Of a DNA stretch of 64,000 bases, positions 1 to 64,000 are shown one piece after another. The stretch is from Peptococcaceae bacterium CEB3 (GTDB taxonomy: Bacteria > Bacillota > Desulfitobacteriia > Desulfitobacteriales > Desulfitobacteriaceae), in NCBI GenBank assembly GCA_001029295.1, contig LDXJ01000064.1, positions 124,001 through 188,000 of the forward strand, written 5' to 3'. Both the position numbers and the translations under genes were made by a program. Every line of letters begins with the position of its first letter. The first letter of the stretch is position 1. The notes beneath the pieces are model-generated. The model ran no database searches, had not been told where the DNA came from, and saw nothing but the letters and a program-made list of their open reading frames with translations.

Positions 1-29
1 GATAGCGAAAGGCGGCATACTAGAACAGG

Positions 30-357
30 ATGTTAAGCGAACAAGTTATGTCGGCATCACGAATAGAGCATCGGGGAAATAGAGAAAGGGAACGTTCAGG
101 GACGGGTTGCCGTTGCTGTCGGGACCGTGCCGGGGAGATGGAAAAAGAGAATGTTCGGGGGACAAAGCATAGTTGCTATCGGGAAGGGTGTGCCTGGGAA
201 CCAGAAGAAGAGAACGTTCGGCGGAAAAAGTATCGTTCCTATCGGGAATATACGCCGGCGAAGCGGAGCAGCAGAAGGTTCGGGGGATAAGTTATAGTCG
301 CTATCGGCAAGATATGGCGAGGAAATTGAGAAACAGCAGGTTAGGGGGACTTTAAGT
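30..357. repeat. Six imperfect ~62-bp tandem repeats before proA
   Basis: Units begin near 30, 91, 150, 213, 275 and 337 (periods 59-63 bp). Each opens with a variant of AACGTTCGGGGGA and carries a GCTATCGGGAA-like core. The last, partial unit supplies the ribosome-binding site of proA (GGGGGA at about 344-349), so the repeat copies the translation-initiation region of that gene. The array may continue left of the window. No convincing gene is seen here; short ORFs through it are repeat-derived. Confidence 0.8.
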
Positions 358-1605
358 ATGGAGCTTCCGGAACTGGCGGAGATGGGTCGCAGAGCAAAGG
401 CAGCCGCCCGCAAACTGGCTTTCCTGGGAAGCGCGGAGAAGAACGCGGTTCTCTTGGCGATGGCTGACGCCCTGAGAGAAAACGTTGAAGAAATCTTGAC
501 GGCCAACGCCCGGGATGTCGAAGCGGCAGAAGACAAGGGATTGAAAAAGAGTTTGGTTAACCGTCTCAGGCTGACGGAAGCAGGGATTGAGCAGATGGCC
601 GAGGGGTTGCGGGAGGTGGCGGGACTGGCGGATCCGGTGGGTGAAGGGGAGTTTTGGACCCGGCCCAACGGTTTGAGAATTCAACGCACCCGGGTACCCT
701 TGGGGGTGATCGCCATGATCTACGAAGCGAGACCCAATGTCACAGTCGATGCCGCGGCTCTCTGCCTGAAAGCTGGGAATGCCGTGATCTTGCGCGGGGG
801 ATCGGAGGCGATCCGGAGCAATATCGTCCTCAGCCGGGTGATTGCCCAGACCGCCGAAGAGCGCGGACTGCCCCAGGGTTCGATTCAGCTGCTCGAACGA
901 ACAGAACGCGAGTGGGTTCAGCAGTTACTGAGAATGAACGATTATGTTGACGTCGTAATCCCTCGGGGTGGGGCCGGACTCATCCGGACGGTCATTCAGA
1001 ACGCGACCGTCCCAGTCATCGAGACGGGAACCGGAGTATGTCATGCTTATGTTGATCAAACGGCGGATTTTGCCAAGGCTATTCCGATCGTCATCAATTC
1101 CAAGACGCAAAATCCCGGGGTCTGCAACGCCCTGGAGACCCTCCTGGTTGACGAAAGCATTGCCGAGAATTTTTTGCCGCTCATGGCGGAAGAGTTATAC
1201 CGGCACGGGGTGGAAATCAGGGGGTGTCGGAAAACCTGTGCTATCCTGCCTGGGGCGGTCCCGGCCACAGAGGAAGATTGGCCGACCGAATACCTGGATC
1301 TGATCCTGAGCGTCCGGGTGGTGCAAGGTCTCGACCAGGCCTTAGATCACATTTTCCGCTATAGTACGAAACATTCGGAGACAATCATTGCGGAAGATTA
1401 TTCCCGGGCTCAGCGGTTCCTGCGGGAAGTGGACGCGGCGGCGGTCTATGTCAATGCCTCCACAAGGTTCACGGACGGCGGGCGTTTCGGTTTTGGCGCG
1501 GAGATTGGGATCAGCACGCAAAAGCTCCACGCCCGGGGGCCGATGGGTTTGCGGGAACTTACCACTACGAAGTATATGATTTACGGCAGCGGGCAAATTG
1601 TGTGA
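358..1605 (+). CDS. proA: Gamma-glutamyl phosphate reductase (ProA)
   Basis: Catalyses NADPH-dependent reduction of gamma-glutamyl phosphate to glutamate semialdehyde in cytosolic proline synthesis. The 415-residue length is usual for ProA. The aldehyde-dehydrogenase-fold catalytic cysteine is seen near residue 228 in the motif ETGTGVCH, and the N-terminal half has the characteristic YEARPNVTVDAA segment. The ATG at 358 follows a GGGGGA site inside the last upstream repeat. The partner kinase gene proB would be expected upstream, outside the window. Identification is by clear whole-length family resemblance. Confidence 0.95.
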   Translation: MELPELAEMGRRAKAAARKLAFLGSAEKNAVLLAMADALRENVEEILTANARDVEAAEDKGLKKSLVNRLRLTEAGIEQMAEGLREVAGLADPVGEGEFWTRPNGLRIQRTRVPLGVIAMIYEARPNVTVDAAALCLKAGNAVILRGGSEAIRSNIVLSRVIAQTAEERGLPQGSIQLLERTEREWVQQLLRMNDYVDVVIPRGGAGLIRTVIQNATVPVIETGTGVCHAYVDQTADFAKAIPIVINSKTQNPGVCNALETLLVDESIAENFLPLMAEELYRHGVEIRGCRKTCAILPGAVPATEEDWPTEYLDLILSVRVVQGLDQALDHIFRYSTKHSETIIAEDYSRAQRFLREVDAAAVYVNASTRFTDGGRFGFGAEIGISTQKLHARGPMGLRELTTTKYMIYGSGQIV

Positions 1606-1624
1606 AAGAAGGAGCAGCTACGAC

Positions 1625-1633
1625 ATGAAGTGA
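1625..1633 (+). other. Two-codon ORF (Met-Lys-stop) after proA
   Basis: An AAGGAG site at 1609-1614 is ideally spaced for ATG 1625, but that ATG is followed by AAG and TGA. The TGA overlaps a GTG (1630) that is in frame with the next gene. It could be a minimal leader ORF affecting translation of the glutaredoxin-like gene, or just remnant sequence. Confidence 0.3.
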
Positions 1634-1680
1634 CTGCTAAACGGGGGGGCCGAGAGCGAAACTGGAAGGCGGGTGGAAAT

Positions 1681-1962
1681 GTGGCACAGACTCCTCAAGA
1701 GGTTCCGGTGGTTGTCCTTTACGGCAAAGAGGGTTGTTGTCTATGCTCCGAGGCGCTCAAGGTGCTGCTGCGTGTTCGGCAGTTCGTGCCTTTCACCCTG
1801 GTGCAAAAGGATATTACCGACGATGACGGGCTGAGGAAAAAGTATCAGTATTCGATTCCGGTGGTTTCCATCAACGGTAAAGAGAAGTTCGCCTATGAGG
1901 TGGGTGAAGAGGAACTGAAATCCGAGTTGGCGGCGGCAACCGGAGAACTGAAAGGAATGTGA
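1681..1962 (+). CDS. Glutaredoxin-like thiol-disulfide protein
   Basis: A small thioredoxin-fold protein of about 93 residues. A CxxC redox motif is visible as GCCLCSEA (Cys-Cys-Leu-Cys) near the N-terminus, and the fold's cis-proline lies in SIPVV. It resembles the glutaredoxin-like/DUF836 group found in many bacteria, whose partners are usually unknown. The GTG at 1681 is preceded by GGAAGGCGGGTGG; an in-frame GTG at 1630 is an alternative start that would add 17 basic residues. It lies 75 bp after proA and may be co-transcribed, with no obvious functional link to proline synthesis. Confidence 0.7.
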   Translation: MAQTPQEVPVVVLYGKEGCCLCSEALKVLLRVRQFVPFTLVQKDITDDDGLRKKYQYSIPVVSINGKEKFAYEVGEEELKSELAAATGELKGM

Positions 1963-1984
1963 AGGAGATACCGCGGCCCGGAAT

Positions 1985-2095
1985 ATGAAAAGGGGAGAGA
2001 CTTTAGCTAAGTCTCTCCCCTTTTCCAAATCCGTTATTGCCAATCCGGTAGAAGAGTTCTGCAGAAAACCGGTGCTGGCCGACTTTCCGGATTAA
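1985..2095 (+). repeat. Dispersed palindromic repeat / possible 36-aa peptide, copy A
   Basis: Starts with a near-perfect inverted repeat (arms AAAAGGGGAGAGACTT and AAGTCTCTCCCCTTTT, 1987-2025) that could work as a transcription terminator. About 60 further bases are also conserved in copy B near 29474-29575. A short ORF (1985-2095) spans the element. Its product shares KSLPFS and NPVEEF-RKP-LAD with copy B, and several of the base differences are synonymous. It may be a mobile-type intergenic repeat or a conserved micropeptide; I cannot decide. Confidence 0.6.
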
Positions 2096-2152
2096 CACTC
2101 AGGCGCTACCAGTAGGGAGTGAAAACAGACGCACAATCGGAAAAGCCTTAGG

Positions 2153-2186
2153 AGAAGCGGGCTCGAGAAAAGCCCGCTTCTATGTG
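2153..2186 (+). terminator. Rho-independent terminator candidate
   Basis: Inverted repeat AGAAGCGGGCT / AGCCCGCTTCT (2153-2163 and 2171-2181) with a 7-base loop and a T-rich tail. It separates the proA region from the sigma-54 promoter region downstream. The 1963-2551 gap otherwise holds copy A of the dispersed repeat, the paired activator sites and the promoter. Confidence 0.65.
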
Positions 2187-2253
2187 TTTCCGTGGATTGA
2201 ACTGGATTCCGGAAATCGTTGAATTTAGGACGAATAAGCAACGGAGCCAGCGT

Positions 2254-2310
2254 GCTACACTGTCCTAATACGTGTAGCTATTTTGCAACAATGTCCCATA
2301 TGAGTGTTGC
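2254..2310. promoter_or_regulatory. Paired palindromic upstream activator sites, operon 1
   Basis: Site 1 (2254-2278) has arms GCTACAC / GTGTAGC with an 11-bp centre. Site 2 (2285-2310) has arms GCAACA / TGTTGC with a 14-bp centre. They lie about 75-130 bp upstream of the -24/-12 promoter at 2386, the usual position for enhancer sites of sigma-54 activators. The same pair occurs at 10194-10250, and a shortened version at 14899-14937. The likely binder is the AcoR-type activator encoded at 6642-8816 (inference). Confidence 0.75.
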
Positions 2311-2385
2311 GCTTTAAGGTTATGGAAATAGTCAAAAGACTCAAACAACGGACCCTGAGTCTTAATAGGCTTTACTACAGCCGCT

Positions 2386-2401
2386 TGGCATGATATTTGC
2401 A
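2386..2401 (+). promoter_or_regulatory. Sigma-54 (-24/-12) promoter, operon 1
   Basis: TGGCATGATATTTGCA matches the RpoN consensus TGGCAC-N5-TTGCA, with GG and GC in the required spacing. It is the only clear promoter ahead of the dehydrogenase/mutase operon, whose first start codon lies about 150 bp downstream. Near-identical boxes precede the two other operons of the island. Confidence 0.88.
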
Positions 2402-2551
2402 TAATGTCCATAATGTTTGGGATGAGAGAGGGGTACAACTGGCTCAAAAAAAGGGGGTTAGAAATCACAGAAATTGAAACATGACACGCGCATCGCCCCG
2501 TGAATTATTCGGGATGATCTATCTAATAACATGAATGGAAGGATGTTGCGC

Positions 2552-3298
2552 ATGAAGACCAGAGACAGAGTTGCTTTAGTAACCGGGAGTGGGCAAGGGC
2601 TGGGAAAAGCGGTCGTTTTCGCTTTAGCAAGGGAAGGCGCCAAAATCGCGCTTAACGATCTATCTTTCAATGAAAAAAAGGCGTTGGAGACCGTTGAGGA
2701 ACTGCGGGCCATGGGGACAGAGGCTGAGGTCTTTCTGGCGGATGTGACTCAAGAGGCCGAAGTCGATACGATGGTTGATACGGTTATAAAACGTTATGGA
2801 CGGATCGATATTCTCGTGAACAACGCGGGGATTAACAGGGATGGTCTGGTCCACAAAGGGAATCTGCAAACCTGGAGCGCCGTATTGGATGTCAATCTGA
2901 CAGGCCCTTTCATCTGCACTAAAGCCGTATTACCCAGCATGAGAAAAAACAATTATGGCCGCATTGTCAACATCTCATCTCTTACTGCTCGCATGGGAAT
3001 TGTCGGGACCGGATATTATGCAACGACAAAGTCCGGCTTAATCGGGTTAACAAGGGTTACGGCCGCGGAAAACGCCACAAAGGGAATAACCTGTAATGCC
3101 TTGGCTCCGGGTTATATTAAAACGGATATGATGCTGAAATACCCGGAGGAACAACTTCAGGCGCTCATCGCAAAGATTCCGGCAGGCCGTCTGGCAGAAC
3201 CGGAGGAGATTGCAGAGGCGGTTTTGTTCATGGCTTCGGACTCGTCCGCGTATATTACAGGCGCAGTCCTCGATATTAATGGGGGATATTTGATTTAA
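2552..3298 (+). CDS. FabG-type short-chain dehydrogenase, probable 3-hydroxyacyl-CoA dehydrogenase
   Basis: A 248-residue classical SDR. The nucleotide-binding TGSGQGLG is near residue 10, NNAG follows in the core, and the catalytic pair YATTK is near residue 155. The expected reaction is NAD(P)-dependent oxidation or reduction of a 3-hydroxyacyl(-CoA/ACP) group. The ATG at 2552 is chosen because GGAAGG (2537-2542) sits 9 bases upstream; upstream in-frame ATGs lack a site. Being first in an operon with MeaB and a B12 mutase suggests it oxidises the linear 3-hydroxyacyl-CoA product of the mutase, as the acetone-induced SDR does in Desulfococcus biacutus (inference). A fatty-acid FabG role is less likely since no fab genes are nearby. 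Confidence 0.8.
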   Translation: MKTRDRVALVTGSGQGLGKAVVFALAREGAKIALNDLSFNEKKALETVEELRAMGTEAEVFLADVTQEAEVDTMVDTVIKRYGRIDILVNNAGINRDGLVHKGNLQTWSAVLDVNLTGPFICTKAVLPSMRKNNYGRIVNISSLTARMGIVGTGYYATTKSGLIGLTRVTAAENATKGITCNALAPGYIKTDMMLKYPEEQLQALIAKIPAGRLAEPEEIAEAVLFMASDSSAYITGAVLDINGGYLI

Positions 3299-3344
3299 CC
3301 CGACATGCATACGTTACACGAGAGTGCCAATGGAGACGCGAAAT

Positions 3345-4310
3345 ATGGAAATGTTAATTAAACGGTTTAGGCAAAAAGATCGGTTAGCCCTAAGCAAATT
3401 GATAACAATGGTCGAGAATAATAGTCCTTTCATGCTGGAAATTATGAAGGCTATTGAACCTATGGCAGGTAACGCTTACGTGCTAGGAGTTACAGGTCCC
3501 CCGGGGGCGGGCAAAAGTACACTTGTTGACAAGCTGATCCGTACGTTTCGTCATGAAGGTCAGAAGGTCGGTGTTCTGTGTGTGGACCCCAGCAGCATTT
3601 TCAGTGGGGGAGCTTTCCTTGGCGATAGGGTGCGTATGGAGTGGGCCTATAGAGACGACGGTGTGTACTTGCGCAGTTTAGCCACGCGTGGGGCGCTGGG
3701 AGGTTTAGCGCCCAGGACCAGTGAAATCATAAAAATTCTAGATGCTTTTGGGGTCGATATCATCATTGTCGAAACAGTCGGTGTGGGTCAAATGGAATCG
3801 GACATCATTAGATATTCAGACACAAAAATCGTTGTTTCGGTTCCGGGATTGGGAGACGAAATGCAAGCATTAAAAGCCGGAATACTGGAGATTGCAGATA
3901 TTTTTGTCGTGAATAAAGCGGATCTCCAGGGTGCGCAAGATGTAGCCGACGACCTGCAAATGATGTTGTATTTGAGAAAAGACAGTGACTGGACGCCAGA
4001 AATCGTGTTGACGGAGGCACAGAGTGAGCGGGGTATCCTGGATTTATATCAGGCGATTCAAAGACACAGGGACTATTTGTCCCAATCCGGACGGGGAGAA
4101 TTACAGACAAAGCGACGACGGGAACAAACTTGCCATTACGCAATCCAAGAAGTGCTCAAAAACTATATGGAAAAAAGCTTCGGAGAGATAGAGGAGGTAA
4201 GAAACATTTTTGAGGTTGTTCGGGAAGGAAGCCTTAATCCCTATAAAGCAGCGGACGAAGTCCTAAAAATAATATTCAATTCAAAAAAGACACTAATGGA
4301 AGGTGATTAA
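3345..4310 (+). CDS. meaB: MeaB/ArgK-type G-protein chaperone of a B12 mutase
   Basis: A 321-residue GTPase that loads, protects and repairs adenosylcobalamin in acyl-CoA mutases. Visible motifs are the P-loop GPPGAGKST, VDPSS, a switch segment VETVGVGQ and the guanine-specificity NKAD. GGAG at 3332-3335 fits ATG 3345; a GTG at 3324 and an ATG at 3330 are alternatives without good sites. It ends 3 bp before the mutase large-subunit start, indicating translational coupling. Such adjacency is typical for MeaB and its client mutase. Confidence 0.92.
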   Translation: MEMLIKRFRQKDRLALSKLITMVENNSPFMLEIMKAIEPMAGNAYVLGVTGPPGAGKSTLVDKLIRTFRHEGQKVGVLCVDPSSIFSGGAFLGDRVRMEWAYRDDGVYLRSLATRGALGGLAPRTSEIIKILDAFGVDIIIVETVGVGQMESDIIRYSDTKIVVSVPGLGDEMQALKAGILEIADIFVVNKADLQGAQDVADDLQMMLYLRKDSDWTPEIVLTEAQSERGILDLYQAIQRHRDYLSQSGRGELQTKRRREQTCHYAIQEVLKNYMEKSFGEIEEVRNIFEVVREGSLNPYKAADEVLKIIFNSKKTLMEGD

Positions 4311-4313
4311 ACG

Positions 4314-6095
4314 ATGTCTAATTCGAATGATAAAGAAAAGAAAAAAGAGAAGAAAACAACGGAAGAATTAATAAAAGAGAATACGAAAAATTTAGGGAAA
4401 AGCCAGGTCTATGATCCAGCCTATCTGAAAAGAGTAAAGGGAGGTCAAGATCGTTGGAAAGAACACGGTGTTAAACCGGATAATCTAAAGCATTGGGAGA
4501 CCGTGCCTTTAACGGTTCTGGGTTCAGAGATTCCGCGAGAAATGGTCTACAGCCCATTAAGTATCGAAAATAACGATTATGAGGAACAATTAGGTAATCC
4601 TGGCGAAGCACCGTTTACCCGGGGAATTCATAGTAATATGTACCGTGGCAGAACCTTTACCCAGCGGCAACTTGTCGGCTTTGGCGGCCCAGAAGATACG
4701 AATTCAAGAATAAAGTATTTGCTGAATCATGGAGCCACAGGTATAAACCTCTTATTCGATATGCCTACGATCCAGATGTATGATTGTGACGACCCCATGG
4801 CCACGGGTTCAGTGGGTTCCTGCGGAGTGAGTGTCAACCACGTCAAGGACTGGGAACTGCTTTATGACGGTATTGATATAGCCAAAGAAACTTCTTCCAT
4901 AGTAACACACTATCCCTCAAATACGGCCTGTCTGTTTCCCATGTACTTGGTTATGGCTGAGAAAAGAGGGATCTCGTGGGATCAATTAAAGGGTAGTGTA
5001 CAAAACGATATGACGTTGGAAGAACTTGTTCGCAATGCATCCGAATATATTCCGCCCAAGGATTGCTTCCGGATTGAGTGTGACAATATAGAGTTCATCC
5101 GGAAAAATGTACCGAAATGGAATTTTATTACGATTAACGGCTACAATTTCCGGGAATTTGGCACCTCAAGCGTTACGGAAATGGCAGTGGCTGCCGCTCA
5201 TGGTATGGCAATTTTGGACGAAATGATTCGCCGTGGCTACGAAGTGGATTGGGTCGCTGAAAGGCTGGCTTTTTTCTGGTCGGGCGGTATGGACTTCTTT
5301 GAGGAGATCTGCAGACTTCGGGCCATGAGAAGACTGTGGTACAGAATCGTAAAATTCAAGTACAAGGCAAAGAGTGATCGGTCAACCTGGATGAGATGTC
5401 ATCTGCAGACCTCGGGCATCAGTCTGGTCAGGGAAGAACCGTATAATAACATCGTTCGATCAGCGTATGAGGCCCTGGCCGCTGTCCTGGGCGGGGTACA
5501 ATCTTTGCATGTCGATTCTTATGACGAGGCTATTTCGGTTCCGTCCGAGGAAGCATCCCTGATTTCTTTGCGCACACAGCAAATTATTGAACATGAAACG
5601 GGAATTACTTCCGTTGTGGATCCATTAGGAGGGGCCTATTATGTGGAAGCCCTGACCAATGAGATGGAAGAGAGAATTTTAGCCGAAATTACGGAGATAG
5701 AAAAACACGGTGGTTATGTTGAAGCAATCGCCAACGGCTATTTATCTCAGAAAATATTCAATTACATGTATAAAGAACAAATGAGAATTGAAAAAGGCGA
5801 GATAAATATTGTGGGTCATAATTACCAGAAGAGTGCTGAAGGGAAAGACTTCGAATCTTTCCGCTATCCGGAAGAATGTGAAGAAGTACAACTAAAAAGA
5901 CTGCATGAACAGAAACAGAATAGAAACAATGCCAAAGTTGAGACCGCCCTTAACGAATTAAGGACAGCCTGCAAAGACGGCGGGAACATCATGGAATATA
6001 CAGTTAATTGCGCCAGATCGGGCTGTACGGTCGGTGAGCAATGGAAAGTATTCAAAGAAGTTTTTGGCCTGTGGAAAGGACCTAGCATATTCTAA
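4314..6095 (+). CDS. B12-dependent acyl-CoA mutase, large (substrate-binding) subunit, divergent
   Basis: A 593-residue TIM-barrel subunit of the methylmalonyl-CoA mutase superfamily with no B12-binding domain of its own, as in 2-hydroxyisobutyryl- and isobutyryl-CoA mutases. An unusual lysine/glutamate-rich N-terminus (about 35 residues) precedes the fold. Using Propionibacterium MCM numbering by motif alignment: Gln197 (in QND) and Arg207 (in LVRN) are kept, Tyr89 is Leu (RQLVGF), the position of HCM Asp117 is Leu (GINLLFD), and the conserved His244 is Asn (NGYNFREF). This matches neither MCM, HCM nor ICM signatures. It is likely to interconvert branched and linear (hydroxy)acyl-CoA; the substrate is unknown. 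The ATG at 4314 follows GGAAGGTGAT. Confidence 0.85.
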   Translation: MSNSNDKEKKKEKKTTEELIKENTKNLGKSQVYDPAYLKRVKGGQDRWKEHGVKPDNLKHWETVPLTVLGSEIPREMVYSPLSIENNDYEEQLGNPGEAPFTRGIHSNMYRGRTFTQRQLVGFGGPEDTNSRIKYLLNHGATGINLLFDMPTIQMYDCDDPMATGSVGSCGVSVNHVKDWELLYDGIDIAKETSSIVTHYPSNTACLFPMYLVMAEKRGISWDQLKGSVQNDMTLEELVRNASEYIPPKDCFRIECDNIEFIRKNVPKWNFITINGYNFREFGTSSVTEMAVAAAHGMAILDEMIRRGYEVDWVAERLAFFWSGGMDFFEEICRLRAMRRLWYRIVKFKYKAKSDRSTWMRCHLQTSGISLVREEPYNNIVRSAYEALAAVLGGVQSLHVDSYDEAISVPSEEASLISLRTQQIIEHETGITSVVDPLGGAYYVEALTNEMEERILAEITEIEKHGGYVEAIANGYLSQKIFNYMYKEQMRIEKGEINIVGHNYQKSAEGKDFESFRYPEECEEVQLKRLHEQKQNRNNAKVETALNELRTACKDGGNIMEYTVNCARSGCTVGEQWKVFKEVFGLWKGPSIF

Positions 6096-6114
6096 TCGAA
6101 AGGGGAGGACGACG

Positions 6115-6531
6115 TTGAACGAGAAAACCAAAGTGCTCATGTGTTGTCTGGGACCAGAGACGCATAACCGTGGAATCATAATAGTGAGTACTATTTTGAA
6201 AGAAGAAGGAATGGAAGTCGTATACATGGGTAACACCACTGCGGAAAATGCGCTCAAAGCAGCGACAGAGGAAGATGTGCAAGTAATCGGGGTCAGCTCA
6301 CTGTCGGGAGCCCATCTGCGCACGGGGAAACGCCTCGTAGAATTAGCGAAACAAAAAGAGCTTGATAAAAGCATAGCCTTTGTCATGGGCGGCGTTATAC
6401 CCCCGAATGATATCAAGATCCTTAAGGACATGGGATTTTATAAGGTTTGCGTTAGTGGCACAAAAAGGGAGGAATTAGTGGCAGCGATGAAGGATGCGGC
6501 TCATTCGGTCTGCGCCTATACTGTTAAATAG
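6115..6531 (+). CDS. B12-dependent acyl-CoA mutase, small (cobalamin-binding) subunit
   Basis: A 138-residue Rossmann-like B12 domain. It shows the lower-ligand histidine in ETHNRG (the canonical D of DxHxxG is E here), then SSL and GGVIPP, the three cobalamin-tail contacts. The TTG at 6115 is preferred: AGGGGAGGA lies just upstream and the length equals the ~136 residues of HcmB-type subunits. A longer ORF reading back to 6034 would overlap the large-subunit gene. It pairs with the large subunit 19 bp upstream. It is the last gene of operon 1. Confidence 0.9.
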   Translation: MNEKTKVLMCCLGPETHNRGIIIVSTILKEEGMEVVYMGNTTAENALKAATEEDVQVIGVSSLSGAHLRTGKRLVELAKQKELDKSIAFVMGGVIPPNDIKILKDMGFYKVCVSGTKREELVAAMKDAAHSVCAYTVK

Positions 6532-6589
6532 ACCCATGGCGTGGGCCGGGTGCGATGGATTGAGGCTTTGCGCGAACCATCGATCTGGA

Positions 6590-6622
6590 AATCCCCCTAC
6601 GTGTTCGTAGGGGGATTGTTTT
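6590..6622 (+). terminator. Terminator of the mutase operon
   Basis: Stem AATCCCCCTACG / CGTAGGGGGATT with a 4-base loop, then GTTTT. It sits between the converging mutase operon and the regulator gene on the other strand. Confidence 0.88.
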
Positions 6623-6641
6623 GGCTCGCCCTGGTATTTAG

Positions 6642-8816
6642 TCAGTTTGGTTCGCAGTGAAGTTTCTTAAACTTGCGGTAAAGCGTGCTTCTCGCCATTT
6701 TTAATTCAGCCGCTGCTTTTGTCATGTTGTAATTGCATTCACTGAGAGTCTTGAGCAGAAAATCCCGTTCGGCGCTTTGTACTACGCCCAAGCGGGGCTC
6801 GGGTTCGTATAGATTTTGTTTTAGGTCCGTCAAATGCAAATACACACTGTCTCTGAAATGGACAGCGGTTTTTTTGTTCGGTGGTTCGGAGAGCTCCGGT
6901 GGCAGGCAGTCTGAGGTAATATAGCCGCTGTCACAACAATTCAGCTGAATGGTACGTTCTATAACGTTGTGTAATTCCCGGATGTTGCCCGGCCAGTGAT
7001 AAGACTCTAGTATTCGCACAGCCTCGTCGCTTATCTGCAAGTCCGGTCTGCCCAATTCTCGCCGGGCTTTTTCCAGAAAGGAAGAGACCAAAAGGCTAAT
7101 GTCTTCGAGTCGTTCCCGCAGAGGTGGTAAACTTATATTAATAACATTTAATCGGTAGAATAAATCTTCGCGGAAATTACCGTTTCTAACTTGGTCAAAA
7201 AGGTTTTTATTGGTAGCTGCAATAATCTTCACATCGATTGGGATCGTATGGCGACCCCCAATTCGGCTGACCGTCCGTTCTTCTAGAACCCGCAATAAAT
7301 TTACTTGTTGATCAAGTGGCATCTCACCGATTTCATCCAGGAAAATGGTTCCGCCACAGGCCAATTCAAATTTGCCGGGGTTTCCGCCTTTACTGGCTCC
7401 CGTGAAAGCCCCCTCGGCATAGCCAAATAGTTCGCTGACGATCAGGTCTTTGGGCAAAGCACCGCAATTAATGGTGACAAACGGCCCTGCGGATCTCTGA
7501 CTGCCGACGTGAATGGCTTGGGCAAACAGTTCCTTGCCGGTTCCGCTTTCGCCTTGGATGAGAACTGTAGAGTCATTTAATGTTGCGCGTTTGGCCATTT
7601 CAATACTTTTGAGGAATGACTGATCGTGGCCCAAGATACTGGCGAAACTATAGCGTGCAGCACTGTTTCCGGCTTCGCTCCGGGTGTTGTTGCCTGCCGC
7701 CCTGTTGTGAGACTTAACCTTGGCTCTATTCCAAAACGTGTCAACCGGGTCGGTTTCGCGTGGCAGACCCTCAGGTTCCAAATAGGGATTCCTATGCTTG
7801 TCAGGAGGGGAGGCGGCACGAACAGTGACCAATACGCCGATGGGCTTGCCATTTTCCACCATTTGCGTTCCGGCGATGTGGAGTTCTCGCGACAATTTAG
7901 TCTCCATAATGGTTGCTTCATATTGACGATTCGGTTCTCCACGCGACAAGATTTCCGATATCGCGTTTTGTAGACTGGGAAAGCCAGCCAAATTCCGGCC
8001 GATAATCAATCCGGGTTCGGCACCGAGTTGTCTGGCCGCCCGCTGATTAATATGGGATACTCTCCCATGAATGTCGATCGCGAGACTACCGTCGGCGTTA
8101 GGGGTAGTGGACACGGCCAAATATTGATCAGTTAATTTCTGCTGCCGGATCATTTCCTTTTGGTGCAAAGACATTTCAATGGCTCTGGCCTGAGCGACTA
8201 CGAGTCCAAGCGTATGGGACTGATGATAGTTCCAAGATCCTGTAATGTCGAGGATCCCCAGAATATCCCCAGTAACCGGATTGTGGATTGGCGTAGCGGA
8301 GCAGGTCCACGTATGCCAACCCTCACAAAAGTGTTCGGCAGAAAAAATCTGGACCGGACTATTAAGTTTAAGGGCCGTACCAATGGCATTAGTACCCGCT
8401 CTTTCTTCACTCCAGTCAGCACCCGCGCTTAAATGGTTTAAAGCAGCGCGATACTGAATGTCTGAGTCACCTATGACTTCGACGATCTGGCCAAGGTTAT
8501 TGCAGAGAAAAGCTACATGTTTGGTGTCGGTAATTATCCGGGCCAAGTCTTTGAGGATGGGCCCAGCCGACTCAATCATTTCACTCTCTGTTTTGATGTT
8601 GTACACGTCTTCCTCACCAAGCACGATTTGAGCCTTAATAGAACCAGGATTAACCCCATACGAACTGCTGCGTTTCCACGATTCACTGACCAAAGGTCGC
8701 AAGTCTTTTTCCGGTACTTTACCGTTGGCAAGAAAAGCGTCCCACATTCTGGCTAATTCCCTGCTTACCTTTGCGGGTTCATTCGTTGCCGAAACAGCGA
8801 GTGGAGAAATATTCAA
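6642..8816 (-). CDS. AcoR-type sigma-54-dependent transcriptional activator
   Basis: About 724 residues. The N-terminal part holds a GAF-like sensor with the AcoR-family hallmarks ERAGTNAIG and EHFCEGWHTWTCSA, followed by a PAS-like region. The AAA+ domain has Walker A GESGTGKE and the sigma-54 contact loop GAFTGA, and a Fis-type helix-turn-helix (MTKAAAELKMARSTLYRKF) ends the protein. The TTG at 8816 follows GGGGGG; the ORF reads further upstream without a good start. It lies within the island it probably controls. AcoR-like activators are known for acetoin, and to my knowledge acetone carboxylase, operons. The likely effector is the growth substrate or a CoA derivative (inference). Confidence 0.9.
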   Translation of the reverse strand: MNISPLAVSATNEPAKVSRELARMWDAFLANGKVPEKDLRPLVSESWKRSSSYGVNPGSIKAQIVLGEEDVYNIKTESEMIESAGPILKDLARIITDTKHVAFLCNNLGQIVEVIGDSDIQYRAALNHLSAGADWSEERAGTNAIGTALKLNSPVQIFSAEHFCEGWHTWTCSATPIHNPVTGDILGILDITGSWNYHQSHTLGLVVAQARAIEMSLHQKEMIRQQKLTDQYLAVSTTPNADGSLAIDIHGRVSHINQRAARQLGAEPGLIIGRNLAGFPSLQNAISEILSRGEPNRQYEATIMETKLSRELHIAGTQMVENGKPIGVLVTVRAASPPDKHRNPYLEPEGLPRETDPVDTFWNRAKVKSHNRAAGNNTRSEAGNSAARYSFASILGHDQSFLKSIEMAKRATLNDSTVLIQGESGTGKELFAQAIHVGSQRSAGPFVTINCGALPKDLIVSELFGYAEGAFTGASKGGNPGKFELACGGTIFLDEIGEMPLDQQVNLLRVLEERTVSRIGGRHTIPIDVKIIAATNKNLFDQVRNGNFREDLFYRLNVINISLPPLRERLEDISLLVSSFLEKARRELGRPDLQISDEAVRILESYHWPGNIRELHNVIERTIQLNCCDSGYITSDCLPPELSEPPNKKTAVHFRDSVYLHLTDLKQNLYEPEPRLGVVQSAERDFLLKTLSECNYNMTKAAAELKMARSTLYRKFKKLHCEPN

Positions 8817-8841
8817 GGCGAAGACCCCCCAAATAATTCTA

Positions 8842-8899
8842 GCAACACAGCACGTAGTAGCACACAATAAATTATACTGTAGTGGCAATATTCCCACAA
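8842..8899 (-). promoter_or_regulatory. Housekeeping promoter of the regulator with an activator-like site
   Basis: Read on the minus strand: -35 TTGTGG (8894-8899), 17-bp spacer, -10 TATAAT (8871-8876). Just downstream of the predicted start point, 8842-8861 has arms GCTAC and GTGTTGC resembling half-sites of the upstream activator sites at 2254-2310. This could give negative autoregulation by roadblock (inference). Confidence 0.5.
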
Positions 8900-8993
8900 T
8901 ATAAAACCCCCGAAATGCTGTAAATCAATTCCGAGCGGTTGGTACAGCCGTGGTGGGAAATGCTCCATTAGTATAGGTAGAGTCTTTTGTGAG

Positions 8994-10001
8994 TCATTGC
9001 CGGAGTTCTGGGGCAACTTGAGGGTTACGTAGTCTATAATTGTGGACTCCGGCTATTGGAAGAGCTTCCACACACAGATCTGTTTCCAAAATGTCCAGGT
9101 GGGCCTTTACCTCTTTCATAGCCAGCCAGAGTTGTGGGGCTGTGAGCTTACGTCCAAGATCTGATAAAAGGTCTTCGCTTATTTCGAAGGTGCTTTTGGG
9201 TCGGACACCAACCATAGCCAAGATGTTGGCTCGCCTGACGTTTATTCCGTTCAATATGCTTCTAATGCGCTCCGCGTAATTATACACTAAGGGACCGTGC
9301 CCAGGTAAACATAGTCGGATAGGAAGAGAAAGATTAGCACTGAGAGAATCTACATATTCCCGTAGTCCTCCTTGGTGAGTTCGTTGTTTAGTCAAATCTA
9401 AGTCTGGGTTGGGACTAATCTTGGACAGAATATGATCTCCGGTGAAAATTAACCCGCCTTCGTCATAGAGACATAAACCAGCCGGGGAATGTCCAGCGCA
9501 ACATTGAACATGCCAATTCTGAAAACCGGCAAAGATCATAGAGCCAGGGGCCAAGGTCCCAATCTGGCTAGCAGGGGTTATTTCACCTCCTAACCCCCGG
9601 AGAATTTCTAAATACTGTAGAATGTGCTTGCTGAGTTTCCCCGGGACTCCCGATGTCGCCAAATGTTCCCGGACCATGTCACTTGCCAGATCCTGCTGAA
9701 AATCCAGCATATTTTGTTTCTCGGGGGCAGACATGAATACGTCCGCCCCATTGATCTGGCGAAGGTGCTCCAAAAGACCATAATGGTCGACATGACCGTG
9801 GGTAATGATGATCCGGCGGATATCCCTTAAACGCCTTCCAACACTTCTCAAGCCCGTTTCAATTCCTTGTTCAACACCGGGATAACATAGACCCGTGTCA
9901 ATCAGGGTGGGCATGTCACCTTCAAGGAAATAAATATTGACCTTCCCTACATCAGGTAGGGGCACACTGATTTTGAATATTTTATCCGTAACTGCTTCCA
10001 T
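8994..10001 (-). CDS. Metallo-beta-lactamase-fold hydrolase
   Basis: A 335-residue protein with the MBL metal motif THGHVDHYG (HxHxDH) near residue 70, further His/Asp ligands in CAGHSPAG and TGDH, and a C-terminal helical extension of about 80 residues. Family members hydrolyse thioesters, lactones or phosphoesters; a CoA-thioester or glyoxalase-II-like role would suit this cluster, but specificity cannot be read from sequence. The ATG at 10001 follows GAGGAGG. It lies 177 bp upstream of the AcoR-type gene on the same strand and diverges from the ThDP enzyme, with a candidate sigma-54 promoter at 10134-10149. Confidence 0.78.
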   Translation of the reverse strand: MEAVTDKIFKISVPLPDVGKVNIYFLEGDMPTLIDTGLCYPGVEQGIETGLRSVGRRLRDIRRIIITHGHVDHYGLLEHLRQINGADVFMSAPEKQNMLDFQQDLASDMVREHLATSGVPGKLSKHILQYLEILRGLGGEITPASQIGTLAPGSMIFAGFQNWHVQCCAGHSPAGLCLYDEGGLIFTGDHILSKISPNPDLDLTKQRTHQGGLREYVDSLSANLSLPIRLCLPGHGPLVYNYAERIRSILNGINVRRANILAMVGVRPKSTFEISEDLLSDLGRKLTAPQLWLAMKEVKAHLDILETDLCVEALPIAGVHNYRLRNPQVAPELRQ

Positions 10002-10133
10002 GGGGCAACCTCCTCATTATCCAATAGGCTCGGGGAATCCAGTGGATGACAATAATCAAGTGATAGACATAACAAGAGGCAATATTCCTCCGAGGGCCTG
10101 GAGGGGATAGTAGACCGTAAACTGTTTATCACT

Positions 10134-10149
10134 TGCAAGAATCCGGCCA
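10134..10149 (-). promoter_or_regulatory. Divergent sigma-54 promoter candidate for the hydrolase gene
   Basis: On the minus strand TGGCCGGATTCTTGCA keeps GG and GC in -24/-12 spacing. It lies about 130 bp before the hydrolase start codon and 45-115 bp from the shared palindromic sites at 10194-10250, so one enhancer could drive both directions. Confidence 0.5.
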
Positions 10150-10193
10150 GTACAACCCAGCACGGAAGATAATGTGCTCACTCAAGATAATGT

Positions 10194-10250
10194 GCTACAG
10201 TGTCCTGATACGTGTAGCCATTTTGCAACAATGTCTCATCCGAGTGTTGC
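10194..10250. promoter_or_regulatory. Paired palindromic upstream activator sites, operon 2
   Basis: Site 1 (10194-10218) has arms GCTACAG / GTGTAGC; site 2 (10225-10250) has GCAACA / TGTTGC. The order, spacing and sequence are those of 2254-2310, and similarity continues through the promoter to about 10405, so the two regulatory regions are paralogous copies. An 18-bp direct repeat containing AAGATAATGTGCT lies immediately upstream (about 10167-10200). This accounts for most of the 480-bp gap 10002-10481. Confidence 0.78.
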
Positions 10251-10326
10251 GTTCTTGAGGTTATGGGAATAGTCAAAAGACTCCCACAATGGCACTTGCG
10301 TCTTAAAAGGATTTGGCTCAGCCGCT

Positions 10327-10342
10327 TGGCATGAAAGTTGCA
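10327..10342 (+). promoter_or_regulatory. Sigma-54 (-24/-12) promoter, operon 2
   Basis: TGGCATGAAAGTTGCA, same spacing and near-identical to the boxes at 2386 and 14999. The first gene of operon 2 starts 140 bp downstream behind AAAGGAG. Confidence 0.88.
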
Positions 10343-10481
10343 TTTTGCCCATATTGTCCGGGAGGAAAGAAATAATAAAATTTGGATCAAAAAAGGGGGG
10401 TCAGGAACCACTGAAGTTGAGGAGAAGTGGTCGGAGGACAGTGAACTCGTTCAATTAAGTTAACTGAAAGGAGACGTAATA

Positions 10482-12515
10482 GTGACAAAACTCGGTATTG
10501 AGTTCGACAAAGAGGCTCAGAAGAAGCTTGATGTACCGTTGGGGGAACGGGAGATGTACCCGTATCCCGGGATGTACGTGGCGGAATCATTGAAAGAACA
10601 AGATGTTACCATTGCCTTCGGTGTACCGGGAGGGCATATTTGGCACTTTATCGACGGGATCAGCCGGATTGGAATTAAGACCGTCACCTTTGCCCATGAA
10701 CAAAACGCAGTTTACGCGGCGGAAGCCTATGCTCAAGTCTCCCGCAAACACGGCGTTTGTTATGGTACAGTGGGCCCCGGGGTAGGCAACTCGATTAGCC
10801 CCATTCACCAAGCCTGGCTCAGCCGGACCCCGCTCTTCTTTATCTGTGGTGGACATGAAGTAGAACATGATAAATTATGGAATACCATTCAGGAAAGTTA
10901 TGCTGCTGAGATGACTGCCAGTATTACCAAGTGGGCCCAGAGGGTGGTTTATCCTAATACAATCAAACAGTTTTTCGCCAGAGGGTTAAAAACTGCCATG
11001 ACATTCCCTTACGGACCGGTTCTAATGGAATTGGGCATTAGCTGCCTGTTTACACCTAAAGATGCCAACGACCGGATCTGGTACGGGTCCTGGGGCGACC
11101 ATGCGACGTGGATACCTGACTGGCGGCGTGATGAGACGACGAAGCCCATCACATCAGCAGGTAATCCGGATGATATCGCCCGTGCGGTCAAGGTCCTTTA
11201 TGAAGCGGAAAAACCGTTCGCCATGATAGGTGACGGCGCCCATTGGGCGGATGCCGGGGCCGAACTGCAGGAACTTTTTGAGCTTGCACGGGTGCCCTTT
11301 ACGACCCGGCGCCTCGGTCGCGGTGTGATCCCGGAGACCCACCCGATGTGTCATCGCGGTGTACCGCCATTCCGCAAAGAAATTGATTTAATGTTCCCGG
11401 TGGGGGTGGAGGTCGGCTTCTTTGACGGCTATGCGGGAAAATGGCCGGCCGCTGTGCAAGTCGCCGAGTCGGCGGAAATGATTTACACCTATATCGATAC
11501 TATGGCAACGGTGGTTGGGAACCCGAAGCTTGTCGCGAAACAAATGATCGATTATATCAAGGCGAACGGGCTGACCCCGCCGGCCGGGCGCGAAGAATGG
11601 GTCAAGAAATGTCAGGCTTCCCAGGTTGACGGAACTGAAAAGCGCCGGGCGAAAGCCATGAAGTTTAAGGACCATCCGCGCTACAAGGAACACCCCTTTA
11701 TGCATTTTGGCTATTTAGCCCAAGCGACCCAGGATTATTTGGCGGAACATTATGATAATAAAGTTCGCATTCTGATCGACGGGTACACGATGTCCGATTT
11801 CGTCATGACTTACCTCGTATGCACCAGACCGGCCCAAATATTGACGGCTTCAGACTACGCCGGCGTCGGTCACGGGGTAGGGCAGGCCATCGGCGTGGCC
11901 TTCGCGCAGATGGAACAGGGCGACAAGACTCCGGTTCTTGCTCTGATGGGCGATTCCGGCATGGGAAATGCCATGATGGATATCGAAGTGGCTGCCCGAT
12001 ATAAATTACCGATCGTTTACCAGGTTACCAACAATGATGGTTGGATGCCTGGCATGAAGTATGTGTGGTATGGGGAGAAGTGGGAAAATCTGGGTGAACA
12101 AGATGCGTTGGGTAGTGATTGGAACGGAATTGAACAAATGGGTCAGGAAAGGTTACCTATCCGTTATGATAAAATCGCCCAGGAACTGGGCTGCTATGGC
12201 GAAACCGTCACCAGCCATGACGATTACCCGGCAGCTCTGGACCGTTGCTTCAAGGCGGCTGAAAAGGGGCAGCCGGCTGTTCTGAACTGCATGATGGATA
12301 AACACCTTGTCAACAAAGCAGTGTACAGTCCGGTTTACGCCTTGATGTACCAGCATATTCCGTGGGTAGATTTGCCGGAAAGAGGAAGAGCGGTGCGCCG
12401 TGCTATTTGGGGCAAGGAGCGGGCTTTCAAAGGCTTGGTCGATTACCCGAAGATGACCGTTCCCGACAACTGGGAGCCTTTGACAGATGACGAAATTCCG
12501 ATTAGGAAGGATTAG
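10482..12515 (+). CDS. Thiamine-diphosphate enzyme, large; putative ketone-activating acyloin/hydroxyacyl-CoA lyase type
   Basis: A 677-residue member of the acetolactate synthase/oxalyl-CoA decarboxylase superfamily, about 100 residues longer than usual. The N-terminal Pyr domain has the catalytic glutamate in HEQNAVYAAEAYA (near residue 76). The C-terminal PP domain has a ThDP/Mg site GDSGMGNA ending in NN (GDS rather than the usual GDG). It opens a sigma-54 operon of the B12-mutase regulon. By analogy with acetone-induced ThDP enzymes of Desulfococcus biacutus and Desulfosarcina cetonica it may add a C1 (formyl) unit to a ketone to give a 2-hydroxyacyl-CoA (inference). Ordinary acetolactate synthase is encoded separately at 50276. 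The GTG at 10482 follows AAAGGAG. Confidence 0.8.
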   Translation: MTKLGIEFDKEAQKKLDVPLGEREMYPYPGMYVAESLKEQDVTIAFGVPGGHIWHFIDGISRIGIKTVTFAHEQNAVYAAEAYAQVSRKHGVCYGTVGPGVGNSISPIHQAWLSRTPLFFICGGHEVEHDKLWNTIQESYAAEMTASITKWAQRVVYPNTIKQFFARGLKTAMTFPYGPVLMELGISCLFTPKDANDRIWYGSWGDHATWIPDWRRDETTKPITSAGNPDDIARAVKVLYEAEKPFAMIGDGAHWADAGAELQELFELARVPFTTRRLGRGVIPETHPMCHRGVPPFRKEIDLMFPVGVEVGFFDGYAGKWPAAVQVAESAEMIYTYIDTMATVVGNPKLVAKQMIDYIKANGLTPPAGREEWVKKCQASQVDGTEKRRAKAMKFKDHPRYKEHPFMHFGYLAQATQDYLAEHYDNKVRILIDGYTMSDFVMTYLVCTRPAQILTASDYAGVGHGVGQAIGVAFAQMEQGDKTPVLALMGDSGMGNAMMDIEVAARYKLPIVYQVTNNDGWMPGMKYVWYGEKWENLGEQDALGSDWNGIEQMGQERLPIRYDKIAQELGCYGETVTSHDDYPAALDRCFKAAEKGQPAVLNCMMDKHLVNKAVYSPVYALMYQHIPWVDLPERGRAVRRAIWGKERAFKGLVDYPKMTVPDNWEPLTDDEIPIRKD

Positions 12516-12617
12516 CCGATACGATGGCATGGAGCACTGCTCATGCAGGCTCCTTGCCGCTTTCAAAATGACGGGAGGGTGTTCTGACACACTGAAATGT
12601 ACTGGGGAGTGGGCGAA

Positions 12618-13862
12618 ATGAGAGCTTCGGTGGCAGGAAAGACCGAAAACTGTACAAAATGCAATTTCTGCAAATTTATGCTCAATTGCAGTCAACAGCG
12701 ATGCATCGGATGTGGTCAGTGTGTTTCAGCTTGCCCTAACGAAGCCAGGGTAATGCTTCCAATCCGCCGCAACGAAAGGATTAGGCTGGTGGTCGATGGA
12801 AAAAGAGTGGAGGTGCCGAAGCAAATTACGATCCTGAAGGCTCTGGAGCTTGTCGGGTACACTGTAAGCAATCACCCAAAGCAGGACGGTGACATTCTGG
12901 CCCCTTGTCAAATGGGTGGATGCGGAGCCTGCGCCGTCCTTGTTAATGGGAAGCTTAAGCCCAGTTGCACGACGGAAGCGGAAGAGGGTATGGACATCCG
13001 CACAGAGCCGGCTGAGATCATTTTAAAGGAACCCATTCGGTTGGCCAACCATTTTGACGCTTATCAAGGTGGGATAATCGGAGCGGCTCCCATCAGAACC
13101 AGCGGAGTGACTGAATACGCTTTCTTCGCTCAGGGATGCAATCTGCGTTGTCCGGCTTGTCACAATTGGGATATAACCTTTTCCAGTATCGGTAAATACT
13201 GTACGCCGCGGCAGGCTGCTGAAATCATGGAACGAGGCAGAGTTCGCAGCGGAGTATCCAAAATTTCGCTGACCGGGGGAGAGATAACTTTGAACCGCCC
13301 TTGGCTCATGCAGTTTTTGCGGGAATTCAAGACACTTTGTAGTCTCCCGGAGGTGACTATTCAGTTGGACAGCAATGCGAGTTTTTTGTCTCCGGATTAT
13401 ATTGATCAACTATTTGAAGCTGGGATAACAGATATTTCTCCGGATGTTAAAGGATTGTATTTGGACACCTATATGAGATTTACCGGAGGGCATGACCGGG
13501 AATTAGCTGAACTGAACGTGAAGACATCGTGGCAGGCGGTGGAATATTTGCTTCAAGAGTATATGCAAAAAATGTTCATCGTTTTAGCGATACCTTATCA
13601 CGCCGCCTTTATAGGGATGGAGGAAATCCAGGAAATCGCGCGAAGAATTTTTGCCCTTAACCCTGATGTGTGTATTAGTTTGATTGATTATCAACCCGCT
13701 TTCAGACGTCGTGACCTACCGGCGACAAGTACGAAAGGAATGGAAGAGGTTCATCAGATCTTGTTGGATTCGGGCTTGCGTAGAGTGTTATGGCAGACAG
13801 GGGACCGACTGGGATTGGCACTGGATCCGGATGACTTGTTTTTGGAACTGAATACTTTTTAG
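12618..13862 (+). CDS. Radical SAM protein with N-terminal 4Fe-4S and 2Fe-2S ferredoxin domains
   Basis: A 414-residue three-part fusion. Residues ~12-40 hold a cysteine-rich ferredoxin-like segment (CTKCNFC, then CIGCGQCVSACP). Residues ~55-120 hold a plant-type 2Fe-2S-like domain (CQMGGCGAC and a later Cys). From ~150 comes a radical-SAM domain with CNLRCPAC (CxxxCxxC) and the SAM-contact TGGE, resembling glycyl-radical-enzyme activases. No glycyl radical enzyme is nearby, so the substrate is unknown. Its place between the ThDP enzyme and the biotin carrier suggests a role in C1 or redox chemistry of the pathway. ATG 12618 is chosen over 12597 because GGGGAG precedes it. Confidence 0.8.
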   Translation: MRASVAGKTENCTKCNFCKFMLNCSQQRCIGCGQCVSACPNEARVMLPIRRNERIRLVVDGKRVEVPKQITILKALELVGYTVSNHPKQDGDILAPCQMGGCGACAVLVNGKLKPSCTTEAEEGMDIRTEPAEIILKEPIRLANHFDAYQGGIIGAAPIRTSGVTEYAFFAQGCNLRCPACHNWDITFSSIGKYCTPRQAAEIMERGRVRSGVSKISLTGGEITLNRPWLMQFLREFKTLCSLPEVTIQLDSNASFLSPDYIDQLFEAGITDISPDVKGLYLDTYMRFTGGHDRELAELNVKTSWQAVEYLLQEYMQKMFIVLAIPYHAAFIGMEEIQEIARRIFALNPDVCISLIDYQPAFRRRDLPATSTKGMEEVHQILLDSGLRRVLWQTGDRLGLALDPDDLFLELNTF

Positions 13863-13939
13863 TATTTCTTACGAGAACTGTGAAGATTACTGTATAGCCC
13901 TTTTAAGATAAATGAAAGAATTGGATTAGAGGTGGTCAT

Positions 13940-14398
13940 ATGCAGTGTTTTAGAGTGGCTGTAAATGGTGTTAACTACAATATCGAGGTAGAGGAAATTT
14001 CTAAGGGTATGACTGCTAAAGAGAGGAACGGGCAAGTATCGAAACCATCAGTGGTACCGCAACTGGCCGTGGTTCCGACAAATCGTAAAGAAGCTCCAAA
14101 AGAAGCTCCTAAAGTAGCCTCTAAAGAAACCCCTAAAGAAGCCCCTAAAGAAGCCGCCAAAGAAGCTTCGAAGAAGAACGGAGGCAATGCCCAGATCGTG
14201 TCGCCTATGCCGGGCATGGTCGGAGAAATTATGAAAGTTGCCGGAGACTCTGTGGCTGCCGGCGAAACGATTATGTTGCTGGAAGCGATGAAATTGGAAA
14301 ATGATATTGTGGCACCTAAAGACGGAGTTATCGGGATGCTCTATGTTTCTACGGGTCAGGGCGTTAATGTCGGAGATCTTCTGGCCGAAATAGATTAA
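13940..14398 (+). CDS. Biotin carboxyl carrier protein
   Basis: 152 residues. An N-terminal ~55-residue part is followed by a repetitive Lys/Ala/Pro/Glu linker (KEAPKEAPK type, residues ~50-78) and a biotinyl/lipoyl domain with the biotinylation motif EAMKLEN. The flexible linker is typical of carriers that swing between biotin carboxylase and carboxyltransferase sites. Those partners are encoded 6-8 kb downstream in operon 3 (20393-23422). The ATG at 13940 follows GAGGTGG. The next gene is a putative membrane anchor, 18 bp downstream. Confidence 0.92.
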   Translation: MQCFRVAVNGVNYNIEVEEISKGMTAKERNGQVSKPSVVPQLAVVPTNRKEAPKEAPKVASKETPKEAPKEAAKEASKKNGGNAQIVSPMPGMVGEIMKVAGDSVAAGETIMLLEAMKLENDIVAPKDGVIGMLYVSTGQGVNVGDLLAEID

Positions 14399-14416
14399 TA
14401 AATGGTGGTGAGAAAG

Positions 14417-14836
14417 ATGATTGATTTTGCGCTGGTCGGCGTTGTTCTACTGGGCGGGATTGTGATCGGAATAGGTTCCTTGTTCCTAGCCATGGGGTTT
14501 CTCACCGCGTTTCTAAAACGAATGGGTGTTGGCGTTGAATTTACTCCAGTATTGCCACCATCCAGACGAAATGCGGAGATACCATCATCGAACATGGGAC
14601 GTTTGCATCTGGAGAGTCAGGTGATATCTGATTCGATACCTGATTCAAAGTTGGAGGGAATGGATCAAAGTGAAGGGGCAGAGATTGATGAAAGGGTGCA
14701 AGACGCTACTTTACCCGGGGTGGGTCAACAAGAGCTGGATGCCAAAATTGTCGCAGCGATTTCCGCGACACTGTGTGCCGGCGGATTCATCCGGAAGAAT
14801 AGTCAGAAGATTAAAGAGGTGCGGTTCGTGAACTAG
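14417..14836 (+). CDS. OadG/MmdD-like small membrane subunit of a biotin enzyme
   Basis: About 139 residues. A single N-terminal transmembrane helix (roughly residues 4-30) is followed by an acidic, low-complexity linker and a C-terminal segment (AAISATLCAGG..) like the conserved tail of gamma/delta subunits of Na-pumping biotin decarboxylases. Those subunits tether the complex to the membrane. No beta (Na-pump) subunit is present in the window, so here it may only anchor the carboxylase. GGTGGTGAG precedes ATG 14417; ATG 14402 is an alternative. Confidence 0.6.
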   Translation: MIDFALVGVVLLGGIVIGIGSLFLAMGFLTAFLKRMGVGVEFTPVLPPSRRNAEIPSSNMGRLHLESQVISDSIPDSKLEGMDQSEGAEIDERVQDATLPGVGQQELDAKIVAAISATLCAGGFIRKNSQKIKEVRFVN

Positions 14837-14898
14837 ATCCACTCAGTTCGGGCGGGTTTTTAGTAGAGACTGTAGGCAAAGGACGGCGTAGCGGGTTT

Positions 14899-14937
14899 GC
14901 TACAGTGTAGCGGCAGATTTTGCAACACTCAGTGCTG
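14899..14937. promoter_or_regulatory. Palindromic upstream activator sites, operon 3
   Basis: A compact 13-bp palindrome GCTACAGTGTAGC (14899-14911) and a GCAACAC...GTGCTG imperfect inverted repeat (14922-14937). The half-sites match those at 2254-2310 and 10194-10250, but the first pair has lost its 11-bp centre. They lie about 60-100 bp upstream of the sigma-54 box. The rest of the 14837-15217 gap shows no gene. Confidence 0.65.
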
Positions 14938-14998
14938 AACCGGCATAAAAAATAGCTCATAGGGCTCATAGATGGGAGAGAGACGTTGAGTTGGATGT

Positions 14999-15014
14999 TG
15001 GCATGTTATTTGCA
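14999..15014 (+). promoter_or_regulatory. Sigma-54 (-24/-12) promoter, operon 3
   Basis: TGGCATGTTATTTGCA, matching the boxes of operons 1 and 2. The first start codon is about 200 bp downstream. Confidence 0.88.
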
Positions 15015-15217
15015 AAATACACTGTGGAAATGTTGGGATTATTTGAAAAACCGGATTGGCAAGGGGGGGATTCAGCGATTATAAGATTTGCAGACTTATA
15101 GGGCTATAAAAGTAGGCATGTCGGAGGGGGGATAGTAGTCTGGGATCGTGAATTTTGTAAAAGTCAAGATGGTATTGCCCATCCAGGGCTAAAATGTTTT
15201 TGAAAGGACGTGGCGTC

Positions 15218-16360
15218 ATGAAACTTTTATTACCGAAAAAGGTGACTTTTACTGAACTCTTTGCCAGGGACGGCTTGCAGAACGAAACCGCTTTTTTCCC
15301 CACCGACGCTAAAATCTACTTCATCAACAAGGCCTCCGAATTGGGCTTTCAGTGCGTCGAGGTAACGAACTTTGCTCACCCCAAGAACATGCCTCAGTTC
15401 AGAGATGCGGAGGAGGTCTTAAAACGCATTACCAGACGCCCGGGTGTCGTCTACAAGTGCTACGGTATGTCTGACAAAGCATTTGAACGGGCGGTTAAGG
15501 CCAAGGAAGAAGGGTATGGTCCGGACGTGCTGGCATTCACCTTTTCAATGACCGAGTCCCACAGCAAGCGAAACGCCGGGCGTACCCATGAGGAATACTG
15601 GAGACAGATTCCTCACTGGATCGAAATGGCGCACAGTGTGGGGATCAAAGTGGACTTTGCGATGGCCGGTGTGTTTGGCTGTCCCATAGAAGGACCGGTG
15701 CCATTGAACCGGCCCTTGGAGATTCTCGAGCGGGCGCTGGAAATGGGTGTTGACAGTGCCACACCGTGCGATACAACCGGCGAGGCGTCGCCCAACCGGG
15801 TCTTCGAATTTTACACCAGGCTGAGAGAAAAATTTCCCAACGCGGATGTTCACGTGGCTCATTTTCACGACTCGCGGGGCATGGCGATGGCTAATTATCT
15901 TACGGCTGTTTACGCCGGAGTCACGCACATTGAAACTTCGCTCGGCCAGTTAGGGGGTCAGCCGGCCTTTATCATGGACGGAGTACCGGGAATCGGAACC
16001 GGAACCAACTATTGCCCCAGTGATATTGTCGGTAACGGTTCTACCGAAGATGCTTTGGTCATGCTGGACGAAATGGGCATTGATGTTGGGGTTGATATCG
16101 ACGCAGTCTTGGAACTGGGACGGGTTTTGGAATGGAGCTTGGGTAAGGAATTACGTCCGTACACGACGAAAACAGGCCGGATTCCGAAGGGACCTACGGC
16201 ATGGCAAGCCACTCCTCCTTATCGTCGTGGTTGGTGGGCTTATCCGACCGTTTCTCAGGCTCATACGAGTAAGGTGGTCGAAGATAGACGGTTCGGTGAA
16301 GAGAAGCAGATTGCCGAAGTTAAACGGAGAGAGTTTGCCAATTTGCAGGAAGCAAAATGA
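15218..16360 (+). CDS. HMG-CoA-lyase-like (DRE-TIM) protein lacking the usual catalytic cysteine
   Basis: 380 residues, longer than the ~300 of ordinary HMG-CoA lyases. Kept features: RDGLQNE near the N-terminus, the metal-binding HFHDSRG, and VGNGSTED. The family's catalytic motif GLGGCP reads QLGGQP, and an insertion of about 17 residues containing another Cys (TNYCPSD) follows. So it is a divergent C-C lyase or synthase of the DRE-TIM superfamily rather than a confident HMG-CoA lyase. As first gene of a regulon operon with thiolase, ligase and carboxylase, it may cleave or form a branched acyl-CoA. AAAGGA fits ATG 15218. Confidence 0.75.
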   Translation: MKLLLPKKVTFTELFARDGLQNETAFFPTDAKIYFINKASELGFQCVEVTNFAHPKNMPQFRDAEEVLKRITRRPGVVYKCYGMSDKAFERAVKAKEEGYGPDVLAFTFSMTESHSKRNAGRTHEEYWRQIPHWIEMAHSVGIKVDFAMAGVFGCPIEGPVPLNRPLEILERALEMGVDSATPCDTTGEASPNRVFEFYTRLREKFPNADVHVAHFHDSRGMAMANYLTAVYAGVTHIETSLGQLGGQPAFIMDGVPGIGTGTNYCPSDIVGNGSTEDALVMLDEMGIDVGVDIDAVLELGRVLEWSLGKELRPYTTKTGRIPKGPTAWQATPPYRRGWWAYPTVSQAHTSKVVEDRRFGEEKQIAEVKRREFANLQEAK

Positions 16361-16387
16361 GAAATAAGGAAGCAGGGGTCTTTTAAG

Positions 16388-17566
16388 ATGGGTGAAGTTG
16401 TGATTGTTAGCGCTGTCCGCACGGCGATTGGTTCCTTTAACGGTACTCTGGGAGTCGTTCCAGCTGTCCAACTGGGTGAGGTTGTAATTAGAGAAGCTCT
16501 TAACAGAGCTGGCCTGACCGGAGCTGATGTGGACGAGGTGTTTATGGGAAATACCCTGCAAGCCGGTCTGGGACAAAATCCGGCCAGACAGGCCGCTGTC
16601 AGAGCAGGAATCCCAGTGGAAATACCGTCACTAAGCATTAACAAAGTTTGTGGGTCTGGTCTTAGGGCGGTTAGTCTGGCGGCGCAGACCATCTTGGCCG
16701 GAGATTCAGACGTTGTGGTAGCAGGCGGCATGGAGAACATGACCTTAGCTCCTTATGTACTTCCGAACAACCGTTGGGGGCAGCGCATGGGCAATGGAGA
16801 AGTTGTCGATAGCATGATCAAAGATGGCTTGTCATGTGCGTTTAACTCCTACCATATGGGTATTACAGCTGAGAATGTGGCGGAACGTTTTCAGATCAGC
16901 CGGGAAGAGCAGGACGCTTTGGCCGTCGAAAGCCAGCAACGGGCCGAAAAGGCGATTGCGGCCGGCAAATTCAAAGCTGAGATAGTAACAGTCCAGATAC
17001 CGCAACGCAAGGGCCCCAATGTGGAGTTTAGTACGGATGAGTTTCCCAAAGCAGGCGCCAACATGGCTAACATGGCAAAATTGAAACCCGCATTCAAAAA
17101 AGATGGCACTGTCACTGCAGGCAACGCCTCTGGGATCAATGACGCGGCAGCCGCCGTAGTGTTGATGTCCGGCCAGAGAGCGAAAGATTTAGGGATTCAA
17201 CCGTTGGCGAAGATTAAAGGGTACGCTTCCGCCGGTGTGGACCCGGCCATCATGGGCACAGGACCGATTCCGGCTACCCAAAAGGTACTGCGAAGACTGG
17301 GGTTGAGTGTATCGGATTTAGGACTGGTCGAGGCGAACGAAGCGTTTGCAGTCCAAGCTCTGGCGGTCACGCGCGAGTTGGGACTGAACCCCGAAAAAAC
17401 CAACGTTAACGGGGGGGCTATTGCTCTGGGTCATCCTATCGGTTGCAGTGGAACCCGGATCTTGGTGACCCTGCTCTACGAAATGAAGAGAAGAGGTGTC
17501 GAATTGGGTTTAGCCACCCTATGCATCGGCGGCGGAATGGGAACAGCTATGGTTGTAGAAGCCTAG
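16388..17566 (+). CDS. Acetyl-CoA C-acetyltransferase (thiolase)
   Basis: 392 residues. Full thiolase signatures: nucleophile Cys in NKVCGSG near residue 88, GHPIGCSG with the active-site His, and the C-terminal CIGGGMG. It reversibly splits acetoacetyl-CoA (or another 3-ketoacyl-CoA) with CoA to acetyl-CoA units. In this regulon it would finish the path from the dehydrogenase product. It lies 27 bp after the lyase-like gene. Confidence 0.94.
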
Positions 17567-17605
17567 TGGTTTGGGGGTGTGTTTGTTGGAAAGAGGGCTT
17601 TTACC

Positions 17606-18778
17606 ATGGGATTGGAACGTATTGAACAGTTGCAGGAGTCACTTCAGGCAAACGGACTGGTGGCGGCTTTAATCATGCATCCTCTGGATGTGTACTATTA
17701 CGCGGGTACGGCTCAGCCATGCAACTTAATCATTCCGGCACGCGGGGAACCTTGTTTGCTAATCCGGCGTGCGGAAGAATTTGCGCGGCGGGAGACTTGG
17801 GTGAAGAACAATAGAGTGGGTGCAAGCCTGAGGAACGTCAAGCATGTTTTTGAGGAATTAGAGATTTCGGACGGATTGGTGGGAGTTACTGAGGACAATA
17901 TTCCGGCAGCCATCTATAAAAAGATCCAGAGCACCTTGGCACCGGCAGAAATCACGGATGTGTCAGCAATTGTTTTGGAACAGAGAATGGTTAAAGACCC
18001 CTATGAGATTATGGCTATCCGGGTTAGTGCCAAGGTATTCGAATCGGTGCATGAAACAATCATGAAGTACGGAGTTGCGGGCGTAAAAGAAATTGAGTTG
18101 GCCGGACAGGTTTACGCGGCAATGCGGAGTGCGCAAGCGGAAGGAATACCCAGAAACCGGCGCTGGGATGCTTCTTTACACCCGGAAGGAATTATCTGCG
18201 CGGGAGAAAACACCTGGCATATCTCAGGATATGCCATGACTGTCACCGGTGTTGGGCTGAGTAATTCACTGGCTTGGGGTTCTTCCGCAAGCCAGATCAA
18301 GAGGGGGGATGTCTTAGTTGCTGATATCGGGATCAATAAGCATGGTTACCATGCGGACATCGCCCGGACCTATATAGTCGGAGAAACAAATTCGCGCCAG
18401 CAAGAGATTTTTGACCTTGTGAAGGCGATCCAAGAACGGGTATTGGCGAAGATTCGTCCCGGCGTGTTGGCCCGAACTCTATATGAGGAAGCTGAAAGCG
18501 CGGCCATCGAGAGTTCATGTTACGAATATTTTCAAGGGTATGATGGCATGAAGGGCAGATACGTCGGGCACGGAGTGGGCCTCGAATTGGATGAGCCACC
18601 GACCATCGATCCCTATACCAGAGTTACGCTGGAGGAAAACATGGTTTTGGCTATCGAACCCAAATTGCTTGTTCCCGGCGTGGGCGGGTTTGATCTTAAG
18701 GATACTGTCTTGATTACGCGTGAGGGCTACGAAATCATCAGTCCGGTATCCAGAGAACTATTTGAAATTGGCGATTAA
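17606..18778 (+). CDS. M24/creatinase-fold protein, probably not a standard aminopeptidase
   Basis: 390 residues, two-domain pita-bread fold. Four metal-ligand positions known from aminopeptidase P are present (Asp in VADIG, Asp in HADIAR, His in GHGVG, Glu in AIEPK). The last glutamate (family ED motif) is replaced: GFDLKD. Loss of a ligand is typical of M24 relatives with other chemistry, such as creatinase or DddP-type lyases. Its location inside a CoA-ester operon argues against a general Xaa-Pro peptidase. The ATG at 17606 is preceded by AAAGAGGG. Confidence 0.7.
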   Translation: MGLERIEQLQESLQANGLVAALIMHPLDVYYYAGTAQPCNLIIPARGEPCLLIRRAEEFARRETWVKNNRVGASLRNVKHVFEELEISDGLVGVTEDNIPAAIYKKIQSTLAPAEITDVSAIVLEQRMVKDPYEIMAIRVSAKVFESVHETIMKYGVAGVKEIELAGQVYAAMRSAQAEGIPRNRRWDASLHPEGIICAGENTWHISGYAMTVTGVGLSNSLAWGSSASQIKRGDVLVADIGINKHGYHADIARTYIVGETNSRQQEIFDLVKAIQERVLAKIRPGVLARTLYEEAESAAIESSCYEYFQGYDGMKGRYVGHGVGLELDEPPTIDPYTRVTLEENMVLAIEPKLLVPGVGGFDLKDTVLITREGYEIISPVSRELFEIGD

Positions 18779-18794
18779 TGAGGGGTGGAGATCA

Positions 18795-20360
18795 GTGAAC
18801 TTAGCTGACGGTTTACGTATAAATGCCTGGCGCTTTCCGGGTAAGACGGCGACGGTCTTCGGTGATCAACGGGTAACGTATGCCACAATGAATGCCAGGG
18901 CCAACCAATTCGCTCATGCTATGTTAAAGAGGGGCTTTCGGCGCGGAGATAAGGTTTCAATAGTCCTTACCAACTGTATTGAATTCTTAGAAGTCTATCA
19001 TGGTTTGGCCAGAATCGGCGTTGTCTCCGTGCCCATAAATTTTCGGCTGGTGGCAAGGGAAAAGGCCTATATCATTAACAATTCCGATTCCGTAGCAATC
19101 ATTACTGAAAGCGAGTTTGTGCCTGAACTCGAAGGGGTTGAGTTTCCACAATTGCTGCCTCACGGGTATATCTTGGTCGGCCGGCAGGAAGATACACCGG
19201 ATAATTTTGCGAATTATGAATCATTATTGCTAGACATGCCGGTCAATGAACCGGCGGTAGATCTGAATGAGGCGGATGTCTTCTATCTGGGCTACACCTC
19301 AGGCACAACAGGCTTTCCCAAAGGCGCTTTAATTCAAACCGAGGGAACTTTAGATGTGGTAAAAAACGCCATGCTGCGAACGGCTGGCCGCGCTGACGTG
19401 GACATGAGTCAGAGGGTATTTTTGGCCATTATGCCCATTTGCCATTCGAACTCCATTTGGGCGACATTAATCACCTTTTGGGTGGGTGGCGTGAATGTGA
19501 TTTTCCCGTCCGGCAAATTTGATCCGGAAAAAGTGCTGCAGTTGATAGAAAAAGAACGCGTAACCACTACCTCCATGGTTCCTACCATGATTACCAGGAT
19601 TGTCGAATTACCGGAAGCGGTAAAGGCCAAATATAACCTTGACTCATTGACTTCATTAGGGTCTTCTTCAGCTCCCCTGCTGACAAAAACGAAAGAAGCC
19701 GCCTTGCTCTTTTTCAAAAATGCCCGTTTCAGTGAAGGATATGGGTCAACGGAAACAGGGGCACTGACGACCTTGCGTCACCGGGATCAATTGCGTAAGG
19801 TTCGCAGTATCGGGAAAGCGAATCCTGGGATTGAGATTAAGTTGCTTGATGAGGATGGTCATGAAGTCAAACAAGGTGAGGTCGGTGTCCTGTGGGCCAA
19901 AGCTAAGTCTGCCTTTCTGGGCTACTATAAGGAACCGGAAAAGTCAGCTCAGGCCCGGCGCGGCGAGTGGGTTACCGCCGGGGACATGGCCTTCATGGAT
20001 GAAGAAGGTTACTATTTCCTGGTTGATCGCAAAAATGACATGATCATAAGCGGGGGTGAAAATGTTTATCCGGCCGAGATTGAGGAGGTGATCAGTAAGC
20101 ACCCGGCGGTAGCGGAAGTCGCCGTGTTCGGAATCCCACATAAGCAATGGGGTGAGGAAGTGAAGGCCATTGTAATTTTGCGGGAGAACCAAGCTGTCTC
20201 GCAGGGAGAGTTGCAGGAATACTGTAAGGAACAACTGGCAGGGTACAAGCGCCCACGCAGTATTGATTTCGTCGCCGATTTTCCCAGGACCGCCACGGGA
20301 AAAGTACTCAAACGTGTTCTCAAAGAGCCATTCTGGCGTAGTCAGGAACGCATGATTTAG
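18795..20360 (+). CDS. AMP-forming acyl-CoA ligase
   Basis: 521 residues, ANL superfamily. The adenylate-forming P-loop YTSGTTGFPKGA lies near residue 170, GSTETG in the middle, and the C-terminal catalytic lysine region PRTATGKVLKR near the end. It activates a carboxylic acid to its CoA thioester with ATP. The acid is unknown; in this operon acetoacetate, a branched or hydroxy acid, or a carboxylation product are possible. The GTG at 18795 follows GGGGTGGAG, 16 bp after the preceding stop; the ORF extends upstream into the previous gene but without a ribosome site. Confidence 0.9.
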   Translation: MNLADGLRINAWRFPGKTATVFGDQRVTYATMNARANQFAHAMLKRGFRRGDKVSIVLTNCIEFLEVYHGLARIGVVSVPINFRLVAREKAYIINNSDSVAIITESEFVPELEGVEFPQLLPHGYILVGRQEDTPDNFANYESLLLDMPVNEPAVDLNEADVFYLGYTSGTTGFPKGALIQTEGTLDVVKNAMLRTAGRADVDMSQRVFLAIMPICHSNSIWATLITFWVGGVNVIFPSGKFDPEKVLQLIEKERVTTTSMVPTMITRIVELPEAVKAKYNLDSLTSLGSSSAPLLTKTKEAALLFFKNARFSEGYGSTETGALTTLRHRDQLRKVRSIGKANPGIEIKLLDEDGHEVKQGEVGVLWAKAKSAFLGYYKEPEKSAQARRGEWVTAGDMAFMDEEGYYFLVDRKNDMIISGGENVYPAEIEEVISKHPAVAEVAVFGIPHKQWGEEVKAIVILRENQAVSQGELQEYCKEQLAGYKRPRSIDFVADFPRTATGKVLKRVLKEPFWRSQERMI

Positions 20361-20392
20361 AGCTTATTTACAGAATTAAGGAAGTGGCTGAC

Positions 20393-21919
20393 GTGAATGA
20401 GGCACTATCAAAACTTGTAGATTTGCGACAACGTGCCTGCCGTGTTGGCCCGACAGATGAGGCCGACAGATCCGGGCCGCGAGAAATCATTACGACTTTG
20501 TTGGACTGTGATACTTTCGTGGAAATCAACATGTTCGCTCAGCATCGCTGTAATGATTTTGGGCTGGACCAAAAAAAGGTATTAGGTGACGGGGTCGTGA
20601 CCGGTTATGGGGAGATTTACGGGCGGCAGGTTTTTGTTTATGCTCAGGATTTCGCGGTTATGGGCGGGTCGTTAGGCGCCGCGCATGCCAAGAAGATTTG
20701 CAATATAATGGATTTGGCGGCCAAAGCCAGAGTACCGGTGATTGGATTACTCGATTCCGGCGGTGCCAGAATTCAAGAAGGAACCGATGCTTTGAGTGGT
20801 TTTGGCGAGATATTTTTCCGCAATACCCGGCTGTCCGGGGTCATTCCGCAAATCACTGCCATTCTGGGAGTTTGTGCGGGAGGTGCAGTTTATTCGCCGG
20901 CTCTCACTGATTTCATCTTTCAGGTTGACGGCAGCGGTTTAATGTTCATCACAGGCCCTGCTGTGATCAAAGAGGTGACCGGTCAAGAAATTACAAAAGA
21001 AGAGTTGGGCGGGGCTCATATTCACACGGAAATGACAGGTAATGCCGACTTTTTCATGGGAGATAATGACGAATGTCTGGGGCAGATCAGAACCTTAATA
21101 AGCTATTTACCCTCTAATAATAAGAGCAAGACTCCAAGGGTACAACCGACTGATGATCCGCTCAGACTGGATGATTCGTTGCCTGATATATTGCCATCCA
21201 GTAGTCGGCGTAGTTTTGATATCCATAAAGTGATCAATGTTCTGGTAGACAATGAGGAATTCTTTGAGATTAAAGCCAATTTTGCCCGCAATATAGTGTG
21301 TGGATTCGGACGAATGGACGGCGAAACGGTGGGAATCGTGGCCAACCAACCCTCGGTTAATGCCGGAGTCCTGGATTGTGACGCTTCGGATAAAGCGGCA
21401 CGGTTTGTCCGTTTTTGTAACGCCTTCAACATCCCGTTGGTTACCTTGGTAGATATTCCGGGCTATATGCCCGGGGTGCAAGAGGAATACAAAGGGATTA
21501 TCAGACACGGAGCCAAGTTGCTCTACGCGTACTCAGAAGCAACGGTACCGAAGATTACCGTAATTCTGCGTAAGGCGTATGGCGGCGCCTATATCGCGAT
21601 GTGCAGCAAACACCTGGGGGCAGATTTGGTCCTGGCTTGGCCAAAGTCGGAAATTGCTGTCATCGGTCCCGAAGGGGCCGTTAATATCATTTATAAAAAG
21701 GAGATTGGGTCATCTTCCGACCCGGATGCGGTTCGCCAACAAAAAGTCAACGAGTACCGGGAGAAGTTTGCCAATCCCTATGATGCGGCATTTAAGCAGC
21801 ATATAGACGACGTGATCGATCCCAGGGAGACCAGACCCCGGATTATCAGTGCTCTTAAGCTGTTAGAAGGAAAAGAAGAGAGTCTGCCTTGGAAGAAAAA
21901 CGGCAATATTCCTGTCTAG
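20393..21919 (+). CDS. Acyl-CoA carboxyltransferase subunit (PccB/MmdA type)
   Basis: 508 residues with both crotonase-fold halves fused, as in propionyl-CoA carboxylase beta and methylmalonyl-CoA decarboxylase alpha. It shows DSGGARIQEG in the N-half and RKAYGGAY in the C-half, the oxyanion/CoA-binding loops. It transfers CO2 between carboxybiotin and an acyl-CoA. With the adjacent biotin carboxylase and the carrier at 13940 it makes a complete ATP-dependent carboxylase. The substrate could be propionyl-, acetyl- or methylcrotonyl-CoA. AAGGA suits GTG 20393; GTG 20384 is too close to it. Confidence 0.9.
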   Translation: MNEALSKLVDLRQRACRVGPTDEADRSGPREIITTLLDCDTFVEINMFAQHRCNDFGLDQKKVLGDGVVTGYGEIYGRQVFVYAQDFAVMGGSLGAAHAKKICNIMDLAAKARVPVIGLLDSGGARIQEGTDALSGFGEIFFRNTRLSGVIPQITAILGVCAGGAVYSPALTDFIFQVDGSGLMFITGPAVIKEVTGQEITKEELGGAHIHTEMTGNADFFMGDNDECLGQIRTLISYLPSNNKSKTPRVQPTDDPLRLDDSLPDILPSSSRRSFDIHKVINVLVDNEEFFEIKANFARNIVCGFGRMDGETVGIVANQPSVNAGVLDCDASDKAARFVRFCNAFNIPLVTLVDIPGYMPGVQEEYKGIIRHGAKLLYAYSEATVPKITVILRKAYGGAYIAMCSKHLGADLVLAWPKSEIAVIGPEGAVNIIYKKEIGSSSDPDAVRQQKVNEYREKFANPYDAAFKQHIDDVIDPRETRPRIISALKLLEGKEESLPWKKNGNIPV

Positions 21920-21979
21920 ATTGTTTGGAAAATCACAGTTGGTAGAGTGTAGTAAAAGATACAGGCAGGTGGGCTGGAC

Positions 21980-23422
21980 ATGTTCAAAAAAATATTAATA
22001 GCCAACCGGGGAGAAATTGCCTTGCGTGTCATTCGGGCTGCCAGCGAGTTAGGCATCCGTCCGGTAGCCATCTATACCGAACCTGACGAAAATTCACTTC
22101 ACGTGCAAAAGGCGGCGGAAGCCTACTCCGTGGGCGGTATTAAGGGTTACCTAGATATGGAGAGAATCCTGGCTGTCGCCCAGGCTCATTCGATCGAGGC
22201 CATTCATCCTGGTTATGGTTTCTTGGCCGAAAATGCCGAGTTCGCACGTCTTTGTCAACAAAACGGTATACAATTCATTGGACCTACTGCAACTGCCATC
22301 GAAACCATGGGGGATAAGGTCCTTGCCAAGAAATCTTTGGCCGAGGCCGGTGTCAAAGTTATTACCGGCAGTGACGGGGTCTTATGGGATGAGGCAGAAG
22401 CCTGCCTAATAGCTGAAAAGATCGGCTATCCGGTACTGGTGAAAGCTGCGGCAGGCGGCGGTGGACGAGGGATGAGGGTCGCCTATAATGAGGATGAGCT
22501 TATCAAGGGTTTTCGGGCTGCCACCTCAGAAGCGAAAGCTGCCTTTGGCAATGGAGCGATATATTTAGAGAAGTTCTTGGAAAACCCGCGTCATGTGGAA
22601 ATCCAGATTCTCGCTGATAACTACGGCAAGGTTATATACCTTGGCGAACGCGAGTGTTCGATTCAGCGCCGCCATCAGAAATTGCTGGAGGAGGCTCCTT
22701 CACCGGCCGTAACTGAGGAATTGCGTCGGCAAATGGGAAAAGTGGCAGTCAAAGCAGCCAAGGCTGTCGGCTACACAGGGGCTGGTACCCTGGAATTCTT
22801 GCTGGATAAGAGACAACAGTTCTATTTCATGGAGATGAACACCCGCATTCAAGTGGAGCACGCTGTTACGGAACTGGTTACCGGCATTGATTTGGTTAAA
22901 GAGCAGATCAGGGTGGCTGCCGGAGAGCCACTTCGGTACCGGCAGGAAGACGTCAAAATCAGGGGCTGGGCGATTGAGTGCCGTCTCAATGCCGAAGATC
23001 CCTGCCGTGATTTCATGCCAAGTCCCGGGACTATAACCGATTACCATCAGCCCGGTGGCTTCGGCTTGCGAGTGGATAGCATTGCTCACAGCGGCTATAC
23101 GATTTTACCTTATTATGATTCGATGATTGGTAAACTAATCGCTTGGGGTGAGAACAGGGACGAGGCTATTAACCGCATGTACCGGACCTTGGACGAATTT
23201 ACGATCGGCGGAATAGCCACAACCATCCCATTCCATAAGACGGTTTTACAGCATCCTGCTTTTCGTGCGGGCGACATTGATACTGATTTTATTGCCCGAT
23301 ACGGTATTATTGGGTTGATCAGTCAGAAGGTCCCGGTTGACGATGACGGTAGTAGCAATTATCGCACCTTTCGTCTAAAAATTAATGACTTATATTGGGA
23401 AGTAGACGTGGCAGACTGTTAA
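21980..23422 (+). CDS. accC: Biotin carboxylase subunit
   Basis: 480 residues, AccC/PycA family. ATP-grasp features: glycine loop KAAAGGGGRGM, EMNTRIQVEH and a C-terminal biotin-carboxylase domain with a short extension. It carboxylates protein-bound biotin using ATP and bicarbonate. The housekeeping accC would normally sit with accB and fab genes; here the context is catabolic. A gamma-carbonic anhydrase two genes on may supply bicarbonate. Confidence 0.93.
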   Translation: MFKKILIANRGEIALRVIRAASELGIRPVAIYTEPDENSLHVQKAAEAYSVGGIKGYLDMERILAVAQAHSIEAIHPGYGFLAENAEFARLCQQNGIQFIGPTATAIETMGDKVLAKKSLAEAGVKVITGSDGVLWDEAEACLIAEKIGYPVLVKAAAGGGGRGMRVAYNEDELIKGFRAATSEAKAAFGNGAIYLEKFLENPRHVEIQILADNYGKVIYLGERECSIQRRHQKLLEEAPSPAVTEELRRQMGKVAVKAAKAVGYTGAGTLEFLLDKRQQFYFMEMNTRIQVEHAVTELVTGIDLVKEQIRVAAGEPLRYRQEDVKIRGWAIECRLNAEDPCRDFMPSPGTITDYHQPGGFGLRVDSIAHSGYTILPYYDSMIGKLIAWGENRDEAINRMYRTLDEFTIGGIATTIPFHKTVLQHPAFRAGDIDTDFIARYGIIGLISQKVPVDDDGSSNYRTFRLKINDLYWEVDVADC

Positions 23423-23517
23423 CAGATGGATAGTCCTGACGGTTGGTTTGGAATATTACTGCTGACTTTACTTCAAATTTGGGGGATGGGTGTCGATTAA
23501 GTACGGGGGGAGAAATT

Positions 23518-24066
23518 ATGGATAAGTACACTTTACACTATGAGGATGCGGTGTTAATGGTTGTCGACATCCAGGAACGCTTGCTGCCGGCCATGACTTA
23601 TGGTGAGAGGGTCATCGAGAAGACCAACATTTTAATCAAAATCGCTGGTCGGATGAAAATGCCAATTGTTTTCACTGAAGAGTATCCTAAGGGCCTGGGT
23701 AAGACGGCAGACGCAGTAGTAGGGAACCTTGCCGGAGCGACTTACGTGGAGAAGTTAACCTTTTCGGCCTACACACCCGAGCTAATCGCGTATCTAGGCA
23801 GCCAAGGCCGGCGGGAGGTCATTGTGACCGGCATGGAAACCCATGTTTGTGTGTTTCAAACTGTGCGGGATTTATTAGGACAGGGATATAGAGTTTTTGC
23901 GGTAGCGGATGCCCTATGTTCGCGCACCAAGGAAAACTACCGGAACGGGTTGGCCTTGATGCGTGACATGGGCGCGGTTGTCACAAATACCGAGAGTGTC
24001 TTTTTCGACCTGATGAAAATAGCCGGCACGCCTGGGTTTAAGGAGTTGTCAAAATTGATTAAGTAG
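23518..24066 (+). CDS. Isochorismatase-family cysteine hydrolase
   Basis: 182 residues with the Asp-Lys-Cys triad: Asp in VVDIQERL, Lys in EKLTFSA, Cys in ETHVCVFQ. The family hydrolyses amides, carbamates or vinyl ethers (nicotinamidase, N-carbamoylsarcosine amidase, isochorismatase). The substrate cannot be assigned; it may process a side product or an N-containing precursor. GGGGGGAG precedes ATG 23518. Confidence 0.85.
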   Translation: MDKYTLHYEDAVLMVVDIQERLLPAMTYGERVIEKTNILIKIAGRMKMPIVFTEEYPKGLGKTADAVVGNLAGATYVEKLTFSAYTPELIAYLGSQGRREVIVTGMETHVCVFQTVRDLLGQGYRVFAVADALCSRTKENYRNGLALMRDMGAVVTNTESVFFDLMKIAGTPGFKELSKLIK

Positions 24067-24079
24067 GTTGGTGAGAACC

Positions 24080-24628
24080 GTGCTTCTAAATTACGGTGGA
24101 CACGCTCCGGTTATAGGCAAGAATGTTTTTTTGGCTCCAGGCAGTCACGTCATCGGGCACGTAACCATAGGGGATGGCAGCAGTGTGTGGTTCAACTGTG
24201 TTCTGAGGGGCGATGTAGCCAAGATTAGTATTGGTGAAGGTACCAATATTCAAGACGGGACAGTGATTCACGGTGCCGAGTTTCCTGATCTGACACCGGT
24301 CGAGATCGGGAACAGGGTGATTATTGGGCATAATGCGGTTGTGCACGCATGTACGATTGGAGATGGAACTTTGATTGGCATGGGGGCGATTATCCTGAAC
24401 CGGGCCAGGGTTGGGGCTGGCTGTATCATTGGAGCAGGGTCAGTGGTAACTCAGGATAAGGAAATTCCCCCTGGTATGCTAGCTGTAGGTAATCCGGCCA
24501 GAGTCATTCGGGAGTTGACTGCGGAACAACATCGCATTTCCGGTCTAGTGGCCGCGAAGTATAGTCGAGAGGCGATCAAATATATCCATCTAGTGCGGGC
24601 TGCCAAGCTAAATGGGAGTGAAGATTAA
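24080..24628 (+). CDS. Gamma-class carbonic anhydrase-like hexapeptide-repeat protein
   Basis: About 182 residues of left-handed beta-helix repeats. The three metal-histidine region is visible (HGAEF, then GHNAVVHAC), as in Cam/YrdA/CaiE-type proteins. It may hydrate CO2 to bicarbonate for the biotin carboxylase (inference); YrdA-like members often lack measured activity. The start could be TTG 24068 or GTG 24080; GGTGAG lies 5 bases before the latter. Confidence 0.8.
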   Translation: MLLNYGGHAPVIGKNVFLAPGSHVIGHVTIGDGSSVWFNCVLRGDVAKISIGEGTNIQDGTVIHGAEFPDLTPVEIGNRVIIGHNAVVHACTIGDGTLIGMGAIILNRARVGAGCIIGAGSVVTQDKEIPPGMLAVGNPARVIRELTAEQHRISGLVAAKYSREAIKYIHLVRAAKLNGSED

Positions 24629-24722
24629 TTACGAATATTCGACAGTAAGTGGCCGAAGGAAGAGTAGGGGTCATTGCCGCTAATCTGGAGCGTAATGTAT
24701 CTTAGAAGGAGGAAGAGCAATA

Positions 24723-27700
24723 GTGGCGACAAGAAAAACAATGGATGGCAATGAAGCGGCTGCCTATGCCTCATATGCATTTACGGAGGTGGCTGCCATT
24801 TTTCCCATTACTCCCTCATCACCGATGGCGGAACTCGTTGACGAATGGGCGGCACATGGAAAACATAACTTGTTCGGTCAGCCAGTACGAGTTATCGAGA
24901 TGCAGTCCGAGGCAGGTGCGGCGGGAGCTGTGCACGGCGCCCTGCAGGGGGGGGCGTTGACTACAACGTACACGGCGTCCCAAGGCTTGCTTCTGATGAT
25001 CCCCAACATGTACAAAATTGCGGGCGAACTACTGCCGGGAGTGTTTCATGTCAGCGCTAGGGCGCTGGCCTCCCATGCCCTATCAATTTTCGGCGATCAC
25101 CAGGATGTGATGGCGGTCCGGCAGACTGGTTTTGCGCTATTGGCTGCCGCAAATGTGCAAGAGGCGATGGATTTGGGGTTTGTTGCCCATCTCAGCGCGA
25201 TCAAGGCCCGGGTGCCTTTCCTGCATTTCTTCGACGGCTTCCGGACTTCGCACGAAATTCAGAAAATCGAGCTTCTTGACTATGCCGATGTTGCCAAAAT
25301 TACTGACTGGCAAGCTGTCCAAGCTTTTCGGGATCGGGCCTTAAATCCTGAGCATCCAGTCCTGAGGGGGTCTGCGCAAAATCCGGACATTTACTTTCAA
25401 GGTCGTGAGGCAGCAAATACGTTTTATGCGCAAGTCCCGGATACTGTCGACAACTATATGAGCAAAATCGGACAAATTAGCGGAAGGGAATATCATCCTT
25501 TTGTCTATTACGGATCCAAGGATGCCGAACGAATCATTGTCGCTATGGGGTCGGTCTGTGACACTATCGAAGAGAGCGTCGACCATTTAGTGACTAAGGG
25601 TGAAAAGGTTGGTCTAGTAAAAGTCCATCTCTACCGACCTTTCGCGCCCGGGTACTTTTTCCGGGTGTTCCCTGACACGGTCAAACGAATCGCTGTTTTG
25701 GATCGAACGAAGGAGCCCGGTGCCTTAGGTGAACCTCTGTACCTTGATGTAAATAACTTGTTCTACAAGTACGAGAACAAACCGGTGGTAGTCGGAGGTC
25801 GTTATGGCTTGGGTTCGAAAGAAGTGACCCCTTCCCAGATTGCCGCTGTGTTTAAAAATCTCGCAAAGGATGCGCCTAAGGACCATTTCACCCTTGGCAT
25901 CAACGATGACGTGACACATACTTCACTGCGCGAAGATGAGGCAATCGAAACTACTCCGGTCGGAACTGTCAGTTGCAAGTTCTGGGGTCTCGGTTCGGAT
26001 GGCACAGTGGGGGCCAATAAGGAAGCGATCAAGATCATCGGTGATAACACCGACCTCCATGTGCAAGCTTATTTCCAATACGACAGCAAGAAATCAGGCG
26101 GGGCGACGATCTCTCATTTGCGATTTGGCAAACATCCGATTCGATCTCCCTATTTGGTGGCCAGTGCGGATTATATAGCCTGTCATAATCCGGCCTATGT
26201 TTACCAGTTCGATTTATTAAAAGGTTTGAAGGAAAACGGAACATTCGTACTGAATTGTCCATGGCGGCTGGAAGAACTGGGGGAAAAACTACCGCCGTCT
26301 ATGAAGGCCTACATCGCCAGGCATAAAGCCAATTTCTATGTTATTGACGCGGTATCAATCGCTCAGCAGGTTGGGTTGGGCGGTCGAATCAACATGATTA
26401 TGCAAGCGGTGTTTTTTCATTTGTCCCATGCCGTTCCGGTTGAAGAAGCAATTGGATATCTCAAGGCGTCCGTCCAGAAGGCTTATAGCAAAAAGGGGTT
26501 GCAGGTCGTAACCATGAACCACAATGCGATTGACAAGGGAATTGAAGCTTTGGTCAAAGTGGATATCCCGACCGCCTGGGTGGATGTGGTCGCCAACGAG
26601 AGTGTGAACAAACGAGAACCGGAATTCATCGCGAATGTTCTACGGCCGATGGTTAGGTTAGAGGGGGATACATTGCCGGTCAGTTCTTTCGTCGGCCGGG
26701 AGGACGGGACGTTTCCTCTTGGAACCAGTGCTTTTGAAAAGCGTGGTATTGCCGTGAGCGTTCCCGAATGGCAAACCGACAAGTGTACGCAGTGCAACCA
26801 GTGCGCCTATGTTTGTCCACATGCCGCGATCAGGCCGTTATTATTGGACGAGGAGGAAATAAAGGGAGCGCCGGCGGCTTTTGCCACCAAGCAGTCTACG
26901 GGTAAAGGTTTGAGGGATTTTCAATTTCGAATCCAAGTAAGTCCCTTGGACTGTACCGGCTGTGGGAATTGTGTCGAGATTTGTCCGGCACGGGAAAAAG
27001 CTTTGCTTATGAAGCCGGCGGTGGAACAGGATAACGAGGTAAATAACTGGGAATATGCAATGTTAGTCAAAGACAAGAACTTAGCCAATTTGCATACCGT
27101 CAAGAATACGCAGTTTGTGCGGCCTTTGTTAGAATTCAGCGGTGCTTGTCCGGGATGCGGTGAGACTCCCTATGTAAAACTGCTAACGCAGTTGTTCGGG
27201 GACCGCATGGTGATTGCCAATGCCACGGGCTGTTCCTCCATTTGGGGCGGCAGCGCGCCTTCGATCCCATACACCGTCAATGCTGAGGGTAAGGGTCCGG
27301 CGTGGGCCAACTCTCTGTTTGAAGACAATGCCGAGTTTGGTCTCGGTATGTACTTCGGGGCTAAACAGAATAGGGAAAGAATGGTCGACCTAATCAAACA
27401 GGCCTTAGAGCTGCCAGTCCAGCCGGAACTGAGAGAGGCCTGTCAGGAATGGCTGGACGGTTTTAACGATCCGAAGATTGCCAAAGCGGCTGCTGCAAGA
27501 ATTGAGACACTCTTAACGGGAGAAGTTTCCAGCACTGGAACGCTGGCGGAAATCCTACGCCATAAGGACTACTTGGCCAAAAGATCCCACTGGATCATAG
27601 GGGGAGACGGATGGGCTTACGACATTGGTTATGGCGGCTTGGACCATGTTCTGGCTTCCGGGGAGGATGTTAACATCTTAGTCCTGGATACGGAGGTTTA

Positions 27701-28226
27701 TTCCAATACCGGCGGGCAGGCATCGAAAGCCACCCCGGCGGCGGCGGTCGCCAAATTTCAGGCAGCTGGCAAAAGAATCAAGAAAAAAGACCTTGGCATG
27801 ATGGCTATGAGCTATGGCTATGTCTATGTTGCTCAAATATGCTTAGGGGCTGACATGGCGCAGACGCTCAAAGCCATTCAAGAAGCAGAAAGTTACCCGG
27901 GACCGTCCCTAATTGTTGCTTATGCGCCGTGCATTAACCATGGAATTAAAGCCGGGATGGAAAAGAGCATCACTGAGGGTAAGAACGCTGTGCAGGCTGG
28001 ATACTGGCATCTATATCGATATAACCCCGTTCTGGCGCAAGACGGCAAGAATCCTTTCGTGCTCGATTCCAAACAGCCTACGGCTTCTTTTAAGGATTTT
28101 ATCCTGGGCGAAGTTCGTTACGGCTCACTGATGGCCACTTTCCCTGAGATGGCGGATGAATTATTCGCTCAGGCCGAAAAATACGCGCAACTGCGATTCG
28201 AAGGTTATAAACGACTAGCTGAGTAA
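24723..28226 (+). CDS. nifJ: Pyruvate:ferredoxin (flavodoxin) oxidoreductase, single-chain
   Basis: 1167 residues, the usual length for the fused homodimeric PFOR. Domains in order: N-terminal ThDP-pyrimidine/substrate domain (PITPSSPMAE), domain II, gamma domain, two 4Fe-4S ferredoxin motifs (CTQCNQCAYVCP and CTGCGNCVEICP near residues 690-750), and the ThDP-binding domain with a third cluster (CPGCGETPY) and GGDGWAYDIGYGG. It interconverts pyruvate + CoA with acetyl-CoA + CO2 + reduced ferredoxin. At the end of operon 3 it may assimilate acetyl-CoA made from the substrate. GTG 24723 follows AGAAGGAGG. The 200 bp after it show no clear terminator. Confidence 0.96.
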   Translation: MATRKTMDGNEAAAYASYAFTEVAAIFPITPSSPMAELVDEWAAHGKHNLFGQPVRVIEMQSEAGAAGAVHGALQGGALTTTYTASQGLLLMIPNMYKIAGELLPGVFHVSARALASHALSIFGDHQDVMAVRQTGFALLAAANVQEAMDLGFVAHLSAIKARVPFLHFFDGFRTSHEIQKIELLDYADVAKITDWQAVQAFRDRALNPEHPVLRGSAQNPDIYFQGREAANTFYAQVPDTVDNYMSKIGQISGREYHPFVYYGSKDAERIIVAMGSVCDTIEESVDHLVTKGEKVGLVKVHLYRPFAPGYFFRVFPDTVKRIAVLDRTKEPGALGEPLYLDVNNLFYKYENKPVVVGGRYGLGSKEVTPSQIAAVFKNLAKDAPKDHFTLGINDDVTHTSLREDEAIETTPVGTVSCKFWGLGSDGTVGANKEAIKIIGDNTDLHVQAYFQYDSKKSGGATISHLRFGKHPIRSPYLVASADYIACHNPAYVYQFDLLKGLKENGTFVLNCPWRLEELGEKLPPSMKAYIARHKANFYVIDAVSIAQQVGLGGRINMIMQAVFFHLSHAVPVEEAIGYLKASVQKAYSKKGLQVVTMNHNAIDKGIEALVKVDIPTAWVDVVANESVNKREPEFIANVLRPMVRLEGDTLPVSSFVGREDGTFPLGTSAFEKRGIAVSVPEWQTDKCTQCNQCAYVCPHAAIRPLLLDEEEIKGAPAAFATKQSTGKGLRDFQFRIQVSPLDCTGCGNCVEICPAREKALLMKPAVEQDNEVNNWEYAMLVKDKNLANLHTVKNTQFVRPLLEFSGACPGCGETPYVKLLTQLFGDRMVIANATGCSSIWGGSAPSIPYTVNAEGKGPAWANSLFEDNAEFGLGMYFGAKQNRERMVDLIKQALELPVQPELREACQEWLDGFNDPKIAKAAAARIETLLTGEVSSTGTLAEILRHKDYLAKRSHWIIGGDGWAYDIGYGGLDHVLASGEDVNILVLDTEVYSNTGGQASKATPAAAVAKFQAAGKRIKKKDLGMMAMSYGYVYVAQICLGADMAQTLKAIQEAESYPGPSLIVAYAPCINHGIKAGMEKSITEGKNAVQAGYWHLYRYNPVLAQDGKNPFVLDSKQPTASFKDFILGEVRYGSLMATFPEMADELFAQAEKYAQLRFEGYKRLAE

Positions 28227-28427
28227 ATTTATCAGGGGTTTCCCAGAATTGGGTTAGCGGATATCGCAACAGCTATGACTGAGCGATCGCACGCCTACAA
28301 CCGGGGAATTGGAGCGACAGCCTAGGTTGATGAACCCGGGCTGCTGAGCCAACTCTCACCACATTATGCCAAGAACCCAGTGTTCGTGCGGATTTTCTTC
28401 GCCAATGCCAGAGCTTTCGAACCGTGT

Positions 28428-29273
28428 CTAAGAAATTGAACCTAAAGCATACAAAACCAAAAGGTTGACAGCCGTAATGTTCAGGCCAGTTTGATGTTCA
28501 ACGCTTTCTTTTACCCTCATCTGTATCTCCCGCGAAAGAAGAGGTAAGTTATATCCATATATCGCTACATATTCGATATCAATTATAGCATTACCTTGTC
28601 CCGAGGTAATGCTTACGTTTTTAACCAGATGCACACCCTCGAAATCATTGGCTATTTTTCGGGCTATATCTGAGAGCACTTTCTCGGCAATGGTGAAGTG
28701 CCCTAAGGAGGAATAGGTGGGGCGGATAATCGATTGTTCCGCGATAATTTGTTGAGTCGAATCTTTATGCGTTAACTTTACTTTCAGTGAATGTATTAAA
28801 GTATTGGGGAAAGTCTTTTTCACTTCGAGAGTCGGGGCGGGTATGACATGTTTGCCTAACTTGTTGCGATTATAATGCGCCTTTTTGATGTCCTCAGGGG
28901 TGGAGACATCTTCAATGTTTACGAGTTGGTCTGGTAAAGTTAGATGCAGGCGCTGTGTAATTATGACAACCATTTCCCATGATGTACCCAAGACAAGGAT
29001 CTGTTTTGCGCTGATTTTGGCAATGGCTTCTTGAGCTTGCGTTCTGTGTTTAAGATCGGTAAACAAAGCCGTCTTAATAGCACCTATTTTGGTAGGCTGT
29101 TTTTTAGACGAGATTCCGGCAATTATTCGTCCATCTTGAATTAGAAGTCCGTCATCAATGATTAAGCTGGAATTCGTTTCATAAGCTATTTTGAGTGCCC
29201 TGTGACTCTTGCCCGTACCGCTTGGGCCCACCAAAGCGATAACCTTCGTGACAATCACTCCTCCACTCAACAT
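28428..29273 (-). CDS. P-loop ATPase with C-terminal Asp23/Gls24-like domain
   Basis: About 281 residues. An N-terminal Walker A (GPSGTGKS, ~residue 17) heads a nucleotide-binding domain. The last ~100 residues, ending VKESVEHQTGLNITAVNLLV, resemble the Asp23/Gls24 envelope-stress family. The combination is unusual; function is unknown, possibly a membrane- or envelope-associated ATPase. The start is uncertain: ATG 29273 has no good site, and GGAGG lies a few codons inside. A hairpin (GACGACGA / TCGTCGTC, 29319-29343) lies in its upstream region. It is encoded opposite to PFOR and not part of the regulon. Confidence 0.65.
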   Translation of the reverse strand: MLSGGVIVTKVIALVGPSGTGKSHRALKIAYETNSSLIIDDGLLIQDGRIIAGISSKKQPTKIGAIKTALFTDLKHRTQAQEAIAKISAKQILVLGTSWEMVVIITQRLHLTLPDQLVNIEDVSTPEDIKKAHYNRNKLGKHVIPAPTLEVKKTFPNTLIHSLKVKLTHKDSTQQIIAEQSIIRPTYSSLGHFTIAEKVLSDIARKIANDFEGVHLVKNVSITSGQGNAIIDIEYVAIYGYNLPLLSREIQMRVKESVEHQTGLNITAVNLLVLYALGSIS

Positions 29274-29456
29274 TTAGCCATTCTCACTTCGGGATCCATA
29301 AGATCCACCGCTAAACGCGACGACGACGCAGAAATCGTCGTCTAAAGTATACCATATTGGCCTTGAAAATTCGAAACCCTTCTTTTCTTGGTGTAGATTT
29401 CTTAGGAGAAACATATTTTAATCCCTGCTATTGGCACAGTCCGGGAGATTTGAGCC

Positions 29457-29580
29457 TTGTCCCCAGAGGAGAAAAACGCGAAAAGGGGAGAGACTATGAT
29501 TAAGTCTCTCCCCTTTTCCCAAACTGGCGTTACCAATCCGGTTGAAGAATTCTATAGAAAACCCGCGTTGGCCGACACGG
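29457..29580 (+). repeat. Dispersed palindromic repeat / possible peptide, copy B
   Basis: Carries the same AAAAGGGGAGAGACT / AAGTCTCTCCCCTTTT hairpin (29477-29517) and the ~60-bp downstream block as copy A near 1985. An ORF from TTG 29457 reads through it and shares KSLPFS, NPVEEF and RKP-LAD with copy A, then runs on antisense to the SASP gene, so its C-terminal part is doubtful. Most of the 29274-29624 gap is this element. Confidence 0.6.
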
Positions 29581-29624
29581 AAGTTCTACAGAAAAGGAAA
29601 TATGCCGTAACTGAAGCTCGCAGT

Positions 29625-29846
29625 CTACTCGACAATGTCCTCGCCATGCTCGGCCATCTCTTTTTCGGCGAATTCGACCATTTTCTTGACCATATTGCCG
29701 CCGATTTTGCCGACTTCACGAGTCGTCATGTTTTCAAAACCTTTTTCCTCGATATCGTCATCGAGTTGCAACTCTTCCGCGACTTCCCATTTTAGCTCAT
29801 CCAACTGCTTTTCGGATTCAGGGATTTCAGGCTTGTTGTTGCTCAT
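29625..29846 (-). CDS. Alpha/beta-type small acid-soluble spore protein (divergent)
   Basis: 73 residues, strongly acidic N-terminal half. The family pattern is visible: LDELKWEVAEEL (the helix around the GPR protease site), then TTREVGKIGGNMVKKMVEFAEKE (the DNA-contacting helix-turn-helix core). These proteins coat and protect spore DNA. The ATG at 29846 follows GAAGGAGG. A sigma-G-like promoter lies about 50-80 bp upstream, supporting forespore expression. Confidence 0.82.
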   Translation of the reverse strand: MSNNKPEIPESEKQLDELKWEVAEELQLDDDIEEKGFENMTTREVGKIGGNMVKKMVEFAEKEMAEHGEDIVE

Positions 29847-29896
29847 GATCCTTTCCTCCTTCAAGGTGCGTAGTGAGTGCGAACTCGGTTCTTTTT

Positions 29897-29925
29897 TAGG
29901 ATGTCCGGATTTTCGACGATTATAC
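29897..29925 (-). promoter_or_regulatory. Sigma-G-type promoter of the SASP gene
   Basis: On the minus strand, -35 GTATA and -10 CATCCTA are 17 bp apart, fitting the forespore sigma-G pattern. This matches the expected regulation of SASP genes. Confidence 0.6.
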
Positions 29926-29947
29926 TTCAACAACAGCAACCAGACGA

Positions 29948-29977
29948 GAAAAGAAAAAGCTCAACAAATTGTTGAGC
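29948..29977 (-). terminator. Hairpin with T-run on the minus strand
   Basis: Perfect inverted repeat GCTCAACAA / TTGTTGAGC (29959-29977) with a single central base, followed on the minus strand by TTTTTCTTTTCT. It looks like a terminator, but no convincing minus-strand gene lies upstream of it, so a short untranslated RNA between about 29980 and 30120 is possible. Confidence 0.5.
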
Positions 29978-30168
29978 CAGAGCAGAGGGGTTAGATTGAG
30001 GAGGAGTGAGATGAGAAGGTAACCGATGTCCATGACACCGGTTGTGGTGCATTTCACAACTAGATTGTAACCTATTTCGCAAAGTTTTACCAGCCTTTTT
30101 CTTATGTTTGAACATTAAATTATCCTATGGCAAAAAAAGACCGGGGCCGCGATCAAAGCGGAACCGGC

Positions 30169-30262
30169 AAGTGCTCCGGGGCTTTTGACAAGTGCTTCGG
30201 GGCTTTCGGCACATGCTTCGGGGCCTCCGCAAGTGGTCCGGGGTCTTTGGCAGGCACTTAGG
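30169..30262. repeat. 21-bp tandem repeats upstream of the DUF3842 gene
   Basis: Four to five imperfect units of AAGTGCTTCGGGGCTTTSGGC type start at 30169, 30190, 30211 and 30231, with a degenerate fifth at 30252. They lie in the 469-bp stretch 29847-30315, which otherwise holds only the SASP promoter and the hairpin. Confidence 0.7.
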
Positions 30263-30315
30263 GATCTGCGGGATATGGTATAATATTCCCGCTGAGGATC
30301 AAAGATAGGATTGTC

Positions 30316-30747
30316 ATGAAGGGGAATGGTGAAGGAATGAGAGTAGCTGTGGTCGATGGGCAGGGTGGCGGCATCGGCAAGCATATCGTCGAACAGTTGC
30401 GGAAGAGGCTTCCCAGTCTGGACATTCTGGCTCTGGGGACGAATGCCCTGGCCACCGGCGCCATGTTGCGCGCCGGGGCCTCAGAGGGAGCGTCCGGCGA
30501 GTCTGCCATCTGTTTTAACGCGGAGAAGGTGGATTTGATTGTCGGCTCCCTGGCCATTATAACGGTGTACGGTCTGCTGGGGGAAGTCACACCCCAAATG
30601 GCGGCTGCGTTGGCCGGTTGCTCAAAACCGAAACTTTTGCTGCCGGTTCAAAGAGGCAACGTGCAAGTCATAGGGGTGACCAGAGCTCCTTTGCCTCACC
30701 AGATTGAAGCCCTGGTGGACGAAGTGGAGCGCAGGGGGAAAGCCTGA
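30316..30747 (+). CDS. DUF3842 family protein
   Basis: About 143 residues (136 from the alternative ATG 30337). The N-terminus MRVAVVDGQGGGIGK has a Rossmann/P-loop-like glycine turn, then alternating hydrophobic strands ending before a helical C-terminus. It matches a small conserved protein family of Clostridia with no known function. It precedes cysK by about 200 bp. Confidence 0.65.
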   Translation: MKGNGEGMRVAVVDGQGGGIGKHIVEQLRKRLPSLDILALGTNALATGAMLRAGASEGASGESAICFNAEKVDLIVGSLAIITVYGLLGEVTPQMAAALAGCSKPKLLLPVQRGNVQVIGVTRAPLPHQIEALVDEVERRGKA

Positions 30748-30953
30748 CCCCCGCAGGGGAACGCAGTGTTTAAGGGCACACTCGCGGAATCCGAGGCAGA
30801 CACCTGACCAAGCAGCTAAACTCAGCCGCATGCCCAGCTTAGCCGGCTTCAGCCATGGAGGATTCCTGGACCAAGGCCAATTGTCGTGGCTGAATGTTGT
30901 GCTTGACACAGGGTAAATCCAGTGCTATCATAAAGCATACTAAATTGATAGGG

Positions 30954-31886
30954 ATGTGGGTGATTAATTTGAAAAAGGCTGATTCCGTTACTGATCTGAT
31001 TGGACAAACCCCTGTGGTTCGCTTGCAGCGGGTCGTGAAACCCGGCATGGCTGATGTGTACGTCAAACTGGAATCCTTCAACCCGGGCGGAAGTGTCAAA
31101 GACCGGATTGCCTTGAGTATGGTGTTGGCGGCGGAGGAACAAGGTCTGTTGCCGCCTGGGGGAACGATCGTTGAGCCGACGAGTGGGAATACGGGTATCG
31201 GCTTGGCGATGGTGGCGGCGGCCCGGGGTTATAAACTCATCCTGGTGATGCCGGAAACGATGAGTGTGGAAAGGAGAATGCTGCTGGCGGCTTATGGCGC
31301 TGAGTGTGTGTTGAGTCCGGGAGCCAAAGGAATGAACGGTGCCATCGAGGAAGCGGAGCGTTTGGTCCGTGAACATCCGGGCTATTTTATACCCCAACAA
31401 TTTGAGAACGCGGCTAACCCCGAGGCGCACCGGCGCACGACCGCGCTGGAACTGCTGGAACAACTGGGGGAGATTGACGCCTTCGTGGCCGGGGTAGGAA
31501 CCGGCGGCACGGTTACCGGTGTGGGCGAAGTGCTGAAAGCTAAATTGCCGGGAGTCCGGGTGGTGGCAGTTGAACCGTCAGCATCGGCCGTTCTGTCGGG
31601 CGAGGAACCGGGGCCCCATAAGATTCAGGGTATCGGTGCGGGTTTTGTACCCAAGGTATTGAACCGACAGGTCTTGGACGAGGTGATCACGGTCAGCAAT
31701 GAGGGAGCTCTGGAGATGGGGCGCCGTTTGGCACGTGAAGAAGGTCTCCTGGTGGGCATATCCTCCGGAGCGGCGGTAACGGCGGCTCTGCAGGTGGCGG
31801 CCTCTTTAGGTGAGGGAAAAACCGTGGCCGTCCTAGCGGCTGATACTGGGGAAAGGTATTTGAGCACGGAAATGTTTAGATTGTGA
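30954..31886 (+). CDS. cysK: Cysteine synthase A (O-acetylserine sulfhydrylase)
   Basis: About 310 residues, PLP fold type II. The Schiff-base lysine is in NPGGSVKDR, the phosphate-cradle loop is GTGGTVTG, and TSGNTG binds substrate. It makes cysteine from O-acetylserine and sulfide. The start is uncertain: ATG 30954, or TTG 30969 with GTGGGTGAT just before it. Earlier in-frame codons would only add a non-conserved leader. Confidence 0.93.
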
Positions 31887-31944
31887 GAAGGACAGAGGCC
31901 CCCTTGCGGAGCCTCGTCAAACTGGCTCCCTTCGTCCCTTCCAG

Positions 31945-32170
31945 GGTCTCGTCAAAGTTAACGAGCGAGCGTTGCAAGTGCTTAGCGAACCTTTCAGGCA
32001 AAGGAGCGTCCGCGCACGCAGAAGGCGCAGCGTTAGAACGCGCCTAAGGGTTCGCATGCAGGAATACCCAGAGGTTAGGCGCGTTAGCGGAGCCTTTGAG
32101 TACGCAGCTCCGGCGCCAAGGTGAGCGTGCACTGCAGAGCCGCTCGTTGACCCAAGAGTGCTGTAAAGTG
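31945..32170. other. Structured intergenic region with nested inverted repeats
   Basis: In the 396-bp gap between cysK and yebC several complementary pairs nest: AACGAGCG / CGCTCGTT (outer), GCGAACC / GGTTCGC, CAAAGG / CCTTTG, and an exact 11-bp pair AACGCGCCTAA / TTAGGCGCGTT (inner). No gene is apparent. It could be a structured RNA or the relic of a mobile repeat. Confidence 0.4.
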
Positions 32171-32282
32171 CAAAGATAGCCGCAGGACTTTGATGTTTCC
32201 CCGCAGCCCCCCTGAGCTCCCCTTTACAAAATAAAATATCCTATGCTAAAATATTTTTTGGACTAGATAAGGGGGAGTCGTC

Positions 32283-33035
32283 GTGTCAGGACATTCCAAA
32301 TGGGCAAACATTAAGCACAAAAAGGCCAAAGCCGATTCGCAAAAGGGGCAGGTTTTTACGAAAATAGGGCGGGAACTGGTGGTCGCCGCGAAAGTGGGCG
32401 GAGCCGATCCGGCTAACAATTTCCGCTTGAAACTGGTCGTTGACAAGGCGAAGGCCGCCAACATGCCGAATGAGAACATACAGCGAGCCATTCAAAAAGG
32501 AGCGGGAAGCGGCGAGGGTGACAGCTACGAAGAGCTTCGGTATGAAGGGTACGCACCGGGCGGCGTGGCGGTAATGGTCAACATCCTCACGGACAATCGT
32601 AACCGGACTGCGGGAGAGATGCGCCATATCTTCTCCAAACACGGCGGTAACCTGGGTGAGACCGGTTGTGTCAGCTGGATGTTTAAGGAGAAAGGCCAGT
32701 TGACTGTCCCGCGTGAGGATCTGAAATTGAGTGAGGACGATGTCATGCTGCTGGCCCTGGATGCGGGCGCAGACGATATCGATACGGATGAGGAGAGTTT
32801 TCAGGTCTATACCGAACCCGAAAATACGGAGGCGGTTCGCCAGGCCCTTTTGGACCAGAGTTTACCTATCGAGGAGGCGGCCATTAACCTGATTCCGGAG
32901 AGCACTATCGAGATCGATGACGCGAACCAGGCAGGTAAGATTATCCGCCTGATTGACGCTTTGGAAGAAAATGACGACGTGCAGGGGGTTTACACCAACT
33001 TTGAGTTGGCGGAATCCATTGCTGACCAATTCTAA
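32283..33035 (+). CDS. yebC: YebC/PmpR-family transcription/translation regulator
   Basis: 250 residues beginning SGHSKWANIKHKK, the universal TACO1/YebC N-terminus. It has the family's three-domain layout and acidic C-terminus. Members act as DNA-binding regulators or help ribosomes at difficult (proline-rich) stretches. GTG 32283 follows GGGGGAG. It stands directly upstream of ruvCAB, the conserved order in many bacteria. Confidence 0.95.
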   Translation: MSGHSKWANIKHKKAKADSQKGQVFTKIGRELVVAAKVGGADPANNFRLKLVVDKAKAANMPNENIQRAIQKGAGSGEGDSYEELRYEGYAPGGVAVMVNILTDNRNRTAGEMRHIFSKHGGNLGETGCVSWMFKEKGQLTVPREDLKLSEDDVMLLALDAGADDIDTDEESFQVYTEPENTEAVRQALLDQSLPIEEAAINLIPESTIEIDDANQAGKIIRLIDALEENDDVQGVYTNFELAESIADQF

Positions 33036-33105
33036 CCAAGAACCAAAGCACCACTCCTCTGACTTCAGTCGACTTCAGTCAGGGGGGTTAAAGGTGTTGG
33101 TAAAG

Positions 33106-33179
33106 AGCCCCTTCCCGGTAAGGCCGTGGCTGACGACGAGTGTGGCTAACGACGAGCCGGGAGGGGGCTGTTAATTTTG
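33106..33179 (+). terminator. Terminator after yebC
   Basis: Long stem AGCCCCTTCCCGG / CCGGGAGGGGGCT (33106-33118, 33157-33169) followed by GTTAATTTT. The loop holds a near-repeat (GTGGCTGACGACGA / GTGGCTAACGACGA). Just upstream GACTTCAGTC is duplicated in tandem (33061-33080). Confidence 0.7.
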
Positions 33180-33316
33180 GAGGAAACAAGAATACAAGAA
33201 TATATGTTCCTTTACCCCTGGAATACTGCTATAATTGAGAAGGAACGGAAGAGCCTTCTGCGGAGTGTTAACAAAAAGACAAGAGATATCGTGTGTGAGG
33301 GAGACGGGGGTGTGGT

Positions 33317-33814
33317 ATGATAATTTTAGGCATCGACCCGGGAACAGCCATCATGGGGTACGGCCTGATCGAAGAGAGCCATGGCAGGCTGACGGCGGTG
33401 ACTTATGCCTCTTGGCGGACCCAGGCCGGTTCTCCTCTGCCTGCCAGACTGCTGAGTTTGTATGACAGTTTCAACCGCCTGCTGGAACAATATACGCCGG
33501 ATTGCGTGGCCGTGGAGGAACTTTTTTTTAATCGCAATACCACCACCGCGCTTTCCGTGGGACAAGCACGGGGAATGGTGCTTTTGGCCGCGGCTCAGCA
33601 TGACCTCCCCGTCTTCGAGTACACTCCCCTGCAGGTGAAGCAGGCGGTGGTTGGCTATGGCAAGGCGGAGAAGGCCCAGGTGCAGCAGATGGTGCGTTCG
33701 CTCTTGGGTTTAGCGGCGGTGCCGAAACCCGATGATACGGCAGATGCCCTGGCGATTGCTATTTGCCATGCCCATAGTTTCACCTGGCAACGGCGAATGG
33801 GGGATCTGCGGTGA
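33317..33814 (+). CDS. ruvC: Holliday-junction resolvase RuvC
   Basis: 165 residues. The first catalytic Asp is in GIDPGTA, a Glu in VEELFF, and the C-terminal Asp pair in DDTADALAIA: the RNase-H-fold acidic cluster. It nicks four-way junctions after RuvAB branch migration. ATG 33317 is close behind GGGTGTGG. Its stop overlaps the ruvA start by 4 bp. Confidence 0.96.
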   Translation: MIILGIDPGTAIMGYGLIEESHGRLTAVTYASWRTQAGSPLPARLLSLYDSFNRLLEQYTPDCVAVEELFFNRNTTTALSVGQARGMVLLAAAQHDLPVFEYTPLQVKQAVVGYGKAEKAQVQQMVRSLLGLAAVPKPDDTADALAIAICHAHSFTWQRRMGDLR

Positions 33815-34401
33815 TTGGTATGCTGCGCGGAGAAGTCTGGGAAATTCAAAACGACAGAGTAGTCCTGGATGTTCAGGGCGTCGGCTATTTATTGGCCGTG
33901 CCCTTGGGTTTGCTCGGCAAGATTCGGGTGGGCGAAAAGATAACGCTTTACACTCACCTCATCGTGCGGGAGGAAGAACTGTCTTTGGTCGGCTTTGCCA
34001 GCGCCGCCGAGAAGAGGATTTTCCTGGAAATGCTGAACATTTCGGGGATTGGTCCTAAGGCCGCTTTGGCCGTCTTGTCGACTTTTGGAGCCCGGGAAGC
34101 TGAGAATGCCATTGCCCGGAGGGATGTGCAGCTCTTGACCAAAGTTCCGGGTATTGGGAAAAAGACGGCCGAGCGGCTGGTCCTGGAGTTAAAAGACAAG
34201 TTCGGCGGCAGGAATCCGGGCGAAACCGGCAAGTCTCTCAGGGTTTCCGGCGCGGGCGAAGAGGCCTTGGATGCTCTCTTGGCCTTGGGCTTCGGATTGG
34301 ACGAAGCTCGCAGGGCCTTGGGGGAAACGGTCCGGGAGGGCGAAGAAGCGGGCAGCGAGGAGCGCGTCAGGCGGGCTCTCAAGCTGCTGGCCCGGACATA
34401 A
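33811..34401 (+). CDS. ruvA: Holliday-junction-binding protein RuvA
   Basis: 196 residues. N-terminal OB-fold (MIGMLRGEV), two helix-hairpin-helix motifs (ISGIGPKAAL, VPGIGKKTAERL), and a C-terminal domain that contacts RuvB. GTG 33811 overlaps the ruvC stop; ATG 33820 is possible. The last three codons lie inside the first unit of an 18-bp tandem repeat. Confidence 0.96.
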   Translation: MIGMLRGEVWEIQNDRVVLDVQGVGYLLAVPLGLLGKIRVGEKITLYTHLIVREEELSLVGFASAAEKRIFLEMLNISGIGPKAALAVLSTFGAREAENAIARRDVQLLTKVPGIGKKTAERLVLELKDKFGGRNPGETGKSLRVSGAGEEALDALLALGFGLDEARRALGETVREGEEAGSEERVRRALKLLART

Positions 34402-34500
34402 CGCGTAAGTCGGACATAACGGGTGAGTCGGACATAATAGGTAAGTCGGACATAACGGGCGAGTCGGATGTAGCAGTTAAGTCGGGTATAGCGGGTAAGT
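34393..34500. repeat. Six 18-bp tandem repeats containing the ruvA stop codon
   Basis: Units CGGACATAACGGGTRAGT start at 34393, 34411, 34429, 34447, 34465 and 34483, all exactly 18 bp, with increasing divergence downstream. The TAA of ruvA (34399-34401) is in unit 1, so the end of ruvA appears to have been amplified. Confidence 0.92.
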
Positions 34501-34616
34501 CGGGCGCAGAGCCGGCGCCGACCTCTGACCAAGAAGCTTAGCCGCATGGCCCCGGTTTCAGCCATGGGGAGATTCAGGTTCAGCCGTTGGGGAGTGTTAC
34601 AGAGAGAGAGGGCAGT

Positions 34617-35651
34617 ATGGGGATGGAGGAACGCATTATCGCGCCGCAGGAGCAGCCGGCTGACCAGGGAGGCGAGATCCTGCGGCCGCGTCGTTTGGCT
34701 GATTATGTCGGCCAGAGTACCGTTAAGGAAAACCTCAAGGTTTTCATCCAGGCCGCTTCGACGCGGGGAGAGGCATTGGATCACGTTTTGCTTTACGGTC
34801 CGCCGGGGCTGGGCAAAACGACCCTGGCCAACATTATCGCGGCGGAGATGGGAGTCGGCATTCGCACGACGTCGGGGCCCGCCGTCGAACGGCCGGGGGA
34901 CTTGGCGGCCATCCTCACCGGTCTGGAGCCGCGAGATGTCCTTTTTATCGACGAGGTGCACCGTTTGAGTCGCACGACTGAGGAAATTCTCTACTCGGCC
35001 ATGGAGGACGGATGTTTGGATATCATGCTGGGCAAGGGACCCAGCGCCCGTTCGCTCAGGCTTTCTTTGCCTCCTTTTACCTTGGTGGGAGCCACGACCC
35101 GGGCGGGTCAACTTACTTCCCCTTTGCGTGATCGTTTTGGGGTGATTGCCCGTCTGGAGTTTTACGGAGTGGAGGAACTTCTGCAAATCGCGCTCAGGAC
35201 CGCCGAAATCCTGCGCCTGACCATTACGCCGGAGGGAGCCGGGGAAATTGCCCGCCGCTCGCGGGGAACCCCCAGAATCGCCAACCGCCTTCTCAAACGG
35301 GTGAGGGACTACGCCCAGGTTTGGCAAGACGGGATTGTCACGAAAGAACTGGCTTCCGAGGCTCTGAATCGTTTGGAAGTGGACCGATCCGGGCTTGACA
35401 AGATCGACCAAAGGATGCTTCGCTCTATCATCGACACTTTCAGCGGCGGGCCGGTGGGTCTGGAAACTTTGGCGGCAACGATCGGTGAAGAAAGCGAGAC
35501 ACTGGAGGATGTGGTAGAACCCTTTTTGTTGCAAATGGGCTTCTTGCAGCGGACTCCCAGGGGCAGAGTGGCAACCTCAAAGGCCTACGAACACCTGCAT
35601 ATCCCGCTGCCGGCTCGTGAGGAGGGAGGACTTTTTCCGCCCGAGTCCTAG
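34617..35651 (+). CDS. ruvB: Holliday-junction branch-migration ATPase RuvB
   Basis: 344 residues, AAA+ motor. Walker [10 protein letters not shown], Walker B IDEVHRL, sensor GATTRAG, and a C-terminal winged helix (TPRGRVAT). ATG 34617 is preceded by GAGAGGG and gives the standard RuvB length; an in-frame start further upstream adds a non-conserved leader. Confidence 0.97.
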
Positions 35652-35917
35652 CTGGGTGAGCATTGCGCGGCGTGTGGAGGGTTCCATACATCTCCCTCCG
35701 CCGGCAAGCTCAGGAGGGGGTGGCGCTTAGTCCTTGCATTCTTAGCGGGCCCTCCGTGATAACCGCTGTGGGCGGTAGGCTCGGAGACCGCTTGACGGTC
35801 AGCCCTCCATATTTTCCGGGGTCCACCGTGACAGCCGCTTTGTGGCTCTCAATGGTCCTTTTTGGCATAGGGTACCTGGAAAACGGGCACTCTGTTCTCA
35901 GAGAGTGAGGTGCCGGT

Positions 35918-37327
35918 ATGCTGGGAAAAACGAGCCGGGGGGCTTTTTTCTCCCTATCGGAGAGTATTTTCTCGAAGGATAAGAAAACCTGCCTCGGACT
36001 GATTCACGCGATCGCTCGCTTGAGCGATCGCGGAGCCAAGCGAGTTTTCTTGCTGGGCCTTCTGAGTTTGTGTCTTGTCTTTTTGCGTCCCCTTCCGTTG
36101 CAGGCCAAGACAGTTGACGTGCAGCTGGTTTGGAAATTCGGCCAGACGGGTTGGGCCCAAGTGACGGTTGAGGAGGGAACCTATCAACTGCGGGAAGGTT
36201 CCCAAGTCTGGCAACTGAAGCCGGGGGAGAGTCTGCAACTGGGCTGGGCCGGTTTTGCCCCGGTTTGGCGGCTCGATCAGGCGACTTTTCAATGGGCTGA
36301 GCCGGAAACATTTGAGTTGAAGGGGAACGGCAGTTTCTTTCTCATGAATGCGGAGGGGAGCAAGGCTGTCTACCGGGGGAGTCTGATCATGGCTTGGGCC
36401 GGTGACCGTTGGCGCTTTACCAATGTCCTGGACAGTGAGGACTATTTGAAAGGGGTCGTTCCGATCGAGATGAGTAACGCCTGGGCCAAGGACGGGCTGG
36501 AAGCGCTCAAGGCCCAAGCGGTGGCGGCGCGCACGTATCTGGCCAGGCACACCGAAAACGGAAGTTCGATCACGGATTCTCCCAACAAGGATCAGGCTTA
36601 CTTGGGCAAAAGCGTGGAGGGTGCCGCCAGCGCTGCGGTCGACGCCACCCGCGGGGTGATCATGGTTGACGCTCACACGCATCAGCCGATTGATGCCCTT
36701 TACTCTTCCAATGACGGGGGGTATACTGAGGACGCGCAGAATGTCTGGAGCAACTCTGACCCTCATTATGTGGCGAAACCGGATCCTTATTCCGTCGGGG
36801 TCGGGGGGCCGACGGCCGATTGGTATTTTGTTATTTCCGCCCCCGAATTGGGTAAGACGTTCGGTTTGGGGCCCGTCCGGAAAATACAGCTGGACAAATT
36901 TCCTTCCGGCCGGGTGAAAAGCGTTCGCTTGGAAGATGACAGCGGAAAAAAACTCAGGGTGAGAGGCAGGTCTTTTGTGCAAAAGTTTTATCCTTCCGGA
37001 CCGATCGAAGCGGATGATTTCCTGGGCACTCTGTTCACCGACAGGTTCGTGTCAACCGGGACCTCGACCCCGCTGACCCGCCTGCTTTCCCTGCGGAATC
37101 CTTTGACCGTCCTGCCGGGACCCCGCGTAGGAAAGATTATCAGTTCGAACGCCGGCACGCTGCCTTACGACCAGCCCGACGGGGCGTTCATTTTCTCGGG
37201 TCACGGGTGGGGCCATGGGGTTGGCATGTCCCAATGGGGAGCCTATCATATGGCGGAGCTGGGTTTCACTTACCCAGAAATCCTGAATTTCTATTACGCG
37301 GATATGGTTTTGGCTCGCATGCCGTAG
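35918..37327 (+). CDS. spoIID: SpoIID/LytB-type sporulation lytic protein
   Basis: 469 residues, longer than the ~340 of B. subtilis SpoIID. A ~40-residue N-terminal stretch precedes a hydrophobic signal/anchor ([13 protein letters not shown], ~residues 45-62). The SpoIID domain follows with [10 protein letters not shown] and the C-terminal [15 protein letters not shown]. Members are glycan-cleaving enzymes of engulfment or cortex remodelling, exported across the membrane. The first ~45 codons lie in a dispersed repeat (35963-36050), so the N-terminal extension may be repeat-derived. The 266 bp between ruvB and this gene hold nothing I can identify. Confidence 0.9.
35963..36050. repeat. Dispersed structured repeat, copy 1 (inside spoIID 5' end)
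   Basis: Shares AAGGATAAGAAAAC, the palindromic core GATCGCTTGAGCGATCGC-like, and AGCCAAG..GTTTTC with 57013-57102. Outer arms AAGAAAAC / GTTTTCTT and inner arms GCGATCGCT / AGCGATCGC would form a cruciform or RNA hairpin. Here it is translated as the start of spoIID. Confidence 0.75.
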
Positions 37328-37385
37328 TTCGGTGCGCGCGTCTACCCTTGGCGTTGGGGTCAAGGGCTCAAAAGGAGAAGTAAGG

Positions 37386-38411
37386 TTGAAAGTTTCGGAT
37401 TTTGATTTTCATTTGCCCCAGGAGCTGATTGCGCAGACGCCTGTGGAACCGCGCGACGCTTCGCGGCTCATGGTAGTCCGCAGGGATACGGGCGAGCTGG
37501 AACACCGACATTTCCGAGATCTGGCTGAATTGTTACACCCGGGTGATGTCCTGGTGGTCAATAACACCCGGGTCATCCCCGCTCGCCTAATCGGGGAAAA
37601 AGCGGGGGGAGGGGCTCGCATCGAGACTCTCCTCCTGAAACGCCGGGACCGAGATGTCTGGGAGGCTCTGGTGAGGCCGGGAAAGCGTTGGCATGTGGGC
37701 CAGAAAGTGGTATTCGCGGAGGGAATTTTGGTAGGGGAACTCTTGGATGTCTTAGCGAACGGGAACCGCTTGGTGCGCTTTGAGTACGAAGGGGTATTTG
37801 AGGAAATTCTCGATCGGCTCGGCCGCATGCCCCTGCCACCCTACATCACAGCGGAGTTGGCGGATGGGGGCCGCTATCAGACGGTTTATGCCAAGGAGAG
37901 CGGTTCGGCGGCTGCCCCTACGGCCGGTCTTCACTTCACGCCGGAACTCTTGCAAGGGCTGCGTCAGCGGGGAGTGGAGATTCTGGAGATCCTCCTGCAC
38001 GTGGGATTGGGTACTTTTCGTCCGGTTCAGGTGGAGAATGTGCGGGACCATGTGATGCATTCCGAGTACTTCAGCCTTGACCGGGAGACGGCCCAGAGGA
38101 TCAATCAGGCCCGGAAAGAACAGAGGCGGATTATTGCCGTGGGCACCACGGTAACCAGGACTCTGGAGTCCTGCGCCGGGGAGGATGGTATGCTGGCCGC
38201 CGGGGATGGCTGGACGGATATCTTTATCTATCCGGGTTATCGTTTCAAAACGGTGGACGCTTTGATTACTAATTTTCATTTTCCCAAATCGACCCTGCTC
38301 ATGCTGGTGAGCGCTTTCGCGGGCCGGGAGCTTATCCTGCGGGCGTATGAAACGGCGGTGGGGCTGGGGTACCGTTTTTACAGTTTCGGAGATGCCATGC
38401 TCATCCTTTAA
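37386..38411 (+). CDS. queA: S-adenosylmethionine:tRNA ribosyltransferase-isomerase QueA
   Basis: 341 residues. Family landmarks: [16 protein letters not shown] at the N-terminus, [10 protein letters not shown], and [10 protein letters not shown] in the centre. It makes epoxyqueuosine on tRNA. TTG 37386 follows AAAGGAG and removes a non-conserved 18-residue leader. It heads the queA-tgt-yajC-secDF run. Confidence 0.96.
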
Positions 38412-38431
38412 GATAGGCGAAGGTGTCCTGA

Positions 38432-39703
<1,272 letters not shown>

Positions 39704-39849
39704 TTTTTTATGATTTCTTTATGGTTTGCATCGACTTAGGTGATTAAAATGGAACCACCGTGCAGGATTTTTGAGGACCCGCGGTGAATATCTAGTGCCA
39801 TGCATGCTTATCCCGGGAGGGAAAGCAGAAAAAAGGAGGATATTTGACA

Positions 39850-40266
39850 ATGCCAAGCCAAAGTACCCTAACGATTGTTCTTTATTTTGTGGTATTCTTC
39901 GGTATCATGTACTTCCTCATGATCCGGCCGCAGCAAAAACAGCAGAAACAACGCCAAGCCATGCTGAACAGCCTCAGGGTGAGAGACAAAGTCATCACCA
40001 GCGGCGGGATTTACGGCAAGATCACCAAAATCAAAGAGAAGTCCGTCATGGTGCAGATTGCGGACAAGCTTGAGGTCGAGGTGACCCGGGCCGGAATCGC
40101 CTCTGTGGAAAACCGGGAGGTTGTCGTGGAAAAGGATAAGGACAAGAAAAACGGCAACGGCAAAGACGGTAAGGAGAGCAAAGACGGCAAGGGAAAGAAC
40201 GCGCCGGAGAGCGGGAAAGCGGAAACGGAAGAGGGGGCGGCCGAGACGACTTCGGGAGAAGGATAA
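39850..40266 (+). CDS. yajC: Preprotein translocase accessory subunit YajC
   Basis: 138 residues. One N-terminal transmembrane helix (LYFVVFFGIMYFLMI), the conserved RPQQKQQK after it, a beta domain, then a 45-residue Lys/Glu/Gly-rich low-complexity tail. Partner of SecDF. ATG 39850 sits 10 bases after AAAGGAGG. Confidence 0.93.
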   Translation: MPSQSTLTIVLYFVVFFGIMYFLMIRPQQKQQKQRQAMLNSLRVRDKVITSGGIYGKITKIKEKSVMVQIADKLEVEVTRAGIASVENREVVVEKDKDKKNGNGKDGKESKDGKGKNAPESGKAETEEGAAETTSGEG

Positions 40267-40409
40267 GGCGGGGAAGAATCATGTATTCATGACATAAGGG
40301 GATTGAACTCGCGGAGGGAAGAGACTATAATCTTGATTGAAAGATGCGGGTATTGATAGCAGAATCTCGTAGAATGCTTGCATCGATTCAGCTATATTAC
40401 GAAAAGCAG

Positions 40410-40447
40410 CGGCGCTTTAGAAGGTTTTTCTAAGGCGCCGTTTCTTT
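40410..40447 (+). terminator. Terminator after yajC
   Basis: 13-bp stem CGGCGCTTTAGAA / TTCTAAGGCGCCG with a short loop, then TTTCTTT. The rest of the 40267-40737 gap shows no gene I can support. Confidence 0.88.
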
Positions 40448-40737
40448 GTCTGGGGGTGGGGCACATGTCCGGATTTTCATAGAGAAGGGAAGAAGCAAAG
40501 AACTCTTTGCGGCGGTACTGGCGGGTAAGCCGCAAAGCAAGTCCGAAATGCCCTTCCCAAGAGTGACATGTATAGTATAGCAGATTTGGCCTGTCTTTTA
40601 AACTGACAGGTTCCCTTCGTCCCCTGCATTTGACACATTTGGATTTGACGCACTGTTTTACCCATATACAGCGGATAAATTCGAGTTTGACGAGACACTG
40701 CCCGTTACAGGAATTTGAGAGAGGGAGTTGAGACACT

Positions 40738-42264
40738 ATGGCCAGTGAGACGACTATGAAGAAGACGCTGGGCCTCACCGGCGTTACGGTCAACGCTATG
40801 GCCCTGATTGCGCCGGGTGCCTTTTTATGGCTGACATATCAGGTCCAGGCCGCGCAGGTGAATACAGCCGGTAAAACAACCGGGGGCGATATGTTTGCGG
40901 GTCTGGTCTTCGCGCTGCTATTAGCTTTTTTGACGGCCATTTCCTACGCTACTCTGGCCGAGTTGTATCCGGAGGCGGGGACGGGGAGTTCGTATTACTT
41001 CGCGGAACACGCTTTTCTTTCCGGTCAGGAGAAACTGCCCCGTTTCGCCAGGCTGGCCAAGTTTCTGGTCGGTTGGTTTTCACACCTCTACTATTGGGTT
41101 TATCCCGGGGTCATGGTGGCTATGTTTGCCACGATGATCACGTATATCGCCGGCCAATTCGGCCTTAACCTGTCCGTCCCCGCGCAAGTCCTGATCGCGG
41201 TGGGCATCTCTTTCCTCACGGGTGCCGTAGCTTACCGGGGAATCAACGGTTCGACCGCCTCCGCCGTAATCATCAATGTGATTCAGATAGTTACGCTGGT
41301 GTTTATCACGGTGCTGGCTCTCGTCTACCGCCTGACCAACCCGGAACATGTCCGGTTCGTGCACGCTTCTCTGAGTGACATCGTGCTGCCCCACAGCATC
41401 TCGAATGTTTTGTTTCAAGCTACGATTGCCATCCTATTGCTGGTGGGTTTTGAGTCGACGACGGCTTTGGCGGCGGAATCAAAGTCCCCCAAACATGTGA
41501 GCCGGGGCGTGATCCTCTCTTTGATCTTGCAGGGTTTGATTTTCTACCTGTTCGAGTATTTTGGGGCCAACGCCTGGATCAACACTTCTTATACCGTTAA
41601 GAACGGCGGGACCGTCTATAGGGGACTCAACGCGGCGGCCAATTCCGGGGCTCCGATCGGCGACATGGTCAGAAACCTGGGAAATGTCTTGTTGAACCAC
41701 AGCGGATTTGCCTTGATGGTTGCGGTCGCCGTAACCGTGGGCATCGCGATTTTCGGTTCCACGCTGGCCTGTATGAATACCGGGGTCAGGGTCACCTACG
41801 CCATGTCCAAAGACCGGGAAGCACCCGGCGCCTTGGGTCTGCTCCACCCCAAACATGCCACTCCTCATACCGGTGTCTGGGTTATTACGATTGCGTCCGC
41901 TCTGATAGGAGCCTTTGGGGTCATTTCCATTCGCAATCTTACGGCGGTCACCCTTCTTTCCAATGTCGGTACCTTCATCCTGTACGGGATGACGAACTTG
42001 ATTTCCCTGATCGCTTATCTGCGCCATCCTAAGCACAACAAGATTCTCCATGTGCTTGTGCCCATTTTGGGTACGGCGGCTAATGTGGGAATGCTCCTGG
42101 CGGTCATTTATCTGGGTATTCTGGGAGGCGGGGATACCCGGATCGCGGCGCTGATGGCGATTGTAGGTACGGTCGTCTGGGCGGTGCTCGGTCTCGTTTA
42201 TCTGGTGTACAACAGCCGGAAATTAGAACGCAAAATCCTCGTGGGAACGACAACGTCGCCCTAA
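40738..42264 (+). CDS. APC-superfamily amino acid permease
   Basis: 508 residues with about 12 hydrophobic segments and the N-terminal LTGVTVNAMALIAPGAF helix typical of APC transporters. It imports an amino acid or amine by proton or sodium symport or exchange; specificity is not readable. Stand-alone gene after the yajC terminator. GGGAG precedes ATG 40738. A hairpin GGGCGCT / AGCGCCC (42336-42354) follows, just before the next gene. Confidence 0.88.
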   Translation: MASETTMKKTLGLTGVTVNAMALIAPGAFLWLTYQVQAAQVNTAGKTTGGDMFAGLVFALLLAFLTAISYATLAELYPEAGTGSSYYFAEHAFLSGQEKLPRFARLAKFLVGWFSHLYYWVYPGVMVAMFATMITYIAGQFGLNLSVPAQVLIAVGISFLTGAVAYRGINGSTASAVIINVIQIVTLVFITVLALVYRLTNPEHVRFVHASLSDIVLPHSISNVLFQATIAILLLVGFESTTALAAESKSPKHVSRGVILSLILQGLIFYLFEYFGANAWINTSYTVKNGGTVYRGLNAAANSGAPIGDMVRNLGNVLLNHSGFALMVAVAVTVGIAIFGSTLACMNTGVRVTYAMSKDREAPGALGLLHPKHATPHTGVWVITIASALIGAFGVISIRNLTAVTLLSNVGTFILYGMTNLISLIAYLRHPKHNKILHVLVPILGTAANVGMLLAVIYLGILGGGDTRIAALMAIVGTVVWAVLGLVYLVYNSRKLERKILVGTTTSP

Positions 42265-42379
42265 AGCGAGAGACTGGTTTTCCGGATTTCCGCGGGGAAT
42301 CCGCGCAACAAATTGCCAAAAATAAACTTGCATCAGGGCGCTTATCGAGCGCCCCCTTGCTGGTTGGGGGGTTGATGCA

Positions 42380-43168
42380 ATGTTGAATCTAAAAGGAAGT
42401 ACCCGGTGCCAAACGTGTTTTGAAGTACACGGGCACAGTGATAAAGGACAAATCCGCCCGCGCAATGAAGATTATTTTTCTTACTTTATCCCCACGGACC
42501 AAAGAATTGTCGACGCTTTGGGCAGCCTGTTTGTCGTCTCTGACGGGGTTGGAGGCCATGTGGCCGGCGAAGTGGCCAGCGCGGAGGCCGTCAATGTCAT
42601 TTTGCAAGAGTATTATTTCGGCGATCACGCGGAGAAACCGTCCCAACGTTTGAAAGACGCCTTTGCTCATGCCTCCTTGCATATTTTTGATTTGGCCAGT
42701 CATCACAAAAGATTTGCCAATATGCAATGCACGCTGACGGCGCTCCTCCTCAGGCAGGGTCAGTATTTCATCGCCCACGCCGGAGATTCCAAAGCTTTTC
42801 TCCTGCGTGACCGGACCCTGACCCAATTGACGAAAGATCACAGCTTAGTGGCCAAGCTAGTGCGGATGGGTCTGGTCTCGCCTGAACAAGCGAAAACCCA
42901 TCCATATAGACACATGTTGATCAGGGCCCTGGGAGAAAGTCCCCTCTTGCAGATCGATATGTTTAGCGGCAGCAGCGAACCCGGGGATATTTTTTGCCTG
43001 ATCACGGACGGAATTCTTGAGCATCTGACGGAGGAAGAACTCCGTCAATCCCTTCTCAAAAAGACCGGCATGGATAGTATCCAGAAGAAAATCGTGGATA
43101 TAGTGAATGAACGCGGCGGTTGTGATAATATGACTATATTGACCGTAAAAGTAACGGAGGTTTGTTAA
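42380..43168 (+). CDS. PP2C-type Ser/Thr protein phosphatase
   Basis: 262 residues. Metal and catalytic motifs: RPRNEDYF, SDGVGGHVAGE, HAGDSKAFLL, TDGILEHL, and a final CDNMTI. It dephosphorylates Ser/Thr-phosphoproteins in the cytosol. The adjacent kinase starts 2 bp after it, so the two form a reversible phosphorylation pair. It lacks membrane segments. Confidence 0.92.
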   Translation: MLNLKGSTRCQTCFEVHGHSDKGQIRPRNEDYFSYFIPTDQRIVDALGSLFVVSDGVGGHVAGEVASAEAVNVILQEYYFGDHAEKPSQRLKDAFAHASLHIFDLASHHKRFANMQCTLTALLLRQGQYFIAHAGDSKAFLLRDRTLTQLTKDHSLVAKLVRMGLVSPEQAKTHPYRHMLIRALGESPLLQIDMFSGSSEPGDIFCLITDGILEHLTEEELRQSLLKKTGMDSIQKKIVDIVNERGGCDNMTILTVKVTEVC

Positions 43169-43170
43169 CA

Positions 43171-44151
43171 TTGTTGCTGCCGGAAATTGGTGATTGTCTG
43201 GACGGGCGCTATAAACTGCAGGCTTCCCTGGGACGGGGCGGGTTTGCCGGCGTCTTTCTGGCGGAGGACCTGCAAACAGGCTCAAAGGTCGTCCTCAAAT
43301 TTCCCGATATTTCGCAGCTGGGTGACCCGGCGGTTTATGAGCGCTTTAAGCGCGAGCTGGCCATTGGCAAGCTGCTCGACCATCCCGATTTGCCGGTAGC
43401 CTTGGCCTATTCCGAAGGAAGTCCTCCTTATTTGGTCCTGAAATATGTCGAAGGGGAGCCCCTGACCCAAGTGCTGCGGGAACAAGGCCGCTTCTCGGTG
43501 GATCAGGCCCGGTATATGGTGGCGAATTTGTTGGAGGCTCTGCAGCACTGCCATGAGCAAGGGGTCTATCACCGGGACTTGAAGCCGGAGAACCTTCTCC
43601 TCAGCACGGACGGACACTTAAAGATACTGGATTTCGGCATCGCCCTGATGGAAGGGGGGCCAAGAGTGACTTGGCGGGGGTTTTCCGGTCTCATGGGAAC
43701 TCCCGAATATATGGCGCCGGAACAAATTAAAGGAGAGAGGGGTGGGGCCGGGAGTGACATCTATGCCGTCGGCTGCCTGTTTTATAACTTGCTGGCGGGC
43801 AGACCGCCCTTTACGGGCGACAACCCGCTCTCCATCATGCATCAGCACTTGACGGCAGAGCCTCGTCCGCTCGGAGAATTGGTTCCCAAAGTAGATCCCG
43901 GCGTCCTGGCGGTGATCCGGCGGGCGATGCGCCGCCGCAAGGAAGAACGTTACCCGACTGCCCAAGCGATGGCCGACGATCTGCGGCATCCCGAGGACGC
44001 GGACCTTGCCTGGTTGGATAAGCCGGACCCGCCTCTGGTTGCGGTGCTCACGGACAGGCGCACGCCTTGGTTCACTGTCGGCGCCGCCGTTGTCGCCGGA
44101 ATCGTCTTGGCTCTATTCTTTGCCTATTTCTCGTTTTTCTATGGTAAGTGA
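43171..44151 (+). CDS. Membrane-anchored Hanks-type Ser/Thr kinase
   Basis: 326 residues. Kinase domain: glycine loop GRGGFAGVF, VVLKF lysine, catalytic YHRDLKPEN, DFG in LDFGIAL, APE in YMAPEQ. A C-terminal transmembrane helix (~residues 303-322) ends the protein, with no PASTA or other extracellular sensor, unlike PrkC. TTG 43171 follows GGAGG by 10 bases. Coupled with the PP2C gene. Confidence 0.92.
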   Translation: MLLPEIGDCLDGRYKLQASLGRGGFAGVFLAEDLQTGSKVVLKFPDISQLGDPAVYERFKRELAIGKLLDHPDLPVALAYSEGSPPYLVLKYVEGEPLTQVLREQGRFSVDQARYMVANLLEALQHCHEQGVYHRDLKPENLLLSTDGHLKILDFGIALMEGGPRVTWRGFSGLMGTPEYMAPEQIKGERGGAGSDIYAVGCLFYNLLAGRPPFTGDNPLSIMHQHLTAEPRPLGELVPKVDPGVLAVIRRAMRRRKEERYPTAQAMADDLRHPEDADLAWLDKPDPPLVAVLTDRRTPWFTVGAAVVAGIVLALFFAYFSFFYGK

Positions 44152-44242
44152 AATAGCAAAAGCACCCCGCGGGTCCGCCTCAGGGGTGCCAAAATTTAGG
44201 GGTGCCAAAGTAAAGAAGTGTACGGGATGCAAGGGGCGGCGC

Positions 44243-44581
44243 TCAGATAACGCTGTCGCCCGTTTCCCCGGTCCGGATCCGCACGGCGTTACCTACGGGG
44301 TAGGTAAAAATCTTGCCGTCTCCGATTTTCCCAGTGCGGGCGTGGTCGGCGATCAGTTTGACCACATCCTGACTGAGCGAGTCGGCTACGATGATTTCGA
44401 TTTTGGTTTTGGGCAGTAGGTTGAGATCATACTCATGACCGTTGACTACTTCGGTATGACCTTTTTGCAGGCCGCAGCCAATGGCCTCCAGAACGGTCAT
44501 GCCACGGATGCCGAACTTTCCCAAGACGTTTTTGACGGCTTCCAGCCGCTCGGGACGGACGTAGGCTTCAATTTTAATCAA
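44243..44581 (-). CDS. P-II nitrogen-regulatory protein (GlnB/GlnK type)
   Basis: 112 residues. The T-loop has the uridylylation tyrosine at the expected place (NGHEYDLNLLP), and the C-terminal signature RTGKIGDGKIF follows. It senses ATP/ADP and 2-oxoglutarate. TTG 44581 fits a GGAGG 8 bases upstream and gives the canonical length. It is divergent from a second P-II gene; no amtB, glnA or nif gene lies nearby. A hairpin GCACCCC / GGGGTGC (44162-44189) separates it from the kinase gene. Confidence 0.93.
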   Translation of the reverse strand: MIKIEAYVRPERLEAVKNVLGKFGIRGMTVLEAIGCGLQKGHTEVVNGHEYDLNLLPKTKIEIIVADSLSQDVVKLIADHARTGKIGDGKIFTYPVGNAVRIRTGETGDSVI

Positions 44582-44734
44582 GTGACTCACCTCCTAAAAT
44601 CGTAATTTTATCAAGCGACTCGCCCCCATAAAATCAGCGGATGTTATGCTTTGATTATACCCCATCAAGCGGGTGCGGGCAAAGGGATGAGGGACACCGG
44701 ACTCAAAGTGAAATCAGGAATTGAGGAATGTTCC

Positions 44735-44758
44735 ATGAGCACCGCGCGCGGTGCTCAT
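44735..44758. promoter_or_regulatory. 24-bp perfect palindrome before the second P-II gene
   Basis: The 12-base half ATGAGCACCGCG is exactly repeated in inverse, giving an uninterrupted palindrome. It lies 30 bp before the start codon, between two divergent P-II genes, and may be an operator or a hairpin in the leader. Confidence 0.65.
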
Positions 44759-44788
44759 TAAAACAGCCTATTTGAGGGAGGATTAAGA

Positions 44789-45127
44789 GTGAAAAAGATC
44801 GAAGCGATTATCAGGCCCGGAAAGCTGGAAGAACTTAAGGAAGAACTTTCCCGAGCCGGCCTGGAGGGGATTACGGTCAGCAGTGTGCTCGGCCACGGCC
44901 GGCAAAAGGGACACGCCCAGATCTACAGGGGACAGGAAGTGCTTCCTCAGCTGCTGCCCAAGGTGAAAATCGAAATCGTTACTGTGGATGCCAAGGTGCC
45001 CCTCATCCTCGATCTTATTCAGCGGGTGGCCCGTACCGGCAGCGTGGGAGATGGCAAGATATTCGTCATACCGGTGGAAGAGGTGATACGCATCCGCACG
45101 GGGGACAGGGGTGAGAACGGTATCTGA
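44789..45127 (+). CDS. P-II-like protein without the T-loop tyrosine
   Basis: 112 residues, clear P-II fold (KKIEAIIRPGKLEEL, then RTGSVGDGKIFV). The T-loop reads RGQEVLPQLLP, so the uridylylated Tyr51 of GlnB is Val; control by GlnD is not expected. It is divergent from a tyrosine-containing P-II gene. GTG 44789 follows GGGAGG. The target is unknown. Confidence 0.9.
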   Translation: MKKIEAIIRPGKLEELKEELSRAGLEGITVSSVLGHGRQKGHAQIYRGQEVLPQLLPKVKIEIVTVDAKVPLILDLIQRVARTGSVGDGKIFVIPVEEVIRIRTGDRGENGI

Positions 45128-45455
45128 CCGGGACCAAGGAACGCCGGTGAAAGGGTGCCGCGCCGGGCGGTGGATGAAACGTGGCATTGTTGCCGCTTGG
45201 GATGAATAGGTTAGGCAAGTAAGCCTAAAACTAGCGTCAGCACCCCACGCCGGAGGTCAGGGGCTGTTGCGGGGAACGGCTGGACGAAGGTATGCGTGCG
45301 GCGGTCCGGATTACAGGGGCGAGTCCCCCCGACAGGGGGAGTCGGCTAGGGTACGATGCTGGCGGCGGCACGGATGACTGGGACGGGGGTTTTTAGGTAC
45401 GGAGACGGGAGCGGTGGGGAGAGATTGAGGAGAAAGTTTTGCACGGAGGGTGGGA
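45128..45455. ncRNA. Candidate structured RNA or group II intron relic
   Basis: A 328-bp gene-free stretch with several local hairpins: TTAGGC / GCCTAA (about 45213-45230), TCCCCC / GGGGGA (about 45324-45340), and GC-rich complementary ends. Its sequence style (AAGCCTAAAACTAGCG, GGAGGTCAGGGGCTG, GGAACGG) reminds me of group II intron domain I, but no reverse transcriptase or intron boundary is visible. Assignment is tentative. Confidence 0.3.
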
Positions 45456-46121
45456 ATGAAAGTCGTAACACTGAATGAAATCAAAGAGGATGCCCTGGTA
45501 CAGGGACTGATCGAAGGCGGTAATAAGCATCTGGGAGCGATAGGTTATACCGAACACGGACTTAGGCATGTGGGATTGGTAGCCAACATTGCCAAAAATA
45601 CCTTGGAGAAACTGGAACGCCCGGCCCGGGAGTGTGAGCTGGCTGCCATTGCGGGGTATCTCCATGACATCGGCAACGCGGTGAACCGGATTGGGCACGC
45701 TCAAAGCGGGGCCGTCCTGGCGGCTTCCATCCTGGAGAGACACGGCTTGCCGCCGGAGGAAATCGCCATGATCATGGGAGCGATCGGGAACCACGACGAA
45801 GGAGACGGAAACCCTGTTAACACGGTTTCCGCTGCCCTGATTCTGGCGGACAAATCGGACGTTCACCGTTCCCGGGTGCGGAACAGCGATCCTGCTACCT
45901 TCGATATCCATGACCGGGTGAATTACGCGGTCGAGCATTCCTTTCTGCGGGTGCATCCTCAGCAGCGCCATATTACCTTGGAGTTGAGAATTGATACGGA
46001 AATCTGCCCGGTCATGGACTATTTCGAGATTTTTTTGGCCAGGATGCTGTTATGCCGGAAAGCGGCGGAATTTCTCCAAACGAAATTCGAACTCCTGATT
46101 AATGAGGTCAAGCTTCTCTGA
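45456..46121 (+). CDS. HD-domain phosphohydrolase-like protein
   Basis: 221 residues. HD-superfamily pattern: His in HGLRHVG, the HD doublet in GYLHDIGNA, a further His in GNHDEGDG, and Asp in LADKSDVHRSR. Such proteins hydrolyse nucleotides or cyclic dinucleotides with divalent metals. GGAGG precedes ATG 45456 by 6 bases. It lies before secD. Confidence 0.82.
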   Translation: MKVVTLNEIKEDALVQGLIEGGNKHLGAIGYTEHGLRHVGLVANIAKNTLEKLERPARECELAAIAGYLHDIGNAVNRIGHAQSGAVLAASILERHGLPPEEIAMIMGAIGNHDEGDGNPVNTVSAALILADKSDVHRSRVRNSDPATFDIHDRVNYAVEHSFLRVHPQQRHITLELRIDTEICPVMDYFEIFLARMLLCRKAAEFLQTKFELLINEVKLL

Positions 46122-46206
46122 GCAGTAATTGACACCCGGACAAGCAGGGCTTTATAATAGACTTTGGCATGGGCAAGTCCCATACACATTAAAAGGAGGA
46201 AAATCG

Positions 46207-47439
46207 ATGAGACGGAGAAACATCCTGAAGCTGATCGTCTTAGTGCTTGCTGTGGCGGCAGCTGTGGCTTTGTCCATCCCGAAACTGTCGAATCCGACGA
46301 GCGGGATTCCGTTGGGACTTGACTTGCGTGGCGGCGTTCACTTAGTGTTGCAAGCTCAGCCTGGAGCCAATGGTAAGCCCATTACGAAGGACGATATGGA
46401 TAAAGCCAAAGCGATCATTGCCAAACGCGTTAACGAACTGGGCGTGTCCGAGCCTGTCGTCCAGGCGGACTACCAGAAGGATCGGATCATTGTCGATCTG
46501 GCCGGGATTAAGGACCCGAACAAAGCGGTGGAGGTTTTAAAGACCACGGCTCAACTGACGATCCGAGATCCGAAGGGCAAAATTCTCATGCAAGGTGACC
46601 AAATAAAGGATGCCCGAGCTAACCAGGACCCCCAGTATGGGTACGTGGTCAGCCTGACTTTTACCCCCGCGGGGGGGCAGGAGTTTGCCGCGATTACAAA
46701 GGAATACTTACAGCAGCGGATTGGCATTTATCTGGATAACAGACTTTTAACCGATCCCAAGGTTGATTCCGTCATCAGCAATGGTCAGGCCGTAATCACG
46801 GGGTATTCCACTTTGCAGGATGCGGCCAATGATGCCGTCCTCATGCGTTCGGGCGCACTCCCGGTCAGCATGACGATTGCGGAGAAGCAGCAGGTGGGGG
46901 CTTCTTTGGGTGTGGATTCCTTGCATAGAAGCATCAGTGCCGGGATTTACGGTTTGGCCTTTATCTTCTTGTTCATGCTCGTATTCTACCGCCTGCCGGG
47001 CGTTGTGGCGGACTTTTCCCTCATTGTTTACGCCCTGATTGTCCTCTGGGTCCTCTGGCTTTTCCACGCGGTTCTCACTCTCGAGGGAATTGCCGGTTTT
47101 ATCTTGTCCATTGGGATGGCAGTGGACTTCAATATTATCATTTATGAACGGGTGAAGGAAGAGATCCGCTTGGGTAAGTCGCTCAGGGCGGCAGTGGAGT
47201 CAGGCTTCAGCCGGGCCTTCATCACTGTCATTGATGCCCACGTGACCACCCTGATTACGGCGGTTACCCTTTATGTTCTGGGAACCGGCACCATTCAGGG
47301 CTTTGCTTTGACACTCGGCATTGGTATCTTGGCCAGCTTGTTTACGGCCATCACTTTTACCCGGACTATTTTGCGCTGGGTTGTCGGTATCAATCCGCAG
47401 ACCAACACTCGCTGGTATGGCGTTAGGAGGGAAGCATAA
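46207..47439 (+). CDS. secD: Protein translocase subunit SecD
   Basis: 410 residues. N-terminal transmembrane helix, the GLDLRGGVHLVL signature, a periplasmic-type P1 domain, and five C-terminal helices with the RND-type transport core. It uses the proton/sodium gradient to help pull preproteins out of SecYEG. ATG 46207 follows AAAAGGAGG; the ORF reads further upstream without a site. Its stop abuts the secF start. Confidence 0.96.
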   Translation: MRRRNILKLIVLVLAVAAAVALSIPKLSNPTSGIPLGLDLRGGVHLVLQAQPGANGKPITKDDMDKAKAIIAKRVNELGVSEPVVQADYQKDRIIVDLAGIKDPNKAVEVLKTTAQLTIRDPKGKILMQGDQIKDARANQDPQYGYVVSLTFTPAGGQEFAAITKEYLQQRIGIYLDNRLLTDPKVDSVISNGQAVITGYSTLQDAANDAVLMRSGALPVSMTIAEKQQVGASLGVDSLHRSISAGIYGLAFIFLFMLVFYRLPGVVADFSLIVYALIVLWVLWLFHAVLTLEGIAGFILSIGMAVDFNIIIYERVKEEIRLGKSLRAAVESGFSRAFITVIDAHVTTLITAVTLYVLGTGTIQGFALTLGIGILASLFTAITFTRTILRWVVGINPQTNTRWYGVRREA

Positions 47440-48612
47440 GTGGGACGCAAAGATGTCGACCGGCGCAAAGGCAAGGTTGATCCTAGCAACGGCGCAGGAG
47501 AAGGAAACGGCCCCGAGGCTCGCAATGACCTGAAAGAAACGGGCGGGCGGCCGGAAGTGAGCGCTGTGAGCGTAGAGATAACGAAAGGCGGTCAGCCGGG
47601 TCAGACGGACGCCTCTAAGGTCCAGGCCGGCCCTAAGGGCCGGAGTCAGGGCAACGGCTCGCCGATTCCCGCGGCACAAGGAGCCTCCTATGCGCAGGTG
47701 CAGAAGATGCACCCCCTCTATTTTAATATCGTCAAGAAACGCTATATTTGGTTTGCCCTCTCCCTTTTGGTCATTATACCCGGAGTGATTTCCCTGTTTA
47801 CGCAAGGACTGAACCTAGGTATTGACTTCCAAGGCGGGACGATGCTGGACGTTATCTTTAACAAGCCAACCACGCAAGGCGCGATCACGCGTACTATGAG
47901 CTCTGTGGGTTTGTCGGGGAGCGTGCAACTGTCTAACGGCAGTAAGGAAGTGTTGATCAGAACCCAAGCCTTGGATGAGCAGACGCGCAATAAATTAATG
48001 ACGGCTTTGCAGTCTAAAGTCGGGGCTTATGACTCGGGAAAACTGCAGGAGGAAAAAGTCTCTCCGGAGATTGGGAAAGAGTTGACCCAGAACGCTCTGC
48101 TGGCTTTGGGGATCGCCATGGGTCTGATGCTCCTCTATATCACGATTCGTTTCCAGTTCAGTTACGCTATTTCCGGAATCATAGCCCTGGTGCACGATGT
48201 GCTGGTGACCCTGGGAGTTTTCTCCCTTTTCCACTGGCAGATTGACGCAACCTTCGTGGCGGCCATTCTGACCATTTTCGGTTATTCGATCAATGATACC
48301 GTCGTTATCTTTGACCGGATTCGAGAGAACGAGGCCAAGATGAGGCGCGGGGACAGCTACGAGGATATGGTGGACAAGTCGGTTTGGCAGACGATGCGGC
48401 GCTCCATCAACACAGTCGTTACCGTGCTCATTGCCCTCTTTTCCGTCTATATCCTGGGCGGTGCCTCCACCAAAGTCTTCGCTTTGGCTATGTTGATCGG
48501 GGTCTTCAGCGGGGCGTATTCGTCGATTTTCAATGCCAGCCAGATCCTGGTCGAGATTAAAACGCGCCTAAGTGACTCCCCCAAAGGTAAGCCAAGCAGG
48601 GCCAGGGCTTAG
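47440..48612 (+). CDS. secF: Protein translocase subunit SecF with long N-terminal extension
   Basis: 390 residues, of which about the first 85 are hydrophilic, Gly/Lys-rich and not part of usual SecF (~300 residues). Then come the first transmembrane helix, GIDFQGGTMLDV and the five-helix RND core with FGYSINDTVVIFDRIRE. GTG 47440 directly follows the secD stop behind GGAGGG. The extension could be cytosolic and ribosome- or lipid-contacting (inference). Confidence 0.94.
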   Translation: MGRKDVDRRKGKVDPSNGAGEGNGPEARNDLKETGGRPEVSAVSVEITKGGQPGQTDASKVQAGPKGRSQGNGSPIPAAQGASYAQVQKMHPLYFNIVKKRYIWFALSLLVIIPGVISLFTQGLNLGIDFQGGTMLDVIFNKPTTQGAITRTMSSVGLSGSVQLSNGSKEVLIRTQALDEQTRNKLMTALQSKVGAYDSGKLQEEKVSPEIGKELTQNALLALGIAMGLMLLYITIRFQFSYAISGIIALVHDVLVTLGVFSLFHWQIDATFVAAILTIFGYSINDTVVIFDRIRENEAKMRRGDSYEDMVDKSVWQTMRRSINTVVTVLIALFSVYILGGASTKVFALAMLIGVFSGAYSSIFNASQILVEIKTRLSDSPKGKPSRARA

Positions 48613-48748
48613 CGTCCGCAGCGCGGCCCAACGCGCACTCGACCATTGTCAATGCAGTCTCCGTATGTGCGGGTTGAGAAGGTGCCGGCCGGCACTAAGT
48701 GCTAAACCGGAAGGATCATCCGCAACCTAAGTATAGACAAATGTAGGC

Positions 48749-48776
48749 AAAAAACCGGGCTTTCGCCCGGTTTTTT
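48749..48776 (+). terminator. Terminator after secF
   Basis: Stem AAAAACCGGGC / GCCCGGTTTTTT, 4-base loop. It ends the secDF transcript; the remaining 48613-48832 bases show no gene. Confidence 0.94.
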
Positions 48777-48832
48777 GCTGCGTAGGTTTGCGCGAGACCT
48801 GGTCAGGACAGTGTACCAATTGCTCAAGCTTG

Positions 48833-49510
48833 TTACTTGTCACCCGAAATTACCTGGATATATTCCTCAACAGTTAATAGCTCTGAATTTAGCCCGGGTA
48901 TTACTTCATCTGATAATTTAGTTTTTGATGCAATTTGAAATCCGGCTTGCTTAACAAAGGAGAGATATTCTTGAACCTTTGACTGTATGTCATCCCTACT
49001 CATTTGAAGAAGCATACCGTTATTTCGGTATATTTCCAGTATCGGATTTGCGGATTTCATCACTTCGTGCATGTTATGGAAATTGTTTTCTCCCGGAAAA
49101 CCTGAATTAGAAATAATTACAACATCTGGAAATTGTGACAGGCTATTCTTCATATCAAAATTGCCGTCACTTTCCACAACATTCGGGCCTTTTATTGGAA
49201 TTAATCTATCTAAAAAGTTTTTGAGGCATGCTGTCATATTCCAAAGGTAAACCGGGGTAGCAAAACATACAATGTCTGAGCACTTATACATTTCCATCAG
49301 TTCATTCATATCATCCTGGTGGATACATTTTCCTGGTGTTTTGAACCAACAGGAAAAGCACCCAGTGCAATGATTGATGTTTTTGTCAATCAAAAAGATA
49401 TTTTCGGTTTCCGCACCTGCATCCCGTGCGCCTGCCAAGAAAGCTTGCACTATTACATTTGTATTGCTGTTTTTGCCTCGAGGACTGCCGTTAAAAGCTG
49501 AAATTTTCAT
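48833..49510 (-). CDS. Flavodoxin-fold NAD(P)H-dependent FMN reductase
   Basis: 225 residues. The FMN-phosphate loop is SPRGKNSNT, and a CTGCFSCW plus later Cys motif is typical of iron-sulfur-flavoprotein-like/NADPH-FMN reductase relatives; TPVYLWN forms the isoalloxazine pocket. It probably reduces quinones, nitro compounds or other xenobiotics. Its ATG overlaps the tetR stop by 4 bp. AT-rich compared with neighbours. Confidence 0.85.
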
Positions 49511-50076
49511 ATAACCATCTCCTTTATGATATTTAACTGCTGATCTACCATTTCTTCGGTTATTGTGAGAACTGATGAAGAGGTCTTCAAGCCATCAAAA
49601 AAATAGATAATATGCATTGCTACAACAGAAACATCAAAATTCTTGAATTCTCCTGCTTCTTGACCATATAGCAGTAGAGTACTCAGTAATTCAACTGATA
49701 ACTCTACCCGTTTATCAAAGTAAGCACGTTGTTCAGGTTCGACAAAAGCAAATTCGTGTGTAGCGAGAAACAGCCCTCTATTGTCACTGAAAATGGCGTT
49801 TCTCTCATGAGCTAAATAATGCTCAAAGATTACTTTGGCGGGTACCCTTTGACTGATCGCTCGCTTCACAGCATTTCTGTCATCATCTATATCTCTGTCA
49901 AGCATAGCTATAAAGATCTCTTTCGTGGAAGAGAAATGACGATATAGCCCCCCTCTGCTCAAACCGCAGCGATCACAAATGTCTTTCATCGTAACAGCAA
50001 GATAGCCTTTTTTAGCAAATAACTGCATTGATGCGCCGATGATATTTTGCTTAGTATTAGTTCCTTTGGTTGACAT
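49507..50076 (-). CDS. TetR-family repressor
   Basis: 189 residues. The N-terminal helix-turn-helix ([19 protein letters not shown]) is standard TetR; the C-terminal ligand domain is unassigned. ATG 50076 follows AAAGGTG. It probably represses itself and the flavoprotein gene through palindromes in the promoter. The two-gene cassette is AT-rich and flanked by GC-rich housekeeping genes, suggesting acquisition by transfer. Confidence 0.92.
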
Positions 50077-50102
50077 TGCAGATAACACCTTTCCTGCACA
50101 TT

Positions 50103-50155
50103 AGCGACACTTGTGTCGCTCTTATAATTATGCAACACATATGTCGCTTTGTCAA
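50103..50155 (-). promoter_or_regulatory. Promoter with two TetR-type operators
   Basis: Minus strand: -35 TTGACA (50150-50155), 17-bp spacer, -10 CATAAT (50127-50132). One palindrome, GCGACATATGTGTTGC-like, lies in the spacer; a second, AGCGACAC / GTGTCGCT with a 2-bp centre (50103-50120), lies just after the -10. This layout suits repression by the TetR-type product. Confidence 0.78.
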
Positions 50156-50275
50156 GCCTTCAATAATAGCGCACCGGAAAGTATAAGGCGTACAAACAAA
50201 AAAAGAGTGCTCATATAGTGCAAAGAACGGCATTCTGTACTATAATACAGAGAAAGGAGCAGGGGAGGTCAGGCT

Positions 50276-51970
50276 GTGAAAATAACAGGTGCAGAGGCTA
50301 TTGTGGAAAGCCTGAAAAACGAGGGTGTTAAGGTTATTTTCGGCTATCCCGGCGGAGCCGTTCTCACTCTTTACGACGCGCTTTACGCGGCGAATTATCC
50401 GCATATCTTAACCCGGCACGAGCAGGGTGCTGTTCACGCCGCCGACGGGTACGCGCGGGTCACGGGGGATGTCGGAGTGGTCATGGCCACGTCGGGCCCG
50501 GGGGCCACGAACTTGGTGACAGGGATCGCCACCGCTTATATGGATTCCATTCCGCTCGTCCTGATCACGGGCCAAGTCGCGGTTTCCCTGATCGGGAGAG
50601 ATTCGTTTCAGGAGGCGGACATTCGGGGGATCACCACTCCGATCACCAAGCATAACTATTTGGTCAAGAAAGCGGAACAGCTGCCCCGAGTGATAAAGGA
50701 GGCGTTTTTCATCGCCCGCACGGGACGTCCCGGACCGGTGGTGGTCGATGTCGCCAAAGACGTCTTTGCCGCGGAGCTGGACTACTCTTATCCGGAAAAG
50801 GTGGAACTGCGCGGCTATCATCCCCTTTGGGCGGGGGATGAGGCGGTCCTTGGCCAGGTCGTCGACGAGATGAGCCGGGCTAGGCGCCCGTTGTTTTTTG
50901 TGGGGGGCGGGGTCAACCTTTCGCGGACGGCGGAAGAAGTGAGGGCACTGGCCGAGCGAACGGGTTTTCCGCTCATATTGAGTCTCATGGGGTTGGGAAC
51001 GGTACCTTCAGCCTATCCCCGCAACTTCGGGCTGGTCGGAATGCATGGCACCTACGCGGCGAATATGGCGACCACGGAATGTGACCTGCTCATCGGGTTA
51101 GGAGTGCGCTTTGACGATAGGGTGACGGGGCTTTTGCAGCATTTCGCGCCCAAGGCGAAAGTGATTCATTTTGACGTCGATCCGGCGGAGGTCAACAAAA
51201 ATGTCCGCACCGATATCCGGGTGTTGGGCGATTTGAAATGGTCGTTGCCGGCGCTCCTGCGGAGACTGGATCCGGCTGAGACGGCCGAATGGGGGGAAAA
51301 GATCGCTCCCTGGCTGAGGCTGTTGGAGGAGTGGCAGAAGGAGAATCCTCTGACTTATGAGCGGCGGGACGATGTGATCATGCCGCAGGCGGTCATAGAA
51401 ACGGTGAGCGACCTTACGGGAGGAGAGGCCCTTGTCGTCACGGACGTGGGGCAGAACCAAATGTGGACGGCCCAGTTTTACCGGTTTAAGCACCCCGGGT
51501 CTTGGCTGACTTCCGGCGGTTTGGGGACCATGGGTTACGGGCTGCCGGCGGGTTTGGGCGCCCAGGTCGGATGCCCGGAGAAACACGTTGTCGTCTTTGC
51601 CGGGGACGGCGGCATCATGATGAACTGTCAGGAGTTCGATACGATCGCTAAGTTCGGCTTGCCCGTCAAAGTCATCATCTTAAACAATCAGGTCTTGGGG
51701 ATGGTGGCGCAATGGCAGCGTATGTTCTACGGAGGGCGTTATGCTCACACCGATCTGTCGGGAAGGACTGATTTTGTCAAACTGGCGGAGGCCATGGGCG
51801 TACCGGCCCTTAGGATCACGGAGCCGGAAGGGCTGAGGGAGACGCTTGAGAGAGTGTTGGCTATGCCCGGCCCGGCTGTTCTGGAGGTGCGCATTCCCAG
51901 CGATGAGGATGTCCTGCCGATGGTTCCGGGGGGAGCGCGTTTGGACCAAATGGTGATGGGAGGACGCTGA
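50276..51970 (+). CDS. ilvB: Acetolactate synthase large (catalytic) subunit
   Basis: 564 residues. ThDP enzyme with catalytic Glu in RHEQGAVHAADGYAR, FAD-domain signatures in the middle, and GDGGIMMNCQEFDT...NN at the ThDP site. It condenses two pyruvates (or pyruvate and 2-oxobutyrate) for branched-chain amino acid synthesis. GTG 50276 follows GGGGAGG. A TATAAT at 50241-50246 is a plausible -10. It serves as a normal comparator for the atypical ThDP enzyme at 10482. Confidence 0.96.
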   Translation: MKITGAEAIVESLKNEGVKVIFGYPGGAVLTLYDALYAANYPHILTRHEQGAVHAADGYARVTGDVGVVMATSGPGATNLVTGIATAYMDSIPLVLITGQVAVSLIGRDSFQEADIRGITTPITKHNYLVKKAEQLPRVIKEAFFIARTGRPGPVVVDVAKDVFAAELDYSYPEKVELRGYHPLWAGDEAVLGQVVDEMSRARRPLFFVGGGVNLSRTAEEVRALAERTGFPLILSLMGLGTVPSAYPRNFGLVGMHGTYAANMATTECDLLIGLGVRFDDRVTGLLQHFAPKAKVIHFDVDPAEVNKNVRTDIRVLGDLKWSLPALLRRLDPAETAEWGEKIAPWLRLLEEWQKENPLTYERRDDVIMPQAVIETVSDLTGGEALVVTDVGQNQMWTAQFYRFKHPGSWLTSGGLGTMGYGLPAGLGAQVGCPEKHVVVFAGDGGIMMNCQEFDTIAKFGLPVKVIILNNQVLGMVAQWQRMFYGGRYAHTDLSGRTDFVKLAEAMGVPALRITEPEGLRETLERVLAMPGPAVLEVRIPSDEDVLPMVPGGARLDQMVMGGR

Positions 51971-51971
51971 G

Positions 51972-52466
51972 ATGAAACACACACTGGCTGTACTGGTTGA
52001 GAACCGTCCCGGCGTTTTGACCCATATCTCGGGCTTGATCAGCCGCCGGGCCTTCAATATTGAGAGTATTGCGGCGGGGTATACGGAAGAAAGCGAGACG
52101 ACCCGCATTACAGTCGTCGTGGAAGCGGACGACCTGGAACTGGAGCAGGTAGTGAACCAACTCTCCAAACTGGTGGATGTGATTAAGATTACGGATTTGA
52201 CAGGTATTGACGCCATTCACCGCGAATTGGCTTTGATCAAGGTCAAGGCGAGTTCGGAGACCCGCTCGGATATTGTGGACATCGTCGATATTTTCCGGGC
52301 CAAGATCGTGGACGTCAATCGCGAGACCATGGTTATCGAACTGACCGGGGAAGAAACGAAAATCGACGCGCTATGTGAAGTTCTTGCCGACCACGGGATC
52401 ATCGAGATCGTCCGGACGGGCAAGGTAGCCTTGTCCAGGGGACCGGTTCCGGCCAAGGATCTCTAG
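51972..52466 (+). CDS. ilvN: Acetolactate synthase small (regulatory) subunit
   Basis: 164 residues, N-terminal ACT domain (LVENRPGVLTHISGLISRRAFNIES) and a C-terminal regulatory half. It confers valine feedback control. It starts 1 bp after ilvB. The last ~7 codons are nearly duplicated about 128 bp downstream at 52574-52600. Confidence 0.96.
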   Translation: MKHTLAVLVENRPGVLTHISGLISRRAFNIESIAAGYTEESETTRITVVVEADDLELEQVVNQLSKLVDVIKITDLTGIDAIHRELALIKVKASSETRSDIVDIVDIFRAKIVDVNRETMVIELTGEETKIDALCEVLADHGIIEIVRTGKVALSRGPVPAKDL

Positions 52467-52484
52467 AGGACTCACCATCGGAGG

Positions 52485-52600
52485 CGGTTGGGAGTCTTGG
52501 CGGAAGCGGGTGGCAGTCTCGATGCAACCGGTTGGCGGTCTCGACGGAAGCGGGTGGCCCGGAAAGAGCCCGCTTCCGGCCAAGGACCTCCGAGCGGGGC
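52485..52600. repeat. 22-bp tandem repeats and a copy of the ilvN end
   Basis: Units start at 52485, 52507, 52529 and 52551 (22-bp period, alternating CGGTTGG and CGGGTGG types). A near copy of the ilvN 3' end (TTCCGGCCAAGGAYCTC, original at 52447) follows at 52574. The rest of the 52467-52939 gap holds a weak terminator and no gene. Confidence 0.75.
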
Positions 52601-52754
52601 TTCTTGGCCCGGGTTTTCTGCCCTAACTGCCGTCCTGTGTCTTGCGAGTTGAAGCCTTGCGAGTTGAAGTCCCGTTCGCGAATCCGCTCCGTCCCCGTGG
52701 TAAGGCCACGGTGGGATTTGCCGCGGGCTGCGGATTAGTCGGATCAAGCGGAAT

Positions 52755-52788
52755 ATCCCCCTGCGTGCCAATAATGTGGGGGGTTTTT
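52755..52788 (+). terminator. Terminator candidate downstream of ilvN
   Basis: ATCCCCC and GGGGGG arms separated by 16 bases, followed by TTTTTAA. It is the probable end of the ilvBN transcript. Confidence 0.55.
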
Positions 52789-52939
52789 AATATTGTGGAT
52801 TGACAGATACCGGTAAGGGGTATTACACTGAGATTGAGGGAAAATAGTGCGAAGATACAATATCAAAGGTGGTAAGGTGTCAGAGTGTTAAAGTTGCCAA
52901 TCTTCGCAACTTGAGAGAAGTGGAAAGGTGGGGATTTGT

Positions 52940-53599
52940 TTGGTTGCGCCTTCATTTAAGGATTATGCCGTTGTGGCTTGCGGCACCTTGATCCCGGAAC
53001 TGAATTACCTCAAAGAACAAGGTTTTCTCGATGCCAAGATCATTTACACAGCTCCGGGGCTGCACCAGGTTCCCGAGGAACTGGAAAAGCAGCTGCAGAA
53101 GCAGCTTGAAGCGGCTAAGAAACTGGCCAAGAAAATCATTGTGGTTTATGGGGGTAAGTATTGTTATATCAATATCCGCGATCCCCTGCGTACCATCGAC
53201 AAAGTCATTGACGAAACGCGGGAAGAAGGATTCTATATTGCCAGAACCGATGTGGAGAATTGCGTAGATATGATGGCTGATGAAGAGGAAAGAGAGGCCA
53301 TAGCGGACGGACAAAAGGTGTGGTTTTGCACGGCCGGCTGGCTGAAGTACAGAGATCAAGTCTTTAAAGGCTGGGACAAAGCGAATGCCAATGAGAATTT
53401 CCCCCAGTACACCGGCGGGGGAATCTTGCTCGATCCGATCGGCTTTTTTGATGAATATGCGCTGGAGCATGTGGAAGAAATTCTCGACTTTTCGGATTGG
53501 GCGTCCATTCCTTTGGAAGGACGGGCTGTAGGGTTAGAAAGGTTGAAGAACGTCCTGATCAGCGCAATGGCTGAGGAAGACAGGCCTGCCGCGGGGTGA
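52940..53599 (+). CDS. DUF1638 family protein
   Basis: About 219 residues. The N-terminal VVACGTLIPEL, a central VVYGGKYC and several conserved acidic and aromatic residues match the DUF1638 family, which is frequent in anaerobes and often near corrinoid methyltransferases. The function is unknown. TTG 52940 is favoured by GGTGGGG just upstream; GTG 52928 is possible. Neighbours give no hint. Confidence 0.65.
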   Translation: MVAPSFKDYAVVACGTLIPELNYLKEQGFLDAKIIYTAPGLHQVPEELEKQLQKQLEAAKKLAKKIIVVYGGKYCYINIRDPLRTIDKVIDETREEGFYIARTDVENCVDMMADEEEREAIADGQKVWFCTAGWLKYRDQVFKGWDKANANENFPQYTGGGILLDPIGFFDEYALEHVEEILDFSDWASIPLEGRAVGLERLKNVLISAMAEEDRPAAG

Positions 53600-53701
53600 G
53601 GGGGAACGGAGACTCCCGCTTGCATTCCTGCGCCTGGTTGAGGGCACGAAAAAGCCATGGAGAGATTCAGGCCAAATGAGAAAAGGGTAGAGAAAATGCT
53701 T

Positions 53702-53737
53702 AGGGCTGTGTGAGGAACAAGCCCTGATTTTTTTTGT
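53702..53737 (+). terminator. Terminator after the DUF1638 gene
   Basis: Arms AGGGCT / AGCCCT with a 12-base loop, then a run of eight T. The rest of 53600-53891 holds no gene. Confidence 0.75.
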
Positions 53738-53891
53738 TTGCAGGAATTTTGGCTCCGGGCGCGAAAAAGTAACTGGATAAGCTGTGTGAAGAGAAATCGC
53801 AATCTGGAGAGAATGGCGTGAAAGTCATGACTGAGTAACGGGAGGAGCCGTGTGGAGGGAAATCTTAAGCTGAAGGTGAAGGGGGATGAAC

Positions 53892-54812
53892 ATGAAAGGA
53901 CGAGTGCTTGTTTTGCTGGGAGTTTTGGCTTTGGTGCTGGTTTTGACGTCCTGTTCCCCAAAGGGGATTTTTGGGCTGGGTGCCCCGCCGGGGAGTCAGG
54001 GGAAAATCGGCTCCGGTCAGCAAACCGGGTCGGCCCAGGCTGTTTCCGGGCCCAAGCAAACACAGGATAAAACTGCCGCCAAGGGAGGCCCGAAAGGCCC
54101 GGAGACGGCGGTAAGTCCAAGTGCGCCGGTGGCCGGGGATCCCTCGGTCAAGGCGGTGCCGGTGCTTTATTACCACTCCGTTCTGGTTCAAGCCGGGAAT
54201 CCTCTGCGTATGCCCCCGGCTCAATTTGAGGAGCAGATGGCTTACTTGGCCAGCCACGGCTATCATGACATCACACCGCAACAACTGGAAGAGTTTCTCC
54301 ACGGACAGGGGCTCTTGCCCTCAAAGCCGTTCATGATTACGTTTGACGACGGGTATACGGATAACTATACAAACGCTATGCCTATTCTCCGAAAATACGG
54401 GTTTACGGCCCTGGTCTTCATGGTGTCGAGTTATGTGGACGGGACGGGCTATCTCTCGAGCCGGCAATTGCAAGGGTTGGTTGCCGCCGGTTGGAGTATT
54501 GGCGGGCACACCGTGCACCATCTCGACTTGACCAAACTGGCTCCCGCCGAGCAGGCCAAGGAGCTGGAAGATTCGAAAAAGTTTCTTGAAAAGATTACCG
54601 GGCAGCCGGTCTTATATTTTGCTTATCCTTATGGCGGATATGACCGGGAGGTAATCGGGCAGCTGCAAAAAGCCGGCTATCAGCTCGCGTTTACAACTGA
54701 GCGGGGCTGGGCCGCCCGCGGGAGTGATCCCTTCCTGATTCACAGGGTTTATTGTTATGCCGACATGGGCATGAAGGAATTTAAACGCCGGCTTGAGAAT
54801 CCGAATTACTAA
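53892..54812 (+). CDS. Lipoprotein polysaccharide deacetylase (NodB fold)
   Basis: 306 residues. The lipoprotein signal peptide ends in LTSC near residue 20, followed by a ~60-residue Gly/Pro/Lys linker and a carbohydrate esterase 4 domain: catalytic Asp pair in ITFDDGYTD, metal His pair in GGHTVHHLDL, and FAYPYGG. It deacetylates an envelope glycan outside the membrane. GGGGG precedes ATG 53892; ATG 53886 is an alternative. The terminal codons lie in a tandem repeat. Confidence 0.9.
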   Translation: MKGRVLVLLGVLALVLVLTSCSPKGIFGLGAPPGSQGKIGSGQQTGSAQAVSGPKQTQDKTAAKGGPKGPETAVSPSAPVAGDPSVKAVPVLYYHSVLVQAGNPLRMPPAQFEEQMAYLASHGYHDITPQQLEEFLHGQGLLPSKPFMITFDDGYTDNYTNAMPILRKYGFTALVFMVSSYVDGTGYLSSRQLQGLVAAGWSIGGHTVHHLDLTKLAPAEQAKELEDSKKFLEKITGQPVLYFAYPYGGYDREVIGQLQKAGYQLAFTTERGWAARGSDPFLIHRVYCYADMGMKEFKRRLENPNY

Positions 54813-54877
54813 ACCCGATATTGGGCCCGAATACTAAGCCCGAATACTAATCCCGCTCATCAATCCGGATTACTAAG
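54800..54877. repeat. 13-bp tandem repeats containing the deacetylase stop codon
   Basis: Units CCCGAATACTAAG start at 54826, 54839, 54852 and 54865; two earlier degenerate units begin at 54800. The stop codon TAA (54810-54812) lies in the first unit. Confidence 0.8.
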
Positions 54878-55029
54878 CAGGAAAATCGCTGTGGCCGCCC
54901 GTCCCGCTCAGGGGACAGGGCGGCTTCCTTCATGAACTCAGGATTATTTTCCCAGAGGAATAACAAATTTGGGCCTCTTGCCATATTCTGTATTAGGTCC
55001 AGGGAGTGAATGAGAAAGGAGGAGGTATA

Positions 55030-55137
55030 ATGGCTTACGGTGTAGATGGGTGCGGAAGCGGACCGAACTTCTTGCCCGGAATTGCGGTCGTCGTGGTGAT
55101 TATTCTCCTGTTAATCGCGATGGGTATTGTTTTCTAA
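55030..55137 (+). CDS. YjcZ-type spore microprotein 1 (35 aa)
   Basis: Begins MAYGVDGCGSG and ends in a single hydrophobic helix (GIAVVVVIILLLIAMGIVF). First of four similar tandem genes. A strong AAGGAGG precedes ATG 55030. The family is associated with spore coats or membranes in Bacilli and Clostridia; its mechanism is unknown. Confidence 0.8.
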   Translation: MAYGVDGCGSGPNFLPGIAVVVVIILLLIAMGIVF

Positions 55138-55196
55138 GAAACGAATCGTCCAACTAACGTAAGTCCAATTAACGTAATTTGAGAGGAGGAAATAGA

Positions 55197-55367
55197 ATGT
55201 ACGGATACGGTGGTGGATTTGGTGGTTACGGGGGTTACGGTGCGAATCCTTGCTGCGCGACTCCGGTCATGGCCGCTCCGGCCACAGGTGGAGCCGGCTG
55301 GGGTGTCGGCGTCGGGATTATCGCCATTGCAATTCTTATACTGATTGCTCTGGGCGTGATTTTCTAA
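55197..55367 (+). CDS. YjcZ-type spore microprotein 2 (56 aa)
   Basis: A Gly/Tyr-rich N-terminus (MYGYGGGFGGYGGYG) with NPCCATP is followed by the same C-terminal helix (GVGIIAIAILILIALGVIF). GAGGAGG precedes ATG 55197. It is a tandem paralogue of its neighbours. Confidence 0.82.
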   Translation: MYGYGGGFGGYGGYGANPCCATPVMAAPATGGAGWGVGVGIIAIAILILIALGVIF

Positions 55368-55425
55368 GAGGGAAAGCTGACGTGACTCCTGACTCAGAAC
55401 AAAGCGATAAAGGAGGTTCATTAAA

Positions 55426-55527
55426 ATGGCATTTGGTGCAGGTGCAGCAGCCGGTGGTTGGGGTGCAGGAATTGCTATCGTAGTCGTTATCATCCTGCTT
55501 CTCATCGCTTTGGGTATTGTATTCTAA
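55426..55527 (+). CDS. YjcZ-type spore microprotein 3 (33 aa)
   Basis: Short Ala/Gly N-terminus (MAFGAGAAAGGWGAG) plus a hydrophobic helix nearly identical to that of microprotein 1. AAGGAGG lies upstream of ATG 55426. Confidence 0.8.
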   Translation: MAFGAGAAAGGWGAGIAIVVVIILLLIALGIVF

Positions 55528-55563
55528 CTGGATCACGTTTAAAGCTGAAGCGGGGGTGAGATT

Positions 55564-55683
55564 GTGTACGGCGGATACGGTTACGGCGGAGGTTGCGGCG
55601 GAGGTTACGGTGGTCACGGTATCGGAGCGGGGATTATTGCCATCGCCATTCTGATCCTCATCGCCTTGGGTGTAATCTTCTAG
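55564..55683 (+). CDS. YjcZ-type spore microprotein 4 (39 aa)
   Basis: Gly/Tyr-rich start (MYGGYGYGGGCGGGYGG) and a terminal helix like microprotein 2 (AIAILILIALGVIF). Read from GTG 55564 behind GCGGGGGTGAG. Microproteins 2 and 4, and 1 and 3, form two similar pairs. Confidence 0.78.
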   Translation: MYGGYGYGGGCGGGYGGHGIGAGIIAIAILILIALGVIF

Positions 55684-55794
55684 AACAGGGAAAAGGCAGC
55701 AGCTCTTGTCAAAGACAAGGGCTGCCCCTGACAGGGCCTGATTAACCCGGCAGTGCCGAAACGGCGACTATGAGTGTAAGGAGGCGATTCCAAG

Positions 55795-56061
55795 ATGTGT
55801 GGTTGCCCCATCGTTTGTCCCCCTCGGTATGTTGTGCATGATTACTACACGCCACAAGTAGTTCCGGTCATTCACCCTGTCGTGAATATCAACCGGCAAA
55901 ATATCGTGAGTGTTCCTCAGCATGTGGTTCAGCCGCTGCAGACGAATGTCACGGTCAATCGGGGCTTCGTTCCCGGTGCGCAGGCGTTTCCTGCTGGCGG
56001 CGGATTCGGAGGCTTCGGCGGGTTCGGAGGCTTCGGCGGATCCAATCGTCTGTTCTTTTAA
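55795..56061 (+). CDS. CotD-like spore coat protein
   Basis: 88 residues, starting MCGCPIVCPPRYVVHDYYTPQ. It has a His/Val/Asn-rich middle and a Gly-Phe repeat tail (GGFGGFGGFGGFGG). The composition and the N-terminus resemble CotD-type inner-coat proteins. TAAGGAGG precedes ATG 55795. It sits next to the YjcZ-type cluster, supporting a spore-surface role. Confidence 0.75.
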   Translation: MCGCPIVCPPRYVVHDYYTPQVVPVIHPVVNINRQNIVSVPQHVVQPLQTNVTVNRGFVPGAQAFPAGGGFGGFGGFGGFGGSNRLFF

Positions 56062-56409
56062 AAACCGCTGAGTGAGCTCGTTTAACTTTAGTTGAATATC
56101 GAGATTCCGGTGGGGGGTCTACCCCCGCCGGAGCAAAGTACCGGGAACCACGTCCACTTATGGAAGTCGGAGCAGCCGGGTCGATCAGACATTACCAGGC
56201 TGGACTTCGAACCACTCCCACTTCATAGAAGCGGAAGTCTCGCGATTGGATGAAGCTAAAATTCCTGGACTTTCAGGGAAGGGCGCCTTGTCAGACATAG
56301 AACAAAGAGGTGACCGCAGGCTTATGCGGCCGCTGTCTGCCGCACCGGATGGCAGGCATGGATGACCTTCCCGCCCTTGGGTCATACTAGGGCGTGAGGG
56401 GGGCTTGCG
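56062..56409. other. Gene-free stretch after the coat gene
   Basis: A 348-bp stretch holding a GC-rich hairpin (CCGGTGGGGG / CCCCCGCCGG, about 56107-56131) without a T-run. I see no supported gene. Confidence 0.4.
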
Positions 56410-56856
56410 ATGGGGCTGGGCGAATGGATACTGGTGGAGGGCCTTCTGGTTTGGGCGGGCGGCCTAACGTTTTTTGGCGGCATCCGCGGAGTTTTGGCGT
56501 CGGCCGTGGTGGTAACGGTTTTGAACTTCCTGATGAACGGGAATCCGGGGTTTTGGTTTTGGGAAGCCATCCTAATAGTCGGGAGCGGCAGCGGAATTAT
56601 TCTCCTCTACTTTGTCGGACATAAAATCGGAGAACAAGGGGTGGTCCAGGGACTGACAGGGGGTTTGATCAGCCTTGTCCTCTTTGGCGTGTTTTTCACT
56701 CCGGTGCTGGGGCTTCTGGCCTGGGCTTTGCTGGTGGGTACCGGGCTCATTCCCAAACTAAAACGTAAGCAGGTGGTTTGGAGTCTGATGCCGTCTTTGT
56801 GCCGGATCATTCTCAGCTTGGCTTGGATCCTTTTGGGGAACCTGATGATCTCGTGA
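56410..56856 (+). CDS. Small integral membrane protein (DUF456-like)
   Basis: 148 residues with four to five hydrophobic segments and a glycine-rich central loop (HKIGEQGVVQGLTGG). It resembles DUF456-type membrane proteins in size and layout but I cannot assign it firmly. ATG 56410 follows GAGGGGGG. Function unknown. Confidence 0.55.
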   Translation: MGLGEWILVEGLLVWAGGLTFFGGIRGVLASAVVVTVLNFLMNGNPGFWFWEAILIVGSGSGIILLYFVGHKIGEQGVVQGLTGGLISLVLFGVFFTPVLGLLAWALLVGTGLIPKLKRKQVVWSLMPSLCRIILSLAWILLGNLMIS

Positions 56857-57012
56857 GGGGATAAGCGAAAAAACACTTGCGTTCGCAAGACTAATTTGAT
56901 ACTCTAATCATAAAGTGAATCGTCAGGCTTGCAGGCTGGGCTCTCGTTGGGCAACGGAATATCCGTGGGACTTCCTCAGGGTGGAGGTCCTTTATTTTGT
57001 CCTACATAAAAG

Positions 57013-57102
57013 CGTATATCTCTCGCAGGATAAGAAAACTTGCGTCGGCCGCCTTGATTCAACCGATCGATCGCTTGAGCGATCGCACCAGCCAAGTTTT
57101 CG
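57013..57102. repeat. Dispersed structured repeat, copy 2
   Basis: Same element as at 35963-36050: AGGATAAGAAAACTTGC at the left, a GCGATCGC-containing palindromic core (ATCGCTTGAGCGAT), and AGCCAAGTTTTC at the right. Arms GAAAACTTG / CAAGTTTTC are exact inverse complements. It occupies most of the 56857-57162 gap before the CDF gene. Confidence 0.78.
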
Positions 57103-57162
57103 TATGAAAATGAGTTTTCTGTATGTTGCGGGCTTTCAGGGAAAAAACGGGGAGTGACGCGT

Positions 57163-58149
57163 GTGAACAAGACCGGTGTGGCAACGCTGTCTGTGGCTTC
57201 AAATGGCGTCTTGGCGTTGGGCAAAGTGTTTGTCGGTCTTTGGAGCGGATCTGTCAGTATTATTTCCGAGGGCATTCACTCAGGCATCGACCTCTTGGCT
57301 TCCGTGATTGCCCTCTTCGCGGTGCGGGAATCGGGCAAGCCGGCCGATGTGCGGCATGCTTACGGGCACGGGAAAATAGAAAATGTTTCCGGAACCATTG
57401 AGGCTGCCTTGATTTTCTTCGCGGCGCTCTGGATTATTCTTGAGGCTATCCGGAAAATCAGCACCGGGGTTGAGGTGAACAATTACGGCTGGGGCCTTCT
57501 GATCATGGGAGGGTCGACGGTCATCAACTTTATCGTTTCGGGCCAGCTCATGAGGGTGGCGAAGAAAACGGATTCCATTGCTCTTGAAGCCGATGCGCTC
57601 CATTTGCGCACTGATGTCTATACCTCGGGCGGGGTTTTTCTCGGTCTGGTGCTGATCAAAGTGACGGGCTGGACTTGGCTGGACCCGCTGGTGGCTATCC
57701 TGGTGGCCTTGCTGATCATCAAGGCAGCTTATAACCTGACCAAGGAGTCTTTCATGCCCTTGGTGGATGTCAGTCTGCCCGAAACGGAACAGAGGGTTAT
57801 TCAGGGCATCATTAACCGGCACGCGCAGGAATTCGTTGATTTTCACGATCTGCGGACACGTAAGGCCGGGGCGGAACGCTACATCGACCTGCATTTGGTG
57901 GTGCCGAAATATGCCTCAGTGGCTAAAGTACACGCTTTGTGCGATGCCATCGAGCAGGAAATCAACGCGGCCTTGCCAGGCGCTTCCGTTCTGATTCACG
58001 CGGAGCCCTGCACCCAAGTTGACGATAGCTGTCACAAATGTCAAGAGATGGCGGAGGACGGAGTGTGCAACTATTGCCGGGATAAAAAAACTTGCCCCAG
58101 GGCAGGAATCCGATCATCCAAGAGCGAAAAAGTGTTTAACGATGATTAA
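57163..58149 (+). CDS. Cation-diffusion-facilitator transporter with a C-terminal Cys cluster
   Basis: 328 residues. About six transmembrane helices, metal sites HSGID and DALHLRTD on helices 2 and 5, then a cytosolic CDF domain. It exports Zn, Fe, Mn or similar divalent ions. The extra ~40-residue tail carries several cysteines (CHKC, CNYC, C) and may bind metal. GTG 57163 is preferred (GGGGAG 8 bases upstream) over GTG 57154. Confidence 0.9.
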   Translation: MNKTGVATLSVASNGVLALGKVFVGLWSGSVSIISEGIHSGIDLLASVIALFAVRESGKPADVRHAYGHGKIENVSGTIEAALIFFAALWIILEAIRKISTGVEVNNYGWGLLIMGGSTVINFIVSGQLMRVAKKTDSIALEADALHLRTDVYTSGGVFLGLVLIKVTGWTWLDPLVAILVALLIIKAAYNLTKESFMPLVDVSLPETEQRVIQGIINRHAQEFVDFHDLRTRKAGAERYIDLHLVVPKYASVAKVHALCDAIEQEINAALPGASVLIHAEPCTQVDDSCHKCQEMAEDGVCNYCRDKKTCPRAGIRSSKSEKVFNDD

Positions 58150-58201
58150 AAGGCAGGATGTTTAGGGATGGTAGAAGGCGGGAGAAGGCAGGAGATTGAA
58201 A

Positions 58202-58513
58202 GTGGTCATCTTAATCCTTTCATTGGCGTTTGCTCTACTGGTAGCCGTATTTGCCCTGCAGAACGCTAATCCGGTCGCGATCCGGTTTTTTTGGACGGAG
58301 GCCAGGGTCCCGTTGGTTCTAATTATCTTGGGTTCCGCTTTCGCCGGCGCGATTGTGACCGTGCTATTGGCGTTATGGCGAGAGTTCCGCGGGAAACGAA
58401 AAGGCCAGGCGGCCGAAAACCCTGCCGCGGAAGCCGGCGAGGGCCTGGGCGGAGCCGAGGGGGAGGGGCCCGGCGACAAGAGCGGGCCAAAGCATGAACC
58501 CGCAGGCAAATAG
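58202..58513 (+). CDS. lapA: LapA-domain small membrane protein
   Basis: 103 residues. Two transmembrane helices separated by NANPVAIRFFW, the hallmark of LapA/DUF1049 proteins, and a charged Gly/Glu-rich tail. In enterobacteria LapA helps control LPS assembly; in Gram-positives the role is unknown. GTG 58202 follows CAGGAG; TTG 58196 is too close to it. Its stop codon lies in a 44-bp tandem repeat. Confidence 0.75.
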   Translation: MVILILSLAFALLVAVFALQNANPVAIRFFWTEARVPLVLIILGSAFAGAIVTVLLALWREFRGKRKGQAAENPAAEAGEGLGGAEGEGPGDKSGPKHEPAGK

Positions 58514-58612
58514 TGTACGACGGAAGCGGCCCAAAGCACATACTTGGAGGTAAATAGTCTGCGCCGCAAGCGGCCAAAAGCATGAACTTGGAGGTAAACA
58601 GTGTGCGACGGA
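58481..58612. repeat. Three exact-length 44-bp tandem repeats joining lapA and recJ
   Basis: Units start at 58481, 58525 and 58569. Unit 1 contains the lapA stop codon; unit 3 contains the recJ ribosome-binding site (TTGGAGG) and GTG start. Unit 2 carries another copy of TTGGAGGTAAAYAG with no ORF after it. Confidence 0.92.
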
Positions 58613-61236
58613 CCTGGTCTTTGCCTGACGCGCCGGGGGGAACGGCGCAACTTGTTGAAACTCTGGCGATTTCCCCGGCGGTGGCGCAAATTCTGGTTCA
58701 GCGCGGAACGGTGAGGGTAGAGGATGCGGCGGATTTCCTGCGTCCGACCCTTTTTAATTTGTCTTCCCCTTTTCGCTTTAGGGCGATGTCGCCGGCTGTG
58801 GAGCGTTTACGGCGCGCCCGGCAGGCGGGGGAAAAAGTGTTGGTGTACGGGGATTACGATGTCGACGGAGTCACCAGTGTGGCCTTACTCTACAGGGTGT
58901 TGAAAAGCTTGGACTTTAAAGGGGTTGCCTACATTCCTCATAGACTGGAAGAAGGGTACGGCTTGCACCGGGAGGCGATCGACCGGGCCGCGGCGGCCGG
59001 AGTGAGTGTCATCATCACGGTGGATTGCGGGATAACGGCGGTTGACGAGGTCGAATACGCCGGGAAATTGGGCCTGGACGTCATCATCACGGATCACCAC
59101 GAACCGGCGGAGACCCTGCCCGAAGCCAAGGCGGTGCTTAACCCGAAACTGGAGGAACAAGGCCCCTTCTCGGATTTAGCGGGTGTCGGCGTGGCCTTCA
59201 AATTGGCCCAGGCTTTGCTTCGCACTCTAAAGGAGGGCCTATCCGGGCAGAAACTGCCGACGGAGAGAGAATTGCTCGACCTGGTGGCTCTGGGGACCAT
59301 CGCGGATGTAGTTCCTCTGGTGGGAGAAAACCGGATCATTGTGCAGCAAGGACTTTTGCAGATGCGGGAAAGCGCCCGCGTCGGCCTCACGGCTCTGCTG
59401 AAAGAATGCGGCTTAGCCGGCAAGCCCCTGAAAGCCGGTCAGATTGCTTTCATGGCAGCTCCCAGAATCAATGCCGCGGGCCGCATGGACAACGCCAAGG
59501 CGGGCTTGGAGCTTTTGATCACCGCCAATGAGGAGCGGGCCGGGGAGTTGGCCAGGTTTCTGAACCACGAAAACCAAGTGCGCCAGGAGACAGAGAAGAG
59601 GATTTTAGCCGAGGCGGTGACGCAGCTTGAGCAGGGCCCCTTGCCCAGGGTCATCGTTTTGGCTGCCTCAGGCTGGCACCCAGGGGTGATCGGGATCGTG
59701 GCTTCCCGCCTGGTGGAGCGTTATTACCGGCCCGTTTTTCTGGCGGCGGTCGAAGGTGAGGAAGCCAAAGGTTCAGCTCGGGGAATTCCCGGGTACCATG
59801 TCCTGGAGGAGTTGAAGACCCAGGCCGGCCTGTTGCGGCACTTTGGCGGGCATCGCCAAGCGGCCGGTTTTTCCCTGGCTGCGGAGAACCTCGAGCTTTT
59901 GCGGGCGGGATTGAACCGGGGGGCGGAAACGCTTCCCCAGGATATTTTCAGGGAAACTCTGATGATCGACGGAAAGGTTTCCTTGGAGGACCTCAACGAA
60001 GAGCTGTTTGAAGAACTGGAACAACTGGCTCCTTTCGGCTGCGGAAATCCCGGACCACTGCTCGGCGCAGCCGAGGTGCCGCTTGTCGGCCTGGCTACTG
60101 TGGGCAAAGAGGGGGCTCATCTAAAACTGCGTCTGGGTCCCGAAGGAAGTTGGGAAGGGATCGCTTACCGGCAGGGTGGGCGTTCGGCGGAACTGCAGCA
60201 AGAGGATCGGCTCGATCTGGCCTTTGGCTTAGATATGAATACTTTTCGGGGCCAGAGGAAGCTCCAGCTGGTGATTCGCGATCTTGAGTGCCGGGCCCTG
60301 TGGCAGAGACGGACCGCCGCGGGGAAAGAGGAGATAACGGCTGCCGCAGCGGGGGTGGAGAAGATAAGCGCCTCTGAGCCGGGGATATCCGGGAAAGCGT
60401 GGCCAGTCGGGGGCCCGGCAGCAGAATCTTGGCCCGCGGCGGCGGAAGCGGGTGCTGCGCAAGCGGTGGCGAGGACGGCGCAGGCGGAAGTAGCGGTAAC
60501 GGGGGACGGGGCGGAAGCTGCCCAGAGGGGGCCTCGGGAGTCGGATGGGTCCCTCGTCGCGCGTCCACGGGTTGAATGGCTCGACTGGCGTGGCTTGAAT
60601 CGTTCCGCTTGGCTGTCCAAGGCGGAGGGAAAACGGGTCATGGTTTGGTTTCAGTCCCGCTTGCTGGCTCTGGAGGATTTTCTCGGGGGCGGCAAGGGGA
60701 GTGCGGTCCCAGTGGTGGGAGGAGAAAGCCGGAGTCCGTTCTTGTCTGGGAAAGCCCGGGATCGGGAGCCGCTTGAGACGTTGGGTGTAGTGGCCGGTCT
60801 GCCGGAAACGGAAGACGAGCTTGACCGGGCGTTGACAGTTTTAGCGTCCTATGGGGTGCGGCAAATAGCTTTGGCTGAGTTTCACGACCTGGCAGCCCTC
60901 AAACGAGAATTGGGTTATTGGGAGCGAGGGGAATTGGCGGACATTTACCGGGAACTGCAAAGGTTGGGACGGGAGCACAATCCCTTTCTCTGGGGTGGAG
61001 AGGGATCCTTGAGTGCCCTCAGAATATTTGAGGAACTCGGCTTTCTGCGTTGTCTGGGTGGAACGGAGCCGTGGCTGGTCGAGTTTCTGTCTCCCACCGG
61101 AAAAATTGATTTACGAAGATCATTGCGTTATTATTGTGCCGAGAAACGCTGGGAAAAGGTCCTCATCCTGCAGCGCCGCTGGACGGAAACCTCGCTTTGG
61201 GCTCTCAGACAAGAATGGATGGATAAAGAAAGGTGA
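58603..61236 (+). CDS. recJ: Single-strand DNA exonuclease RecJ
   Basis: 877 residues, longer than the ~570-800 usual. DHH-phosphoesterase motifs [23 protein letters not shown] and [14 protein letters not shown]1 motif GGHRQAAGF; then an OB-like domain. An Ala/Glu/Gly-rich low-complexity linker (~residues 575-655) precedes a C-terminal extension seen in Firmicutes RecJ. GTG 58603 follows TTGGAGG; ATG 58582 lacks a site. Its stop overlaps the apt leader. Confidence 0.95.
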
Positions 61237-61241
61237 TAGTG

Positions 61242-61757
61242 ATGGACTTTGCCCAAGAAATCCGGGTCATAGAGGACTTTCCCAAAGCAGGGGTATCTTT
61301 TAAAGACATTACCACCCTGCTTAAGAACGGAAAAGCTTATCACCAAGCGGTTGAGGCTTTGGTGGAAGCGATCGGACCTTGGCAGCCTGAGCTGATTGTC
61401 GGTCCGGAAGCGCGCGGGTTTCTTCTCGGGGCGCCGGTGGCCTACGCCCTGGGGCTGGGATTTGTTCCCGTTCGGAAAGCCGGCAAACTCCCGGCCGCAA
61501 CGGTAGCCCAGACTTACGCGTTGGAATACGGCTTTGATACTCTGGAAGTCCATGCCGATGCTATCCGCGAGGGACAACGGGTCGTGCTCGTCGACGACCT
61601 GCTGGCTACCGGGGGGACCATGTGGGCCACGGCCAATTTGCTGCGCAAAGTAGGAGCGGAGGTAGCGGGCATGGGCTTCCTGATTGAGTTGACTTTTCTG
61701 AAAGGCAGGGATAAACTCAGTGATTATCCGGTTTTTTCGCTGGTTCAGTATGACTGA
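61242..61757 (+). CDS. apt: Adenine phosphoribosyltransferase
   Basis: 171 residues. Purine-salvage enzyme making AMP from adenine and PRPP. PRPP motif [13 protein letters not shown], and the N-terminal [21 protein letters not shown] typical of Apt. ATG 61242 is preferred over GTG 61233, which overlaps the recJ stop. The recJ-apt-relA order is widespread in Firmicutes. Confidence 0.96.
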
Positions 61758-61848
61758 AGTTCCGCTTCTTCGCCGGTGCCGGCCGGTTCAGCCGGGGAGC
61801 CGGCGTGTGGCGGGGGAATCCGACTGCTAGTAGGAGAGGGGCCCAGGT

Positions 61849-64000
61849 ATGTCCATTGATGAACTTATGGAAAAAGTCCGGAAGTCCATTCCACCGGAAC
61901 GGACCAAGGTTATTGAACGGGCCTACCGGTTTGCCGCCGACGCTCACCGGGGACAGCTGCGCAACTCGGGGGAGGATTATATCGAGCACCCCCTCGAAGT
62001 CGCCATGATTCTGGCCGAGCTGGAATTGGACGAGCCGACGATCGCGGCCGGTCTGCTGCACGATGTGATCGAAGACACTTCCTGCACGCGTCAGGACATA
62101 GAGAAGGAGTTTGGCGCGGAAATTGCCCTGCTGGTGGATGGGGTCACGAAGCTGGGACGGCTGGAATACAAGTCAAAGGTTGAACTCCAAGTGGAAAACC
62201 TGCGCAAAATGTTTCTGGCCATGGCCAAGGACATTCGCGTCATTCTGATAAAACTGGCAGACCGCCTGCATAATATGCGCACTCTTAAATACCATTCGGA
62301 GCAGAAACAAAAAGAGATTGCCCAGGAGACCTTGGAGATATTTGCTCCTCTGGCCAACCGCCTGGGAATTTTCCGGATTAAATGGGAACTGGAGGACCTG
62401 TCCTTTCGTTATTTGAAACCGCAGGAATACTATGATCTGGTCGAGGGAATCGCCTTAAAAAGAAGGGAACGGGAGGCCCAGATCAACGAGGTCATCGACC
62501 AGATGAGCCAGCGTCTGACGGAAGTCGGGATCAAAGCGGATATCTCCGGCCGGCCGAAACATTTGTACAGTATCTACCGTAAGATGGTCATCCAAAACAA
62601 AGAGTTAAGCGAAATTTACGATTTGACAGCCATACGGGTAATTGTGGATTCTGTCAACGATTGTTACGGTGCCCTCGGGATCATCCATACCTTATGGAAA
62701 CCTATTCCCGGTCGGTTTAAGGATTACATTGCCATGCCCAAGCCCAACATGTATCAGTCCCTGCACACGACTTTGGTGGGTGCCCACGGGGAACCTTTTG
62801 AAGTTCAGATCCGCACCTGGGAAATGCACCGCACTTGTGAATACGGTATCGCGGCCCATTGGAAATACAAAGAGGGCGGAAAGTCGATCAACACCAATTT
62901 TGAGCAAAAGCTCTCCTGGCTGAGGCAACTCTTGGAATGGCAGCATGATTCGCGCGATGCCGGGGAATTTATGGAATCCTTGAAGATCGATCTATTTGCG
63001 GACACTGTTTTTGTGTTTACACCCAAAGGAGATGTGGTGGAGCTCCCGGCCGACTCCTGCCCGGTCGACTATGCTTACCGCGTGCACACGGATGTGGGGC
63101 ACCGCTGCGTAGGGGCGAAAATTAACGGCCGCATCATCCCCTTGGATTCGAAGCTGAGTAACGGTGACATCGTTGAGATCCTGACCAGCAAACAGGCTAA
63201 CGGCCCCAGTCGGGATTGGCTGAATTTCGTGAAAACGTCCCAGGCGAAGAATAGGATCAGACAGTGGTTTAAGAAAGAGCAAAGGGAAGAAAACATCCTG
63301 CGCGGGCGGGAAAGCTTGGAGAGAGAAGTTCGCAAGCTGGGACTGGAGCCGTTGACGACACTGAAGCCGGACCGGCTCTTGGAGTGGGCCAAAGGATATA
63401 ACTTTACGGCTGTCGAAGACCTTTACGCGGCCATCGGAGACGGTGCGCTCAGCACGAATAAGATTATCTCGCGCCTGCGGGAAGAGATGACGAAGGAGGA
63501 GCGGGAGAACGTTCAGTTGGAAACCCTGACACAGGGGGAGGGAAAGGTTTCGGGGAAGGTTTCGGGGAAGCCCTCCCAGGGTGTCTTGGTCAAGGGTATC
63601 GACAATGTTCTGGTTCGCTTTTCCCATTGCTGCAATCCCCTGCCGGGCGATGAGATCATCGGCTACATTACGCGAGGGCACGGGGTCTCGGTCCACCGGC
63701 GGGACTGCCGGAATTTCAAGGCCCGCAGCCTGGAGGATCAGGAACGCGTGGTCGAAGTGATGTGGGATGAGAACACGGAAACGACCTATTCGGTGGATAT
63801 TCACGTGTCAGTTGGGGATCGCGCCCGCCTGGTGACAGATGTCATGAACGCGGTGATGGATACCCGGACGAATATGCTCGGGATCCATGCCCATGTGGGT
63901 AAAGACAGGGTCGCCCATATCCAGCTGCGGCTGGAAATCCGGAATCTGGAGCATCTCAATTATGTCATCCAGAAAGTCCGGCGGGTCAAAGATGTGTTGG
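61849..64000 (+). CDS. relA: RelA/SpoT (Rel) bifunctional (p)ppGpp synthetase/hydrolase, 3' end missing
   Basis: The first ~717 codons; the gene continues beyond the window. Domains in order: HD hydrolase (HDVIED present, so hydrolase probably active), synthetase (GRPKHLYSIYRKM, YDLTAIRV, YQSLHTT, CEYGIAAHWKYKEG), TGS (PKGDVVELPADSCPVDYAYRVHT), a zinc-finger-like CCNPLPGD region, and the beginning of ACT. It sets stringent-response alarmone levels. ATG 61849 follows TAGGAGAGGGG. Confidence 0.96.
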   Translation, partial: MSIDELMEKVRKSIPPERTKVIERAYRFAADAHRGQLRNSGEDYIEHPLEVAMILAELELDEPTIAAGLLHDVIEDTSCTRQDIEKEFGAEIALLVDGVTKLGRLEYKSKVELQVENLRKMFLAMAKDIRVILIKLADRLHNMRTLKYHSEQKQKEIAQETLEIFAPLANRLGIFRIKWELEDLSFRYLKPQEYYDLVEGIALKRREREAQINEVIDQMSQRLTEVGIKADISGRPKHLYSIYRKMVIQNKELSEIYDLTAIRVIVDSVNDCYGALGIIHTLWKPIPGRFKDYIAMPKPNMYQSLHTTLVGAHGEPFEVQIRTWEMHRTCEYGIAAHWKYKEGGKSINTNFEQKLSWLRQLLEWQHDSRDAGEFMESLKIDLFADTVFVFTPKGDVVELPADSCPVDYAYRVHTDVGHRCVGAKINGRIIPLDSKLSNGDIVEILTSKQANGPSRDWLNFVKTSQAKNRIRQWFKKEQREENILRGRESLEREVRKLGLEPLTTLKPDRLLEWAKGYNFTAVEDLYAAIGDGALSTNKIISRLREEMTKEERENVQLETLTQGEGKVSGKVSGKPSQGVLVKGIDNVLVRFSHCCNPLPGDEIIGYITRGHGVSVHRRDCRNFKARSLEDQERVVEVMWDENTETTYSVDIHVSVGDRARLVTDVMNAVMDTRTNMLGIHAHVGKDRVAHIQLRLEIRNLEHLNYVIQKVRRVKDVL

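Follow-up and report, generated by a model that had tools for sequence, protein, structure and literature searches.

Acetone activation by strict anaerobes, without spending two ATP on carboxylation, is a question that has been standing since the 1990s. Acetone-induced, TDP-requiring enzymes have been described for the ketone-degrading sulfate reducers Desulfotruncus (Desulfotomaculum) arcticus (04018), Desulfoscipio geothermicus (101183), Desulfococcus biacutus (DebiaDRAFT_04566) and Desulfosarcina cetonica (105227), and the growth of D. arcticus DSM 17038 and D. geothermicus DSM 3669 on acetone was examined by proteomics (PMC8084838). 2-hydroxyisobutyryl-CoA mutase activity was demonstrated for D. 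biacutus and D. cetonica (PMC7888143). No member of the ThDP enzyme family has a demonstrated reaction, and assays that offered D. cetonica extracts acetone together with many C1 donors failed (PMC7888143). Among the non-subscription papers searched, we found none from after 2021 that names the C1 donor.

We analysed a 64,000 nucleotide stretch of DNA, here called the window, from Peptococcaceae bacterium CEB3. It encodes a ThDP-dependent enzyme of 677 amino acids (10482..12515, plus strand), which is probably the ketone-activating carboligase of an anaerobic acetone pathway. The sequence-only reading of this DNA had suggested that the enzyme may join a ketone to a C1 donor through a new C-C bond. 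Orthology and tree point to that role, which is right in outline but not new because it had already been proposed for the family (PMC7888143, PMC8084838). While the acetone hypothesis was thus already published, four points described below are new and checkable: the radical-SAM partner, a small protein that accompanies it, the putative promoter type common to three operons and a map of active-site residues.

The ThDP enzyme and its family

The open reading frame at 10482-12515 (+) begins with a GTG start codon, with a GGAG ribosome-binding-like site 9 bases upstream, and its start position is common to the homologues in the family alignment. The protein matches Pfam TPP_enzyme_N, TPP_enzyme_M and TPP_enzyme_C (8e-31, 2e-14 and 2e-19). 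Its catalytic Glu was read as intact, and E73, which aligns with E65 of the lyase AcHACL, is indeed kept in 19/19 family members. The protein had also been called about 100 residues longer than acetolactate synthase, in agreement with 677 versus 564 amino acids (~110 more), and the canonical acetolactate synthase placed at 50276 passes TIGR00118 (50276-51970; 776.7 bits, cut-off 538). The extra length consists of a 25-residue N-terminal piece, an insert downstream of the conserved NNxGW (residues ~522-556) and ~70 C-terminal residues with invariant family-specific positions. In the family alignment 17 positions from 518 to 557 are near-invariant, as are 21 in the C-terminal part. Structure prediction, proposed for these extra segments, gave a fair model overall (mean pLDDT 75, pTM 0.79), with the insert at 522-544 below pLDDT 50. 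The Mg/ThDP motif GDSGMGN is present as described, but its GDS is not distinctive; we dropped it as a diagnostic motif since E. coli oxalyl-CoA decarboxylase has it (GDSAFGF) and the family varies (GDGGMGN in L013). A glycyl-radical motif in the enzyme was considered and rejected: none of the RVxGY type was seen, and the invariant R634-G635 in the C-terminal extension is the one weak candidate.

A profile built from five relatives and run against 84,980 species genomes found 20 loci of the family, 50-87% identical, in Desulfotomaculum-type Bacillota and Desulfobacterota-type MAGs. The 21st match, 21% identical, is another ThDP enzyme outside the family. Two of the loci belong to D. arcticus DSM 17038 and D. 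geothermicus DSM 3669, to whose proteins the window enzyme is 67% identical over the full length. Between these two organisms we computed pairwise identities of 88.87% for the ThDP enzyme, 88.57% for the HMG-CoA-lyase-like protein (HMGL) and 83.81% for the mutase. These values agree with the 88.76, 89.02 and 84.35% published for the acetone-induced proteins (PMC8084838), so the relatives found here are those proteins.

In the maximum-likelihood tree the family, including the acetone-induced enzymes, forms one clade with 100/100 support, outside oxalyl-CoA decarboxylase, HACL, AcHACL, benzaldehyde lyase, GCL and acetolactate synthase. The window protein, for which such a tree had been proposed, groups here with ThDP enzymes that known ketone degraders induce on acetone, on a branch of its own together with SKS3.bin89; the nearest outside relatives are a 38% identical paralogue (L011) and an actinobacterial plasmid protein. 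Orthology to an unrelated decarboxylase or synthase was not found: the clade is separate and the scores are far below the cut-offs, with 158.1 bits for acetolactate synthase (TIGR00118, cut-off 538), 154.7 for oxalyl-CoA decarboxylase (TIGR03254, 739.4) and 146.4 for the AcHACL type of 2-hydroxyacyl-CoA lyase (NF058623, 600). Judged by these comparisons, the window protein is orthologous to the TDP-requiring enzyme that ketone-degrading sulfate reducers induce on acetone. A housekeeping enzyme, acetolactate-synthase-like or oxalyl-CoA-decarboxylase-like and merely located in the cluster, would have the superfamily and the cofactor domains in common with it; scores of 158 of 538 and 155 of 739 bits, the separate clade and the true acetolactate synthase already in the genome make this very improbable.

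By predicted structure, oxalyl-CoA decarboxylase and 2-hydroxyacyl-CoA lyase have the nearest folds (Z 34-36), and in the profile search benzaldehyde lyase/formolase tie with oxalyl-CoA decarboxylase for the best score. Despite this fold, and the GDS of the E. coli decarboxylase, the enzyme differs from the oxalyl-CoA decarboxylase/HACL clade in its separate position in the tree, in H52, where that clade has P, and in the ADP-site region, which is GKG there and GDG/GDx in the window family. Benzaldehyde lyase/formolase share the G-H and NTxQ active-site motifs, but they are a separate clade without the C-terminal extension and without the insert.

The MAG Peptococcaceae BRH_c4b has four paralogues of the ThDP enzyme (L016, L017, L028 and L031), which suggests that substrates differ within the family; two of them are without an adjoining radical-SAM gene and have F in place of P before the active-site GGH. 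D. geothermicus has a half-length second copy, the C-terminal half only, ~10 kb from the full gene (L010; L015:2-742). A sister family, which also has the TRR/GRR motif, occurs on actinobacterial plasmids (Rhodococcus and Pseudonocardia; L037, L038) and as the second ThDP gene in G084 (L011). The neighbours of its genes on the Rhodococcus and Pseudonocardia plasmids gave no functional clue.

Gene cluster and putative promoters

The acetone gene set forms three plus-strand operons in the window. The first (2531-6531) encodes a FabG-type short-chain dehydrogenase, a candidate 3-hydroxybutyryl-CoA dehydrogenase (2531..3298), a MeaB-type G-protein chaperone of B12 mutases (3324..4310; TIGR00750, 337.7 bits, over the cut-off), the large subunit of a B12-dependent acyl-CoA mutase (4314..6095) and a B12-binding small mutase subunit (6034..6531, the true start being probably later than 6034). 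The genes at 3324-6531 bear out the B12-mutase chemistry that the sequence-only reading had seen nearby. On the minus strand, between the first and second operons, lie the genes for a sigma-54-dependent transcriptional activator (6642..8897) and an MBL-fold hydrolase (8994..10001).

In the second operon (10482-14836) the ThDP gene is followed by those for a radical-SAM protein with an N-terminal cysteine-rich ferredoxin-type part and a 2Fe-2S domain (12597..13862; Pfam Fer4, Fer2_4, Radical_SAM), a biotin carboxyl carrier protein (13940..14398; PF00364) and a small membrane-type protein with an N-terminal hydrophobic stretch (14402..14836). By its position and form the latter may be OadG-like; it has no Pfam or NCBIfam match, and a relative is found at the equivalent place in L012.

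The third operon (15194-28226) starts with the HMG-CoA-lyase-like protein (15194..16360; PF00682), followed by a thiolase of the acetyl-CoA acetyltransferase type (16388..17566), an M24 peptidase of the Xaa-Pro aminopeptidase type (17579..18778), an AMP-forming acyl-CoA synthetase (18720..20360), which is 65-73% identical in most acetone loci, a biotin-dependent carboxyltransferase subunit (20384..21919), a biotin carboxylase (21980..23422), an isochorismatase-family hydrolase (23443..24066), a hexapeptide-repeat protein of the gamma-carbonic-anhydrase/acetyltransferase type (24068..24628) and a single-chain pyruvate:ferredoxin oxidoreductase (PFOR, 24723..28226). Acetone induces the HMG-CoA-lyase-like homologue in D. 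arcticus and D. geothermicus, and genes of the M24 peptidase and hexapeptide-repeat types in D. arcticus (PMC8084838). The window ThDP gene thus lies with genes typical of acetone-induced systems (B12 mutase, MeaB, dehydrogenase, thiolase, HMGL-like, acyl-CoA synthetase and carboxyltransferase), and what it has in common with the acetone-induced enzymes is orthology, neighbours and pathway genes.

In the proposed pathway ThDP would hold a formyl-level C1 unit as a carbanion, which would add to the carbonyl of acetone (or butanone) and give a 2-hydroxyisobutyryl unit, a C-C step that we infer. The B12 mutase would straighten this unit to 3-hydroxybutyryl-CoA, the SDR dehydrogenase would oxidise it, and the thiolase would cleave acetoacetyl-CoA into two acetyl-CoA. 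Acetone use by the host organism is predicted from the genes. Our own evidence for the pathway is the orthology, the gene cluster, the shared type of putative promoter and the conserved active site, all read from sequence; the acetone induction of the orthologues is taken from the literature (PMC8084838). Against it stand the failed D. cetonica extract assays and the four paralogues of BRH_c4b; the simple scheme also leaves the biotin carboxylase parts and the HMG-CoA-lyase-like protein unexplained, and the window mutase has L/R, not the I/Q of the characterised 2-hydroxyisobutyryl-CoA mutase.

These residues are at HcmA positions 90/208, where the D. arcticus and D. geothermicus orthologues, 67-69% identical to the window mutase, likewise have L and R, whereas HcmA and the mutases of L012 and L013 have I and Q. 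Those of L021, L026 and L029 have L and G. The I90/Q208 signature of the HcmA type was not found in the window mutase, and in the literature searched we found no report of 2-hydroxyisobutyryl-CoA activity of an L/R-type mutase. In the L90/R208 combination (window 4314-6095; L060, L061) the R is as in methylmalonyl-CoA mutase and the L replaces Y/F/I. Contig C61 of this genome carries a second mutase copy (L052).

Each of the three operons is preceded by a putative sigma-54-type promoter on the plus strand: TGGCATGATATTTGCA (2386..2401) 145 bp upstream of the dehydrogenase-mutase operon, TGGCATGAAAGTTGCA (10327..10342) 155 bp upstream of the ThDP operon and TGGCATGTTATTTGCA (14999..15014) 195 bp upstream of the HMGL operon. 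The pattern TGGCATGN4TTGCA occurs in these three near-identical copies, one per operon, with no others in 64 kb. Shuffling gives 0.02 expected against the 3 observed, an optimistic figure because the tight pattern was picked after the sites had been seen in a looser sigma-54 pattern search (5 observed versus 2.03 expected). The positions of the three sites at three operon starts are independent support for the putative promoters. Related sigma-54-type sites are found upstream of the ThDP gene in L012, L013, L018 and L023. The sharing of this putative promoter type by the three operons is new here.

Active site and candidate C1 donors

As reference for the active site we used the actinobacterial 2-hydroxyisobutyryl-CoA lyase AcHACL (PDB 7pt1), with numbering confirmed by at least 16 matching letters; one alignment query was the window protein with 14 residues swapped for the published AcHACL stretch (HMMER). 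H52, E73, T96 and Q137 of the window enzyme, all kept in 19/19 members, are the counterparts of AcHACL H44, E65, T88 and Q128. In AcHACL, activation of ThDP falls to E65 and binding of the acyl oxygen to Q128, which together with H44 and T88 also holds the water at the tertiary alcohol group of 2-hydroxyisobutyryl-CoA (PMC8760513). The acid/base residue E493 is not kept and is G524 in the window enzyme (G in 18/19). The CoA-binding arginines of HACL/S are R260 and R400 in ApbHACL, of which R400 is replaced by M442. The first one (AcHACL R273) is R292, invariant in the family, in the L-INS-i alignment and a gap in phmmer, and its match is thus aligner-dependent; an invariant R277 is at the CoA-contact position Q255. 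The invariant acyl-contact residues, together with the replacement of E493 and of the second Arg, suggest a retained pocket on the ketone side and a rebuilt CoA side. Loss of all CoA binding was considered and not sustained, as the R273 counterpart depends on the aligner. The two enzymes have the ThDP fold, the four invariant active-site counterparts and a long C-terminal extension in common, but the identity is ~22%, E493 is G, one CoA-binding Arg is lost and the NF058623 score is far under the cut-off. AcHACL chemistry is the reverse of that predicted for the window enzyme.

The carboligase reading can be specified further by its donor. One version, proposed in PMC7176365, is a 2-hydroxyisobutyryl-CoA lyase running in reverse, in which acetone would react with formyl-CoA, supplied by the AMP-forming acyl-CoA synthetase or in another way, to give 2-hydroxyisobutyryl-CoA. 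The acyl-contacting residues as in AcHACL, the invariant R292 alignable with R273, the invariant R277 at Q255 and the nearest folds all argue for it. Against it are M442 at the second CoA-binding Arg (ApbHACL R400), G at the lyase catalytic E493, the phmmer gap at R273, and the report that formyl-CoA was inactive in extracts and not detected in acetone-grown cells (PMC7888143). With this evidence we regard formyl-CoA as a possible donor, held with some doubt. Carriage of the C1 unit (at the CO, formate or CO2 level, or as an aldehyde) on ThDP without CoA seems to us rather unlikely. The product would be 2-hydroxyisobutyrate or its aldehyde, from which the AMP-forming acyl-CoA synthetase would then make the CoA ester, and radicals or electrons would come from the radical-SAM/ferredoxin protein. 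This fits the equal profile match to benzaldehyde lyase/formolase, which use no CoA, the lost CoA-binding Arg, the conservation of the synthetase at 65-73% in most loci, a TDP-stimulated conversion of ATP to AMP+PPi in D. biacutus (PMC4103992) and an aldehyde trapped with acetone, ATP and CO (PMC5123277). However, the basis is residues that are absent and old extract data, and the synthetase may serve other steps.

The residue map leaves formyl-CoA neither proven nor excluded as the donor. For the ketone-activating carboligase as such, point mutations and donor choices can be guided by the conserved active site and by the uncertainty over the CoA site, and a working enzyme would help to produce C4 compounds from acetone and C1 feedstocks.

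Radical-SAM neighbour and small companion protein

A radical-SAM gene of one family lies directly downstream of the ThDP gene in 16/18 readable loci, the window included, with three contigs ending at the ThDP gene left out. The two exceptions (L017 and L031) are paralogues in the MAG whose other two copies have one, and the adjacency spans two phyla. In 15 aligned sequences of the radical-SAM protein 8 N-terminal, 4 2Fe-2S-domain and 3 radical-SAM cysteines are invariant. In a 398-genome phylum sample the ThDP enzyme and the radical-SAM protein are distributed identically, both being present in the same four genomes from four different families (chance ~1e-9, assuming independent genomes). The association is strong but not exclusive, because G020 and G022 of the same class have a 41-44% identical radical-SAM homologue and no ThDP enzyme.

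The catalytic core is nearest to pyruvate formate-lyase activase, with a CxxxCxxC radical-SAM core in common and an NrdG2 match under the cut-off; the window protein adds the N-terminal cysteine-rich part and the 2Fe-2S domain. Activases of this kind usually serve a glycyl-radical enzyme. Neither the glycyl-radical domain (PF01228) nor NrdD (PF13597) had a match in the 98.5%-complete host genome, nor in UBA702 and UBA696, and the control genomes were positive. We therefore think it quite improbable that the neighbour simply activates a glycyl-radical enzyme and has nothing to do with the ThDP enzyme, although its core speaks for this, as do the homologues in two genomes that lack the ThDP enzyme, one of them beside a 2-oxoacid oxidoreductase; the adjacency in 16/18 loci of two phyla adds to the case against. 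With no glycyl-radical client found in these genomes, the neighbouring ThDP enzyme would be the best candidate client, and the ferredoxin-fused radical-SAM protein may work on or with it, as activase or electron supplier. A radical-SAM partner in a host genome where no glycyl-radical enzyme was found is new here.

A further step would make the ThDP enzyme a radical-SAM-dependent carboligase, activated or reduced by its dedicated partner, which would serve no glycyl-radical enzyme, and using a C1 unit other than free formyl-CoA. We consider this unlikely; if true, ThDP catalysis of a new kind would be at work, and the failure of extract assays lacking the active partner would be explained. The radical-SAM protein and its usual small companion are concrete missing components that could be added to such an assay. 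The radical-SAM homologues L054 and L055, in two relatives without the ThDP enzyme, each lie beside a second radical-SAM gene, and one of them also adjoins 2-oxoacid:ferredoxin oxidoreductase genes.

The small companion, of 106-132 amino acids, is encoded between the ThDP and radical-SAM genes in ten loci (L019-L027, L029) and downstream of the radical-SAM gene in D. arcticus, D. geothermicus and BRH_c4b (L014-L016), and so joins the pair in 13 loci in total. In this the window differs from D. arcticus and most others: the companion is missing near the ThDP gene here and in L012, and a search of the host genome, run without a positive control genome, did not find it, which argues that it is not essential for every family member. 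Pfam gave no meaningful match to it, and its structure, modelled with confidence (pLDDT 88), has no convincing counterpart in the PDB (Foldseek best E 1.3; VIA-align best Z 2.1), which is no proof of a new fold. The linked small companion is new here. Its two placements are homologous (hhalign probability 97.5, E 5e-12), and the D. arcticus companion, matched by position, is the published 04016.
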